46,299 bases of DNA from Serratia sp. UGAL515B_01 (lineage in GTDB: Bacteria > Pseudomonadota > Gammaproteobacteria > Enterobacterales > Enterobacteriaceae). The DNA is taken from NCBI RefSeq assembly GCF_033095805.1, contig NZ_CP109900.1:1-46299 (forward strand). Direction: 5' to 3'. Shown here one piece after another: positions 1-46,299 of this stretch (position 1 is its first letter; the number at the start of each line of letters is the position of its first letter). The translations under genes were made by a program, and so were the position numbers. Below the pieces are notes generated by a model that saw only the letters and a list, made by a program, of their open reading frames with translations, ran no database searches and was not told the DNA's origin.

Positions 1-193
1 GAACTGCACTCTGTGGATTATAGCTACTATTATATATTGCTATTATGGTAATGCACCGGTTTTTGTTCCTGTCTTTATTCTTGTTACTATTATCATTTCT
101 TATATCACCCTTGTTGTGGATTTGTCTAGATATGAATTGAGCGGGCTATTCGGAGTGCTAAAGTCGACAGGGTCTGTTTTTTATAATAAGTAA
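1..193 (+). CDS. traS: C-terminal part of TraS-like entry-exclusion membrane protein (continues from 45941-46299)
   Basis: Reading from base 2 there are 63 sense codons to TAA at 191-193. The two leftover bases at the right end of the window plus base 1 make a GTG codon in the same frame, so this is the second part of the gene starting at 45941; the joined protein is 183 aa. This half carries two hydrophobic stretches, about residues 123-137 and 142-165 of the joined protein. The gene sits directly after traG, where F has traS. TraS of F is an inner-membrane protein that blocks DNA entry from a donor with the same TraG. The assignment rests on position, size and membrane character, not on recognised sequence similarity. 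Confidence 0.65.
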   Translation, partial: NCTLWIIATIIYCYYGNAPVFVPVFILVTIIISYITLVVDLSRYELSGLFGVLKSTGSVFYNK

Positions 194-224
194 GTCTTTA
201 GGTTTTTTTCGTAAGGAGGATATT

Positions 225-953
225 GTGGAAGGAAAATTCTCTGGGCTAATAAAAATTTTCGCAACTGCGTTATTAATGAAGTTAGAGTTGATTTTATTTA
301 GTGGGTTGTTAGTGAGTTTTATTTCTATTAACATTGCTACTGCAAGTGAAAAAAACAATGCCTATCTTGAGTGGAAAAAGGAAGCAGAGGCTGGAGATAT
401 TCGAAAACAGGTTTCATTTGGTAAGATGTCGATGAACCTGGGTGACTACAAGAACGCCATGCTTTTTTTATCCAAAGCAGCAAATAAAGGGGATGTAGAA
501 TCTCAATATTATGTTGGACTTTTTTATTACTATGGAAAAGGTGTGAATAAAAACAATACCAAAGCAGCATATTGGTTAGAAAAGGCAGCAATAGGTGGGC
601 ATGCAATTGCGCAAAGTGATATATCTAATTTTTACAAAAGTGGCAGAGGGGTTGATAAAAATTGTGAAAAAGCAAGGTATTGGTTATCAAAGTCAGTAGT
701 TCATGGTAACGATTCATCATATTTAAACATGGGAAACATGCACCTTGACGGTATATGCGCACCTATAAATATGAAAGAGGCTGCCTACTGGTATTCAAAG
801 TCCGCAGAAAATTCTAACGCACAGGCCCAATATAATATAGGGATGATGTATAAATTAGGTGAAGGTGTAAAGCAAGATGCTTTTAAAGCAAGTCAATACT
901 TGATGAAATCTTGCGATAATGGCTATGAGCAAGCATGTGAATATGTTAATTAA
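225..953 (+). CDS. Exported Sel1-repeat protein in the traT position
   Basis: The 242 aa product has an N-terminal hydrophobic segment (about residues 18-41, ending in a signal-peptidase-like ATA-S) and then about four Sel1-type repeats from residue 70 to the end, with the recurring Q-Y/A-x-G-x-Y...G-G-V...A-x-x-W/Y-x-x-K-A pattern. The GTG at 225 is chosen because an excellent Shine-Dalgarno (AAGGAGGA, 213-220) precedes it; an inner ATG at 276 would leave a shorter, more usual signal peptide. Sel1 repeats form alpha-alpha superhelices for protein contacts. The gene lies between the TraS-like gene and traD, where F carries traT, and is clearly more AT-rich than the tra genes. A part in surface exclusion or envelope contact is inference from position only. 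Confidence 0.75.
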   Translation: MEGKFSGLIKIFATALLMKLELILFSGLLVSFISINIATASEKNNAYLEWKKEAEAGDIRKQVSFGKMSMNLGDYKNAMLFLSKAANKGDVESQYYVGLFYYYGKGVNKNNTKAAYWLEKAAIGGHAIAQSDISNFYKSGRGVDKNCEKARYWLSKSVVHGNDSSYLNMGNMHLDGICAPINMKEAAYWYSKSAENSNAQAQYNIGMMYKLGEGVKQDAFKASQYLMKSCDNGYEQACEYVN

Positions 954-988
954 AGTTTTAACTTGATCGTAATTATTCCTGATTAAAT

Positions 989-1025
989 AAAGTTGCATAT
1001 GTGTTCAAGCATATAGTGCAACTTT
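989..1025 (+). terminator. Inverted repeat between the Sel1 gene and traD
   Basis: AAAGTTGCA at 989-997 pairs with TGCAACTTT at 1017-1025, with a partly complementary loop (CATAT/ATAT). It lies 36 bp after the Sel1 stop codon. There is no long T run, so it may be an attenuator or mRNA-end hairpin rather than a full terminator before traD. Confidence 0.4.
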
Positions 1026-1130
1026 GCTCTGCATTATATCTTTAACGTTTTTTTGGTAAGTAGTTACTTTCAATTATAAAGTAATTTTTTGTTTTTATAT
1101 ATCACGCATGATTTAATGACAGGAATTTAA

Positions 1131-3221
1131 ATGAGCCTCAATACCCGCGACTTTACGCAGGGCGGGCAGGTATTAAAGTACATGATTGGCATGTTTTTGC
1201 AGATCATGAATATCGCCGCTTATTGGATTTTTATATTGTCATTTCTGGTGTTTGCTACATGGTTATTTATTAAAATGACATGGGAGCAGATTGTTCACGG
1301 TGGCTGTTATTGGCTAATTAAACTGTTTGTTATTCCATTGCGGAAAATATTCAAGGAAGGGCAATGGAATCCCTATACTTTCCATTTCACAAAGGCAGAT
1401 GGTACAACCTATGCGTTTACACGGAATGCAGCACAGGTAGTTTCAGACCCCTATTTTATTGCTCTCGGTGAGATGTTTAAAACCACAGCATTCTGGGGGT
1501 GGGGCATTGCTTCATTTACTTTTGTTGGAGCAATATTCGGTGTGACATGGTATCTGGGCCGTAAAGGTCGCTTGCAGCGTGAGAATGAAATGATTGGTGG
1601 TCGTGACTTGGTCACCGATGTGAAAGTAGTCAATAAAATCCTAAAAAAAAGAGAGAAATTATCTCATTTATCCCTGTCTGGGCTGCATTTTGTTAAATAC
1701 TCTGAAATGCAAAACTTTGGGCTTCACGGCACCGTGGGTACGGGTAAAAGTACCATCCTTAATGAATTTTTAAGTCAAATTCGGGCCAATGGTGATCGCG
1801 CTATTGTGTACGACAAAGGTAACAATTTTATCCCGCTCTTTTATCGCCAGGATCGCGACGTCATTCTCAATCCACTGGATAAGCGTTGCGCTGCGTGGAA
1901 TCTGTGGGATGAATGCCAAACCAGTTCCGATTACGAAAACTTTGCCACGACGCTTATTCCTGACTCAGGGCAGGGTGATCCATTCTGGTTGTTGTCGGCA
2001 CGTAATCTATTTTCTGCAACGGCTCGACGTTTGGCAAAGGAGGGGGATCGTTCAATAGCGACGTTACTGAAAAAGTTGTTGTCTATCACGCTTGCAGACC
2101 TTAGAGCATTTCTCGAAGGAACGGATGCAGCCAACCTGGTTGAAGGCAGTATTGAAAAGACAGCCATGACTATCCGTACTGTTTTGACCAGCTATGTCAG
2201 GGCATTACGTTACCTGCAAGGACTGGATGAAGCAGGAAAACGCCCGTTTAACCTTCGGGATTGGGTAGCAACAGAAGATCCAGAGGGGGATAACTCCTGG
2301 GTATTTGTCTCCAGTGATGGTAGGAATCATAACGCACTGAAACCCCTGATCACCGCGTGGCTGTATCTTACGATGGTCAACATTCTGGGATTGAGTGCCA
2401 GCCGGACACGCAGGATTTGGCTCATTCTGGACGAGTTGCCCTCTCTTCACAAATTGCCTATTTTGCCGGAATTTTGTGCGGAGTCGCGTAAGTTTGGGGG
2501 GTGTACATTCATTCCTATCCAGAACTTCCCGCAATTGAAGGAAATTTATGGCGCTAACTTTGCCGAGGCCATCTGGGACTTGGTTAATACCCGCTTTTTC
2601 TTCCGTGCGCCAAGCGGTGTTGTTTCTGATTGGGTAGAGCATGAAATAGGCGAAAAGCGGCATCTTAAGTTTAAAGATCAATACAGCTACGGTATCGATA
2701 TTATTCGTGATGGTGTCCAGTTCTCAAAAGATGAAGTTCGGGAATCCCTGGTCAGTTATTCCGATATCCAAAGCCTCAATGACCTGCAGTGCTATGTCAC
2801 ACTGCCTGGGGATTACCCGGTCGTTAAGCTGGATCTGAAAAGACGTGAGTACCGGAGCATTGCGGTTGACCACATACCGCGCCAGGTTGAAGAGATTTTT
2901 GATCCTGATATTGAAACGTCATTGGAGAATGCAGAAAGCGAAGTCGATAACCTGACGGCAAAATTGCTGAACAAAGTCTTTAATACGCAAAGCGAGAGTA
3001 ATGAAACCCATCAGGATGAGGGCAAGCCAAGCAATCAAGAGCCTTCTGATGAAGACAGCAAGACAGCGGGCATACAGACAGCCAGGCCGCAGATCATAAA
3101 CGATCCAATACCAGAAATGACAAAAGCCTCTTCAGTAGCAACGCCAGTCATACCCGAACATGCTGATGAGTCGCAGATGGTACGGCATCGGGAAACACCT
3201 GCATTTGAGATTGAGAGGTAA
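1131..3221 (+). CDS. traD: TraD type IV coupling protein
   Basis: This inner-membrane ATPase docks the TraI-bound relaxosome to the secretion channel and pumps the DNA strand. The 696 aa protein has two membrane segments near the N-terminus (about residues 21-49 and 118-140), then Walker A GTVGTGKST at residues 200-208 and Walker B ILDE with D434-E435. The length is close to F TraD (about 717-738 aa), and the C-terminal 100 residues are acidic and low-complexity, as in F TraD, where the tail contacts the relaxosome. The start has AGGAA seven bases upstream. It ends two bases before traI, so the two are surely cotranscribed. Confidence 0.95.
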   Translation: MSLNTRDFTQGGQVLKYMIGMFLQIMNIAAYWIFILSFLVFATWLFIKMTWEQIVHGGCYWLIKLFVIPLRKIFKEGQWNPYTFHFTKADGTTYAFTRNAAQVVSDPYFIALGEMFKTTAFWGWGIASFTFVGAIFGVTWYLGRKGRLQRENEMIGGRDLVTDVKVVNKILKKREKLSHLSLSGLHFVKYSEMQNFGLHGTVGTGKSTILNEFLSQIRANGDRAIVYDKGNNFIPLFYRQDRDVILNPLDKRCAAWNLWDECQTSSDYENFATTLIPDSGQGDPFWLLSARNLFSATARRLAKEGDRSIATLLKKLLSITLADLRAFLEGTDAANLVEGSIEKTAMTIRTVLTSYVRALRYLQGLDEAGKRPFNLRDWVATEDPEGDNSWVFVSSDGRNHNALKPLITAWLYLTMVNILGLSASRTRRIWLILDELPSLHKLPILPEFCAESRKFGGCTFIPIQNFPQLKEIYGANFAEAIWDLVNTRFFFRAPSGVVSDWVEHEIGEKRHLKFKDQYSYGIDIIRDGVQFSKDEVRESLVSYSDIQSLNDLQCYVTLPGDYPVVKLDLKRREYRSIAVDHIPRQVEEIFDPDIETSLENAESEVDNLTAKLLNKVFNTQSESNETHQDEGKPSNQEPSDEDSKTAGIQTARPQIINDPIPEMTKASSVATPVIPEHADESQMVRHRETPAFEIER

Positions 3222-3223
3222 TC

Positions 3224-6200
3224 ATGCTTTCAGTGTCGAATGTCAAAAGTGCCGCTAAAGGATCTGTGTATTACTTTGAGGAAGATAACTATTACTTTCA
3301 AGGGGAGCAATCGACAGTATGGTATGGCGCTGGCGCTGAATCATTGGGCTTGGAAGGGGCTGTAGACCCGGCTACCTTTAAGGCCGTATTGGAGGGAAAA
3401 CTGCCGGATGGGAGTGATCTCACGCATATGGTGGGTAGCGAGAACAAGCACCGGCCAGGTTACGACCTGACGTTTTCAGCGCCCAAATCGGTGTCAATTC
3501 TGGCGTTAGTTTATGGCGACCAGTCTGTTCTTGAGGCCCACAAATGGGCGACGGAAAAGGCGCTGAATGAAGTTGAAAAGCTGGCATCGACCCGTAAGTA
3601 CAGCGACGGCCAGACCGTATATGAACAGACGGGTAATCTGGTCATTGCTCAATTTCTCCATGACACCAACCGTAATAGTGAACCCCACCTGCATACACAC
3701 GCTGTTGTTGCGAATGCTACCTTGAGCGGCGATGGGTGGAAAACGTTGTCGTCTGATACCAAAAACGGGCGGGGTTTTACGGATACGGTCTGGAATCAGC
3801 AGGTCAGCATCGGGGCTATCTATCGTCGGTATTTGCGGGGAAAACTGGAACAAGACGGTCATATTATTGAGGAAAAAGGCTCTCGTGGGGAATGGGATAT
3901 TGTCGGTATCCCTGTTGAACCTCTCTCTACGCGCCGCAAAGAAATTCTGGAACAGGCGGGGCCGGATGCGAGTGAAAAATCCAAGAGTGTAGCGGCATTA
4001 GATACGCGAAAGGAAAAGGACTTCTCGGATATCGAGAGCGTCAGGGAAGGGTGGCGTGAAACGATGAGGGAAGCAGGGTTTGACCACACAACCTATGAGC
4101 AGGCTCGAGGAGAGCGAAAAGGGCAGTTGGACAGTGCGTACAGCATGGACTCAGCCGATACACCAAAGAACGGGTTATCTGTCGTGGTAGACGCGGCCAT
4201 TGAGCAGGTATCTCGTAAAAGTGTGCGGTTTACCTTTGATTCTGTGCTGACAAATGTTCTGAATCAGATCCCCGTCAGGGACGGTGTTTTGGAACAGGCA
4301 AAACAGGCACTTGATATTGCGATAGAAAAAGGTGCACTTATCGCAGTCGATAAAAACCAGACGCTGTTTACTTCTGCAATCCATATCCGGGATGAACAGC
4401 GTTTATCTCAGTTGGCTGGCCGTATGGCAGAACGCCGTTCAGGGCTTGTGGCTGCCGTTGATGCGAGGGATATCACGGCCAAAGTTGCAGATCGTGATCG
4501 GGGGTTAACCCTGATTGATGCGCGTGGGGGGACTGACTTTCAGCGGGATCTCCTGGGTAAGCTTGTCGGGCTGGCGGAAGAGAACAACAAAACGCCAGTC
4601 GTGATCGCCAGTACGGTAAAAGAAAAGAAAGCTTTATCCAGTCATACCAGCACACTGGTGTTAACCCCAGAGGAAGTCGGAGAGTATGCCGAGAAAAGTA
4701 GGCTGCCGGAAAAGCCGGTATTCATCGTATCAGAAGCGGAACGGATAAATGTTCCTACGCTCTACGGCATACTGCAAACAGCTGACAAGGCCGATGCATC
4801 CACCGTTGTTATCGATACTCATACACGAAGAACTACAGGATTTGCAAGCGAAGTGTTGCGCACAGCTGGCGTCCCTGTTCTGACAACGACACCAGGAACA
4901 GAAAAGGGCAGTCTGACACTGGTACAAAAAGATACGGTTGATGACCGCATGCAGGTTGCAGCGCGGTATGTGAGCCAGCAGAAAGCCGCTGGCTTTCATG
5001 TGGTTGCACAGGCAGGAAATGAACGTACACGGGGCCAACTGACAAGAGAAATCCGGGCGGCACTTCAGGAAAATGGTCTGATTGGGGAGAAAGTCACCAC
5101 GGTAACTGCACTTTCTCAGGTATGGCTAGACAGCGATAACCGGCGTCTACGCAGTACCTACCAACCGGGTATGGTGCTGGAAAGAACGGAAGGTAAAGAA
5201 ATTCATGAACGGTTCACCATCACAGGCGTAAATAAGGACAGCCATACTTTACGGGTGACGGATCAGAAAGGGCAGAATCGTGGGTTACGGATTAGCAGCA
5301 TCGATGGTGATTATCGGCTGTTTAAGCCTCGTGAATTACAACTGAATGAAGGCGAGCAGGTAAAAAGCACCGGTGACATCAACGGAAAAGGGCGTGCCGG
5401 TGAAATCTTGCGCGTTGCGGGTATCCAACGTGGGAACTGGTTGTTCCGTGAAAAACTGATCCTGGAGAAGTCAGACGGCAAAACCGTGAAGGTCAGAACT
5501 GACCAGCCTCTGAAGCTCGATTATGGCTATACGGAAGGGTTGGGGGCAAGTCGTAACACTGAAGGCCATGTTGTTGCGGTGTTGAGTGGGCGGGAGGTGA
5601 CTGACAGCACGGTAAACCTGTTGCGGCGTAGCGGCGAGAACATCATTGCCTTTACCCCGCTGGATGACGCCGCCATCACAGCAAGGCTTGAGAATGAAAG
5701 AACGTCAGTCTCGGTGACACAGGGTATCAAGTCTCTGGCCGGGAAAGACGATCTGACTCAGGCATTACGGGAATTGCAGAATAACCGACTTGCCCCAAAG
5801 GAAAGGGCCGTCAGGCTGGCGATAGACCAGGTCGTTGGGAAAGACGTGACCTTTTCTTCCCTGCAGGTCATTAATGAGGCAATGAAAATAGACAAGTCCC
5901 TAGCACCGGATGTCGCCAGTGCGGAGCTTGCCAGGCTGGAGCGCAGGGGGGAAATTGTTCCTCTTGATGGGACTCAGGGTCGCCTGGGGGATTATGTTCA
6001 GCGGGAAAACTGGCAAAGCGAGGTGTCTATTCTGCGTCATATCCTGGAAGGGAAAAACAGTGTAGAGCCGCTGATGCCCGATGCTGCCGCACGTCTGAAA
6101 GATAAAATGGAAGGGTTAACATCTGGTCAACAAAAAGCGGCACAAATGATCCTGGAGTCCAGCGATCGGTTCACTTCGATTCAAGGTTCTGCGGGTGTCG

Positions 6201-8299
6201 GTAAGACCACGCAATATCGTGTGATAGCCGCCGCTGTTGAACAGCTCGATAGCGGCGTTCAGATTAAGGGGTTGGCACCGACTCATCGGGCAGTCAGTGA
6301 ACTTCAGAGTGCAGGTATCCCCGCACAGACCATTGCCAGCTTTATCAGTGAACAATCGCAACGGCAGGTTACAGGGGAAGTGACGGACTTCACCCGGACA
6401 CTGTTTGTGGTTGATGAAGGTTCCATGCCGGGCAACCGTGATCTGTCCGAGGTAACGAATATCATTGCTACCGGGAATGGACGAGCCGTTTACAGCGGTG
6501 ACAGAAAGCAGTTAAAACCTTTGGAATCTGGTGCGCCTTTTTCATTGATACTGGATAGAAGCGCCGCTGATGTCGCGATTATGAAAGAAATCGTGAGGCA
6601 AACGCCTGAACTTAGGCCAGCGGTGGAAGCTATCATTGCTGGCGATGTAAACACGGCCATCGAACTGGCAGATAAAGTGGCACCTGGTGTTGTTCCGAGG
6701 GAACAGGATGCCTGGCTCCCGGAAAACAGTATCGTTGATCTGAAAGATAAGCAGCAGTCACCGGTCAGCCTGATAGCCGATGACTTTATTGGCCGCACAG
6801 CTGACGCGAGGGAAAAGACACTTATCGTTGCTGAACTGAATGCGGATCGTCGAAATATCAACAGTGCCATTCACGAACGGTTACAGGAAAGGGGCGTTTT
6901 GGGTGACAGTGTCACTGTCCAGCAGTTGGTCAGGATAAGTAACAGTATGGCTGATTTGGGGCATCAGGGTTTTTGGGAAAATAATGTCGGGAATGTTGTT
7001 CGAATTGGTGAAGAGTATCTGCAGGTTGCCGGAACTGATACCCGAAGCAGCCTGGTTGAATTGCAGGAGGATTCAGGCTCCAGTCGATGGCTTTCACCGT
7101 TGGAATTGCGTACATCGAATGTGGCCATATTTACACGGGAAGAGGTAGAAATATCGGTAGGGGATCGGTTACGTCTCACGTCAACAGACAGGGACAGGAT
7201 GCTGAAAACAAACGATCTGGCTGTCGTTACGGATGTGGATAGCAATGGGAAAGTAACCATAGAGTCTGATGGGCGACAAGTTACGTTAAACCCTAGACAG
7301 AACCCGGCAGATCAGCATTTTGATTACGGTTATGCGGTAACAACATACAGTTCACAGGGGGCGTCAATCGAGTATGTCATCGCCCTGGTGGGGACAGAGG
7401 GGGCCCGTCAGCGTATGGCAGCACTGGACAGTACCTATGTCGCGTTGTCTCGCGCTAAAGAGCATGTCCAGGTATACGCTGATGATCTCAAGGACTGGAT
7501 AGCGGAAGTGACCTCGGATACGGGGGAGCGACAAACCGTTCATGATGTCCTGTTACGTAATGATGATGTTAAGGCGTCACGTGAAGTGGCGTTGTGGGAA
7601 AGGAGTCATGCTGTCGCTGATACGCGGCTGAATGGCAAGGTCGATCAAACCCTGACTGAAGCAGCCCATTTTAGTGGCGGGAAGACACCAGAGCTGCTTT
7701 ACGCCGTTTTGAACGAGCATGGTAGACATCGCGGTAACTGGCATGTGCCGGTATCACCCACAACGGGGCGTCTGGATATTGATAGCGCGTACTATGAAGG
7801 TGCCCGCGATGGGTTGATGATTGTAGTTCAGCAAGGTGAGCAAGAGGGGAAACCTATGCAGGCGGCATCAATGGCGGAGGCTATTGTTATGATGACAGAA
7901 CATCCCGAACAGGCTGTGACTATTCTTCGTGTTGATGCTGCAGCTGTGGTTGATACAGCGAAACAGGACAATAGCGTAGATGCTGATACCGCTAACCTCA
8001 GTATGGAGACTCAACTGGAGCAAGAACGACTTAAAGAGCAGATTGCCAGTGAAAAAGAAGATGACAGCACTGATTTTCGCAGTGAACGTGAATCAGACGG
8101 TGGCGATATTGAAAGGGATGAAGAGAAACTGTTACGTGATACTGGTCGTGATATCGAGTTGGAAAATTACTATGCTGATGACGTTGAAGACCCTCGTAAT
8201 CGTGAAATGATGAATGATGAAATTAACATCATGCGCAAAGAACCCACCCCAGAGAATGAGCTGGAGTTGGTTAAAAATTTAGAGAAAACAATGGAATAA
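3224..8299 (+). CDS. traI: TraI relaxase-helicase (MOBF)
   Basis: This nicks oriT, stays bound to the 5' end and unwinds the strand being transferred. The 1691 aa protein is near F TraI (1756 aa). The relaxase tyrosines Y16, Y17, Y23 and Y24 and the metal-binding histidines H146, H157 and H159 fall at exactly the same residue numbers as in F. A decayed helicase-like region follows, then the active RecD-like helicase with Walker A GSAGVGKTT at 988-996 and Walker B VVDEGSM around 1062-1068, and a helical acidic C-terminus. It starts two bases after traD. The close match of the relaxase to F agrees with the F-like nic core predicted near 26154. Confidence 0.97.
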   Translation: MLSVSNVKSAAKGSVYYFEEDNYYFQGEQSTVWYGAGAESLGLEGAVDPATFKAVLEGKLPDGSDLTHMVGSENKHRPGYDLTFSAPKSVSILALVYGDQSVLEAHKWATEKALNEVEKLASTRKYSDGQTVYEQTGNLVIAQFLHDTNRNSEPHLHTHAVVANATLSGDGWKTLSSDTKNGRGFTDTVWNQQVSIGAIYRRYLRGKLEQDGHIIEEKGSRGEWDIVGIPVEPLSTRRKEILEQAGPDASEKSKSVAALDTRKEKDFSDIESVREGWRETMREAGFDHTTYEQARGERKGQLDSAYSMDSADTPKNGLSVVVDAAIEQVSRKSVRFTFDSVLTNVLNQIPVRDGVLEQAKQALDIAIEKGALIAVDKNQTLFTSAIHIRDEQRLSQLAGRMAERRSGLVAAVDARDITAKVADRDRGLTLIDARGGTDFQRDLLGKLVGLAEENNKTPVVIASTVKEKKALSSHTSTLVLTPEEVGEYAEKSRLPEKPVFIVSEAERINVPTLYGILQTADKADASTVVIDTHTRRTTGFASEVLRTAGVPVLTTTPGTEKGSLTLVQKDTVDDRMQVAARYVSQQKAAGFHVVAQAGNERTRGQLTREIRAALQENGLIGEKVTTVTALSQVWLDSDNRRLRSTYQPGMVLERTEGKEIHERFTITGVNKDSHTLRVTDQKGQNRGLRISSIDGDYRLFKPRELQLNEGEQVKSTGDINGKGRAGEILRVAGIQRGNWLFREKLILEKSDGKTVKVRTDQPLKLDYGYTEGLGASRNTEGHVVAVLSGREVTDSTVNLLRRSGENIIAFTPLDDAAITARLENERTSVSVTQGIKSLAGKDDLTQALRELQNNRLAPKERAVRLAIDQVVGKDVTFSSLQVINEAMKIDKSLAPDVASAELARLERRGEIVPLDGTQGRLGDYVQRENWQSEVSILRHILEGKNSVEPLMPDAAARLKDKMEGLTSGQQKAAQMILESSDRFTSIQGSAGVGKTTQYRVIAAAVEQLDSGVQIKGLAPTHRAVSELQSAGIPAQTIASFISEQSQRQVTGEVTDFTRTLFVVDEGSMPGNRDLSEVTNIIATGNGRAVYSGDRKQLKPLESGAPFSLILDRSAADVAIMKEIVRQTPELRPAVEAIIAGDVNTAIELADKVAPGVVPREQDAWLPENSIVDLKDKQQSPVSLIADDFIGRTADAREKTLIVAELNADRRNINSAIHERLQERGVLGDSVTVQQLVRISNSMADLGHQGFWENNVGNVVRIGEEYLQVAGTDTRSSLVELQEDSGSSRWLSPLELRTSNVAIFTREEVEISVGDRLRLTSTDRDRMLKTNDLAVVTDVDSNGKVTIESDGRQVTLNPRQNPADQHFDYGYAVTTYSSQGASIEYVIALVGTEGARQRMAALDSTYVALSRAKEHVQVYADDLKDWIAEVTSDTGERQTVHDVLLRNDDVKASREVALWERSHAVADTRLNGKVDQTLTEAAHFSGGKTPELLYAVLNEHGRHRGNWHVPVSPTTGRLDIDSAYYEGARDGLMIVVQQGEQEGKPMQAASMAEAIVMMTEHPEQAVTILRVDAAAVVDTAKQDNSVDADTANLSMETQLEQERLKEQIASEKEDDSTDFRSERESDGGDIERDEEKLLRDTGRDIELENYYADDVEDPRNREMMNDEINIMRKEPTPENELELVKNLEKTME

Positions 8300-8673
8300 A
8301 ATTTTCCTATTGCTCATGGAGAAAAAAATGTGTCAACGACCCTGCCGGTAATTCTGTGTAACTGCCCGCTTATTAAAGGTTCCCGTTTAGGCACCAGGAA
8401 AAATGTGCCAATTCATGGGTAGGGCACTTTTGGTAAGAAGCAGTAAAAAGTATCACTCCGTACATAATTTGCGATGCTATCGCCTTCGCTACGCTCAGTT
8501 GTTCAACGCAGAAAACGGGAAAAACAAGTTTTACCCGCTTTCTGCGTTACATATAAACAAAGATCTATGCGCCAACATGGATCACATCTTGATTAAAAGT
8601 TAAGTCGCTGATTTAAAAAAACTGTAGTATTCTCTGCATAACGATCCTTTTCAGATCCTTTGGGGAGGCCGAG
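8300..8673. other. Intergenic region between traI and copB
   Basis: There is no convincing gene in these 374 bp. The stretch holds a 44 bp near-perfect inverted repeat (listed separately) and, just upstream of copB, an AT-rich segment that should carry the copB promoter (a TAGTAT at 8625-8630 is a possible -10; no clear -35). F has traX and finO after traI; neither is here. A 66-codon frame at 8403-8603 was rejected because it runs through the inverted repeat. Confidence 0.6.
8505..8548. repeat. 44 bp near-perfect inverted repeat
   Basis: The arm 8505-8519 (AACGCAGAAAACGGG) pairs with 8534-8548 (CCCGCTTTCTGCGTT) with one mismatch, and the inner bases AAAAC (8521-8525) and GTTTT (8528-8532) pair again, leaving a two-base loop. 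It lies between the end of the transfer operon and the replicon. It could be a bidirectional transcription barrier or a protein-binding cruciform. Confidence 0.7.
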
Positions 8674-8925
8674 GTGTCGCAGATTGAAAATGCAGTGACT
8701 CCCGCACCGAAACGAGTCTACAGAAAGGGTAATCCCCTGTCTTCTGCTGAGAAGAAGAGATTATCTCTGCTAAGAAAGAAAAGTACTCACAAAGAGCTGA
8801 ATATCTTTATTCAGAACTCACATAAAGAAAATCTACAAAAACTTTGTGAAGAAACAGGAACAAGCCAGGCCCGTATGATTGAGTTGCTTATTGAGCGGGA
8901 AATGGCGAAAAAACCTAATTACTGA
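8674..8925 (+). CDS. copB: CopB/RepA2 repressor of repA transcription
   Basis: The small DNA-binding repressor of IncFII plasmids keeps the repA promoter quiet at normal copy number. The 83 aa product closely resembles the CopB of R1/R100: a start like MSQ-EN-AVT, the shared RKGNPLS-AEK-RLS block around residues 18-32, and a basic C-terminal ribbon-helix-helix-like part. The GTG start at 8674 has a strong GGGGAGG five bases upstream. An inverted repeat over the -35 of the next promoter (8942-8959) is a candidate operator. Confidence 0.9.
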   Translation: MSQIENAVTPAPKRVYRKGNPLSSAEKKRLSLLRKKSTHKELNIFIQNSHKENLQKLCEETGTSQARMIELLIEREMAKKPNY

Positions 8926-8941
8926 AAGGTGAATGAGTTAC

Positions 8942-8974
8942 GTTCTTGATCGTTAGAACAGCTAGTGCTAGATT
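8942..8974 (+). promoter_or_regulatory. Candidate repA promoter with CopB operator
   Basis: TTGATC (8946-8951) and TAGATT (8969-8974) are 17 bp apart, a fair sigma-70 pair. GTTCT (8942-8946) and AGAAC (8955-8959) form an inverted repeat over the -35. Its place between copB and the CopA/CopT region matches the repA promoter repressed by CopB in R1. Confidence 0.5.
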
Positions 8975-9054
8975 GCTGTCTGGTTGCTGAATTTTTGGTG
9001 GTCACGCCTAACAAGGTGACAGGAACTGGTTCTGATGAGGTGTCTACCCGGAAC

Positions 9055-9146
9055 CAGAAAAGCAAAAACCCCGATAATCTTCTCTACTTTGGCGAGTGTA
9101 AAGATTAACGGGGCTCACTTAAAACTGTATAGAAGCTGTTGCTCTA
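9055..9146 (-). ncRNA. copA: CopA antisense RNA (IncFII copy-number control)
   Basis: On the minus strand the sequence closely matches CopA of R1/R100. A long stem is made by CCCCGATAATCTT (9069-9081) and AAGATTAACGGGG (9101-9113) with one mismatch; its loop carries the TTTGGCGA target element, and on the minus strand the stem is followed by TTTTTGCTTTT, the usual terminator. CopA pairs with the repA leader (CopT), blocks tap translation and so blocks repA. The ends are approximate. Confidence 0.85.
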
Positions 9147-9164
9147 TGCAGGGAGTATAGTTTC

Positions 9165-9236
9165 ATGCTCAGAAAAGTTCAATACCTTCTGTGTTTACTC
9201 CTTCTGTGCAACATAAGCGCAGGAGTATTTGGTTAG
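9165..9236 (+). CDS. tap: Tap leader peptide that couples translation to repA
   Basis: This is a 23-codon frame, MLRKVQ... to ...AGVFG, of the same kind, size and place as Tap (RepA6) in R1, which starts MPGKVQ. A GGGAG lies upstream at 9151-9155. Its stop codon at 9234-9236 falls just inside repA, so ribosomes ending here can open and start repA. Its translation is what CopA controls. It is too short for usual gene finders. Confidence 0.85.
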   Translation: MLRKVQYLLCLLLLCNISAGVFG

Positions 9237-10323
9237 CCTCAACTACGCGACTGATGCACAGATAACCGAAACCCCACGTTCCCGGCGTGGTGAGGCCAAT
9301 GCCTTGCGCAAGGGGAAGTCCAAGATCCATCGTCGTTATCAGCCGGCGCTGACATGCAGCGTACCGCGAGGCATGGCGTCCAAGGTAGTCGCACGCATGA
9401 GTAGCCATAACTGGCACCGTAACGCCGATTTGATCGCGTTGCGGCAGCAGGGCTATATCCCTTACACACGCCGGAATGATAAGTCATTTGTCCCCAAACC
9501 GATGCGAGTGTCTGCTCGTTCCGAAAGCTGTGAAGCTCTGAATGCACTCTCTATGGCATTAGCCGCCAACTGCGACTACAACCCGGACAGCGACTACGCG
9601 TTTGAAATCATGGCTCCGTTTGAGCAAATAGCGGCAGCGATGGGATGTCTGCACGTCTATGATAACGGGCGTAAAGCCTATGACAGCCCACTCCATGCAC
9701 TCTCCGTCCAAGAGCAGTTGGATTACGTGATCGTGTTACGTGGTCAGGATACCGATTATGGGCAAAACAAACCGCTGCGCTTATGGCTGACGGAGAGGTT
9801 TTTCACGTCACGGGGGATTGCTGTCGACGAAATCCGCCAGTGGCTGGGACAGTTCCGGGCGTGGGCCATCCGTAACGGCCTTACGGAAAGCCTGCGTAAA
9901 AAGTACGAACGTCACCTGGTCAGGGTCGAACGCATTGGTATCGATCTGAAGGATAAACACTCGCTGCGTAACAGGCTGAAACAAATCAAACGCTGGGTAG
10001 TCAGCCCCGATCTGGCCAAGGAAAAACAAGCGAAGGTGGAGCAGCTGCAGGAGGGGCTCAACGAGCTCGAGAAGCAGAATAGTGAACGTCTGGATTGGGT
10101 CCTGGATGAAGCCCAGAAGAACCTGCACAGTCTGGCCAGGGCGAAACGTCAGCGTCAGAACCCGATGTACCAGGCGTTCGTCAAATGGTCTACCAGCAGT
10201 AACGTGATGCCGCATGAAGTCGTGTCTCTTGAGCAAGCTGTAAGCAAAGAACATCCAGGGCTGAGGAATCGTGATCCCGAAGTCTATTACCGGCTACTGC
10301 TGCAGCGAGCCGGCATAATTTAA
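9229..10323 (+). CDS. repA: RepA replication initiator
   Basis: This 364 aa basic protein starts the replication of the plasmid. The TTG at 9229 is chosen because it overlaps the tap stop codon and follows AGGAG (9221-9225); the next in-frame ATG would lose about 47 residues. The middle part (about residues 110-260: FEIMAPFEQIAAAMG..., LRLWLTERFF, then a KYERH-IGID-LRN-L block) has the look of the IncFII/IncI/IncL-M initiator superfamily. It is clearly longer than R1 RepA (about 285 aa) and I see no close alignment to that protein, although the control parts upstream are plainly IncFII-like. The family call is moderately sure, the role is sure from context. Confidence 0.85.
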   Translation: MVSLNYATDAQITETPRSRRGEANALRKGKSKIHRRYQPALTCSVPRGMASKVVARMSSHNWHRNADLIALRQQGYIPYTRRNDKSFVPKPMRVSARSESCEALNALSMALAANCDYNPDSDYAFEIMAPFEQIAAAMGCLHVYDNGRKAYDSPLHALSVQEQLDYVIVLRGQDTDYGQNKPLRLWLTERFFTSRGIAVDEIRQWLGQFRAWAIRNGLTESLRKKYERHLVRVERIGIDLKDKHSLRNRLKQIKRWVVSPDLAKEKQAKVEQLQEGLNELEKQNSERLDWVLDEAQKNLHSLARAKRQRQNPMYQAFVKWSTSSNVMPHEVVSLEQAVSKEHPGLRNRDPEVYYRLLLQRAGII

Positions 10324-10347
10324 CCCTTCCATTAAGCGATTTTTTTA

Positions 10348-10368
10348 CCGTGCCCAGGCGCGGTTTTT
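10348..10368 (+). terminator. Terminator after repA (CIS-like)
   Basis: CCGTGC (10348-10353) pairs with GCGCGG (10358-10363), followed by TTTTT. It ends the repA message 25 bp after the stop codon. In IncFII plasmids the CIS element between repA and oriR contains such a terminator, which loads RepA in cis. Confidence 0.65.
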
Positions 10369-10371
10369 GCG

Positions 10372-10596
10372 TTGGTCCGGATCACTGAATGATGGTTTTT
10401 CAACCACCGCAGACAGGTAATCAATGCCGGTATTGACGCGCCGGCGACGGTACAATGCCAAAAAGGTACCGAGAATTGTTTTTCCATGCAGTTAACTTCG
10501 AAGAAGAAAGTTAACTTCGAAATCTGATTGAATAGATTGGCTAATTTCGAACGTTACTCCTGAACAAAATAAGCCCTTTAAAAAGGGAGTGATTTC
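10372..10596. other. Presumed origin of replication (oriR), with direct repeats
   Basis: In IncFII plasmids oriR lies just downstream of repA and the CIS terminator, so the origin is expected here. The segment turns from GC-rich to AT-rich at about 10470. It has GTTAACTTCGAA twice (10491-10502 and 10510-10521) and a weaker copy (CTAATTTCGAA, 10541-10551). I see no consensus TTATCCACA DnaA box here, unlike R1. The call rests on position and on the repeats. Confidence 0.45.
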
Positions 10597-10851
10597 GTGC
10601 CGGCTAACGCCAGGCACTCGAAAGCACCTCTCTCACTGCGTTCGAGCAAAAATCGCATCAGCAACAATGCCAATAATCACCGGCTACGCCGAAAAGTTGC
10701 TCCCTGCGCTCCGCTTAGGGCAGTAAAGCTACATTTTAACAATACAGACGCCATCGCCCCTTCAAATGCCGACTGCAGCTACAGCATCACCCTGACCCAT
10801 TGCAAAGCCGCCGCCGCCCCGGCCAACGGCCGGGAACAGCAGTGGCTTTAA
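10597..10851 (+). CDS. Doubtful RepA4-like small ORF
   Basis: A GTG-initiated frame of 84 codons lies about 270 bp past repA, where IncFII plasmids carry the ill-defined repA4 frame. Composition (rich in N, A, S, R) is unremarkable and no motif is seen; the upstream AAAGGGAG (10577-10584) is rather far from the GTG. It may be non-coding origin-region DNA that stays open by chance. Confidence 0.25.
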   Translation: MPANARHSKAPLSLRSSKNRISNNANNHRLRRKVAPCAPLRAVKLHFNNTDAIAPSNADCSYSITLTHCKAAAAPANGREQQWL

Positions 10852-11870
10852 AATGAGTGTTGTAACTAAAGTTCTCAGTCGCGACAGGAAATGTTGCTGA
10901 AGCTTTTGATTACACGCTCGTAAGCGGCCCTAACGGCCCGCTAACGCGGAGATACGCCACGCCTAAGGCGTGACCACTCCGACCGCGCACAATAGCTATA
11001 TCATGGTGTTAAGCAGGTCTGGCTTTACAGGGTAACGGATGGGATTGGTGAAACCTATCAAACCGGAACCGGCTTCGCCGGGCTACCGGCGACAATAAAC
11101 AACAGTGTTCTCTGATAGAACATTTGTCGCCTGCATGCGCTATGCGCATCATTGTGGCTGATAAATCTCATCGCAACGGCACGTTGCGAACTAAAATTCA
11201 GTGTTGCTGAAAGTACGCTAAAAGATTGGCCTGGCAGGAGGGGAGCATATCCGGTTGGCCATGCGCCGGTGTGTCATGATGTCGTCATCAGAAATGACGG
11301 TGACGTCAACCAGGGGAAAATCATGACTGTAGAGTTGTCGCGCCAGTTCAGGTTCAGTGGTCTGAAGCCCAACCGTACGAAAACGTACTATAAGGGGTCA
11401 GTTTGGAGATCGGGCATTTTTGTACGTTAGGAGCATTATTCAACCAACTTCGGCAGGTAACTGATTGATTTAGTGTCTTATGCTATAGCTTTTAAGTTAT
11501 CACCTTTGACATATCGCATTTAGGTTATGGCGTTAATCAAAATCAACGCCGAACGCCGTATGGCACGGGAGTACACCCTATCGCGATAGGTAAGCCTGTT
11601 CAAAAAACATGCCTACCGTACAATAATTCTCTATATGGGGTTCCAAGCCGGAACCCTAGATTTTTCTGCGGCCAGTAATGGCAGGGGTTGTCACACAAAC
11701 GACCGGTTGAGTGACAATCATTAATCGACGATTTTGATGCTAAATGTTGTCACATAACCCGTTATTTATTCAACGTCATACAAATCAGGCAACCTTTAGC
11801 TTTGGTGACGGAATTTTCTGGGATTCCGGCGGAGAACCCCTAAAGCAGATAAAAATACGTCAATTATATA
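10852..11870. other. Gene-poor, hairpin-rich region between replicon and leading region
   Basis: About 1 kb without a convincing gene. It has several hairpins: CACGCC/GGCGTG (10958-10972), the 14 bp palindrome CCTATCGCGATAGG (11577-11590), GGCGTT/AACGCC (11529-11550), and an imperfect repeat of about 12 bp arms at 11588-11617. TTGTCACA occurs twice, near 11689 and 11748. A 92-codon frame at 11152-11430 looks like chance; a few codons near 11150-11200 (ADK-S-RNG) faintly recall a transposase, too little to call. Confidence 0.5.
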
Positions 11871-11891
11871 AAGGGCTTCGGCCCTTTTTTT
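11871..11891 (+). terminator. Strong rho-independent terminator
   Basis: AAGGGC-TTCG-GCCCTT followed by a run of T is a stable UUCG tetraloop terminator. It isolates the gene at 12004 and its promoter-leader from anything upstream. Confidence 0.85.
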
Positions 11892-11913
11892 GTTATTGGC
11901 TGGAAATAAAAAC

Positions 11914-12003
11914 TTGTTAACTACTTTAATAAGTAGTATATTATTCATGTAGCAACGACGAAGTAAATAAAAATCACAACGCCCAAACGGGCAGGGGTTA
12001 AAA
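11914..12003 (+). promoter_or_regulatory. Promoter-leader, copy 1 of a duplicated element
   Basis: This has TTGTTAA, then the inverted repeat CTACTT-TAAT-AAGTAG, TATATTA, an ATGTAG, and just before the start codon a GCCC-AAAC-GGGC hairpin followed by AGGGGTTAAAA. The same order and nearly the same bases occur at 13673-13747. The hairpin sits directly in front of the ribosome site, so it may control translation; the first inverted repeat covers the space between -35 and -10. Confidence 0.6.
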
Positions 12004-12519
12004 ATGAATATTCAAGAAGCATTAAATGTATTCGGATTATCTGGCGAGTTGACAGAAAAAGATATCAAGAAAGCATATAAACGTTTAGCAATAAAATATC
12101 ACCCTGATAAAAATCCATTAGGCGGTGAGTTGATGAAAGCAGTTAACGCAGCTTTTGATTTTATTATGGCTAACTTTGAAAAGGTGAATCAGTACCAATC
12201 TACTGATAAGAACGCCCATTATAATTACGGTGAAGAGCTGGAAAATGTATTAAAAGCTCTTTCTGGATTATTGGGTGTGATTTATGAGGTTATTGGTAAT
12301 TGGGTTTGGATCAGCGGCGATACTCGTGAGCATAAAGAAACCCTGAAAGAAATGGGGTGCAAATGGGCGGCAAAGAAAAAACAGTGGTTCTACCGCCCAG
12401 AGGAACACAAAAGCAGTTATAACCGCCGGGAGCATTCAATCGATGAAATCCGCGAGATGTACGGTACAGCAGGACAACGAAAAGCAGCCGGATATAAGTC
12501 TGTAGAACGTCAAGCCTGA
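12004..12519 (+). CDS. J-domain (DnaJ-like) leading-region protein
   Basis: The 171 aa protein has an N-terminal J domain (about residues 3-60) with the HPD motif (YHPDKNP, about residues 37-43) that stimulates DnaK ATPase. There is no G/F or zinc-finger region. The C-terminal part (about 90-140) carries a W-x-W...GDTREHK...LKE-GCKW--KKKQWFYRP block, which I remember as common in short plasmid J-domain proteins but cannot assign. It is preceded by the duplicated promoter-leader and followed by a hairpin at 12525-12544. The likely work is recruiting host DnaK to a plasmid process after entry; the target is unknown. Confidence 0.85.
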   Translation: MNIQEALNVFGLSGELTEKDIKKAYKRLAIKYHPDKNPLGGELMKAVNAAFDFIMANFEKVNQYQSTDKNAHYNYGEELENVLKALSGLLGVIYEVIGNWVWISGDTREHKETLKEMGCKWAAKKKQWFYRPEEHKSSYNRREHSIDEIREMYGTAGQRKAAGYKSVERQA

Positions 12520-12524
12520 TTAGT

Positions 12525-12545
12525 AAGGCGGGGAAACCCGCCTTT
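12525..12545 (+). terminator. Hairpin after the J-domain gene
   Basis: AAGGCGGG (12525-12532) pairs perfectly with CCCGCCTT (12537-12544), loop GAAA, then a short TTT ending at 12545. It is probably a terminator or attenuator between this gene and the next one at 12569. Confidence 0.65.
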
Positions 12546-12568
12546 ACCACTTATGCGGATAAATAAAA

Positions 12569-13114
12569 ATGTTAAATTTCAAAGAGCAATATACAGAGTT
12601 ATTCAACGTTGTTTGCCAGTTCCTGGGTGATGGATGGCGTATTAGTCAGCTAGATAATGATTATGGTCATAGGATAAAATTAACCTCTTCACTGTATAAA
12701 AATTACAGTATTATTGCCAGGATTGAAAAAGGCCGTATTAATTTATTTGGCAGCGTTGATAGCAAGTATTTCCGTGGCGGATATCATTCCTGTAGTGTTT
12801 CATCAAAACGGGAGCCGTGGGCGATTGCGAATGATATAAGAAAGAAAATCCTGTTTGATGCGGCTGAACAAATCCATCTTGCAGATGTAGCACGGAAGAG
12901 TCAGGAGGAACAGAACGACGAAATCCTTATCCTTAAAGGGTTACTGTCGCGACTGGTGACGCTTGAACACTACTATGGGGCATTATGTGGGTTTAAGCAT
13001 GAAAAAGTGTCTGGGGCTATAGAACAGCGCTACAATGGGAACTACACCCTGAAAATAGACAGCCTGGACAAAGACACCTTGATCCGGGTTGTCGGTTTTT
13101 TGAGTACTCTATGA
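12569..13114 (+). CDS. Leading-region protein of unknown function
   Basis: I do not recognise this 181 aa soluble protein. It has a mixed alpha/beta look, with a hydrophobic, aromatic N-terminal half and a helical segment around residues 90-130 (AAEQIHLADVARKSQEEQ...). The ribosome site is weak. It lies on the plus strand between two hairpins (12525-12545 and 13123-13153), in line with the other small leading-region genes, so it may be made in the recipient just after transfer. Confidence 0.65.
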   Translation: MLNFKEQYTELFNVVCQFLGDGWRISQLDNDYGHRIKLTSSLYKNYSIIARIEKGRINLFGSVDSKYFRGGYHSCSVSSKREPWAIANDIRKKILFDAAEQIHLADVARKSQEEQNDEILILKGLLSRLVTLEHYYGALCGFKHEKVSGAIEQRYNGNYTLKIDSLDKDTLIRVVGFLSTL

Positions 13115-13122
13115 ATCTAAAT

Positions 13123-13153
13123 CAGCTTATCACTCCCTTGGTCTGGTAAGCTG
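13123..13153 (+). terminator. Hairpin between two leading-region genes
   Basis: CAGCTTA (13123-13129) pairs with TAAGCTG (13147-13153), with further partial pairing inside; a TTTG follows. It is one of a series of hairpins that separate the small genes here. Confidence 0.45.
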
Positions 13154-13179
13154 TTTGAGACACTCAAGCAGGTAACTAT

Positions 13180-13449
13180 ATGAACCAGTGCTATTATGAC
13201 AGAATAAGCAAGGGAAACCGGACATACCGGTTGACGGTATTTAAAGAGGATAACGATTATCGTTTACTCTTTGAACAATTTGAAAAAACTCCTTCAACTG
13301 AAGAGGGAAAAAAATACTCAAAGAAAAAAACCTTTGAGCAGGTCATTTTTTTTGAAAATCTTCAGGATGTTAATATATCTATGTTGCCACTGCGACCGTT
13401 AGCAATACGATTCATTGAAAAATTACAGGAATTAAAATATGCACTTTGA
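13180..13449 (+). CDS. Small protein of unknown function, overlaps an HTH gene
   Basis: The 89 aa protein is basic and not recognised; it seems rich in beta strands at the start (YYDRISKGNRTYRLTVF). AGGTAA is just upstream. Its last 11 bases overlap the HTH gene at 13439, so the two are likely translationally coupled. The small-partner-plus-HTH layout recalls toxin-antitoxin or inhibitor-regulator pairs, but no toxin family is visible. Confidence 0.6.
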   Translation: MNQCYYDRISKGNRTYRLTVFKEDNDYRLLFEQFEKTPSTEEGKKYSKKKTFEQVIFFENLQDVNISMLPLRPLAIRFIEKLQELKYAL

Positions 13450-13663
13450 TAAAAGCATGATCACACCTGAAAAGTTAAAGGAATTACGTGATCAGCTTGG
13501 TTATTCAAATCATGAAATGGCCCAAGTGCTAGGTATTAGTGATCAAACATGGCTGAATAAAATCAGTGCAAAAAGTAACAGTGGGAAAATATCAAAACTA
13601 GAATATGAGTTTTTACTTTTGCTTGTAAATCAGCACCCAAAATACAAAATAAAAAAAATGTGA
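13439..13663 (+). CDS. XRE-type HTH regulator, small
   Basis: The 74 aa protein is almost only a helix-turn-helix: LKELRDQLGYSNHEMAQVLG followed by a TWLNKI-like recognition helix, about residues 11-45. It overlaps the end of the gene at 13180 and has AGGA at 13427-13430, eight bases before the ATG. An inner ATG at 13457 is possible. It probably regulates its own operon or the neighbouring leading-region genes; the second copy of the duplicated promoter begins 10 bp after it. Confidence 0.7.
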   Translation: MHFDKSMITPEKLKELRDQLGYSNHEMAQVLGISDQTWLNKISAKSNSGKISKLEYEFLLLLVNQHPKYKIKKM

Positions 13664-13672
13664 ATTATTTTC

Positions 13673-13747
13673 TTGATAAATACTTAAATAAGTAGTAAAT
13701 TAAGAATGTAGTCAAACAACAACGCCCAAACGGGCAGGAGTTAAAAA
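13673..13747 (+). promoter_or_regulatory. Promoter-leader, copy 2 of a duplicated element
   Basis: This copy has TTGATAAATACTTAAATAAG with its inverted repeat TACTT-AAAT-AAGTA, then AATTAAGAATGTAG, and the same GCCC-AAAC-GGGC hairpin followed by AGGAGTTAAAAA. It differs from copy 1 (11914-12003) mainly by a shorter middle. It drives the gene at 13748. Confidence 0.6.
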
Positions 13748-14077
13748 ATGAAAACGTTAAAATCCGCAGCAATACAATTTCTCGTTGATGTTAGGTCTAA
13801 TCGTTGCATGAAACTATCATATCGTGATGCAATAGAAGGTCTTGGCCTCAATCAAAAAAACAGAATTACGCGTTGTTATCATAAGAGAGATAGCAGAAAA
13901 ACAATAGCTGAATTAACGGAGTTGATATCTAGTTTATTGGAGTATGTTGTAATTCTCCATAGTCGTGATGGGTATAATGTTCGCACGGTATTTAATCATG
14001 AGGATGATGCTTTGAATTTATTTCGTAATTATGTGATGAATGGGAAAAAAGTTTCATTGGTTGTGGAGTCTGAATAA
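13748..14077 (+). CDS. Leading-region protein of unknown function
   Basis: A 109 aa basic protein, not recognised. The first 50 residues could form helices with an HTH-like spacing (YRDAIEGLGLNQKNRITRCY), the rest is mixed. It has a good AGGAG site inside the duplicated leader and is followed by a perfect hairpin at 14097-14126. Sharing the leader with the J-domain gene suggests that the two are expressed together, perhaps early after entry. Confidence 0.65.
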   Translation: MKTLKSAAIQFLVDVRSNRCMKLSYRDAIEGLGLNQKNRITRCYHKRDSRKTIAELTELISSLLEYVVILHSRDGYNVRTVFNHEDDALNLFRNYVMNGKKVSLVVESE

Positions 14078-14096
14078 GAAATAACGTTTAAAAGGG

Positions 14097-14126
14097 GGTA
14101 TCAGGTTGCAGGAACAACCTGATACC
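14097..14126 (+). terminator. Perfect 12 bp stem-loop between leading-region genes
   Basis: GGTATCAGGTTG (14097-14108) pairs perfectly with CAACCTGATACC (14115-14126); loop CAGGAA. There is no T run right after it, so it may act as an RNA-stability or attenuation element rather than a plain terminator. Confidence 0.55.
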
Positions 14127-14161
14127 TATGACAGTAAAAAAACCACTGTGAGGTCAATTTA

Positions 14162-14605
14162 ATGTCAATGGAACGGATAGTAGCAATAGCGGATAGGCTT
14201 GTAAAGGGGCAGTCAACCACAATTCCGGCCATGAAACCGGCTCAATGGGATGAGTTACGTTGGTGGATTAATTATCACCAGGAGGTTGGGAGGAAACCCA
14301 GTAAAAAAATGAATTATATGATTAATATATCCCCATCAATGGCTGATAATTTAGAGACTTTAATATGTTCACTCTTCACTATTCATCGTAAATATTTTGA
14401 TGAATTTGAAAATATTTCAATAATTAGATTTGTATTAAAATCTGGTGACGAAATTAAATTCTTTTTTCACGAAGTTAATAAATTTAATTGTGTTTACTAC
14501 CGGTTACAAGCCAGTGGGGCATGGTTCACTTTTAACAGTATTCGGTTAGGTAATTGCATTAGCGAAGTGGAAAAAAATAGCCGGATGATAGAGACATTAA
14601 ATTAA
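14162..14605 (+). CDS. Leading-region protein of unknown function
   Basis: The 147 aa product is not recognised. It begins with a helical, MSMERIVAIADRLV-like segment and has a WDELRWWINYHQEVGRKPSKK stretch around residues 28-48, then an alternating hydrophobic part. GAGGT lies upstream. Its stop codon overlaps the next frame, which begins at 14605 or 14617, so the two genes form a pair. AT content is high. Confidence 0.6.
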   Translation: MSMERIVAIADRLVKGQSTTIPAMKPAQWDELRWWINYHQEVGRKPSKKMNYMINISPSMADNLETLICSLFTIHRKYFDEFENISIIRFVLKSGDEIKFFFHEVNKFNCVYYRLQASGAWFTFNSIRLGNCISEVEKNSRMIETLN

Positions 14606-14616
14606 TGGAGTCAGTA

Positions 14617-14820
14617 ATGAAAAATTTAACTGAGAATGCCAAGAAATTTTTAGCTAAAAAACCGTTATTGATTGGGGTGGTTATGGGGTATAAATTTTAT
14701 GAACACCCAGAACTAGGCGATGAAACCGACCTAAAGGTACTTACACTAGATGGCAGGCTCGTTTCATCAGGCTATTATGATTTACCTTCTACACATGAAA
14801 TGATGGGAATATCATTTTAG
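14617..14820 (+). CDS. Small protein of unknown function
   Basis: The 67 aa product is not recognised. The ATG at 14617 is preferred because GGAG lies at 14607-14610; an ATG at 14605, overlapping the previous stop, would add four residues. It has a basic start (MKNLTENAKKFLAKKP), then a short beta-like part. A clear terminator follows at 14828-14860. Confidence 0.55.
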   Translation: MKNLTENAKKFLAKKPLLIGVVMGYKFYEHPELGDETDLKVLTLDGRLVSSGYYDLPSTHEMMGISF

Positions 14821-14827
14821 CTTATCA

Positions 14828-14860
14828 GGTGTTCCAGGTCGAAGAACTGGAACACCATTT
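14828..14860 (+). terminator. Rho-independent terminator
   Basis: GGTGTTCCAG (14828-14837) pairs perfectly with CTGGAACACC (14847-14856), followed by ATTTT. It ends the 14162-14820 gene pair. Confidence 0.75.
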
Positions 14861-14885
14861 TAAGATGAAAAGCATAAATAAATGA

Positions 14886-14912
14886 TTAAAAGTGCAAAAA
14901 CTGCACTTTTAA
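14886..14912. promoter_or_regulatory. Palindromic operator of the HTH gene (AAAAGTG family)
   Basis: TTAAAAGTGCA (14886-14896) and TGCACTTTTAA (14902-14912) are perfect 11 bp arms around AAAAC. The site is directly in front of the HTH gene at 14955. Related palindromes stand in front of the HTH genes at 22975-23160 and 24409-24750. Confidence 0.7.
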
Positions 14913-14954
14913 TGATATATTTTTTCTATGATGATGACAAAGGGGCGGGAGTCA

Positions 14955-15185
14955 ATGACAGGGTTTGAGTTACGTTTGTGGCGACGTGGGTTAGATTGGA
15001 CGCAAGAACGCGCAGCTGAAGAACTTGGGGTGTCATTGAGAACCTACAAAAGTTACGAAAATAAGGCCCCAAAAAAAACTGCGATCATTGCCGCCCAGGC
15101 ATTAGCCGTTCGTGAATTGTTGGCGTCAAATTTAGACGTAAACGCGCAGTATTTAAGGATGAAAATGGTAATACAGTTAGGTTAG
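14955..15185 (+). CDS. XRE-type HTH regulator, paralogue of 22975-23160
   Basis: The 76 aa protein has an HTH at about residues 5-35 (LWRRGLDWTQERAAEELGVS then LRTYKSYE). Its first 35 residues are nearly the same as those of the minus-strand gene at 22975-23160, including MTGFELRLWRRGL. The ATG at 14955 is chosen because of this shared start and the GGGAG before it; ATGs at 14928-14934 are possible. The palindrome at 14886-14912 is the likely operator, so it probably represses itself and may cross-talk with its paralogue. Confidence 0.8.
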   Translation: MTGFELRLWRRGLDWTQERAAEELGVSLRTYKSYENKAPKKTAIIAAQALAVRELLASNLDVNAQYLRMKMVIQLG

Positions 15186-15198
15186 TTAAGGAGTAAAG

Positions 15199-15276
15199 AT
15201 GAATTTTAAAAAAGAAAATGCAACCATTTTAGGATTAGGATTTAACGTAAGAAAACCTAATATGAGGTGTTTATGA
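15199..15276 (+). CDS. 25-codon micro-ORF coupled to the next gene
   Basis: AAGGAG at 15188-15193 stands five bases before ATG 15199. The 25 aa frame (MNFKKEN... to ...PNMRCL) ends in TGA at 15274-15276, overlapping the ATG at 15273 as ATGA. The good ribosome site and the exact overlap suggest a translated leader that couples to the gene at 15273. No function is known. Confidence 0.45.
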   Translation: MNFKKENATILGLGFNVRKPNMRCL

Positions 15277-15536
15277 GTTTTATTAGTTATGTTGAATATA
15301 AAGATGTAATGCCAGATGGCTTGCAGTTTGATAATTTACTCACAAAGGATTTGGAGTTTGGTTGTTTATTTTACCGGGTTTATGAAAACCGTCTACTGCG
15401 TGAAGAAGATGATGGTTCAGTTATTGATATAGCTTATGTGGGTAATCTGTATGTTTACAATAATGATAAAGAGTATAGAGCCTACATTATGAAATTCGAT
15501 GAGAGTGGGAACTTACAGGCCGTAAATGTTGCATAA
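15273..15536 (+). CDS. Small acidic protein of unknown function
   Basis: An 87 aa acidic product, rich in Y, D and E, not recognised. A small acidic leading-region protein could be a DNA mimic, as ArdA and other anti-restriction proteins are, but no such family is visible, so this is only a thought. It starts at an ATGA overlap with the micro-ORF at 15199-15276 and has GAGG upstream. A membrane protein follows at 15553. Confidence 0.6.
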   Translation: MSFISYVEYKDVMPDGLQFDNLLTKDLEFGCLFYRVYENRLLREEDDGSVIDIAYVGNLYVYNNDKEYRAYIMKFDESGNLQAVNVA

Positions 15537-15552
15537 ATAAAGGATGGTTAAT

Positions 15553-16011
15553 ATGTTGAAAAAGAATCATAGTATTAATGAAATATTATTAATTGCTGGC
15601 GGTGCTTTTTTTATTTATTTAATAGCTCCTGCACTCGGAATTGGGGCAGGCATACTAATGTCTTTATGGATGAATGGAAAAGAATTATTATCTCCGTGGG
15701 CAGTGGGAGTTAATGTCACCGCTGTTATAATTTATGTTTTTTGTTATTTAACGTCGGAAAATAAAGTAAAATTAAAATCGTCTATAACATTAATAATCGT
15801 TGGCATCATTTTCTTGCCATTGCAAGCGGGAACGTATGATTATTTTATAGCTGAAGCTCCTACAATAAATGTTCAAAACAATCTTTTAAATGCATCAACT
15901 GAACAGTTATCAGCGTTAGCTTACGGTTTTATACGTTATGTTAGTATTGGTACTGGAGTCTTATCTATATTATATTCGGTTGGGTCAATATTTGAAAAAA
16001 GTAGCAGTTAG
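15553..16011 (+). CDS. Membrane protein of unknown function, about four segments
   Basis: The 152 aa product has about four hydrophobic segments: near residues 10-33, 41-62, 70-90 and 120-145. AAAGG lies about ten bases before the ATG at 15553; a nearer ATG at 15544 is too close to that site. No family is recognised. It closes the plus-strand block; a perfect inverted repeat follows at 16034-16063. Confidence 0.65.
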   Translation: MLKKNHSINEILLIAGGAFFIYLIAPALGIGAGILMSLWMNGKELLSPWAVGVNVTAVIIYVFCYLTSENKVKLKSSITLIIVGIIFLPLQAGTYDYFIAEAPTINVQNNLLNASTEQLSALAYGFIRYVSIGTGVLSILYSVGSIFEKSSS

Positions 16012-16033
16012 GATGACATGGGTGGTAATTAAC

Positions 16034-16063
16034 GGTCATGTAATACAATCGTATTACATGACC
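16034..16063. terminator. Perfect 13 bp inverted repeat between convergent genes
   Basis: GGTCATGTAATAC (16034-16046) and GTATTACATGACC (16051-16063) are perfect arms around AATC. It lies between the plus-strand gene ending at 16011 and the minus-strand gene ending at 16074, so a bidirectional end-of-message hairpin is likely, though there is no clear T run on either side. Confidence 0.55.
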
Positions 16064-16073
16064 TCTGCCCCGG

Positions 16074-16514
16074 TTAAAGGGCCTTCCTTCTTTGCGCTGC
16101 TGCATCGGCAATGGCCAGAAATTCCTGCTGTAAAAACTTATCCGTTGGTCGGTTGTTTTTCACATACTCGTTGGTATTCAGCCAGGTTCGAATAACATCA
16201 AGGTCAGAAGCCAGGTTATCAAGATCCCGTTTCCCCCATTTCGCTACCTTTGTAACATACCAGGCCGCAGAATGATCCGGCCCTGCTTCATGTTTTTCCA
16301 TATCTTTATAAATTTCATAGCTCTTGCCCTTGAAAGTCAGTTCCTTTTCACCCTGGACATCCTGAATATGAATGTCTAGCCCTAACGCTTTTCGCATGTA
16401 TATCGTCAGGACTTCACAGGGTTCAATATCCGTGGCGGGATAAGGAAAATATTCAATCATGCTGAGGCGTACCATCACGTAAAGATCTGCCGCTTTAAAC
16501 AGTGAGTTTTCCAT
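16074..16514 (-). CDS. Protein of unknown function
   Basis: The 146 aa soluble protein is not recognised. It looks mostly helical, with a charged C-terminus (FLAIADAAAQRRKAL). AAAGGA lies about nine bases before the ATG at 16514. It is the only minus-strand gene between 11 and 17 kb and is read away from the phosphoribosyltransferase gene at 16695. Confidence 0.65.
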   Translation of the reverse strand: MENSLFKAADLYVMVRLSMIEYFPYPATDIEPCEVLTIYMRKALGLDIHIQDVQGEKELTFKGKSYEIYKDMEKHEAGPDHSAAWYVTKVAKWGKRDLDNLASDLDVIRTWLNTNEYVKNNRPTDKFLQQEFLAIADAAAQRRKAL

Positions 16515-16577
16515 TCATTTCGTTCCTTTCTAACGGGGGTGTGCTTCATCTTACCGGATCGGGGCGCGTTTTGCCGA

Positions 16578-16605
16578 GTTCGGTTTTACAGGTATAAGAC
16601 CGAAC
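16578..16605. repeat. TTCGGT/ACCGAA palindromic element, copy 1
   Basis: GTTCGGT (16578-16584) and ACCGAAC (16599-16605) flank TTTTACAGG..., and ACACCCTT follows. Similar elements lie at 17909-17936 and 18791-18816, so the PRTase/SLOG pair and the toxin-antitoxin each sit between two copies. Confidence 0.55.
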
Positions 16606-16694
16606 ACCCTTCGCAATCCCTAAGGATTTCTTTATGAATATTCCGAGTGAGCGTATCTTTGTTCACATCTTGTAACGATGTGAAGGAGCATACG

Positions 16695-17282
16695 ATGAAC
16701 GTGAATTTAAAAGAAATAGCGTGTAACTGTAACTGGAACAAAGGTGTCGTTCTCGACAAACACAGTAAGTGCAGCGTTGTGATAGGACAGAACGAGTACG
16801 GGCATAACGTTTATGACACCATCCGAACGGACGTGGGTGAGGCTTTATTTCAGCTTAAATACCGTTCGGACTGGAATCAGGTTCAGCCGCTGGCCCAGTG
16901 CCTTTATGATAACGTCTATCGCCTCTTTGATAATGTCGGGTTCATCGTTCCTATGGCCGCGTCTAACGTCCGGGCGCGTCAACCCGTAACCGAAGTGGCC
17001 CAGGCGCTGGCGCAGTTAGCCGGTGTTCCCTGTTGCACGACTATGTTGCTCAAGGCTGCTGGCGGCGTATCGCTCAAGAATCTCAATACCAAAGAGGAAA
17101 AAGTTGCTGCCATTGCTGACAGCTTTTCCTGTGAAGAGATTATCAAGAATGAGGGGCGGTGGAATGTTTTAGTGATTGATGACCTCTATCACACAGGCGC
17201 ATCAATGGAGGCTGCATGTGCGGCGCTACGCGGCTATAATAAAATTAATAATATCTACGTTGCGGCGCTAACCTGGAGATAA
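16695..17282 (+). CDS. Phosphoribosyltransferase-like protein (ComF-like)
   Basis: The 195 aa protein has the PRPP-binding signature VIDDLYHTGAS at residues 160-170 (two acidic residues, then a T-G loop), typical of type I phosphoribosyltransferases, and a cysteine-bearing N-terminus (CNCNW) recalling ComF-type proteins. PRTases join a base to PRPP or split the product; the substrate here is unknown. AAGGAG lies six bases before the ATG. It is followed two bases later by a SLOG-like gene, which suggests the two work together on a nucleotide. Confidence 0.8.
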   Translation: MNVNLKEIACNCNWNKGVVLDKHSKCSVVIGQNEYGHNVYDTIRTDVGEALFQLKYRSDWNQVQPLAQCLYDNVYRLFDNVGFIVPMAASNVRARQPVTEVAQALAQLAGVPCCTTMLLKAAGGVSLKNLNTKEEKVAAIADSFSCEEIIKNEGRWNVLVIDDLYHTGASMEAACAALRGYNKINNIYVAALTWR

Positions 17283-17284
17283 TC

Positions 17285-17842
17285 ATGACGACGACAGTTT
17301 TCGTTGCTGGTTCAATAACCATCAAGAAACTCGATCCGCTTATCGTTGAGCGGTTAAAGAAAATTGTTGGTAAGAACTTTGATGTTGTTGTCGGTGACGC
17401 GTCTGGCGTTGATTCCTCCGTACAGCTGGAACTTAAACAATTGGGTTACAGTGCCGCAACGGTGTTTACCAGTGATCCCAAACCCCGACACAATTTCGGT
17501 GCGTGGCCCGTGCAGCTCGTTAAATCAGACTATCGGCCCGGTAGCCGTGAGTTCTACACAGCCAAAGATATTAAGATGGCAGAAGCAGCAGACTATGGCC
17601 TTATGGTCTGGGATACAAAAAGTCCGGGCACGTTAAGCAACGTCATTGAGCTGCTTTCGAAAAAGAAAAAATCAGCTGTTTTCATCAATAAGACAAGAGA
17701 GTTTGTGCTTATCAAAAAAACCAAAGATATTGATAAGCTGATTAGCTTCATGTCGCCATCATCCCTTGAAAAAGTTGAAGAGAAGATAAAACTGTCCGAA
17801 AGGCTGGCGCAGCTGAATAATGAGCAGATGGCTCTAATCTGA
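17285..17842 (+). CDS. SLOG/DprA-LOG-like nucleotide-binding protein
   Basis: The 185 aa protein opens with VFVAGS and then has VVVGDASGVDSSVQ at about residues 36-49, a Rossmann-like start plus a GD-x-x-G-D loop as in SLOG proteins (the DprA/LOG superfamily), which bind or cut nucleotides. An acidic AAD-Y-LM-WD-KSPGT segment follows near residues 100-120, also common in that group. It is two bases after the PRTase gene and ends before a strong terminator (17875-17892). Pairs of PRTase and SLOG-type genes have been proposed as nucleotide-based conflict or signalling modules. The exact family is not sure. Confidence 0.6.
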   Translation: MTTTVFVAGSITIKKLDPLIVERLKKIVGKNFDVVVGDASGVDSSVQLELKQLGYSAATVFTSDPKPRHNFGAWPVQLVKSDYRPGSREFYTAKDIKMAEAADYGLMVWDTKSPGTLSNVIELLSKKKKSAVFINKTREFVLIKKTKDIDKLISFMSPSSLEKVEEKIKLSERLAQLNNEQMALI

Positions 17843-17874
17843 CGTGAAGATCTTCTTTGCTGTAGTCAAAGCAG

Positions 17875-17892
17875 CCGCCAAGCGGTTTTTTT
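17875..17892 (+). terminator. Terminator of the PRTase-SLOG operon
   Basis: CCGC-CAA-GCGG followed by TTTTTTT, 33 bp after the stop codon. It is a compact rho-independent terminator. Confidence 0.75.
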
Positions 17893-17908
17893 ACGCCCGT
17901 CTCCGGGC

Positions 17909-17936
17909 ATTCGGTAAAACGTCCAGTTTACCGAAT
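17909..17936. repeat. TTCGGT/ACCGAA palindromic element, copy 2
   Basis: ATTCGGTAAA (17909-17918) and TTTACCGAAT (17927-17936) are perfect 10 bp arms around ACGTCCAG, followed by ACCTTAAAAA. It lies between the PRTase-SLOG operon and the toxin-antitoxin pair. Confidence 0.6.
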
Positions 17937-17951
17937 ACCTTAAAAAAGACA

Positions 17952-17976
17952 TAAAAAAGCCCGGAATAACCGGGCA
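17952..17976 (-). terminator. Terminator of the toxin-antitoxin operon
   Basis: Read on the minus strand, GCCCGG-TTATT-CCGGGC is followed by TTTTTTAT. It lies just after the toxin stop codon at 17984. Confidence 0.75.
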
Positions 17977-17983
17977 TTGAGCA

Positions 17984-18322
17984 TCATTTCAGAATGTTAT
18001 AACGGTAAAGCAACTTCCCAAAATCTTGTTTCATACTAACAAAAAGCAGTATCTCAATATTCGTGCCGTCAAAATCGTAGAGGACACGATACTCACCTTC
18101 TACATCAAGCCTTTCACGCAACATCAAACCACGATCTGAAAGGTATGCGTTGAAGCGATACCGCTGTGGATCTTCAGTAATGTTAGCAACAGATTCTGTT
18201 AGTAGGTTATCGACGAAACTCGCGGCCTGTAACTGCCCAATAGTGGCACTTTTATATGATTCAATATCTTCCAAGCAGTGCTGCGCCATTGGCGCTACTA
18301 CAACTGAAAACTGATTTGACAC
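17984..18322 (-). CDS. RelE/ParE-family toxin
   Basis: The 112 aa protein has the typical fold pattern of the family: helical FSVVVAPMAQHCLEDIESY at the start, a central P-RYR segment and the C-terminal strand run REYRVLYDFDG-like (GEYRVLYDFDGTNIEILLFV, residues about 76-95). RelE-type toxins cut mRNA at the ribosome, ParE-type poison gyrase; which one cannot be told here. The antitoxin gene lies 14 bp upstream on the same strand, so this is a type II pair that stabilises the plasmid. Confidence 0.85.
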   Translation of the reverse strand: MSNQFSVVVAPMAQHCLEDIESYKSATIGQLQAASFVDNLLTESVANITEDPQRYRFNAYLSDRGLMLRERLDVEGEYRVLYDFDGTNIEILLFVSMKQDFGKLLYRYNILK

Positions 18323-18336
18323 TCAATACCTCACTA

Positions 18337-18606
18337 TTATTTTCGAGCGGCACGTAGCCTCCCTAAGACATCTTCGGGGGTCATGCCTTTGCCATCTGTG
18401 ATTTCCTTTTTGGCCATCATTGCCAGCTTAAAAAGGGCGTTTATATTTCTTTCGTGCTCAATTTCTCGCAGTTCCGCCTGACGTTCGGCGGCGGTCTGAA
18501 TGAAAAGCTCTGCGACACCGTTTTTTGTTACGTACACACCTCCCTGAAAAGTTTGTGCATTTCCAAGGCTATCTCTGGCAAGTTTCTGCGAAATGGTCTG
18601 AGTCAT
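18337..18606 (-). CDS. Phd/YefM-like antitoxin
   Basis: The 89 aa product has an N-terminal Phd-like DNA-binding part (ISQKLARDSLGNAQTF-GGVYVTKNG, residues 5-30) and a charged C-terminal tail for toxin binding, with R-AARK at the end. It resembles StbD-type antitoxins as I remember them. It precedes the toxin in the operon, the usual order. Upstream are a CTTTGCA/TGCAAAG hairpin (18671-18690) and TGTACACG/CGTGTACA arms (18712-18719, 18750-18757) around a minus-strand TATAAT, a likely autoregulated promoter. Confidence 0.8.
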   Translation of the reverse strand: MTQTISQKLARDSLGNAQTFQGGVYVTKNGVAELFIQTAAERQAELREIEHERNINALFKLAMMAKKEITDGKGMTPEDVLGRLRAARK

Positions 18607-18670
18607 AGTTTTCCACCCTTACAGTGAGATCTACTGGCGAGAACAGTAATCTCGTTCCCCTTTAGATAGG

Positions 18671-18757
18671 GCTTTGCAGAATTGCAAAGCTGGCTTCTCG
18701 CTCGCGCAACTTGTACACGTTCTGAGATTATAATACATCGAGGTTCTATCGTGTACA
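18671..18757 (-). promoter_or_regulatory. Promoter and operator of the toxin-antitoxin operon
   Basis: On the minus strand a TATAAT lies at about 18727-18733. TGTACACG (18712-18719) and CGTGTACA (18750-18757) form an inverted repeat around the promoter, and a perfect 8 bp hairpin (GCTTTGCA/TGCAAAGC, 18671-18690) lies in the leader. Phd-type antitoxins bind such palindromes, helped by the toxin. Confidence 0.5.
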
Positions 18758-18790
18758 TATTTGCACACGCAGTATCGCCTTCTGTCTAGA

Positions 18791-18816
18791 TTCGGTTTTA
18801 CAGGAAGTTTACCGAA
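18791..18816. repeat. TTCGGT/ACCGAA palindromic element, copy 3
   Basis: TTCGGT (18791-18796) and ACCGAA (18811-18816) flank TTTACAGG-AAGTTT. The inner TTTTACAGG is the same as in copy 1 at 16578. A TTCAG/CTGAA pair and GAATACCCTT follow at 18834-18862, echoing the ACACCCTT behind copy 1. Confidence 0.55.
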
Positions 18817-18862
18817 CCGATCACCAATATTCAGTACGTCAAATTTTCTGAATACCCTTCCC

Positions 18863-19238
18863 GACTGACCTTAAAAACTAACTGACTGTTTTAAAACAAT
18901 TCTCACGTTGGGCGCCCAGGCGAAAATTATGTTGGCCAGCTGCGACCGCAGTGAAAGGTTGTTCAAGGATATTGAAGTAGCCTACCCACGATGAACGCTA
19001 GGTCAGCCCCCGCGCCAATGCTACGCTAACGGGATGCCGGCGGGGAAAGAAGGGCATTTTTTGTGGTGACGTCTGCCCTTTCAGATCCCGCTGGCATCTT
19101 CGGGTTTATTCCTTTCTTGGGAAGTTTATCCGATATCTGCCGTGCGCAGAGCGGGGTTTTTCTCCGCGACTCTTCCTGTCCCCTGCCCTATCATGAGGTG
19201 ATCTTGATGATATAGGCCAGGTTGCGGAGATTAAAAAA
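18863..19238. other. Gene-free region upstream of the recombinase, probable resolution site
   Basis: These 376 bp hold no gene. ResD-type recombinases act on a site next to their own gene, so the multimer-resolution site is most likely here. GC-rich patches (about 18990-19040) and short hairpins such as CGGGG-TTTTT-CTCCG near 19154 are seen, but I cannot point to the crossover core. Confidence 0.4.
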
Positions 19239-19997
19239 TTGCGTCTTATCCCCCACGAAGAACACCAGAATTCACGTAGCGCGATCAGTCGGATCGCCAC
19301 GCCACGAATTGATTTTGAGATGGCGCTGGCCGTTCGCCAGTTGGCGAGTCGCCAGGCCGATAAAGTCAAATACCTACTTGAACCCGAAATGACCGTCTTG
19401 CTGTCCGGTTTTACCGATCTCCGTCGCCGCATGTTTTTTGATTTGCTGTGGAATACCGGTGCACGGTTGAGTGAAGCCCTGGCACTGAGCCCGGAAGATA
19501 CTACGCTGGCGGTTCGCTGGCCGTTGCGTCCCAAAGTGACCCTGTTCACGCTGAAACAGCAAGGCAAGCGGGGACGCCCCCCTAAAAACGCAGTCCGTGA
19601 TATTCCGCTGTTTGATGAAGGTTTTGCGTTAAGGCTACGCGATCACCTGGATACCTTCTGTCGAGCCAAGACAAAGCGGATCTGGCCAGAGTCAGACGAT
19701 ACGATGCGTAATTGGCTGCATCACGCTGTGGTGCGTTGTGAGGCTGAAGGATTTCGCTTTTCTGTGCCGGTGACGCCGCACACGCTACGACATAGCTTTG
19801 GGATGCACCTGCTCTATTGCGGCGTGGCCCCCCTCACCCTTCAAGCACTGATGGGCCACAAAGATTTTAAATCGACGCAGATCTACCTGAAGACGTTGGC
19901 CCTGGAGGCTGATGTGTCAGGGCAATACAATGTGCGATTTGGCATGGATAAAGGAGAGGCTGAGGCGCTGTTGCGGCGTTCTGTGCAATCTACATAA
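19239..19997 (+). CDS. resD: Tyrosine recombinase of the ResD type (multimer resolution)
   Basis: The 252 aa protein carries the catalytic set of tyrosine recombinases: R in TGARLSEAL (about residue 74), H-x-L-R-H in HTLRHSFG (about 185-192), H in MGHKDFKST, and the Y of the QIYLKTL segment (about 217). The short length and lack of a full N-terminal arm match ResD of F, which turns dimers into monomers. The TTG at 19239 is chosen because no ATG upstream is open; GGAG lies about ten bases before it. It stands in front of the partition genes, a usual stability cluster. Confidence 0.85.
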   Translation: MRLIPHEEHQNSRSAISRIATPRIDFEMALAVRQLASRQADKVKYLLEPEMTVLLSGFTDLRRRMFFDLLWNTGARLSEALALSPEDTTLAVRWPLRPKVTLFTLKQQGKRGRPPKNAVRDIPLFDEGFALRLRDHLDTFCRAKTKRIWPESDDTMRNWLHHAVVRCEAEGFRFSVPVTPHTLRHSFGMHLLYCGVAPLTLQALMGHKDFKSTQIYLKTLALEADVSGQYNVRFGMDKGEAEALLRRSVQST

Positions 19998-20002
19998 ATA
20001 GT

Positions 20003-20161
20003 GTGTAACGTTATACACTATATTATTGCATCATCAACAGTAACGTTGTATAACGTTATACAATATATTGCGACACCAATGATTTGCTTTTCTTCCTGGT
20101 CGCCGCAAGAAAAAAAGGAAGTGCATATGGGCTTTCTTTTAATGATGTATAACGTTATACA
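20003..20161. repeat. Partition-site palindromes upstream of parA (three copies)
   Basis: TGTATAACGTTATACA-type sites occur at 20003-20018 (one base short of perfect), 20046-20063 (perfect 18 bp) and 20146-20161. Two more follow at 20834-20849 and 21181-21198. They are the likely ParB-binding operator and centromere. Confidence 0.75.
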
Positions 20162-20177
20162 ACTTATTGGTGGCGTA

Positions 20178-20840
20178 ATGATTGTACTGATTGGTAGTCA
20201 TAAAGGGGGCGTTGGGAAATCTACTATCCTGATCAATTTGCTGATGTTCCTCAAACTGAAAACGACCCAGCGTATCGCTGTGCTGGAGTGTGACGAACAA
20301 CATAGCGTAAAAATGTGGCTCGACGAACGCAGGGAAAAGGGGATGGTTCCTGATGTCGATTACTTTGAGTGTTATACCCATATCCCAGATACCGCACATC
20401 GTCTCGCTAACAAGCATGACCTGGTCATGATGGATGCACCAGGCAGTAAATCCCCGGAGTTCCGTAAGTGTCTGGCCGTGGCCGATCTATTCATTTCGTT
20501 GATAGACCCGACTTCACAAGTGGAAATCAACACCTTGGGAGAACTGGTGGTCGATGTTCGCCAGGCACAGACGGCGATCAATCCGAAATTGAAAGCAATG
20601 ATAGTGATGAACCGTTGCCCGACCCATCCGGGTGATCAGGATGCAAGCACATTCCGCAAGATGATGAATGATGATCCCGACTGGCTGCCAGTTGCCCGGC
20701 AACGTCTGTTTACCCGAACGTCTTACAAACGTGCCTATAACGAAGGTATGGCCGTGCATGAATACAATGACAAGAGCGGCAACAAGGCGCGTGCTGAAAT
20801 CGAGCTTCTTGCTACAGAATTAAAATTATACAGTGTATAA
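20178..20840 (+). CDS. parA: ParA-like partition ATPase
   Basis: The 220 aa protein has a deviant Walker A, KGGVGKST, at residues 9-16, and MMDAPGSKSPEF for the Walker A'/switch. It has no N-terminal HTH, so it is the short type Ib form that uses the nucleoid to spread plasmids. The ATG at 20178 is chosen because the protein should begin with MIVLIGSHKGG; the open frame reaches upstream to 20001 but runs through the operator palindromes. The parB-like gene starts 25 bp after it, with a palindrome between. Confidence 0.9.
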   Translation: MIVLIGSHKGGVGKSTILINLLMFLKLKTTQRIAVLECDEQHSVKMWLDERREKGMVPDVDYFECYTHIPDTAHRLANKHDLVMMDAPGSKSPEFRKCLAVADLFISLIDPTSQVEINTLGELVVDVRQAQTAINPKLKAMIVMNRCPTHPGDQDASTFRKMMNDDPDWLPVARQRLFTRTSYKRAYNEGMAVHEYNDKSGNKARAEIELLATELKLYSV

Positions 20841-20849
20841 CGTTATACA
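20834..20849. repeat. Partition-site palindrome between parA and parB
   Basis: A perfect copy of TGTATAACGTTATACA that overlaps the last codons of parA. It is the fourth of five copies and could serve as centromere or as a brake on parB. Confidence 0.7.
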
Positions 20850-20865
20850 TCATTTAGGTTGCAAC

Positions 20866-21171
20866 ATGAAATTGAAAAAAAGTGCAGGACTGGACACCGT
20901 AACAGAAGGGAAAACGCTCAAGTCTTTTGTGATGGAAGCGAGCAAACGGCCTGTATCGGGATCGCAGATCACACGTGTTAACTTCTCACTGACAGAACAG
21001 GATATCGATAACTTTGACCACTTTATCAAGGAGAGTGGTGCAAGCCGTGTTGCTGTACTCAGGGCGAGTATGAATGCGTTGCGTATGCTGGATGAAGATA
21101 AACGGAACACGCTTATTCGCCAGGCTGAAATCGCCAGTCCGAAAACTGGGAAGCCACCGATAAAACGGTAA
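20866..21171 (+). CDS. parB: Small partition DNA-binding protein (ParB/ParG-like)
   Basis: The 101 aa protein has a basic, flexible N-terminus (about residues 1-40, ...ASKRPVSGSQ), and then a ribbon-helix-helix-like segment (ITRVNFSLTEQDIDNF..., helix after residue 44). This is how ParG and other type Ib centromere-binders look: the tail stimulates ParA and the folded part binds DNA. The ATG at 20866 with AGG seven bases upstream is chosen; the frame upstream runs through the palindrome. It lies between palindromes 4 and 5. The exact family is inferred from the context. Confidence 0.75.
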   Translation: MKLKKSAGLDTVTEGKTLKSFVMEASKRPVSGSQITRVNFSLTEQDIDNFDHFIKESGASRVAVLRASMNALRMLDEDKRNTLIRQAEIASPKTGKPPIKR

Positions 21172-21180
21172 TTTAATACA

Positions 21181-21198
21181 GTGTATAACGTTATACAC
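21181..21198. repeat. Partition-site palindrome after parB
   Basis: GTGTATAACGTTATACAC, a perfect 18 bp palindrome nine bp after parB. It is the fifth copy. Confidence 0.7.
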
Positions 21199-21488
21199 TT
21201 TAACCCACCTCTAAATAACATGATCTTAGTATCTTAGCTCTAAAATCGTTATTACAGTCACATTGACATATATACATATCATTAAAAATAAATCATATTG
21301 AATCATACAGTGTAGATGATTTTTCAATATCTATATAATTATTTTTTATAATATATATATGTTGTGAAATGTAATTCAAAATGCGTGGATTTTATGATAG
21401 CATCAACTTTGAATCATATATTTTTATAGTTAATAACATTTAAAGATATTGAAATAGATAACAATTTAACCACACGTGAGGTTTAAAG
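21199..21488. other. AT-rich region upstream of parM, probable parC centromere
   Basis: These 290 bp are gene-free and very AT-rich. ParMRC systems have their centromere and promoter just before parM, so parC is expected here. The motif AATCATA occurs three times (near 21291, 21301 and 21411), but no clean iteron array is visible. The parM ribosome site is GAGG at 21478-21481. Confidence 0.5.
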
Positions 21489-22463
21489 ATGCGCATTTAT
21501 GTTGACGACGGCTCTACCAATATCAAACTGGCTTGGAAAGAAGGTGGCGTGGTAAAGACAGCAATCAGTCCAAACAGCTTCAAACCAGAGTGGTCACTGA
21601 ATCTGTTTGATAACAGTAGTTCGTCTAACTATGAAATAGAGGGGGAGAAATTTAGCTTCGATCCAACCAGTGCAGATGCTGTTGTGACAACCGAGACACG
21701 CTATCAGTACAGCTTGGTGAATGTGGTGGCGATTCATCATGCGCTGTTACAGTCTGGCATTGAACCGCAGAAGGTTGATATTGTTGTGACGTTGCCATTG
21801 TCTGAATACCTTGATAGCGACAATCAACCCAACAAGGAAAATATTGCGCGTAAAAAGGCGAGTGTGAAGCGTACAGTAGCGGTACAGGGCAAGGCTGGAT
21901 TCGCAATAGATAAGGTTTCCGTGCTGCCTGAGAGCATTCCTGCAGGCTTCAACGTACTGGCAAGCCTTGAAGATGATGACTCTTTGCTGATCGTTGATTT
22001 GGGCGGTACAACGCTGGACGTGTCCCATGTTCGCAGTAAAATGAGAGGCATTACCAAAACGTGGTGTGATCCGAAAATTGGTGTGTCGATCGTCACCGAT
22101 GGCATAAAAAACACATTAGCAGCCAACACCAGAATTAGCTCTCTACACGCCGATAATATCATCATCAATCGTAATGACACGTCATGGCTTGAACACCGTA
22201 TGGCAGATGTGAACCATAGAAAAGCCGTGATGACTACGATAGAAGAGAAAGAGGGTGTCCTGACACGCCGTGTGACTGACGCGCTGACACGCTTCACAGG
22301 ATATACGCATGTAATGTGTGTGGGTGGCGGTGCAGGATTGGTCAAAGACGCGGTGAAATTTGTTACTAAGGTACCGGAAAATCGCTTTTTTAGCAGTAAA
22401 GAACCACAGTTTGACCTGGTGCTGGGTATGCTTGAAATGAAAGAAGGTAGTGTTAATGAGTGA
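21489..22463 (+). CDS. parM: ParM/StbA actin-like partition ATPase
   Basis: The 324 aa protein has the actin-fold phosphate loops: DDGSTNIKLAW at residues 5-15, and LLIVDLGGTTLDV near 164-176, and the adenosine motif VGGGAGLVKDAV near 280-291. The length fits ParM of R1 (320 aa). It forms filaments that push sister plasmids apart. It overlaps parR by eight bases, so the two are coupled, and it stands right after the parA-parB module. Confidence 0.93.
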   Translation: MRIYVDDGSTNIKLAWKEGGVVKTAISPNSFKPEWSLNLFDNSSSSNYEIEGEKFSFDPTSADAVVTTETRYQYSLVNVVAIHHALLQSGIEPQKVDIVVTLPLSEYLDSDNQPNKENIARKKASVKRTVAVQGKAGFAIDKVSVLPESIPAGFNVLASLEDDDSLLIVDLGGTTLDVSHVRSKMRGITKTWCDPKIGVSIVTDGIKNTLAANTRISSLHADNIIINRNDTSWLEHRMADVNHRKAVMTTIEEKEGVLTRRVTDALTRFTGYTHVMCVGGGAGLVKDAVKFVTKVPENRFFSSKEPQFDLVLGMLEMKEGSVNE

Positions 22464-22884
22464 GCCATCTACCCCGCGTAAAATCGCGTTTAACCTTTAT
22501 CCTGGTGAAGAAGCGGGTGATAAGTTAGCGGCAGATCTGCTGGATGAAACGCGTCTCAAAGAAAGAGGGCGTGCAATGCGAGCGTTTTTGCTCACGGGTG
22601 CAGCGTTGGCGAACATAGATCGCCGTCTGCCATTTCTTATCGCAGAGCTGGCAACGGAAAACATCACGTTACGAGATATTCAACGGCTTATAGGTAGTGT
22701 TATCCCTGACGCTTTTGCGCTCGATGATGCATTAATTCGGGCGTTGATGAGCAAAAGTGGTGTGCTTGAAGAGAAAGTATTAGCTCAGGGCTCATCGTCA
22801 ACACAGGAACCCAGTGCTGAGGAAAGGGCTGCTTTGACTACGAGGGAGAACAGCAAAAAACTTTTTAGTGACGAAGACGACTAA
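22456..22884 (+). CDS. parR: ParR/StbB partition adaptor
   Basis: The 142 aa protein follows parM with an eight-base overlap, and GAAGG lies eight bases before the ATG at 22456. ParR binds the parC repeats and caps the ParM filament. The sequence has a KIAFNLYPGEEAGDKLA start typical of the StbB/ParR group, with an alpha-rich middle (LKERGRAMRAFLLTGAAL) and a charged, low-complexity tail as the ParM contact. The order and size leave little doubt. Confidence 0.88.
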   Translation: MSEPSTPRKIAFNLYPGEEAGDKLAADLLDETRLKERGRAMRAFLLTGAALANIDRRLPFLIAELATENITLRDIQRLIGSVIPDAFALDDALIRALMSKSGVLEEKVLAQGSSSTQEPSAEERAALTTRENSKKLFSDEDD

Positions 22885-22974
22885 GAAGAAAGAAGGTGTG
22901 GATAATAGCCGTCTTTATGACGGCTCTTAGTTGGAGTCCTGATTACCTGTGTTGGTACGTACAGCATTAATTTT

Positions 22975-23160
22975 TTATCTGATGTATAAATGCTCACACT
23001 TTTTGGTTATTCCAAAAGTAGCAAGCTCAACCAGTTTAGATATTTCCTTGGATTTTTCATATCGTTTGTAAGTACGCAAGCTAATCCCAAGTTCTTCGGC
23101 CGTTCTTTCTTGATCCCAGTTTAAGCCGCGTCGCCAAAGGCGTAATTCAAATCCTGTCAT
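22975..23160 (-). CDS. XRE-type HTH regulator, paralogue of 14955-15185
   Basis: The 61 aa protein starts MTGFELRLWRRGLNW and has the same HTH (residues 5-35) as the gene at 14955-15185; the two differ in the C-terminal part. The ATG at 23160 is chosen because of the shared start; the open frame goes on to 23250 but runs through the palindrome at 23172-23198, which lies just upstream and is the likely operator. It is probably autoregulated. Confidence 0.75.
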   Translation of the reverse strand: MTGFELRLWRRGLNWDQERTAEELGISLRTYKRYEKSKEISKLVELATFGITKKCEHLYIR

Positions 23161-23171
23161 ATTCGCATGCC

Positions 23172-23198
23172 TTAAAAGTGACATTTTGTCACTTTTAA
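23172..23198. promoter_or_regulatory. Palindromic operator of the HTH gene (AAAAGTG family)
   Basis: TTAAAAGTGACA (23172-23183) and TGTCACTTTTAA (23187-23198) are perfect 12 bp arms around TTT. The site lies between the HTH gene and a divergent short frame at 23215, so it could control both. Confidence 0.7.
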
Positions 23199-23214
23199 CA
23201 TTATTTATTTTTCT

Positions 23215-23391
23215 ATGCAAACATACCATCCAACAGTGCTTTTTCAGCATGGGGATAATGATGACAAAGCAGTAAGCTATGTGCCGGACATCAATATCAA
23301 TCTTTCTGACTGCGTTAATGTGGCGATAAGCATGCTGAGAAAACTGTTTGGCTACGTGTATTTATTTGGAAAAGTAAATTTTTGTGGTTGA
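23215..23391 (+). CDS. Possible small gene divergent from the HTH regulator
   Basis: An ATG at 23215 opens 58 codons to TGA at 23389-23391. The product starts MQTYHPTVLFQHGDNDDK and has an amphipathic or hydrophobic C-terminal part (VAISMLRKLFGYVYLFGK). No ribosome site is obvious. The layout (HTH gene, operator, divergent small gene) is the best argument that it is real; it could also be the remnant of a larger gene. Confidence 0.3.
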   Translation: MQTYHPTVLFQHGDNDDKAVSYVPDININLSDCVNVAISMLRKLFGYVYLFGKVNFCG

Positions 23392-23797
23392 AAATTAATC
23401 AGTTGTTGAACCATTGAATGGACGTAAGGAGGGACAGTTATTCACAGGATTATACGGATGATATCCCGCAAAATTGTGGATAACTGCAGTCATTCATTGA
23501 GTTCAATGAGGCCGTGCCGTGACCTGACTTTAGCCGGGCAGCTTCGCCAGCAAGGGTAAAACTGTAGTGCAAAAACGCACGGCACATTCAGTCAGTTCAC
23601 GTCACGCAGAGGCTTACACACAGCACATAAATTCTCAGCTTTCGCGTCGGAATTTACGGTTTTGATGCTATTAAGAAGGCTAAACCGTAAGTTTCTGTTC
23701 AAATGCTCGCGCTAGTCCTAAAAGGATGTCGCTGTGCTCCTTGGCGGTGAGCGAGCGCCAGCGAGTATGGTGGGGTTGTTTGTACATAGTGGAAACT
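23392..23797. other. Gene-free region with DnaA-box-like sites and inverted repeats
   Basis: TTATTCACA (23438-23446) and, on the other strand, a consensus DnaA box TTATCCACA (23475-23483) lie 28 bp apart; another consensus box is at 22897-22905. Further on, GTGCCGTG near 23513 pairs with CACGGCAC near 23578, and GTGACCTGAC is mirrored by GTCAGTTCAC. A host-initiator-assisted or single-strand origin is possible but not shown. Confidence 0.4.
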
Positions 23798-23950
23798 ATG
23801 AAGCAGATACGCCGTTGGAGTACAGAACGTAAGGAACAAGAACGCAAGCTGAATCTGGAACGCAGGGGGATGAAGGTAGCGCCGTTGTTTGCCGATGAGC
23901 TGATCGCGCGTGAGTTGGAGAAACGACATGATTACTTCAAGGGAAAATGA
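23798..23950 (+). CDS. Small charged protein of unknown function
   Basis: A 50 aa, very basic and acidic product (MKQIRRWSTERKEQERKLN..., then ...ELIARELEKRHDYFKGK), probably one long helix. Not recognised. The frame is open further upstream to 23726, but ATG 23798 gives the most protein-like start. It overlaps the next frame at 23928. Confidence 0.4.
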   Translation: MKQIRRWSTERKEQERKLNLERRGMKVAPLFADELIARELEKRHDYFKGK

Positions 23951-24257
23951 GCACTATACTGAAAGTAATTCTGTTTTCGGTCGTGGAGAGGGCGTGTGTA
24001 TGTGGAAATATCTAAGACGAAAAATCACTAGCATACCGTTAGTGAAAAACATGTCTTTATCACAGAGAAAGCGAGTAGGGGGAAAATTTATCCTCTATAG
24101 CACTATGCTGCTGCTCATTCCTTTTACCGGCATGTTTCTGTCCTACAACAGTGCTCTGGTACATATCGTCTTTCAGGTGATTTGGGGTGTATCTATGGTC
24201 ATCGGGTGTCTGATTGCTTTCGAGTCTAAGCATGAGTCGGGTAGAAGGGCAAAATGA
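23928..24257 (+). CDS. Small membrane protein of unknown function
   Basis: The 109 aa product has two hydrophobic segments (about residues 55-76 and 80-96) with positive ends and a basic tail. GGAG lies seven bases before ATG 23928; an inner ATG at 24000 would start with MWKYLRRK and give 85 aa. It overlaps the end of the small gene at 23798. No family is recognised. A structured inverted repeat follows at 24268-24327. Confidence 0.5.
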   Translation: MITSRENEHYTESNSVFGRGEGVCMWKYLRRKITSIPLVKNMSLSQRKRVGGKFILYSTMLLLIPFTGMFLSYNSALVHIVFQVIWGVSMVIGCLIAFESKHESGRRAK

Positions 24258-24267
24258 TGTTGGCCAG

Positions 24268-24327
24268 GGCAGGAAGGTATAGAATAGACGGCACCTGTGG
24301 TGCAGTTCTTTCACGTACCTTCCTGCC
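24268..24327. other. Two-tier stem-loop (possible RNA element)
   Basis: GGCAGGAAGGTA (24268-24279) pairs perfectly with TACCTTCCTGCC (24316-24327), and the loop contains a second hairpin GCACC-TGT-GGTGC (24291-24303). It lies between the gene ending at 24257 and the convergent HTH gene ending at 24409. It could be a terminator for both or a small RNA. Confidence 0.5.
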
Positions 24328-24408
24328 TCATACAGAACTTATCTTGGTTAACTGTTATACAGGTATTAGTGTTTAGATCTCTCATCGTTATTTATCAGAT
24401 CGTTTCTA

Positions 24409-24750
24409 TTACACGCTGTTATTTTCTTGTAAAACATTCAAATCAAAAAAACTCTTATAAGTAAACAGGATCGCGTATCTTTGCTGTTCTGTAAGCATTT
24501 TTAGAGATAAAAGCTCTGCTTTTTCTTGCTCAGTAAGTCTTTGTAAAAGCACATCTACAGGTGATACTCCACATGCCTCACATAGTGAATCCCTTTCCCA
24601 CAAACCATTTATTTCAATTCGCCCACTAAAAATATCTTTTATACGTTGTTCTGATACATTCATTTTTCTTGCTATGTCGGAATAGCGGATTTTTTTAGCT
24701 CTGATGATTTTTTTTAGCTCTATTATTGAGGGGTGTATCACATTTTTCAT
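24409..24750 (-). CDS. XRE-type HTH regulator
   Basis: The 113 aa protein has an HTH at about residues 8-50 (LKKIIRAKKIRYSDIARKMN then VSEQRIKDIFSG), followed by a helical part (LTEQEKAELLSLKMLTEQQRYAI), the layout of small phage-type and plasmid regulators. Upstream lie two AAAAGTGT palindromes (24775-24800 and 24859-24887), the likely operators, related to those of the other two small HTH genes. Confidence 0.75.
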   Translation of the reverse strand: MKNVIHPSIIELKKIIRAKKIRYSDIARKMNVSEQRIKDIFSGRIEINGLWERDSLCEACGVSPVDVLLQRLTEQEKAELLSLKMLTEQQRYAILFTYKSFFDLNVLQENNSV

Positions 24751-24774
24751 ACTGTAATAATTTTTCTTGATTAT

Positions 24775-24887
24775 TTAAAAGTGTATGGAAAAACACTTAA
24801 AAAGTTAATGTGTGAAATAAGTATATAATAAATATGTGTTTTGTCTAATATGTATTTTTTAAAAGTGTAGCCACATACACTTTTTAA
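24775..24887. promoter_or_regulatory. Two AAAAGTGT palindromes upstream of the HTH gene
   Basis: TTAAAAGTGT (24775-24784) faces ACACTT (24793-24798), and TTAAAAGTGTA (24859-24869) faces TACACTTTTTAA (24876-24887). They share the TTAAAAGTG half-site with the operators at 14886-14912 and 23172-23198. They probably bind the HTH protein encoded at 24409-24750. Confidence 0.6.
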
Positions 24888-25585
24888 TTACAAACCTTTG
24901 TATAGGTAGCAGTTGACTAAAGTATAGGTTTTTTTTAATGTAAAAAACAAACAAGCTAACGCTTATTAGGAGAAGATTTATTTTTATAATACATAGGGGT
25001 TTATATTTTTATTATGTTTTTGTTTCGGTGTTTTTTAAATATCCGATTGTTCTTTAAAAATTTGAAGTTGCTCATTGTGGAATTAATAAAAAAGCTAGTA
25101 AAATGAAAAGGCGAAGAATTCTAAAAGGAAAGAATAGAGTAAATTAATGGTTATAAAAATCGTATACGGAAAGGTAAGAAGACGGATGATAAAGAGATAA
25201 AGAGATGAAGAGTAAAGGACAACACGGGGTTGCGCCATAATTTTTTCGAGGTTAAGAAAACTCAATGAGTAAGGGATATAGCAGCAGAGACTCTAAGAGA
25301 TAATATCAATAGGAATGGAGAAGTTTAAATTATTTATGGATGATAGAAATGGTTAGATTGAAAATTAAAAAATAGTAAATTAATCGATAATTTATTAATG
25401 CGACAGAGCCGCTTGTGCACTATGTATATAGTTGATTTTAAGATAAGTGAAATGATAATATTTTATTTTTATTGTAAAAATTAAATATATGCAAGCGTGA
25501 GTTTATTAATATTATAGAGGTGTTTTTAATTAAATTATTATAGTTAACGTGTTCTCGTTGTTGCATGTGAAATATTAAAATTAAA
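24888..25585. other. AT-rich gene-free region
   Basis: About 700 bp with no convincing gene on either strand. Between 25101 and 25230 the plus strand is strikingly purine-rich, with GATAAAGA repeated twice and GATGAAGAG after it. A 17-codon frame at about 25148 has no support. The region may hold the promoter of something lost, or be a spacer that enters the recipient soon after the first gene. Confidence 0.5.
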
Positions 25586-26083
25586 TCAGTTGATAACTTT
25601 AGGTTTGATATTTCCTGATTTTATTTTTTTATAAATAAAATAAATTGACTTTGCATAATTATGACGTGCAGAGATAGTTTCATCTCTATTCTTTACGCCA
25701 GCATTATACATACCTACAGCCAACCAGTTTGTACCATATGCGTTGAAGTTCCTTCTGAGTACCATTGCGCCTACGTGGATATTCAAACAAGGTTCGGAAA
25801 TAAGTCTTTCAACGGTTAATTGAGGATATTCGATGCGAAAACTATTCAGCGTTTTACTATTTATTTGCATGATGCCGTAATCGATGCTTAAGACATCTCC
25901 ATTTTTGTTCTTGTTCTTATTGGTTGCCAATGGATTAAATGATGACTCACGATAAGCGATAGAGCGTAGATAATCAGGGTCAATATTGTAGTATAAACCA
26001 GCACGATCAAAGCAGTCCGCGTAAACGAAATTACTTATCAATAATAGAAGGAAGGTTGCTCCCGCTAATGGTATAGGCATCAT
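25586..26083 (-). CDS. Lytic transglycosylase (gene 19 / VirB1 type)
   Basis: The 165 aa protein has a signal peptide (to VYA, about residue 22), then an SLT domain with the catalytic glutamate in AYRESSFNP (near residue 46), GIMQIN (about 70-75) and MYNAG near the end. It locally opens the peptidoglycan for the mating channel. The size matches gene 19 of R1/F (169 aa). The ATGs at 26083/26080 with AAGGGA upstream are chosen; the open frame goes on to 26284 but would run through oriT. It is the first gene of the leading region, as in F-like plasmids. Confidence 0.9.
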   Translation of the reverse strand: MMPIPLAGATFLLLLISNFVYADCFDRAGLYYNIDPDYLRSIAYRESSFNPLATNKNKNKNGDVLSIDYGIMQINSKTLNSFRIEYPQLTVERLISEPCLNIHVGAMVLRRNFNAYGTNWLAVGMYNAGVKNRDETISARHNYAKSIYFIYKKIKSGNIKPKVIN

Positions 26084-26149
26084 CAGTCCCTTAAATTTTG
26101 AAAGTCTAGAATGAGGATATAATAAATAGCTGATTTTTAGAAGAAGAAT

Positions 26150-26179
26150 GTACACACCACTCGCAAATGTGAAATTTGC
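26150..26179 (-). other. oriT: oriT: nic site and adjacent inverted repeat
   Basis: On the minus strand, GCAAAT and ATTTGC arms (26174-26179 and 26163-26168, loop of five) are followed by GAGTGGTGT and then GTACATT. F has an inverted repeat ending TTTGCG, then TGGGGTGT, the nick, and GG. Here TTTGCG is followed by AGTGGTGT with the same spacing, which places the nick on the minus strand between 26154 and 26153. The 5' end then leads into the gene-19-like gene and the leading region, and the tra genes come last, as expected. Confidence 0.85.
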
Positions 26180-26240
26180 ATGTTTTTTCTTTAATATTAG
26201 TGTGTTAATAAATAAATTTGTGTTTTCTGTATGATTTCTT

Positions 26241-26410
26241 GAGTAACCCGTTAACAACCAGTAAGTTACTAAAAGGTGTCTCATAAGTAACCTTCGAGTG
26301 CTTTCATATATATCATGTAGTTAAGTTTGATTATTCTTTTGTGGTTACTCGATGGTTACTTGATTGATGCTAGTAAGTTACTCATAAAGGTGGTGTGTAA
26401 GTGAGTACCA
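26241..26410. promoter_or_regulatory. Repeats between nic and traM (probable TraM/TraY sites)
   Basis: AGTAAGTTACT occurs at 26260-26270 and 26372-26382. Half-sites GTTACT or AGTAAC occur at about 26242, 26285, 26343 and 26354. In F, binding sites for IHF, TraY and TraM fill the same space between nic and traM, and TraM binds repeats and represses its own promoter. Which protein binds here is inference. Confidence 0.6.
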
Positions 26411-26447
26411 TTGATGGTTGCTAATAAATCAGAGGAAAATAGAGAAA

Positions 26448-26870
26448 ATGGATACTGTATATAAAAACAGTGACGAACATACTAAAAGCCGACCGAATAG
26501 GGTCAACCTGACAGTTCCTCACTCTTTACTAGAGGTGGTAGACAGGAATGTAAATGCTCGTTTGGATGATGGAGAATCTAGAGATACTGCCAATAGAGCA
26601 GCGTTCGTCATGGAAATGTTCAAGCTTGGGTTACGAGTTCATGAAAATAAAAAGAAGAAAGATGAAGGGGAGGTTACCCTTAACGATCAATTAAAAATGA
26701 TGAGTAGAAACATATTGATATCGTCATTTTTGGCAGAAGCTATCTTCAGCCTTATCAAAGAAACTTTAGATATGTCCAAAGTACAAAAAAGTGAAACTTA
26801 CCTTGCTAATGATTTTATGATGGTGTTGGATGAAAGGATAACCGGGAAGTTAATGCAGTTCTTCAAATGA
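26448..26870 (+). CDS. traM: TraM relaxosome accessory protein
   Basis: TraM binds sites next to oriT as a tetramer and links the relaxosome to TraD. The 140 aa protein shares with F TraM (127 aa) the segment ELGLRVHE (here KLGLRVHEN, near residues 60-68), a ribbon-helix-helix-like start (RVNLTVPHSLLEVVD), and the final ...E---KLMQFF, which in F is the TraD contact. ATG 26448 with AGAGGA upstream is chosen; a TTG at 26418 gives ten more residues. It follows oriT directly. Confidence 0.88.
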   Translation: MDTVYKNSDEHTKSRPNRVNLTVPHSLLEVVDRNVNARLDDGESRDTANRAAFVMEMFKLGLRVHENKKKKDEGEVTLNDQLKMMSRNILISSFLAEAIFSLIKETLDMSKVQKSETYLANDFMMVLDERITGKLMQFFK

Positions 26871-26879
26871 TATTTTAGG

Positions 26880-26930
26880 GATTTTCCTGTCAGCCCGGAT
26901 GTTCATATCTGGGCTGGCGAGAAATCATAA
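26880..26930. promoter_or_regulatory. Stem-loop between traM and traJ
   Basis: CAGCCCGGAT (26891-26900) pairs with ATCTGGGCTG (26907-26916) with one G-T pair, and outer GATTT/AAATC can pair around it. It may end the traM message, or be part of a FinP-like antisense RNA on the traJ leader; F has finP exactly in this interval. There is no typical T tract on either strand. Confidence 0.45.
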
Positions 26931-27033
26931 AATAGCGATTAACTAGCCTCGATTACAGTAACTATAAATTAAAAATTTTGTTTGTCGTAAGTGTGACTGT
27001 GGTAATAAAAATGGAATTTAATTGAGGTTGCGT

Positions 27034-27342
27034 ATGATAAGATTGATAAAAGGTATGCCAGTTGTTGAGTTAAAACCAGTATTTCCTGAGCTGACAGAAA
27101 TACAATTGAATTATTTGTGTATGTTCATGAATTATGGTAGCTACAGTAAGATTGCTGCGATTATGGGATGCAGTGAGGACAACGTAAAAAGGCACATTCA
27201 ACGTTGCAAGGAGAAGCTTGGTTTATCGAGTGTGGATATGTTAGGTATTGTTTATAATGCCAGGGTTCAGTGTTGTATCATGCAACATTTAAAAATCCAT
27301 GCAGGATTAGTAAAGCAGACGAGTCAACGTAATGCTCATTAA
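27034..27342 (+). CDS. traJ: TraJ-like regulator with LuxR-type HTH
   Basis: The 102 aa protein has a LuxR-type HTH (ELTEIQLNYLCMFMNYGSYSKIA then a GCSEDNVKRHIQRCKEKLG, about residues 18-60). It stands between traM and traY, where F has traJ, the activator of the transfer promoter. F TraJ is longer (about 226-229 aa), so only the DNA-binding part may be kept. GAGG lies six bases before ATG 27034. A terminator follows at 27350-27373. The family call is from the motif, the role from position. Confidence 0.7.
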   Translation: MIRLIKGMPVVELKPVFPELTEIQLNYLCMFMNYGSYSKIAAIMGCSEDNVKRHIQRCKEKLGLSSVDMLGIVYNARVQCCIMQHLKIHAGLVKQTSQRNAH

Positions 27343-27349
27343 ACACTAA

Positions 27350-27373
27350 GGAAGCCGTCAAGGCTTCCATTTT
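27350..27373 (+). terminator. Terminator after traJ
   Basis: GGAAGCC (27350-27356), loop of five, GGCTTCC (27362-27368), then ATTTT. It ends the traJ transcript; the minus-strand pseudogene ends just beyond. Confidence 0.75.
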
Positions 27374-27416
27374 GAACTAATACAATTCACTCTATCATAA
27401 AGTGCGGTTCAATATT

Positions 27417-27915
27417 CTACCGTCTTAGTTCATGTATGATAAATGAACGCTTACCAGGTAGAAAGTCATCAACAACGGCTTTCCTTCTTTCCGTCCAGAT
27501 TAAGAAGTGTAAGGTTGAGGAAAACTGAGTTTCATCTTCAGGCTGAGAACAGATAAGTAACTCACCATTTAAAGCGGTTGCAAACATACCTCTTCCGTAG
27601 TCCTGTTCACTGACGATAAAGTTGGTGTTGTCTTCCAAAAATGCTTCTGATTGATATAAGCGTAGGCGAAAGTATTCATCGATGATTGGTAGATAATAAA
27701 CGGTAGGATTAAGAATACACTCCGAGCGCATAAACTAACCAGTCATGGTTAACATTTAGATAGACCTTCAGCGATAATGCTTGATTTTTTATAGGTTTCT
27801 ACCTTATTTCTAATTAGGTGGCTTATGGTTGATTTTGATATGCCTGTTCTAACTCCAGCGTCGGACTGGTTAATTTCTAGTCATCGCAATATTTTTTCAA
27901 GACGTTCGCCTAATG
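27417..27915 (-). pseudogene. Degraded copy of the HTH regulator at 27965-28507
   Basis: The C-terminal part (27417-27731) is open and clearly similar to residues about 75-170 of the neighbouring intact gene: NPT-YLPII--YFRL-LYQS--FL is shared. Upstream, the HTH part is still readable (LKTLGERLEK, ...STISHLIRNKVETYKKS, NHDWLVYA) but broken by an in-frame TGA and at least two frameshifts. So this is a tandem duplicate that has decayed. A short product from an inner start cannot be ruled out. Confidence 0.8.
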
Positions 27916-27964
27916 TTTTCAATGTCTATAGTTCTTTATTGATTGGTATTCAATGATTTTACGG

Positions 27965-28507
27965 TTAAAAACTAACTAATAGTGAAGAAGGTAGTTCGCC
28001 ATATGTGCGGATCTCATGAATAAAGAATGACTTTTTATTTTCATCATCACTATCAATGACAAACTTTTCGTCCTCTGTCCATATTAAGTATTTTAGTGGT
28101 TTTTTTGTATTTCCTTCAGATGTAGAGCAAATAAGAACTTCTTCATTTAAGATAGTGGCAAACATAGACGTTCCATAGTATTGGTCTGAGATCAAGTATT
28201 GTGAGTTTTCATCAAGGAAACCTTGAGACTGATATAACCCTAATCTAAAGTAGTCATGGATAATTGGAAGATATTTCGCTGTAGGATTAAATATCCCTCC
28301 TTTGCCATATACGAGCCAATCATGATTAATGCGTAAACCATCTGCGAGCGCTCTTGAGTTTTTATACGTTCGTGCTTGTGTCCTTACGAGATGGCTAATC
28401 GTAGTCTGAGCTACCCCTGTGCTGAGGCTTGCGTGAGCCTGCGATATCTTTAGTTTGGTTAGAGCAAACTCTAGTCTCTCACCCAGAGTTTTTAAGCTAT
28501 TAGCCAT
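27965..28507 (-). CDS. HTH regulator with an unknown C-terminal domain
   Basis: The 180 aa protein begins with a CI/XRE-type HTH (LGERLEFALTKLKISQAHAS then TTISHLVRTQ, residues about 7-50) and goes on with a INHDWLVYGKGG linker and a C-terminal domain of about 100 residues (YFRLGLYQSQGFLDENSQYLIS...). It recalls phage-repressor-like proteins, but no S24 peptidase catalytic residues are clear. ATG 28507 is chosen; a TTG at 28516 gives three more residues. Standing divergently before the traY-traA operon, it probably represses the transfer promoter. A broken copy lies just after it. Confidence 0.8.
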   Translation of the reverse strand: MANSLKTLGERLEFALTKLKISQAHASLSTGVAQTTISHLVRTQARTYKNSRALADGLRINHDWLVYGKGGIFNPTAKYLPIIHDYFRLGLYQSQGFLDENSQYLISDQYYGTSMFATILNEEVLICSTSEGNTKKPLKYLIWTEDEKFVIDSDDENKKSFFIHEIRTYGELPSSLLVSF

Positions 28508-28815
28508 TTTGTTCAATCCATCACTTATCTACAGAATTTCAACCAATAAATAATAAGTTATAAGTATTTGTTTTCTAATCAATAATTCGCTTATTTATTA
28601 ATATTTTTATTAAGCTACTAAAAATTGTTTGAAATGTATGTTGTATTGTCATACTCTCAAAATGTTGAAAGTTCACTCAACAAGATATTGTGTTTATGTA
28701 GGCTTATATCCATAACCATATGTTTTAAAATGGTTAAACTTATTTTTTTGTAAATTTTTTAGTGGTTTAACTGAAGTCGGTTATGGCGATTTTGTGCATG
28801 AAAACAGGAGTCCGT
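28508..28815. promoter_or_regulatory. Divergent promoter region of the HTH gene and the tra operon
   Basis: These 308 AT-rich bp lie between the HTH repressor (leftward) and the traY-like gene (rightward), and should hold the main transfer promoter (PY in F) and its operators. I see no single outstanding palindrome; several TTATTnATTAAT-like stretches and AAGCTACT/ATTGTT runs are present. Confidence 0.45.
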
Positions 28816-29067
28816 ATGTCAGAGTCATCGTCCGTAAAAGTTCCTCGTCCAGCCAGCTCTTTGTACGTGGGGCCAGAACGATGTGAACAGGTACGGCGCT
28901 GTGCTATTGAAATTAGTTACCACACCGGGGAAAACGTCTCAGCATCTCAACTTTCACAGTATCTCATTGATAAATACTTAGAAGATGCAAAGGCGGAGTT
29001 AATCAACCAACTGAAGAAAGGAGGGGATAGCATGGCCGTTATTTTAGGCAATGCTAACGAGGAATAA
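28816..29067 (+). CDS. traY: TraY-like ribbon-helix-helix relaxosome protein
   Basis: The 83 aa protein lies directly before traA, as traY does in F. It has a ribbon-helix-helix-like part (VSASQLSQYLIDKYLEDAKAEL, residues about 40-61) after a short basic start. TraY bends oriT DNA to help TraI and also acts on the tra promoter. AGGAG stands five bases before ATG 28816; earlier ATGs at 28783 and 28798 have poorer sites. The family call is mainly from position and fold. Confidence 0.7.
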   Translation: MSESSSVKVPRPASSLYVGPERCEQVRRCAIEISYHTGENVSASQLSQYLIDKYLEDAKAELINQLKKGGDSMAVILGNANEE

Positions 29068-29099
29068 AAACTAATTTTATATTCAAAATCGTTATATAA

Positions 29100-29119
29100 G
29101 TGTACTCGACCGAGTACAC
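29100..29119. promoter_or_regulatory. Palindrome between traY and traA
   Basis: GTGTACTCG (29100-29108) and CGAGTACAC (29111-29119) are perfect arms separated by AC. It may be an operator or an mRNA hairpin that shapes the traY/traA ratio; no T run follows. Confidence 0.5.
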
Positions 29120-29247
29120 CTGTACGCGTAAATCTGTGGCAGCATAAATAGTGAATATTTATTAAAGGGAGGTTAAACACTAAAAAAATCATTTAACGTT
29201 CAGATCTAAAAAATATCTTTTTTTTTAACCGTCAAAGGAAAATATAA

Positions 29248-29556
29248 ATGAACGGAAAGATTCGCTCGTTCTTTAAAACCCCGCGCAAAATGGGTGCGGT
29301 AGCTATGGCAGTTATGGGTTTGGCAATTGTAATGACACCATCTTTACATGCATATGCAGATGATTTATTTAAAGGTGGCAAATCAACAATTAATGATACG
29401 TTTGGTAGCGGCTCTACCGTTATCTGGATTTTATATATTCTGGAAATCATGGCAGCTATTTTTGCCTATGTGAAAACTAAAAACCTGGCTGTATTTGGCG
29501 GTATCGCCGCAGTTATTGTTTTCGTAAACGTCGTATTCGGTATTATTCCTCAATAA
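29248..29556 (+). CDS. traA: TraA pilin precursor
   Basis: The 102 aa precursor has a long basic leader (MNGKIRSFFKTPRKMG...) and a likely LepB site after AYA (residue 37), leaving about 65 residues, near the 70 aa of F pilin. The mature part has the two hydrophobic helices of F-type pilins (WILYILEIMAAIFAYVKTKN and LAVFGGIAAVIVFVNVVFGI) and an FGSGSTV segment like F's TFGKDSSV. The long leader is typical of F-type pilins; TraQ, which helps pilin insertion in F, is not found on this plasmid. AAGGAA is upstream. Confidence 0.93.
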   Translation: MNGKIRSFFKTPRKMGAVAMAVMGLAIVMTPSLHAYADDLFKGGKSTINDTFGSGSTVIWILYILEIMAAIFAYVKTKNLAVFGGIAAVIVFVNVVFGIIPQ

Positions 29557-29568
29557 AAAGTGAACTGA

Positions 29569-29865
29569 ATGGAAAAACGTAACCGTCATGAATTTCCGGC
29601 TACGTTTTCCGATCAAAAGCGCTATGTGGGGCTGCCACTTGATGAACTGATTATCTATCTCCCTTTAGGGGTGCTAGCTATCTTCATTAATGCCTGGGTT
29701 TTCAGCCCCACTCTCGGTGCAGCAGTAATCGGAATTCGTTACCTGAAAAGAGGCAAGGGTTCCAGTTATTTACTTAACCTTGCCTATTGGTTTTTACCCA
29801 CAACACTGATGCGCTTCTTTATTTCAGTCCTACCCGAAAGTTTCAAGCGCCATTGGGTTGCCTGA
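29569..29865 (+). CDS. traL: TraL pilus-assembly protein (VirB3-like)
   Basis: The 98 aa protein sits between traA and traE as in F (F TraL about 91 aa). A conserved N-terminal block (HEFPATFSDQKRYVGLPLDELI) leads to two hydrophobic segments, about residues 26-45 and 49-57/70-85, then RFFISVLPESFKRHW near the end, which fits TraL. It is an inner-membrane part of the pilus assembly site. Confidence 0.9.
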   Translation: MEKRNRHEFPATFSDQKRYVGLPLDELIIYLPLGVLAIFINAWVFSPTLGAAVIGIRYLKRGKGSSYLLNLAYWFLPTTLMRFFISVLPESFKRHWVA

Positions 29866-29908
29866 TTATATTCACCCATTGCCGCAATCATTCTTATCGG
29901 TAAATCAT

Positions 29909-30484
29909 ATGGAATATAAAATTCGAAGCACGGGCCAGCGTAATATGGCCGTGGCGATAGTTATTTTTGTTGTGATCAGTGTCCTGAGTCTTGGGTTGTG
30001 TTTTCGCATATTCAATCAGAATACTGCGCTGGTAAAGCAACTCATCAACAATCGGCAAACTATTATTTTGCCGATGAATATCAACAAGGAAATTGCCTTT
30101 AATGGTGAGCGGGGGGATGCCCGTTATCTTCGTTTAATGGCGTTAAGCCTGGTAAATCTGCGCCTGAACGTGACGAGAGAGAACGTTCAGGCAAGCCATG
30201 ACCTGCTACTGGCTTATGCGTGCGACGATCAGCGAAAAATCATGTTACCCGTCCTTGCCGAAGAAAAGAAACGTATCGAAAGCAACGAGGGAAGCTCGGT
30301 TTTCTATCCGGGAAAACTCCGCGTTGCGCCGGATACCGGATTGGTTGAACTGCCAGGGCAGTTGGAGTTCAGCTATGGCATGAGATCCGCAGAACCCGTG
30401 TCAAAACGCTATCAAATCCGCATTGATACCCGTAATGAGGGGATGTGCTTTAACTCATTTGTGGAGGTGCCTGTTGAAAAGTAA
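29909..30484 (+). CDS. traE: TraE mating-pair formation protein (VirB8-like)
   Basis: This 191 aa inner-membrane protein (F: 188 aa) has an N-terminal membrane segment (about residues 14-33) and a periplasmic part. The blocks ALSLVNLRLNVT-ENVQASHDLLL and LAEEKKRI match F TraE (ALSFIALRLNVSSETVDASH, LAEEAKRI). The ATG at 29909 gives the F-like start and length; the frame is open to a TTG at 29858. It overlaps traK, which begins at 30474. Confidence 0.92.
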   Translation: MEYKIRSTGQRNMAVAIVIFVVISVLSLGLCFRIFNQNTALVKQLINNRQTIILPMNINKEIAFNGERGDARYLRLMALSLVNLRLNVTRENVQASHDLLLAYACDDQRKIMLPVLAEEKKRIESNEGSSVFYPGKLRVAPDTGLVELPGQLEFSYGMRSAEPVSKRYQIRIDTRNEGMCFNSFVEVPVEK

Positions 30485-31199
30485 TTTGCTGTTCATGATG
30501 TTGGCAGCACTGGTTACCGGTTCAGCCTGTGCGGAGTCGGTAACGCTTAATCCCTGGGGACGTATCACAACGATTGTGAGTAACAGTGACCCTAACAGTA
30601 TCTCAGTACCCGATGATCGTGTCGTGTCAATTCAGGCGACACAGGGAGTCTTACAATCAAGAAGCACAACGCCGGATGGGGCGGTGATATTTACCACGCT
30701 GGCTGAAAAGCCGTTTACCGTATTTGTTCAAACCGAATCGGGATTCAGTTTCTCTGTCTATGCCACCCCGCGTAAACAACCCGGATTATCACTGGTGGTG
30801 AATAATCGCAGTATTCGGGGTGATGAACGTGCCAGTCAGTGGGAATCTTCACAGAGTACCTATAGCTCAATGTTAACCTCGCTGATTAGTCAGTTTATCA
30901 ATAATAAAAAGCCGGATGGTTTTGTCTTCACCAAGAATATAGATATCAGTCTGTCTCCATCGGTTGAGCAATATTTCACGGTGCGTCCCGTATCGGCATG
31001 GCGCGGGGATCAGATACGTATTGTACGACTCGATCTGACAAATCGGGCATCAAAGAATATTGAACTGAATGAACGTTATTTCTGGAGCAAGGGGGTGATG
31101 GCAGTTTCTTACTGGCCTCGTATCGATTACCTCTCGCCAGGAAGAACAGTCTCTGCCGTGATTGTATTGCGGGAGGAAGGGGGCAGGGATGAACAGTAA
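30474..31199 (+). CDS. traK: TraK outer-membrane-associated core protein (VirB9-like)
   Basis: The 241 aa product has a signal peptide (LLFMMLAALVTGSACA) and the TraK pattern: ISVPDDRVVSIQATQGVL..., then AEKPFTVFVQTESGFSFSVYATPR. The TTG start at 30474 has GGAGG six bases upstream and gives the F length (242 aa). TraK joins TraV and TraB to form the ring-like core through the envelope. It overlaps traE by 11 bases and traB by 11 bases. Confidence 0.92.
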   Translation: MKSNLLFMMLAALVTGSACAESVTLNPWGRITTIVSNSDPNSISVPDDRVVSIQATQGVLQSRSTTPDGAVIFTTLAEKPFTVFVQTESGFSFSVYATPRKQPGLSLVVNNRSIRGDERASQWESSQSTYSSMLTSLISQFINNKKPDGFVFTKNIDISLSPSVEQYFTVRPVSAWRGDQIRIVRLDLTNRASKNIELNERYFWSKGVMAVSYWPRIDYLSPGRTVSAVIVLREEGGRDEQ

Positions 31200-32532
31200 C
31201 AAGCTGATTCTGACGAAGCAGCGCAAACTTCTTTTGCTTATCACGGGTTCACTCATCGCACTGATGGCGACGTTATGGTTTATCAACAAAAAAGCCTCAA
31301 CGAGCAGTGAGGGTGAAACTGCTCAGATCGCAGGTGATGTTCCAGCGCCTGAGCCCGATTTGACAGGGGCTGTGACTAATACCTTCGACAGCAGTGTGCA
31401 AAGCAGCATCATCGTGGACGCGCAGATGCAGCAGAAGGAAACCACAAATGCGCTTAAGGAGATACAGACCGAACTATCAAAGGTTACCAACAAGCTTGGT
31501 GACATGAACAGTGAAAATCAGGCGTTAAAATCTCAATTGAGCGAACTGAAAAAACAGATGGATGAAGCGAAAAACAGTCCAATGCCACCTCAGCAGAACA
31601 TGGCGCCAGGAAGGGGGGCTTCAGGGGGACAAACAGAGTATCGCATGGGACCACCTCCAGTCAGAGTGGGGCAATTGGACAGTGCCGTGTTTGACTATTC
31701 AGCGATAGATAAAGGTAAAAAAAAATCTGAATCTGAACGTGCGTTTTATGTGCCAACTGGCACATTTTCTAATGCGATCATTATCGAAGGGGCTGATGCT
31801 AACGCCTCTGTGCGTGGTGAGAGCAAGCTTGTTCCCATGCAATTCAAACTGACAGGACTTGCTCATCTTCCTGGCAATCAGCGCCTAGATAAACTCAAAG
31901 ATTGCTTTGTGACCGCTGCAGCGTTTGGTGAAATTTCGAGTGAAAGGGCGGTTGTCCAATTGCAGCGCCTGTCTTGCATCATCAACGGTAAGCACATTGA
32001 TCAGGAAGTAAAGGGACATGTGGCCTTCTACGGTAAGAACGGCATAAAAGGCGTGCCGGTGATGCGCAATGGCAAGATATTGGGACTGGCCTTTGGTGCG
32101 GGAGCACTGGGGGGTGTAGGTCAGAGTGTTTCACAGATTGGACAAACGGTCGCTGGTTTGGGTGCAACTGCTACCACATCAGCTGGAGATGTAGCACGTA
32201 GTGCTATTGGTGGAGGTGCCAGCACTGCAGCGAATAAATTGGCAGATTATTACATAGATGCGGCAGAGCAATATCATCCCATCATTCCTATTGGGGCAGG
32301 AAACCGTGTGGAAGTTGTTTTCATTGAGGGGTTTAGCGCCGAGTTTATTGAAGATAAACAAGCTGCAGAAGCTGAAAAAAAACAACCACAGCAACCCAAT
32401 GGCAGCCAGATGAATGATGTTCAGAAGGGGGAGTACGGCAATAGTGGTTTACCACCAGAATTGATCGGTCAGTTGGGAGATGCACAAACTCTCAATCTCA
32501 GCGACTTTGTGACACCGAGCAAGGGGCGATGA
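31189..32532 (+). CDS. traB: TraB inner-to-outer-membrane scaffold (VirB10-like)
   Basis: A 447 aa protein with an N-terminal membrane anchor (about residues 13-33), a coiled coil (about 75-120, KEIQTELSKVTNKLGDMNSENQALKSQLSELKK pattern), a Pro/Gln-rich stretch, and the VirB10-type C-terminal domain with ...GFSAEFIEDK near the end. F TraB is 475 aa. ATG 31189 with a rich purine tract upstream is chosen. It spans the periplasm and ties TraK and TraV to the inner membrane. Confidence 0.93.
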   Translation: MNSNKLILTKQRKLLLLITGSLIALMATLWFINKKASTSSEGETAQIAGDVPAPEPDLTGAVTNTFDSSVQSSIIVDAQMQQKETTNALKEIQTELSKVTNKLGDMNSENQALKSQLSELKKQMDEAKNSPMPPQQNMAPGRGASGGQTEYRMGPPPVRVGQLDSAVFDYSAIDKGKKKSESERAFYVPTGTFSNAIIIEGADANASVRGESKLVPMQFKLTGLAHLPGNQRLDKLKDCFVTAAAFGEISSERAVVQLQRLSCIINGKHIDQEVKGHVAFYGKNGIKGVPVMRNGKILGLAFGAGALGGVGQSVSQIGQTVAGLGATATTSAGDVARSAIGGGASTAANKLADYYIDAAEQYHPIIPIGAGNRVEVVFIEGFSAEFIEDKQAAEAEKKQPQQPNGSQMNDVQKGEYGNSGLPPELIGQLGDAQTLNLSDFVTPSKGR

Positions 32533-32807
32533 TGGCACCAGGGAAAATGCCCCGTCCAGAACATTGTGGATGGTGTGTTCAGTACGGAAAAAGACAATTC
32601 ATGTTTGGTCGGGAGGCTGACCGCCATATCAAGACGTGGAAAGCGCTTGGCCTCGATATACGGAAAGTATGGTTGCTTCCTGAAACGATGCAGGGAGCAA
32701 ACACGACGAAAGTGATCAGCAGCCTGATAAAGCGGCTTGTTGAAGTCTCGCCTGGCGACCCTGTGGTTGTTTCTATCATCAAAAAATACTCAGATAAAAA
32801 GGACTGA
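32529..32807 (+). CDS. Tra-cluster protein of unknown function with a CxxC motif
   Basis: The 92 aa product lies between traB and traV, where F carries traP, trbD and trbG, but I do not recognise it as one of these. It has an HCGWC motif (near residues 12-16) of redox or zinc-binding kind and the phrase FGREADRHIKTWKALGLDI; no membrane part or signal peptide is seen, so it should be cytoplasmic. It overlaps traB by four bases (ATGA) and ends two bases before traV, so it is expressed with the tra operon. Confidence 0.75.
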   Translation: MMAPGKMPRPEHCGWCVQYGKRQFMFGREADRHIKTWKALGLDIRKVWLLPETMQGANTTKVISSLIKRLVEVSPGDPVVVSIIKKYSDKKD

Positions 32808-32809
32808 TT

Positions 32810-33337
32810 ATGCGTGGTTATCAATTATTCTCCCTATTGACTGCCAGTATTTTATTATCAGGCTGCGCAGGAATGAATTCTGATTTCGAATTCGACAAGC
32901 CTGCACGTGATTCAGGAATATGGATGTCACAAGCTGATGACATGACGGCGACGCACAATGGGAACACGGCCAATAAGGGGGATTCTTTTAATCTGGCGGG
33001 ATACCGACTGATTAATACCGGCAATATTCGCCTGGATGTCAGGCCAACGGTGTCGGGTGGGTATACAGCAAATCAACAAGCGACTTCAAAACAATCTTCT
33101 ACAGTGGCAAAGGGAGCAGGGCTAATCGCCGGGACTTCTCATACAGCGGCTGTTACCGACATACCAGTGTCTTGCAACACTCCCCGCTGCTACCCGGAAC
33201 CCTCATCGGCATTCAGAACGCCAGATGCGGTGATCCGTATTTGGATTGCACCGTTTGTTTCACCAGACGACAACGTTCACATGGGCGAAATTGTTTATTC
33301 CGTCGCGAAACCTGCGCATTGGAACGGAATGCTTTAA
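32810..33337 (+). CDS. traV: TraV outer-membrane lipoprotein (VirB7-like)
   Basis: A 175 aa protein with a lipoprotein signal: LLTASILLSGC with the lipidated cysteine at residue 19. F TraV (171 aa) anchors the TraK-TraB core in the outer membrane. Two further cysteines (SCNTPRC, about residues 124-130) are placed as in the F protein, where they form disulphides. It follows the CxxC gene by two bases and precedes traC. Confidence 0.9.
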   Translation: MRGYQLFSLLTASILLSGCAGMNSDFEFDKPARDSGIWMSQADDMTATHNGNTANKGDSFNLAGYRLINTGNIRLDVRPTVSGGYTANQQATSKQSSTVAKGAGLIAGTSHTAAVTDIPVSCNTPRCYPEPSSAFRTPDAVIRIWIAPFVSPDDNVHMGEIVYSVAKPAHWNGML

Positions 33338-33348
33338 AAGGGTAAAGA

Positions 33349-35970
33349 ATGAAATTCGATATCTCCAGATTTAAATTCGACCCGCTCAATGTTGTCGATA
33401 CGGTCTTTAGTATATTAGGTGAGAGGGATACGGTAAAAGAGACGCAGAAGAAACTGGATGACATGGATTTCCCGCATATCCGTGATTTGCTCCCTTTTAC
33501 CGACTATGCCAGTGATGAACAACTCTACATTAATAAAAATTCGATAGGGTTTATTCTCGAAGCACAACCGTTGGTGGGTGCGAATGCCAGTCTGCTGGAA
33601 AGTCTGGATACGCTGCTACAGGACAAGGTGCCGCGTGGGACGCCGTTACAGGTGTTGTTGGTGAGTTCACGGGCAGTTGCAGGACAAATCAGGTATGGAT
33701 TGCGGGATTTTGGCTGGCGAGGTCACCGGGCTGAAGAATGCAACGATCTGACTAACCGCTATTATTTGAATGCGGCACAAAACACCTTTCCCAATGATTT
33801 AGGTCATCCGTTAACGTTGCGGGATTATCGGCTGTTTTTCACCTGGGCCCACAAGACACGCAATATCACTGAAACCGATTTTATCAAGGTGCGAGATGTC
33901 CGACGAAATCTGCTGAGTGCGCTTTCAGCAGCGGACATTTATGCCCAGGCCATTGGCGTCGAATCGTTCCTGGGGGTGATGCGTGAAATGTTTAATCATG
34001 ATGCCAAACGATTGGAATCCTGGGACATTCCTTATGATCCTCAAGCCAATTTGGCAGACCAGATGGTTGACCGCACAACGTCCTGGAAGATTAAACCGGG
34101 ATATATCCGCATTAATGGCGTAGATGAAAGGCAGTCGGGTTTCAGCAGCCGGATGGTCAGCATGAACCTGGATAGAAACCCGGCGGAACATTACCTGTGG
34201 CAAAACGGCAACATTATCACTGACCTGACCTCACCAACCAACGGCATTCATTGCCCGTTTCTGTTCAGTATGGTGATGATCACTGATGACCAGTTGAAAA
34301 GTCACGGTGAAGCCAACTCAAAATTCCTTGCCCTGGATAGCCGGGTCAATACGTCCTATGCAAAGTATATCCCTGCGACCAAGAGGCAACATGCTGAATG
34401 GATGAGGGTGCGTGATGAGCTGCAGGCGAACAGAACGGCATTGACCCGTTATTTTTATGGGGTGACTTTTTTTTGTGATGACAATGATGATGTCATGGCA
34501 CGTGAAACGGAAAGAACCAAAAATGCCTTTGCAACACAAGGCTTGAAGGTTGTCCGTGCTGATTTTATGCAAATCAGGAACCTGTTGGCGGCGATCCCCT
34601 TTACGTCGGTGGATGACAAGTTGTGGAAGGACTTTGAACGCACCGGGGCGCTTCAACGGGCAGAGAGTTTTCAAGCGGCTAACCTGATGCCGGTCATTGG
34701 AGACAATAAACTCTCCAAGGCCGGTATTGTGCTCCCAAGCTACCGCAATCAGCTGGCTTTTCTTGATGTGTTTGATGAAGACTTACCCAATACCAATTTC
34801 AACTGGTTCCTGTCAGCCACATCCGGGGCTGGTAAATCGGTGTTGTCTCAGGCAATCGCCAGGCAGGTGTTGGATCGCGATGGTATCTTGTCCATTACGG
34901 ATATTGGCGATTCCTACAAGGCATTTTGCAGTAGCGCAGGCGGGATTTATATCAACGGGAAAACATTGCGTTTCAATCCGTTTGCCAATGTGAAGGATAT
35001 CAAGCTGGCCGCTGAACGCATTCGTGACCAGCTGTGTATCCTCGCCAGTCCTAACGGACTGCTTGATGATGTCCATGAGTCCCTGATGCTGGATGCCATT
35101 ACAGAGTCCTGGCCGGCTTATCAGCAGGATATGCGTGTCGATCACGTTGTGGAGTACCTGAAGAAACGCCAGGGAGAGGTATCAAAACAATACTCACCGC
35201 AAATTGGTGGGCGTATTGATGAGATTGTCACGCTGTTGAACAAATACACCACAAAAGGTCTTTATGGTGAGTTTTTTAACAGCAGTGAGCCGACACTGAA
35301 CATGAACGATCAGTTTGTCGTGACCGAGTTGGGGGATCTGCGTAAAAACGGCGATCTGTTGGCGGCGGTACTGTTTACGCTCATGATCTGGAACGAGAAC
35401 ATGATGTACAGCAGTAAACGTAACGTGCGAAAAATGAACATCACGGATGAGGGCTGGAAGTTATTGGGTGGAACCAGTAAAAAAATTCGTGACTTCATCG
35501 AGGAAGGATACCGAACCGCCCGCCGTCATAACGGTTCCTACGGGACGATAACACAATCCATACGGGACAAAAATCTAAGTACGGCGTCCTTGGCGGCATA
35601 CGATAACAGTTCGTTCAAGTTTACCGGGATGCAGGATGCGAAAGCGTTCACCACCTTCAAACAGGAAGAACCCGATACGTTCAATGAGCTGGAATGGAAG
35701 CTGATCCAAAAATTCCCGCCCGCCAAAAAGGCAAAATACTCAGCATTCCTGGTGAACGTGGGAGCCTACAGCAGTTTCCATCGGCTGATGCTAGACCCCC
35801 TGACCGATAAGCTGTTTTCATCCAAAGGGGAGGATTTTACCTACCGTGAGGCGCGCCTGGCAGAAGGTGTCGATATTAAAGACATTCTTTTTGAAATGAT
35901 TGAGAACGATCCAGAAAACAAACACGCACGTCGAGAATTCCTCAATCATCTGAGGAATATGACGTTCTAA
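33349..35970 (+). CDS. traC: TraC pilus-assembly ATPase (VirB4-like)
   Basis: The 873 aa protein (F: 875 aa) is the motor for pilus extension. Walker A SGAGKS lies at residues 492-497, with ITDIGDSY just after; the Walker B region MNITDEGWKLLGG lies near 697-709, and the C-terminal RRHNGSYGTITQS segment is typical. AAAGGGTAAAG precedes the ATG. It is in its standard place between traV and trbI. Confidence 0.96.
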   Translation: MKFDISRFKFDPLNVVDTVFSILGERDTVKETQKKLDDMDFPHIRDLLPFTDYASDEQLYINKNSIGFILEAQPLVGANASLLESLDTLLQDKVPRGTPLQVLLVSSRAVAGQIRYGLRDFGWRGHRAEECNDLTNRYYLNAAQNTFPNDLGHPLTLRDYRLFFTWAHKTRNITETDFIKVRDVRRNLLSALSAADIYAQAIGVESFLGVMREMFNHDAKRLESWDIPYDPQANLADQMVDRTTSWKIKPGYIRINGVDERQSGFSSRMVSMNLDRNPAEHYLWQNGNIITDLTSPTNGIHCPFLFSMVMITDDQLKSHGEANSKFLALDSRVNTSYAKYIPATKRQHAEWMRVRDELQANRTALTRYFYGVTFFCDDNDDVMARETERTKNAFATQGLKVVRADFMQIRNLLAAIPFTSVDDKLWKDFERTGALQRAESFQAANLMPVIGDNKLSKAGIVLPSYRNQLAFLDVFDEDLPNTNFNWFLSATSGAGKSVLSQAIARQVLDRDGILSITDIGDSYKAFCSSAGGIYINGKTLRFNPFANVKDIKLAAERIRDQLCILASPNGLLDDVHESLMLDAITESWPAYQQDMRVDHVVEYLKKRQGEVSKQYSPQIGGRIDEIVTLLNKYTTKGLYGEFFNSSEPTLNMNDQFVVTELGDLRKNGDLLAAVLFTLMIWNENMMYSSKRNVRKMNITDEGWKLLGGTSKKIRDFIEEGYRTARRHNGSYGTITQSIRDKNLSTASLAAYDNSSFKFTGMQDAKAFTTFKQEEPDTFNELEWKLIQKFPPAKKAKYSAFLVNVGAYSSFHRLMLDPLTDKLFSSKGEDFTYREARLAEGVDIKDILFEMIENDPENKHARREFLNHLRNMTF

Positions 35971-36038
35971 TCGCGTAAATAAGCTGGCGATAATAATAGA
36001 GAGAAGGATTGGCTATGAAAATTAAACAGGAGTGATGA

Positions 36039-36446
36039 ATGATGGATAATATCCACGCTAATAACACCGTGAAGGCGATACCCCTAAAAATCATTGCCAT
36101 CACCGTATTAATGTCATGTGCAGTTAGCCTTGGTGCTTTATACATTACTTGGCAGTATTGGCTGAAACCTCGTGAAGTGGTCAGCTTTGACCTGAAAGGG
36201 ACGACAAACACCTTCCTTTTGCAGAGCGCAAAATTAAATATTACGGCTGAACAGCAAGAGCAATTACTTCGGCTCTACAACGATAAGCTGAACGCTGTTT
36301 TGCAACGTCGGGTCAAGCAGAACCAGGAAATGGTGATTGCCCAGCCAGCGGCGATTGCAGGGATTCGGGACATTACTCCGCAAATACGCCAGGAACTTGC
36401 TCAGGCGATGGAGCAGGCCCGTAAAGCAGCACCGGAGGCAAGATGA
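36039..36446 (+). CDS. trbI: TrbI pilus-retraction-associated protein
   Basis: The 135 aa protein (F: 128 aa) has one membrane segment (about residues 13-37) and a helical periplasmic part. TrbI is known in F for its effect on pilus retraction. AGGAG is six bases before ATG 36039. A six-codon frame (ATG 36015 to TGA 36033-36035) covers this ribosome site and may help reinitiation. It overlaps traW by four bases (ATGA). Confidence 0.85.
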   Translation: MMDNIHANNTVKAIPLKIIAITVLMSCAVSLGALYITWQYWLKPREVVSFDLKGTTNTFLLQSAKLNITAEQQEQLLRLYNDKLNAVLQRRVKQNQEMVIAQPAAIAGIRDITPQIRQELAQAMEQARKAAPEAR

Positions 36447-37075
36447 AAAATACCTGCAAAGCCACCTTGGTTGCCCTGTTTTTTCCCATTGCAAGCCAGG
36501 CAGCCAATCTTGGGACGTTTGGTGATATATGGGATATTCGTGAGCATAATTTCCTTGCCGTCATTAATGAAAAACTGACGGAACACCTGCAGGGGAAAAA
36601 TGAAGAACAAATGCAGGAAGAACTGCGTCAACGCGTCACAGAAAGCGCAATGCGGCCGATGCCCGTAGACGGAATACAGCGAGGGCGAGAAACCCGCATC
36701 AGGCAGTTTGACCCCGCTTACACCGTGACACGGGATATGGCGGACCAGAAGGGGAACGTCTTTGCTCATGCGGGGCAGCGCGTCAGTCCATTTGATGTTA
36801 TCCCGGTCTTTAATCAAACGTTGTACTTCATTGATGGTGACGATGCCGAGCAGATAGACTGGATGAAAAAGCAGGTTTCACCGACGGCTGAAAGAAAAAT
36901 CATCCTGGTCAACGGCAATATTCGAGACAGTGCCGATATGTTGGACTCCCGCATCTACTTTGACCAGAACGGCGCATTGACGACACGTTTTGATATACGT
37001 CAGGTTCCGGCCATTGTCGAACAGGAACCCGGCAAGCCGCTTTTACGGATCACTGAAGTGGGGATGGCACCATGA
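36443..37075 (+). CDS. traW: TraW periplasmic pilus-assembly protein
   Basis: The 210 aa protein (F: 210 aa) has a signal peptide ending in SQA (about residue 20) and the NLGTFGDIWDIREHNFL start of mature TraW. TraW works with TraU and TrbC at the pilus tip in the periplasm. It overlaps trbI and traU by four bases each. Confidence 0.93.
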   Translation: MKNTCKATLVALFFPIASQAANLGTFGDIWDIREHNFLAVINEKLTEHLQGKNEEQMQEELRQRVTESAMRPMPVDGIQRGRETRIRQFDPAYTVTRDMADQKGNVFAHAGQRVSPFDVIPVFNQTLYFIDGDDAEQIDWMKKQVSPTAERKIILVNGNIRDSADMLDSRIYFDQNGALTTRFDIRQVPAIVEQEPGKPLLRITEVGMAP

Positions 37076-38070
37076 AAAACGTTAAAAAACTCTTGGCGAC
37101 ATTGTTCGTGAGTGTCCTTGCCACATCGAACGCGGAAGCGAAAGACCCGACATGTGATGGCCGTTGGGTAAACCCGATCACCGATATATGCTGGAAGTGC
37201 ATATTCCCGATGAGTATCGGGAACGTCAAGGTTGCATCGGGCAGTTTGCCGGATACCCGTAACCCGTCTTCACCGTTGCAGTTTTGCCCCGCACCGCCCC
37301 CGATATTTCAGCGTTTGGGATTGGCGATTGGCTTCTGGGAGCCATTTGCCATGACAGATGTCACACGTGCACCTGGATGTATGGTGAACATGGGGGGCTT
37401 TACGATTCCCATTCCAAAGGCGGGAACTGGAGCAGGAACCAAGGTGGCCGGTGAGCATCCCGGTACGTTTTATCATGTCCACTGGTACAAGTATCCGGTG
37501 ATCAGCTGGTTAAACATCATCACTTCCGTTGGGTGTATGCAAGGGGGGGAATATGACATTGCCTATCTCTCCGAACTCGACCCCATGTGGAAAGATGACC
37601 AGCTGGCTCTGTTCACCAATCCGGAGACGATAGTGTTTGCCAATCCAGTGGCACAGCTGGCTTGTATGGCTGACGCCGTTGCAGCAGAGACGGGGATGCC
37701 GCTTGATCCGCTGTTCTGGTGTTCAGGGGGGCATGGTTCGATGTATCCCTTTACCGGGAATCTGGTGAATGAAAGTAGCGGTCTTAACAGTGGGATTTTG
37801 CTGACAGATCGCATGAACTTCAAACTGCACAGGCAGGGGATGATATGGGATACCGTTGGAGAGAATGGCGCGGTGTGCAGTGAATACCCGACGGTTATCA
37901 TGCCAAAAAGTCGGTATCGATACCAAATGGTGAATACGATCCCTGATGCCAATCAGTGCCACCCGTTGGGGCGTAGCGTCATGGGCTGGCAGACAGGAAA
38001 AGAGCTGCCGACTTCCAAAAAGAATTATGGATACCTGATATGGAAAAAAAGAAACTGTGTTGTGCTCTGA
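37072..38070 (+). CDS. traU: TraU periplasmic DNA-transfer protein
   Basis: The 332 aa protein (F: 330 aa) has a signal peptide (to AEA, about residue 23) and many cysteines, a feature of TraU, which needs disulphide help from TrbB. Blocks such as NPITDICWKCIFPMSIG and LAIGFWEPFAMTDVTR are characteristic as I recall them. TraU is needed for DNA transfer more than for piliation. It overlaps trbC by 31 bases. Confidence 0.95.
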   Translation: MKNVKKLLATLFVSVLATSNAEAKDPTCDGRWVNPITDICWKCIFPMSIGNVKVASGSLPDTRNPSSPLQFCPAPPPIFQRLGLAIGFWEPFAMTDVTRAPGCMVNMGGFTIPIPKAGTGAGTKVAGEHPGTFYHVHWYKYPVISWLNIITSVGCMQGGEYDIAYLSELDPMWKDDQLALFTNPETIVFANPVAQLACMADAVAAETGMPLDPLFWCSGGHGSMYPFTGNLVNESSGLNSGILLTDRMNFKLHRQGMIWDTVGENGAVCSEYPTVIMPKSRYRYQMVNTIPDANQCHPLGRSVMGWQTGKELPTSKKNYGYLIWKKRNCVVL

Positions 38071-38468
38071 TTCTATTTATGACATCTGCAATGTCCCATG
38101 CAGAGCAGGCACTCCCCCTCAATGAAGAACAAAATGAAATTGCCTATTTTCTTTCAACGTCAATACCGGAAAAACAGTTGGCCATCTTCATCAAGTCTGC
38201 GGAAGAGAAAAATATTCCTGTTTATTTTAGAGGGTTGATTGGCGATGATATGCGAAAAACCGCACGGTATATTCAATACATGATAGGAAAATATCATATT
38301 TCCGGCATTCAAATTGACCCGGTACGGTATGAGCAATTTTCGGTGGAAAAAGTACCTGCCCTGGTAAAGCGATGTGGTACACATTTCGATATTATTTACG
38401 GCAATGTCTCGATAAAACAATCTCTCGAAATGATTGAAAAAAAGGGAGACTGTCGGAAACGCCAGTAG
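38040..38468 (+). CDS. trbC: TrbC periplasmic pilus protein
   Basis: The 142 aa protein has a signal peptide (to SHA, about residue 20), then the F-type TrbC core: YFLSTSIPEKQL, a GLIGDDM segment and IDPVRYEQF...VPALV. It is shorter than F TrbC (212 aa), lacking the long N-terminal part. It works with TraW in pilus assembly. It overlaps the end of traU and precedes traN. Confidence 0.88.
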   Translation: MEKKKLCCALILFMTSAMSHAEQALPLNEEQNEIAYFLSTSIPEKQLAIFIKSAEEKNIPVYFRGLIGDDMRKTARYIQYMIGKYHISGIQIDPVRYEQFSVEKVPALVKRCGTHFDIIYGNVSIKQSLEMIEKKGDCRKRQ

Positions 38469-38494
38469 TGTTTTAATTCTTGCAGGGAAAAGTA

Positions 38495-40335
38495 ATGACA
38501 ACGCGACGTCTTCCTCCGATTATGCCACTGTTTTTAGGTATTTTAGCGATGCCGTTATCCAGCGCGAACGAGCTGGATAACGCCATGAAAGAAGGGCAGA
38601 ATGTAGGCTCTTCAGCGTTGAACAGTGGCATTGATGCAACAAAAAGATTCAAACCACAGAATGAGTTTAAAGATTTCACTTCATCGCCACCAGAATCAGG
38701 GTATTATGAAGGAGGAACGCAAACAAGTACCAATTTGGGCGACAAAGGGAACAGTGCGCTTGGCACATCAGATATAGGAAAAACGATATCGGAATCGTTC
38801 ATCAACAACCCTGCTGATAAAATAGATTGGAACTCAGACATTATTCAGAACAGTAATACTATTCGGGATAATGCAGATGTTATTGTTGCTGGAACATCAC
38901 CTCGCTGTGTCAGACAAGAGCTGTCTAAAGTGTCATTCAGTAACCATAGTTGCAAAAAAGGTAAAGATATTGCAGCGACATGCACCAAAACCGGCGAAGT
39001 AAGCTGGAGATTAGAAGAAAGTGTCGAAATTAAAAATATTGAGTATGAAATAAGTTCGCAACCGACTATAAAATCAAACGGGACAATCACAACAACGATA
39101 ACACCCAATATTACTGGTGAAATTGTATCGGCATCATATTCATGGGATATTGGCAATAGTATTACTAGAAATGGAGGGGTGAATATAAACATTCTGGGTA
39201 ATTCGATTTACAAAAACTTTGGAGAAACTGTACATAATGTTATGTTTATACCTATCCCTTCGTATCTAACAGCAGGGGTTCCATTTTATTCTACTCATCC
39301 AGACAATATAAGAATTAATAATTGGAAAGTGGAGTTCAATGGTCATACACAATTGAGAATAAGTTTTAGCGTTAAAGTTAAAGTTCAAAATTGGCAACCT
39401 TTTATATCGTGGACAGAAAATTGTCCGATAGAAAAATCTAACGCTATCAAGCTAAAAGAATGGTGTAGCCAACCTGGGATGACAAAAATAGTCGAAAGAG
39501 AGGGACGGTCATACCCTCTGTATAGCGATTGTTGGCAATACTCAGAAGAATGGCAAGTTTCTGAAGAGGATGATAATACCTGTCTTGTGTGGGAAAAAGA
39601 AAAAAATTGCACAGTGGGAACACGTCAATGTACTGAGTACATAGGCAATTATTGTGTAAAGGAGGATATAACGTATCAATGCCAGCATACAGTGAAAAGT
39701 GAAGGCTGGTTATGTGGAGAACAGTTCTACTGTTCTGACGGTAAATGTGCAGGGATGCAGGAAAACAGTAACGGGGATTTTGGTGATGCAATATCGAAAC
39801 TGGCTGCCGTTGCAGCCGCAGGTAAAGATGTCGCTGATCTCAATTCATCTATGGTTAAAGCATTCACGGTAAGGCAATGTCGTGCCGAAAGGCGGCAGCA
39901 GGTTTTAGTAACTGCTGTCAGAGTGGTGGATGGGGACAAGGTGTCGGACTGGCTCACTGTAACAGCGAAGAGGTGTCGATTGGGAAAGCTAAAGAGAAGC
40001 TTTTAACGATTGACGTCGGTGAATACTGCTCAACTAAAGTGGCGGGTATCTGTCTGCAAAAGAAACGCAGCTACTGCGTATTTGACAGCAAGCTGGCGCG
40101 TATCGTTCAGGAACAGGGACGGTTGGGGCAATTAGGGTACGGATTTGGAAGTGCGAGCAGCCCGGATTGCCGGGGAATATTGGTCGATGAGTTGCAGAGA
40201 ATTGATTTTGGTCGTCTGGATTTTACCGATTTCTATTCGGAACTGGAAAGCAACACCCAATTGCCTGACCAGCCTGCTCTGGTTGACCGGGTGAAAGAAC
40301 AAATCGCCAACCAGCTTACAGGAGGTAGCCAGTGA
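38495..40335 (+). pseudogene. traN: TraN mating-pair stabilisation protein, frameshifted near 39868
   Basis: TraN is the outer-membrane, cysteine-rich protein that binds a recipient receptor. The first frame (38495-40006) has a signal peptide and many cysteines; near 39868 it leaves the family pattern, while from 39877 (frame +2) the conserved MSCRKAAAGFSNCCQSGGWG and the rest of the C-terminus are open to 40335. Adding one base in the short G run at 39868-39869 would give FTGKAMSCRK and a protein of 613 aa, close to F (602 aa). It is either a sequencing slip, a recent mutation that would weaken mating-pair stabilisation, or a frameshift overcome during translation. Confidence 0.85.
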
Positions 40336-41102
40336 TAAAATACGCTGCTGTGATTTTGGGGGTGTTCCCCCTGGTCGCCAGTGCTGGGGATAATGCCAAA
40401 GCCAACAACGGATATGATTATAATCCGGCGGTAGGCTGGTACTGGTATAACACGCCCAAACCGCAGGAGGAAAAGCCCGAAAGGCAGACACCACCGCCGC
40501 CAGCAAACGCAACGGAAACCATGAGTAGATTACATGCGAAACGGTTGGAACTCATCAACAAAGCATTGATTAACCCTACAGAGGAAAATATCCGGCGTTA
40601 TGTGGCGTTTCAGAAAATGCTGGTGAATCAGGTCAGTCAATTCAGTTCTGGATGGGAGAAGGTATTACTGAATAATCCTGAGCTGGATTATAATCTGAAA
40701 CATCCCGTTTATAACGGGGCCTCTCCAATAGAATATACCAAGGAAAGACAATTACGGGCTAAAGCGATTGATTATATTAATCAGCGTTACGGTGTCTTTT
40801 TCTTTTATCGCGGTAATGAACCCCTGGATAATCGGTTGGGGAATGTGGTCAGGGAGTTTTCGGAACAGTATGGCATTCCGTTTATCCCGGTGACGGTGGA
40901 TGGTCGTATCAATCCCGACCTGCCACAAACACGCACTGATGCCGGGCAGGCAGAAAGAATGAACATTACTCATTTCCCTGCCATTTTCCTTGTTGAACCG
41001 GCGAGGCAGACTTACAAACCTCTGGCCTATGGCTTTATCACTCAAGATGACTTGGCGCGTCGAGTGCTGAATGTCGTGACGGATTTTAAACCCAGAGACT
41101 AA
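40332..41102 (+). CDS. traF: TraF periplasmic pilus-assembly protein
   Basis: The 256 aa protein (F: 257 aa) has a signal peptide and a thioredoxin-like C-terminal half (GVFFFYRGNEPLDNRLG..., ITHFPAIFLVEP) but no CxxC pair, as in F TraF. GTG 40332 overlaps the traN stop codon. It aids pilus assembly beside TraW, TraH and TrbB. Confidence 0.93.
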   Translation: MIKYAAVILGVFPLVASAGDNAKANNGYDYNPAVGWYWYNTPKPQEEKPERQTPPPPANATETMSRLHAKRLELINKALINPTEENIRRYVAFQKMLVNQVSQFSSGWEKVLLNNPELDYNLKHPVYNGASPIEYTKERQLRAKAIDYINQRYGVFFFYRGNEPLDNRLGNVVREFSEQYGIPFIPVTVDGRINPDLPQTRTDAGQAERMNITHFPAIFLVEPARQTYKPLAYGFITQDDLARRVLNVVTDFKPRD

Positions 41103-41138
41103 ACAACGTTTCACAATAATATAAGTAAAGGTGTGATT

Positions 41139-41699
41139 ATGGATTATCGCAGGATAATAAATATTCATTCATTGATGGTCATGCTGGTTGTCAGTTTTTC
41201 AACAATAGCAAGTACACTGGATGAAATTGCCCGTCTTGAAAATAATAAATCGGTAAGTGAATCCGCTGGCAATATAAATAAAGAAACGAATTCGATAAAT
41301 GCATCCCCAAAAAATACCCCTGTCTGGATTAATTTGTCGAACGGTAAAAAAGTCGATGTACAACGATGGCAGATTGTCCATTTTATCAGTTCAAACTGTC
41401 CCTATTGCCACCAGTTTAATCCGGTGATGAAGAAGGTCAGTGAAATGACCGGGATTCCGGTTTTTGTGTACAGTTTTGACGGGCAAGGTGACGCCGTATT
41501 TCCGACCGTCTTGCCAACGACCACGGAGGTCACGAATAGCTTCTTTGCTGAACTTCCCAAGGTCACGCCAACAGACTTTATTACCCATAAAGACACCCTG
41601 GTGACCATTCCCCTCTCTCAGGGAGCCGTCAGTGAAGAGGCACTTATCCAACGCCTGGACGAAACCTTTACCTTGGCCGATCGCCTGGGGGTACTGTGA
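41139..41699 (+). CDS. trbB: TrbB thiol-disulphide isomerase
   Basis: The 186 aa protein (F: 181 aa) has a signal-like start and the active site CPYC at residues 87-90 in SSNCPYCHQF. It acts in the periplasm to form or shuffle disulphides in TraU, TraN and TraH. ATG 41139 with AAAGG upstream is chosen; a GTG at 41133 is possible. It overlaps traH by four bases. Confidence 0.92.
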   Translation: MDYRRIINIHSLMVMLVVSFSTIASTLDEIARLENNKSVSESAGNINKETNSINASPKNTPVWINLSNGKKVDVQRWQIVHFISSNCPYCHQFNPVMKKVSEMTGIPVFVYSFDGQGDAVFPTVLPTTTEVTNSFFAELPKVTPTDFITHKDTLVTIPLSQGAVSEEALIQRLDETFTLADRLGVL

Positions 41700-43060
41700 A
41701 CAGAATCAATCCTATCACCGTGTTGTTATTGGGAGCAGGTTACGCTTTCTCGGCCAATGCTGGCATTAACGACGACCTGAACAACTTTTTCAATCAGATG
41801 GGCGGCGGCGGATCAAACCTGACAGTACCCGCAGCCTGGAAAGGCCAGGCGGCAGGCTACCTGACCGGAGGCAATCTGTTCATGAGAACACCTGTGCGTA
41901 CTATTCAGCTTATTTCTGTCACGTTGCCCGATATCAAATCCGGGTGTGGTGGCATTGATGCGTATCTGGGGGCGTTCAGTTTCATCAACAGCGACCAGAT
42001 AAAAATCATGGGGAAACAGATCCTCGCCAATGGGGTAGGGTATGCGTTTGACCTGGGCCTAGAAACCATGTGCCCACAGTGTAAATCCGTCAAAGACTAT
42101 CTGCAGAAGCTGGCAACGGATGTCAACAGCATGAATATTTCAACCTGCCAGGCTTCGCAAGCCATCGTGGGGGGATTGTGGCCGAAGGCGCAGGAAGCAA
42201 GCAGAAAGGTCTGCCAGGATGTCGGCGCGGCGCACGATGTGTTTTCCGATTGGGCGGCTTCCCGGCAGGGGTGTGGTGTGGGGGGAGAAAGCAATACGGT
42301 ATTCAACAAGGCGACCGAGGACGAGAAAAAGCGTATCCCGCGTAGCCGTAACCTGACCTGGTCAACCTTTGAAAAAATAAACCAGTTCATCAGTAACGAT
42401 CGCGAGCTGAAGGAACTCATCATGTCGATGGTGGGAACGGTGATCTATGACGAAAATGGCAATCCCACGTTTTTGGCACCACGCGGGGGCAGTGACGCCA
42501 TTTTTGATACCTTGCTTAACGGCGGAACGGCGAAAATCTACCGCTGTAACGATAACGCGGCGTGCCTGAAGCCGACGGCAGCAGAATTTACGCTGAGTGC
42601 CAGCGAAGGCATGACCTCCCGTGTTCGCGATTTGCTGCAGTCCATTTTCACCAAGGCACGCACAGATACGCGGTTAACGGAGGCAGAAAAAGCGCTGATT
42701 TCAAGTACCCGTGTGAAGATTTTGCGCTACACCATCGATTCGGCCTCGCTGGGGCTGGATGACTCCATACTTACCAGCCTGTCTGAATATATCGCCAGTG
42801 ACATGGTGATGAGCTATATCGCCGGTCTTATCGATATGGCCGAAAGTTCTGCGTCGGGTGCGTTAAGTACAGAGGATGAGAATACCCGCTTCAGGGATAA
42901 CCTGTTGTCGGTGCGCAGCCAGTTGGCGCAGCGTGTATCGCGCATCCAGGTTCAGCAAAATGGCCTGGTTGAGTTTGACAACAACCTTTCCCATTTGCGG
43001 CAACAGCTGTCTAGCCATCTGTCAGACCGGGTGATGTCCAATTATGAATATGGTGAATAA
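41696..43060 (+). CDS. traH: TraH pilus-assembly protein
   Basis: The 454 aa protein (F: 458 aa) has a signal peptide, a glycine-rich early part (NQMGGGGSNLTVPAAWKGQAAGY), cysteine pairs (MCPQC), and C-terminal coiled coils. TraH is a periplasmic, outer-membrane-linked assembly factor. The GTG at 41696 overlaps the trbB stop, and it ends two bases before traG. Confidence 0.94.
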   Translation: MNRINPITVLLLGAGYAFSANAGINDDLNNFFNQMGGGGSNLTVPAAWKGQAAGYLTGGNLFMRTPVRTIQLISVTLPDIKSGCGGIDAYLGAFSFINSDQIKIMGKQILANGVGYAFDLGLETMCPQCKSVKDYLQKLATDVNSMNISTCQASQAIVGGLWPKAQEASRKVCQDVGAAHDVFSDWAASRQGCGVGGESNTVFNKATEDEKKRIPRSRNLTWSTFEKINQFISNDRELKELIMSMVGTVIYDENGNPTFLAPRGGSDAIFDTLLNGGTAKIYRCNDNAACLKPTAAEFTLSASEGMTSRVRDLLQSIFTKARTDTRLTEAEKALISSTRVKILRYTIDSASLGLDDSILTSLSEYIASDMVMSYIAGLIDMAESSASGALSTEDENTRFRDNLLSVRSQLAQRVSRIQVQQNGLVEFDNNLSHLRQQLSSHLSDRVMSNYEYGE

Positions 43061-43062
43061 CG

Positions 43063-45930
43063 ATGGTGCTTGATATTTGGGTGGTCACTGCGGGTGCCAT
43101 GATCACGATGGGCCTCAATGCCGTTGCGGTTCTGGTGAGTTCAGACGCTTGGAGAACGTTGTTCTGGATAGCGGAAACACTGGGTGTACTGGTCTGTGTG
43201 GCCGTCTACATACGAACACATGATCTCCGGGGCATGTTTGCCTGGGGGTTTACGTTTGTGGTTGTGACAGCACTGCTCCTGACACCGCGCGTCACGATTG
43301 TGGTCAATGACCTGACGCGACCTGACAGGATAGATCGCGTGGATAATGTGCCGGTGGGATTGGCTGCGCCGCTCTGGCTGTTGACCAGCATTGGCAATTC
43401 GGTTGCGACAAGCTACGAGAATGTCTTCCACTTCCCTGACGAACGGGCCTATACCAAAACCGGGATGCTCTTTGCCTCCAAACTCATGCAGGACTCGTTT
43501 GTCATGAAGGGGCAGAATACACTGTTGCAGGATAATCTGAATGAGTACATCAAGAACTGCGTGATACCCGATATCCAACTGAACCGAAAGTACACCGTTG
43601 AGGACGTGATGAAATCCGGGGATATCAGCAGCATTATTTTCAGCCAGCCCAGCCCGTTACGCGGGATTTACTTCCAGAATGGGGCGGCGTCTGACTTTAT
43701 GCAGTGTTTTGATGTTGCCCCGAAACTGAAAGCGGCGCTGGAGTCGGAATCGCAGGTTGGTGGGGGAACGTTCATGTCCCATGCGGCGGCCATGCTGCCC
43801 GGTAATAGAAATGCACAGACGGTTTATCCTGGCATGTTGGAAGGGAGCTATGAGTATTTTTTCAATGCCAGCAAATCGGCCACGGCCATTATCAAGCAGA
43901 ACGTTGTCATCACGGGCTTGCGGAGAGGGTTTAACGCCTATTCGAAGGGGATGAACGACACGGCCAGCCTGGTGGATATCGCCTCTGAAATGTCGCTGGC
44001 AAAGCTCAGGTTGTCTCATGCGGTGAGCTACCAGATAGCGAGCGAAGTCATGCCGCAACTCCACACCATCTTTCTGCTGCTCTGTATTGCCATCTTCCCT
44101 GTCATGATGCTCGCGCTGTTTATCAAGGAATTAACATGGGGGGTGGTCAAGAACTACCTTAACTTTATGGGAAGCCTGACGTTATGGCCGGTGCTGTTTG
44201 CTATCTTCAATTTTGCCGTCAACTTCAGTACCCAGGGCAGTATGGGGAGTGCGCCCACGCTCTCAAACATGAACCGCCTGATGGAAACCAGCTCGACCAC
44301 GGCCGGTATCGCCGGCTGGTTAATGATCACTATTCCATTTATCAGCTTTAAGCTGTTTACCTCGATGGGACAGAGCCTAGCGAATGCAGGTTCCTATCTG
44401 GGGAATTCGTTGGGGGGCGCTGCCACCGCGGATTCTGCAGGTGTGGCGACGGGCAATATGAGCATGGGCAATGTTCAGGTGGACAATATCAACGGGTTTA
44501 AACGTGATACCAACGTGGTCAACCGCGATGGCATGGTCACCAACCAGTTGGACAACGGTGCGCTTGTGACCAAGACGCCGGGAGGGCAGACAATTTACAA
44601 TACGCGTGAAAGCACATCGAATATGGCAATGGACCTCATATCGGATCACAATATTGCAAGCGCAGCGCAGAGAGTGACTCGCGAAAGCCAGACGCAAACA
44701 CAGACCGCGCTGGACGGTTATAACCACTCTGTCACACAGAATGCGGCAAGCCTGAAGCAGTTCCACGACCAGTATGGCAATAGTGATGCGACAACGCTGG
44801 CGGCCAATACCGGCATGTCGGTCAACGATGCAAAACGTGTCCAGGAGGCGATGTCCACCTCAGATGCGATCATGAAGCGGAATGGGTGGAACGCAGAGCA
44901 AACCTTTACCGAAGCACAGAACAAAAACCGGGAAGCTGCTGTTGTCGGAAGTGCCAAAGTTACGGGCGGGGTTAAAGTCTTCGGTAAAGGGGTTGATCTT
45001 AGCGCCGGGGTTGAAGGGCGAGGAAGTTCTGGCAGTTCCTCTCAACTGTCCGAAGGCGGGCGCAGTAATAACGAACATGGTCGCACTATGACGGCACAGG
45101 AGGCCAAAACCATCAGCGATGGCCTGGATGTGATGAGGAACTACAGCGTGACCTACAATGGGGCACATGTCGATAATGCTGCTGCAGGGTTGATGAACCA
45201 GATTTCAGCCGGGCTGAATACCAGTGACAGCAAATATCAACAGTATACCGACAGTCTCTCACGAACCCATGAGTTTCAACGCATGGCATCACAGACGGAT
45301 ACACTCAGTGGGCAGGTTAAGAGCAACTACAATCAGGAGTTTGTGGAGTATGTGCAGCGTACGCTTCCCCAGGGCGAAGCGCAGAATATTCTTTCCAGTA
45401 GTGCAGATCCAGAGATGCGTGAACGCCGTGAACAGCTGGCAGAAAGCTTTATGGAAGACAAATTGCGCAGCAGGCTGGATACCCATTACGAGCAAGCAGC
45501 TTCTCATGTCGGGGATGGGATGGAAACACCGGCCAATGTGGCGGGGGCGCAATATGGACAGGCATATAACACCGCAATGGGCGATATCGACGGGCGTGTA
45601 GAGAACGCCAAGATAAAGACCGATACAGGGCAACGTGTCAATACTATGACATCAGAAACACAGGCCCGGATTGACGATAGCGATGATTTAGTAGAAATTG
45701 ACAGGAAAGGCATTAAGGATGTTAATGAGTTGAGGGGGAAGGAATATGATAATGCAGGCAAGGAATTTAGCATTAACTACAAGGCCGAGCAGTTACATCA
45801 AGGAAGCTGGAACCCTCTTCAATGGAATAACTCGACATATAGCCTTGGCAACTTTATTAATGATTCTTATAAAGGTTACCAAGATGATGCTAAAAAGATT
45901 TTAGAAAATCAGGAAGCTGACAAGAAATGA
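43063..45930 (+). CDS. traG: TraG: pilus assembly, mating stabilisation and exclusion target
   Basis: The 955 aa protein (F: 938 aa) has membrane segments in the N-terminal third (about residues 5-25, 28-50, 55-77, 108-125, and 326-450), related to VirB6, and a long hydrophilic periplasmic C-terminal part. In F the N-terminal half builds pili; the C-terminal part stabilises mating pairs and is what TraS of the recipient recognises. The exclusion gene begins ten bases downstream, as in F. Confidence 0.94.
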   Translation: MVLDIWVVTAGAMITMGLNAVAVLVSSDAWRTLFWIAETLGVLVCVAVYIRTHDLRGMFAWGFTFVVVTALLLTPRVTIVVNDLTRPDRIDRVDNVPVGLAAPLWLLTSIGNSVATSYENVFHFPDERAYTKTGMLFASKLMQDSFVMKGQNTLLQDNLNEYIKNCVIPDIQLNRKYTVEDVMKSGDISSIIFSQPSPLRGIYFQNGAASDFMQCFDVAPKLKAALESESQVGGGTFMSHAAAMLPGNRNAQTVYPGMLEGSYEYFFNASKSATAIIKQNVVITGLRRGFNAYSKGMNDTASLVDIASEMSLAKLRLSHAVSYQIASEVMPQLHTIFLLLCIAIFPVMMLALFIKELTWGVVKNYLNFMGSLTLWPVLFAIFNFAVNFSTQGSMGSAPTLSNMNRLMETSSTTAGIAGWLMITIPFISFKLFTSMGQSLANAGSYLGNSLGGAATADSAGVATGNMSMGNVQVDNINGFKRDTNVVNRDGMVTNQLDNGALVTKTPGGQTIYNTRESTSNMAMDLISDHNIASAAQRVTRESQTQTQTALDGYNHSVTQNAASLKQFHDQYGNSDATTLAANTGMSVNDAKRVQEAMSTSDAIMKRNGWNAEQTFTEAQNKNREAAVVGSAKVTGGVKVFGKGVDLSAGVEGRGSSGSSSQLSEGGRSNNEHGRTMTAQEAKTISDGLDVMRNYSVTYNGAHVDNAAAGLMNQISAGLNTSDSKYQQYTDSLSRTHEFQRMASQTDTLSGQVKSNYNQEFVEYVQRTLPQGEAQNILSSSADPEMRERREQLAESFMEDKLRSRLDTHYEQAASHVGDGMETPANVAGAQYGQAYNTAMGDIDGRVENAKIKTDTGQRVNTMTSETQARIDDSDDLVEIDRKGIKDVNELRGKEYDNAGKEFSINYKAEQLHQGSWNPLQWNNSTYSLGNFINDSYKGYQDDAKKILENQEADKK

Positions 45931-45940
45931 GGATGAAATA

Positions 45941-46299
45941 ATGTTGACTCATAAGCAGATTATGGACGAGGTTAGAATTATTACTGAAGAGATTTCATGT
46001 TCGGATGAGAAAGTTCTCTCCTTTTTAGAGCTAGCCAAGCCTGTTGGAAAGATTGTTTTGTTGGCGACGTTTCTCACTTTCATTGGCACTTTGTGTGATT
46101 TTTATTTTCATCTTAAAGGGGCTATTAACCCATTGCCTTCATCTCTATTTATAACATTTTGCACATTCATTGTTGGAGGGCTGTTTGTTGCAGGTAGCAT
46201 AAAAATATGCAGTGCATATCATATGATTTCTGCTGAAACAAAAAATAACTCAATGATTATTAATATGTTGATAAGGAAAATAAAATTATATGCTAAGGT
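45941..46299 (+). CDS. traS: N-terminal part of TraS-like entry-exclusion membrane protein (continues at 1-193)
   Basis: ATG 45941, with GAGGATGA just upstream, opens 119 codons to the window end and continues in frame from base 1. This half has a hydrophilic start (MLTHKQIMDEVRIITEE) and two membrane segments, about residues 36-57 and 69-90; the joined protein is 183 aa with four. It is not recognised by sequence; TraS proteins are very diverse because they set exclusion specificity. Position right after traG, size and topology support the call. Confidence 0.65.
   Translation, partial: MLTHKQIMDEVRIITEEISCSDEKVLSFLELAKPVGKIVLLATFLTFIGTLCDFYFHLKGAINPLPSSLFITFCTFIVGGLFVAGSIKICSAYHMISAETKNNSMIINMLIRKIKLYAK

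Follow-up and report, generated by a model that had tools for sequence, protein, structure and literature searches.

The window, by which we mean the whole stretch of DNA analysed, is contig 1 in its entirety (46,299 bases). It carries on its plus strand a gene for a J-domain protein, followed by genes for a 181-aa protein, an 89-aa protein and a short Xre-like helix-turn-helix (HTH) protein and then, behind a second leader, a gene for a 109-aa protein (Table 1). The gene xre is the last one behind leader 1, and the genes are closely spaced with no plus-strand terminator-like site between them. The Xre protein matched PF20432 ('Antitoxin Xre-like HTH' in Pfam) at 28 bits against a cut-off of 25.8. 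The best PDB match to the predicted fold of the 181-aa protein had E 0.03, so that none reached the limit of E≤0.001. For the 109-aa protein, whose structure model was poor (pLDDT 50), the listings from Pfam (E≤0.1) and from NCBIfam and PADLOC (E≤0.01) contained no match; it was 38-39% identical to a protein of IncX4 plasmids, where it does not stand immediately behind the leader. Because the J-domain gene usually lies near rep, our guess is that its product recruits the host's DnaK for remodelling of the replication initiator. A hairpin search also found an element at 14097, the sole match in an Rfam scan of 8-30 kb was CopA, and a tRNA search found none.

Table 1. Features of the duplicated leader, the genes around it and the putative transfer origin in the window.
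Feature	Position	Strand	Remark
Terminator-like hairpin	11870..11887	+	directly 5' of leader 1
Leader 1 (promoter-operator-5'UTR)	11914..12003	+	precedes J-domain gene
Sigma-70-like promoter TTGTTA-17-TATATT	11914..11942	+	leader 1
Dyad ACTACTT-TAAT-AAGTAGT, putative Xre operator O1	11920..11937	no strand	leader 1
Hairpin H2 GCCC-AAAC-GGGC	11981..11992	+	adjoins Shine-Dalgarno AGGGG, leader 1
J-domain protein, 171 aa, HPD motif (KYHPDK)	12004..12519	+	PF00226, E 1.2e-10
181-aa protein	12569..13114	+	conserved across module; predicted fold pLDDT 93
89-aa protein	13180..13449	+	poorly conserved; 11-nt overlap of its frame with xre
Xre-like HTH protein, 74 aa	13439..13663	+	proposed repressor of both leaders
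Leader 2 (promoter-operator-5'UTR)	13673..13747	+	precedes 109-aa gene
Sigma-70-like promoter TTGATA-17-TAAATT	13673..13701	+	leader 2
Dyad TACTTA-aa-TAAGTA, putative Xre operator O2	13681..13694	no strand	leader 2
Hairpin H2 GCCC-AAAC-GGGC	13724..13735	+	adjoins Shine-Dalgarno AGGAG, leader 2
109-aa protein	13748..14077	+	behind leader 2
SLT gene	25586-26284	-	flanks inferred oriT interval
Inferred oriT interval	26285..26417	no strand	putative; between SLT gene and traM, F synteny
traM	26418-26870	+	flanks inferred oriT interval

A preliminary description of this DNA had reported that two unrelated genes share a promoter-leader, and repeat search and pattern search agreed on both copies. The repeats paired 11913-11952 with 13672-13711 (83%) and, in the part with the hairpin and ribosome binding site (RBS), 11971-12004 with 13714-13747 (91%). 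The combined pattern TTGWTAANTACTTNAATAAGTAGTAWATTA, with at most 3 mismatches, was found twice in the window, where a third full match was absent, and never in 100 shuffles. The hairpin-RBS pattern alone at the same limit gave two matches in 21 of 100 shuffles, the two real matches being exact, and no further exact copy was present elsewhere in this genome; the dyad alone with 3 mismatches stood at chance level (16 found, 15.3 expected). Identity between the leaders was 86% across the 29 nt spanning the -35 and -10 boxes and 25%, the chance level, over the 40 nt upstream, which indicated that the repeated unit starts at the -35 box. Leader 2 is the shorter of the two, so that its H1 segment begins within the operator. 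The genes behind the leaders were indeed unrelated, a J-domain protein in one case and the 109-aa protein with no family match listed in the other.

In both leaders a TACTT/AAGTA dyad occupies the 17-bp spacer of the sigma-70-like promoter, a position that looks like that expected of an operator; with arms of 7 bp in leader 1 and 6 bp in leader 2, the second dyad is the weaker one. Across 17 loci the dyad centre lay at most 1.5 nt from mid-spacer in 30 of 34 leaders, and the other four were all from IncX5, where the script chose another promoter and the dyad was by eye in the spacer too. Pairing of H2 is kept through compensatory changes across relatives: all 8 distinct arm pairs were fully paired (one with a G-T), compared with only 9 of 56 swapped arms. 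Promoter-like matches on both strands of 11700-15300 numbered 24 against 11.9 expected, some of them within the operon, and given these xre may have a promoter of its own.

A search for the leader in other plasmids, which had been suggested as a check, found it again, and duplicated, in relatives from IncX1-5, IncI2, IncU, an IncFIC-typed MOBP plasmid, Proteus, Erwinia, Buttiauxella and Xenorhabdus. Genes for the J-domain protein, the 181-aa protein and the Xre regulator recurred in them together with a small ORF, with one leader before the J-domain gene and one before a variable gene behind xre, and leader 2 was followed by unrelated genes in different plasmids. In the window and its relatives, one promoter element is repeated before unrelated operons. 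A dyad leader stood before the J-domain gene and again after xre in 16 of the 21 loci read, among them the IncI2b locus L018, where the first dyad leader precedes other genes instead. From 52 out-of-sample loci 20 were read for leaders, namely 13 from Enterobacterales, L103 (from the opposite end of the L063 contig) and six others. Six of the 13 had a second leader with dyad arms differing by 0-2 bases and three a degenerate one, and none of the six others (L068, L070, L071, L073, L074, L076) had this leader. No second copy was found for the J-domain leaders of L016, L058, L061 and L065, and the leaders of pOXA-48, L062 and L066 lacked a perfect dyad. A DNA search of plasmids with leader 1 gave 16 weak matches (E about 3, limit 10), of which six (H32-H37), all at the hairpin end, pointed to J-domain plasmids. 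An order-wide Xre search matched 31 of 394 genomes including the window's own, mostly by weak, partial-profile matches, and from it L026 and L027 entered a BLAST set. Identity to the window's proteins was 27-62% for Xre across relatives, while for the J-domain protein, its presumed target, it was 66-81% in Enterobacterales, with 64% as the lowest value in another comparison.

The dyad is common to the leaders within one plasmid and differs between plasmids. Distances between Xre proteins and between operators, the latter chosen by eye, were correlated (Mantel rho 0.70, P=1e-4, n=19), also over 10 Xre types (rho 0.62, P=5e-4), and the correlation was not significant over the 5 types of a coarse cut-off (rho 0.25, P=0.25). 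The corresponding values for the J-domain protein and the operator were rho 0.13 (P=0.09, n=19) and, over the 10 Xre types, rho -0.08 (P=0.68), a control with a narrower range in that J-domain proteins vary less than Xre; distances of the two proteins were themselves weakly correlated (0.25, P=0.04). The comparison left out near duplicates (L013, L021, L023), L061 (one leader, its dyad that of L059/L060), loci with no perfect dyad (L062, L066), with no Xre found (L058, L065), with xre located only later (L063/L103) or outside the stretch (L001), with no leader (L057), and L015 and L017; L018 and L019 entered only a 21-row test because their stretch holds no J-domain gene. L103, from outside the test, carries the IncI2b operator type, and among 18 Xre proteins its regulator was closest to that of IncI2b (54 of 69 residues identical). 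This co-variation suggests that the dyads act as regulator-specific operators to which Xre would bind.

The setting was placed by synteny with F only. The F-like order of an SLT gene and then traM puts oriT at about 26.3 kb, so that the leader genes face oriT, lie in the leading region and have the entering strand as their template; the orientation given in the preliminary description fits accordingly. Early expression of the leader genes after entry is plausible. An anti-defence role, also suggested for the unknown genes among them, may hold, though no family match supported it.

Taken together, we consider it probable that the module is an establishment regulon autorepressed by Xre and induced zygotically in recipients free of the repressor; co-transcription up to xre, Xre binding, repression, the burst and the roles of the proteins are what we infer. 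The two leaders would be copies of one repressible promoter cassette, and the regulon united by them would run from the J-domain gene through the genes for the 181-aa and 89-aa proteins and xre to the 109-aa gene. The 74-aa Xre protein would bind the dyad between -35 and -10 in both promoters and block RNA polymerase, keeping both low in an established host. A new recipient would receive the DNA without the repressor, and once double-stranded the promoters would fire unrepressed, from leaders in which a hairpin adjoins the Shine-Dalgarno sequence, until Xre made from that operon shut both off again.

Of the other explanations, an unlikely one is that the 89-aa protein and Xre form a type II toxin-antitoxin pair, with the dyads as antitoxin operators and the other genes as hitch-hikers. 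In HigBA and MqsRA the toxin gene comes first and the Xre antitoxin second. The overlap of the 89-aa and xre frames, the Pfam family of Xre, the presence of MqsA among the solved structures closest to it and a weak TIGR03830 match all speak for such a pair, and an Xre antitoxin would likewise be expected to autoregulate through a promoter dyad. However, none of 14 proteins from the 89-aa position credibly matched a toxin family in Pfam or NCBIfam, so that an undescribed toxin would have to be assumed; among the proteins aligned the 89-aa one varied most (19-30% identity to the window's), and the same operator also precedes unrelated genes. In pOXA-48, according to PMC12365149, orf20 is required and orf19 dispensable, which is also as expected of an antitoxin and its toxin.

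The preliminary description had favoured a promoter that folds in single-stranded DNA like Frpo of F. On this reading the entering T-strand would fold at the leaders, rebuild a -35/-10 duplex as in Frpo or ssi elements and be transcribed before second-strand synthesis. The likeness to Frpo/ssi of F and ColIb-P9 lies in a duplicated non-coding leading-region promoter with the T-strand as template (PMC9849209 and PMC11541004); the two F Frpo elements also match each other (8071-8622 / 13459-14012). The orientation towards the inferred oriT fits, dyads do fold in single strands and extend into the -10 box in both IncI2 types, L007, L013 and IncU, and in two of 16 folded leaders (one IncX4, one IncI2) about a quarter of bases were long-range paired. 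In the window, however, the T-strand folded into short local hairpins and formed no long stem, the dyad lay within the spacer, and neither box was duplexed with its complement except at the edge of -10. Fold stability was modest in both leaders (z -1.0 to -2.9 over 148-330 nt) compared with F Frpo (z -4.4 to -6.2 over 330-479 nt), and bases paired more than 60 nt away made up 0% in both (200 nt) and 41-46% in Frpo1/2 (330 nt). F Frpo is described as a 328-bp stem-loop (PMC8744291), whereas these leaders span 75-90 nt and combine local hairpins with a dyad that resembles an operator. BLASTN of the two F Frpo regions against the window gave no match at E<1. That the dyad tracks the Xre protein is unexpected under a folding requirement. 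With the folding test and the homology test against F Frpo both negative this candidate was rejected, and we hold it to be very improbable.

Scarcely credible is the view that a strong promoter was copied by duplication or gene conversion, with likeness by descent only and no shared regulation. The second copies of L005, L007 and L008, nearly identical across the 125-160 nt read, speak for it. Against it, the window's flanks are at chance while promoter and operator still agree at 86%, in IncX1-3 the dyad persists within pairs whose flanks are different (by eye), and dyads change along with Xre.

A further reading, which we put forward tentatively and would not rate as the likelier outcome, is that the short Xre and its dyad co-diversify into specificity types while the targets are conserved, as in phage immunity, with the leader as a portable cassette that recruits unrelated genes. 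The plasmid types would be IncX1-5, IncI2, IncU, IncL/M, F-like and others, and a plasmid would then still switch on its entry genes where the cell already carries a relative of a different type. If the autorepressed regulon itself is right, these plasmids gain an entry regulon that is defined and whose code can be read, operator type being equal to regulon, the leader becomes a marker for finding establishment genes, and there is a direct hypothesis for the indispensable Orf20 of pOXA-48. No description of such a regulon was found in the literature searched, which covered few subscription papers, and neither dnaJ nor xre was mentioned in the main text of the IncX4 PixR paper or of the IncX3 VirBR paper.

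Judged by the gene order nuc-orf19-orf20 (L019), orf20 of pOXA-48 (IncL) appears to be a relative, and the same gene as xre. Orf20 is likewise XRE-like, its gene being the second of an operon, and the leader layout of spacer motif, GC hairpin and RBS recurs ahead of orf19 and of a second gene. Orf20 differs in its length (159 against 74 aa, 33% identity over the matched part), the pOXA-48 leader dyad is imperfect, and no J-domain gene is annotated in the 10 kb examined. According to PMC12365149, deletion of orf20 succeeded only when a copy was supplied in trans, its loss was incompatible with plasmid carriage, and the few transconjugants lacking it were elongated cells arrested in division. 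This phenotype speaks indirectly for transient expression after entry.

The proposed regulon would work by analogy with ArdK/CUP and Reg-p576, with another regulator and operator. As described in PMC6289460, PMC9723621 and PMC3937220, and in Delver and Belogurov 1997 as cited there, the ArdK/CUP system of IncN pKM101 and the ArdK regulon of IncW R388 have repeated upstream promoter elements before several establishment or maintenance genes, and one plasmid-encoded autoregulated repressor whose strong repressed promoters overshoot on entry. ArdK, however, is of the ArdK/KorA family and uses direct repeats partly overlapping -35, compared with a 74-aa Xre and a dyad in the spacer here, and some of its targets are known anti-restriction genes, compared with targets of no known function. 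By its family match the regulator proposed here is an Xre-like HTH protein and would not be an ArdK homologue. In the Reg-p576 / EGeRS2 establishment regulon of pLS20-family plasmids (PMC8708921), conserved upstream operators likewise stand before several variable genes under an autoregulated repressor, with expression transient as the repressor is not transferred; the host there is Gram-positive, the repressor ribbon-helix-helix, and the operators repeated heptamers beside the promoter. Aca (anti-CRISPR-associated) proteins, as described in PMC8708921, are small HTH repressors inside the operon they repress, with a burst on entry, and Aca3 was among the PDB sequence relatives of Xre (E 4.9e-5); those are phage systems, whereas here the element is carried by conjugative plasmids and would serve at least two promoters.

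Both promoter-leaders of the preliminary description were found where it had placed them, and the duplication is confirmed: a repeat search of the window aligned them over a 40-nt block with 83% identity and a 34-nt block with 91% identity, and the promoter block pattern occurred twice in the window and never in 100 shuffles. Identity fell to 25% over the 40 nt that precede the -35 box, so what is repeated is no larger segment but the promoter, the putative operator and the 5' untranslated region. The genes behind the shared leaders had been called unrelated, which holds for the J-domain protein and the 109-aa protein; for the latter a family match was sought and not found.

Features of the window (positions in nucleotides)
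Feature	Position	Remark
TraD	1131	F-type transfer region
Leader 1	11914-12003	TTGTTA-17-TATATT, dyad fills spacer
J-domain gene	12004-12519	+
181-aa gene	12569-13114	+
Small ORF (89 aa)	13180-13449	+
xre	13439-13663	+
Leader 2	13673-13747	TTGATA-17-TAAATT, dyad fills spacer
109-aa gene	13748-14077	
12-bp hairpin	14097-14126	GGTATCAGGTTG-N6-CAACCTGATACC, 5' of ORF 14162
ORF	14162	
Dyad and second HTH gene	14885-15185	gene 14928-15185; strong dyad AAAAGTGC...GCACTTTT directly upstream
Two-gene stretch	16579-17935	bounded by TTCGGT...ACCGAAC repeats, another at 18790
Palindrome GTATAACGTTATAC	19988-21204	five copies
ParA/MipZ-like gene	20001-20840	
ParM/StbB	21489/22450	
oriT (inferred)	26285-26417	
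TraM	26418	F-type transfer region
TraA	29248	F-type transfer region

Relatives of the J-domain protein were found by protein search in 2677 plasmid records, of which 2313 cover at least 80% of its length, and 21 loci picked for diversity, not at random, were read. The gene order J-domain, 181-aa, small ORF and xre was present in 16/21, and the proposed search for the leader in other plasmids found it with a perfect dyad before the J-domain gene and again after xre in 16/21, the two sets not being fully identical. In one of the 16 with this leader, the IncI2b plasmid (L018), it precedes other genes instead of the J-domain gene. In two further loci, pOXA-48 (L019) and the Glaesserella plasmid (L015), leaders are duplicated but of different make. 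One leader each was found at L016 and at L001, whose stretch stops short of xre; the two upstream stretches of L017 that were read contained none. Among 13 out-of-sample Enterobacterales loci, a second leader with dyad arms differing by 0-2 bases was present in six (L055, L059, L060, L063 with its other contig end L103, L064 and L067; three copies each at L060 and L064) and a degenerate one in three (L056, L062, L066); a second copy was not found in three (L058, L061, L065) and L057 had no leader. The genes behind the second leader belong to several unrelated families. The Glaesserella leader is an identical 125-nt stretch at the J-domain gene and a later gene (L015:4376-4500 and 6683-6807), quite different in sequence and without the GC hairpin and ribosome site. 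A Serratia ureilytica contig carries the leader motif AYATCAARCGATGT in four copies (L066:3612-4896), and a profile search of the 5.5 kb following the J-domain gene found no Xre there.

Dyads are similar within one plasmid and vary from one type of plasmid to the next: CTACTT-WAAT-AAGTAG in the window, ACCATCAT/ATGATGGT in IncX1, 2, 3 and 5, Erwinia pyri and Mixta, ACGAC/GTCGT in IncX4 and an IncFIC-typed plasmid, TACATC/GATGTA and AGGTCA/TGACCT in two IncI2 types, ACCGCA/TGCGGT in IncU, AGTACC/GGTACT in Proteus and Providencia, CACGTTA/TAACGTG in a Klebsiella plasmid and Pantoea and Serratia contigs, and CGCTCA/TGAGCG in Buttiauxella. With operators picked by eye from listings, operator and Xre regulator appear to change together (Mantel rho 0.70, P = 1e-4, n = 19). 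Restricting the test to a single plasmid for each Xre type gave 0.62 (P = 5e-4) for 10 types and 0.67 (P = 2e-4) for 11; with five coarse Xre types only, the correlation was 0.25 (P = 0.25). Between J-domain and operator distances rho was 0.13 (P = 0.09), a limited control since J-domain proteins are less variable (66-81% identity to that of the window in Enterobacterales) than Xre (27-62%); Xre and J-domain distances correlated weakly (0.25, P = 0.04). As a small blind check, a Pantoea plasmid (L063/L103) whose xre had not been examined before has an operator of the AGGTCA/TGACCT type, and among 18 Xre proteins the one nearest to its own came from the IncI2b plasmid, which shares this operator type (54/69 identical; next 44/71).

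Directly 5' of the Shine-Dalgarno sequence lies a 4-bp GC hairpin with a loop of 4-6 nt. Its eight distinct arm pairs in 34 leaders were all fully paired (one via a G-T pair) and arms swapped between types paired in 9/56 cases, the choice of the best stem in locating the hairpin biasing towards pairing. Compensatory change is nevertheless genuine in GCCC/GGGC, GTCC/GGAC, GGCC/GGCC, GCCG/CGGC and ACCC/GGGT. Closer to the 5' end, a stable fold (at most -7 kcal/mol, 40-nt segment) was present in 32/34 leaders and absent from both window leaders (11943-11980, 13702-13723). The leader hairpins may stabilise the mRNA and guard the ribosome site.

Several other elements of the window were observed. 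The 14097 hairpin was found in 14 of 35 other loci searched, with a constant core ATCAGGTTG and compensatory outer arms (GGT/ACC or GTG/CAC). ORF 14162 has matches in 12 loci of relatives over approximately its first 40 aa, the remainder being without match there; nine of these loci have such a hairpin. The loci of relatives that were compared yielded no homologue of the second HTH gene at E<=1e-3. Serratia and Pantoea plasmids match the two genes of the repeat-bounded stretch at 92-93% identity, closer than the other matches listed for 1-20000, and the stretch is possibly a recently moved module. The palindromes around the ParA/MipZ-like gene are perhaps its operator or a partition site.

The window is a complete contig of 46,299 bases, with an F-type transfer region and a CopA-like RNA of the kind found in IncFII-type replicons. 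In F, the SLT gene (minus strand) is followed by traM and oriT lies between them, from which the window oriT was inferred. The 12-15 kb genes lie on the leading side and are directed at this oriT, so the entering strand would be their template, in agreement with the preliminary description. That description had also proposed a promoter folding in single-stranded DNA, like Frpo, in which the folded strand must rebuild the -35 and -10 boxes (PMC9849209, PMC11541004). This was not supported: the dyad fills the spacer and, with DNA parameters, the T-strand at the window leaders formed small local hairpins (z -1.0 to -2.9, 148-330 nt; no base in 200-nt folds with a partner more than 60 nt distant), unlike F Frpo1 and Frpo2, where z was -4.4 to -6.2 and 41-46% of bases had such partners in longer stretches. 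Sixteen leaders from 14 loci gave z -1.8 to -4.3, as expected from dyads and hairpins; in two (one IncX4, one IncI2) about a quarter of the bases paired at long range, and a weak single-strand fold is conceivable there.

Dyads within a 17-bp spacer are generally repressor sites. An autorepressed regulon is suggested by the xre gene lying behind leader 1 and by the presence of the same site at the second promoter. Such a plasmid circuit would overshoot upon entry, and the proposed switch-on right after entry is likely as early expression, by loss of repression instead of a single-strand mechanism. Overshoot is shown for R388 promoters (PMC3937220) and described for p576 (PMC8708921). The closest experimental support is the XRE-like Orf20 of pOXA-48. 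According to PMC12365149, its gene tolerated deletion only when orf20 was supplied in trans, and recipients lacking it gave few transconjugants, which were elongated and halted in division; this is support and not proof, because an antitoxin fits too. The 181-aa protein gave a confident predicted model, for which a convincing PDB match was sought and not found. Of the 18 loci read that contain the J-domain gene, 14 have a replication gene no more than about 3 kb away from it (exceptions L008, L012, L014 and L015), and our guess is therefore that the J-domain protein aids initiator remodelling. The leader/Xre system was assigned neither to ArdK/CUP nor to Frpo, and belongs among the repressor-controlled establishment regulons, as a new variant of them.
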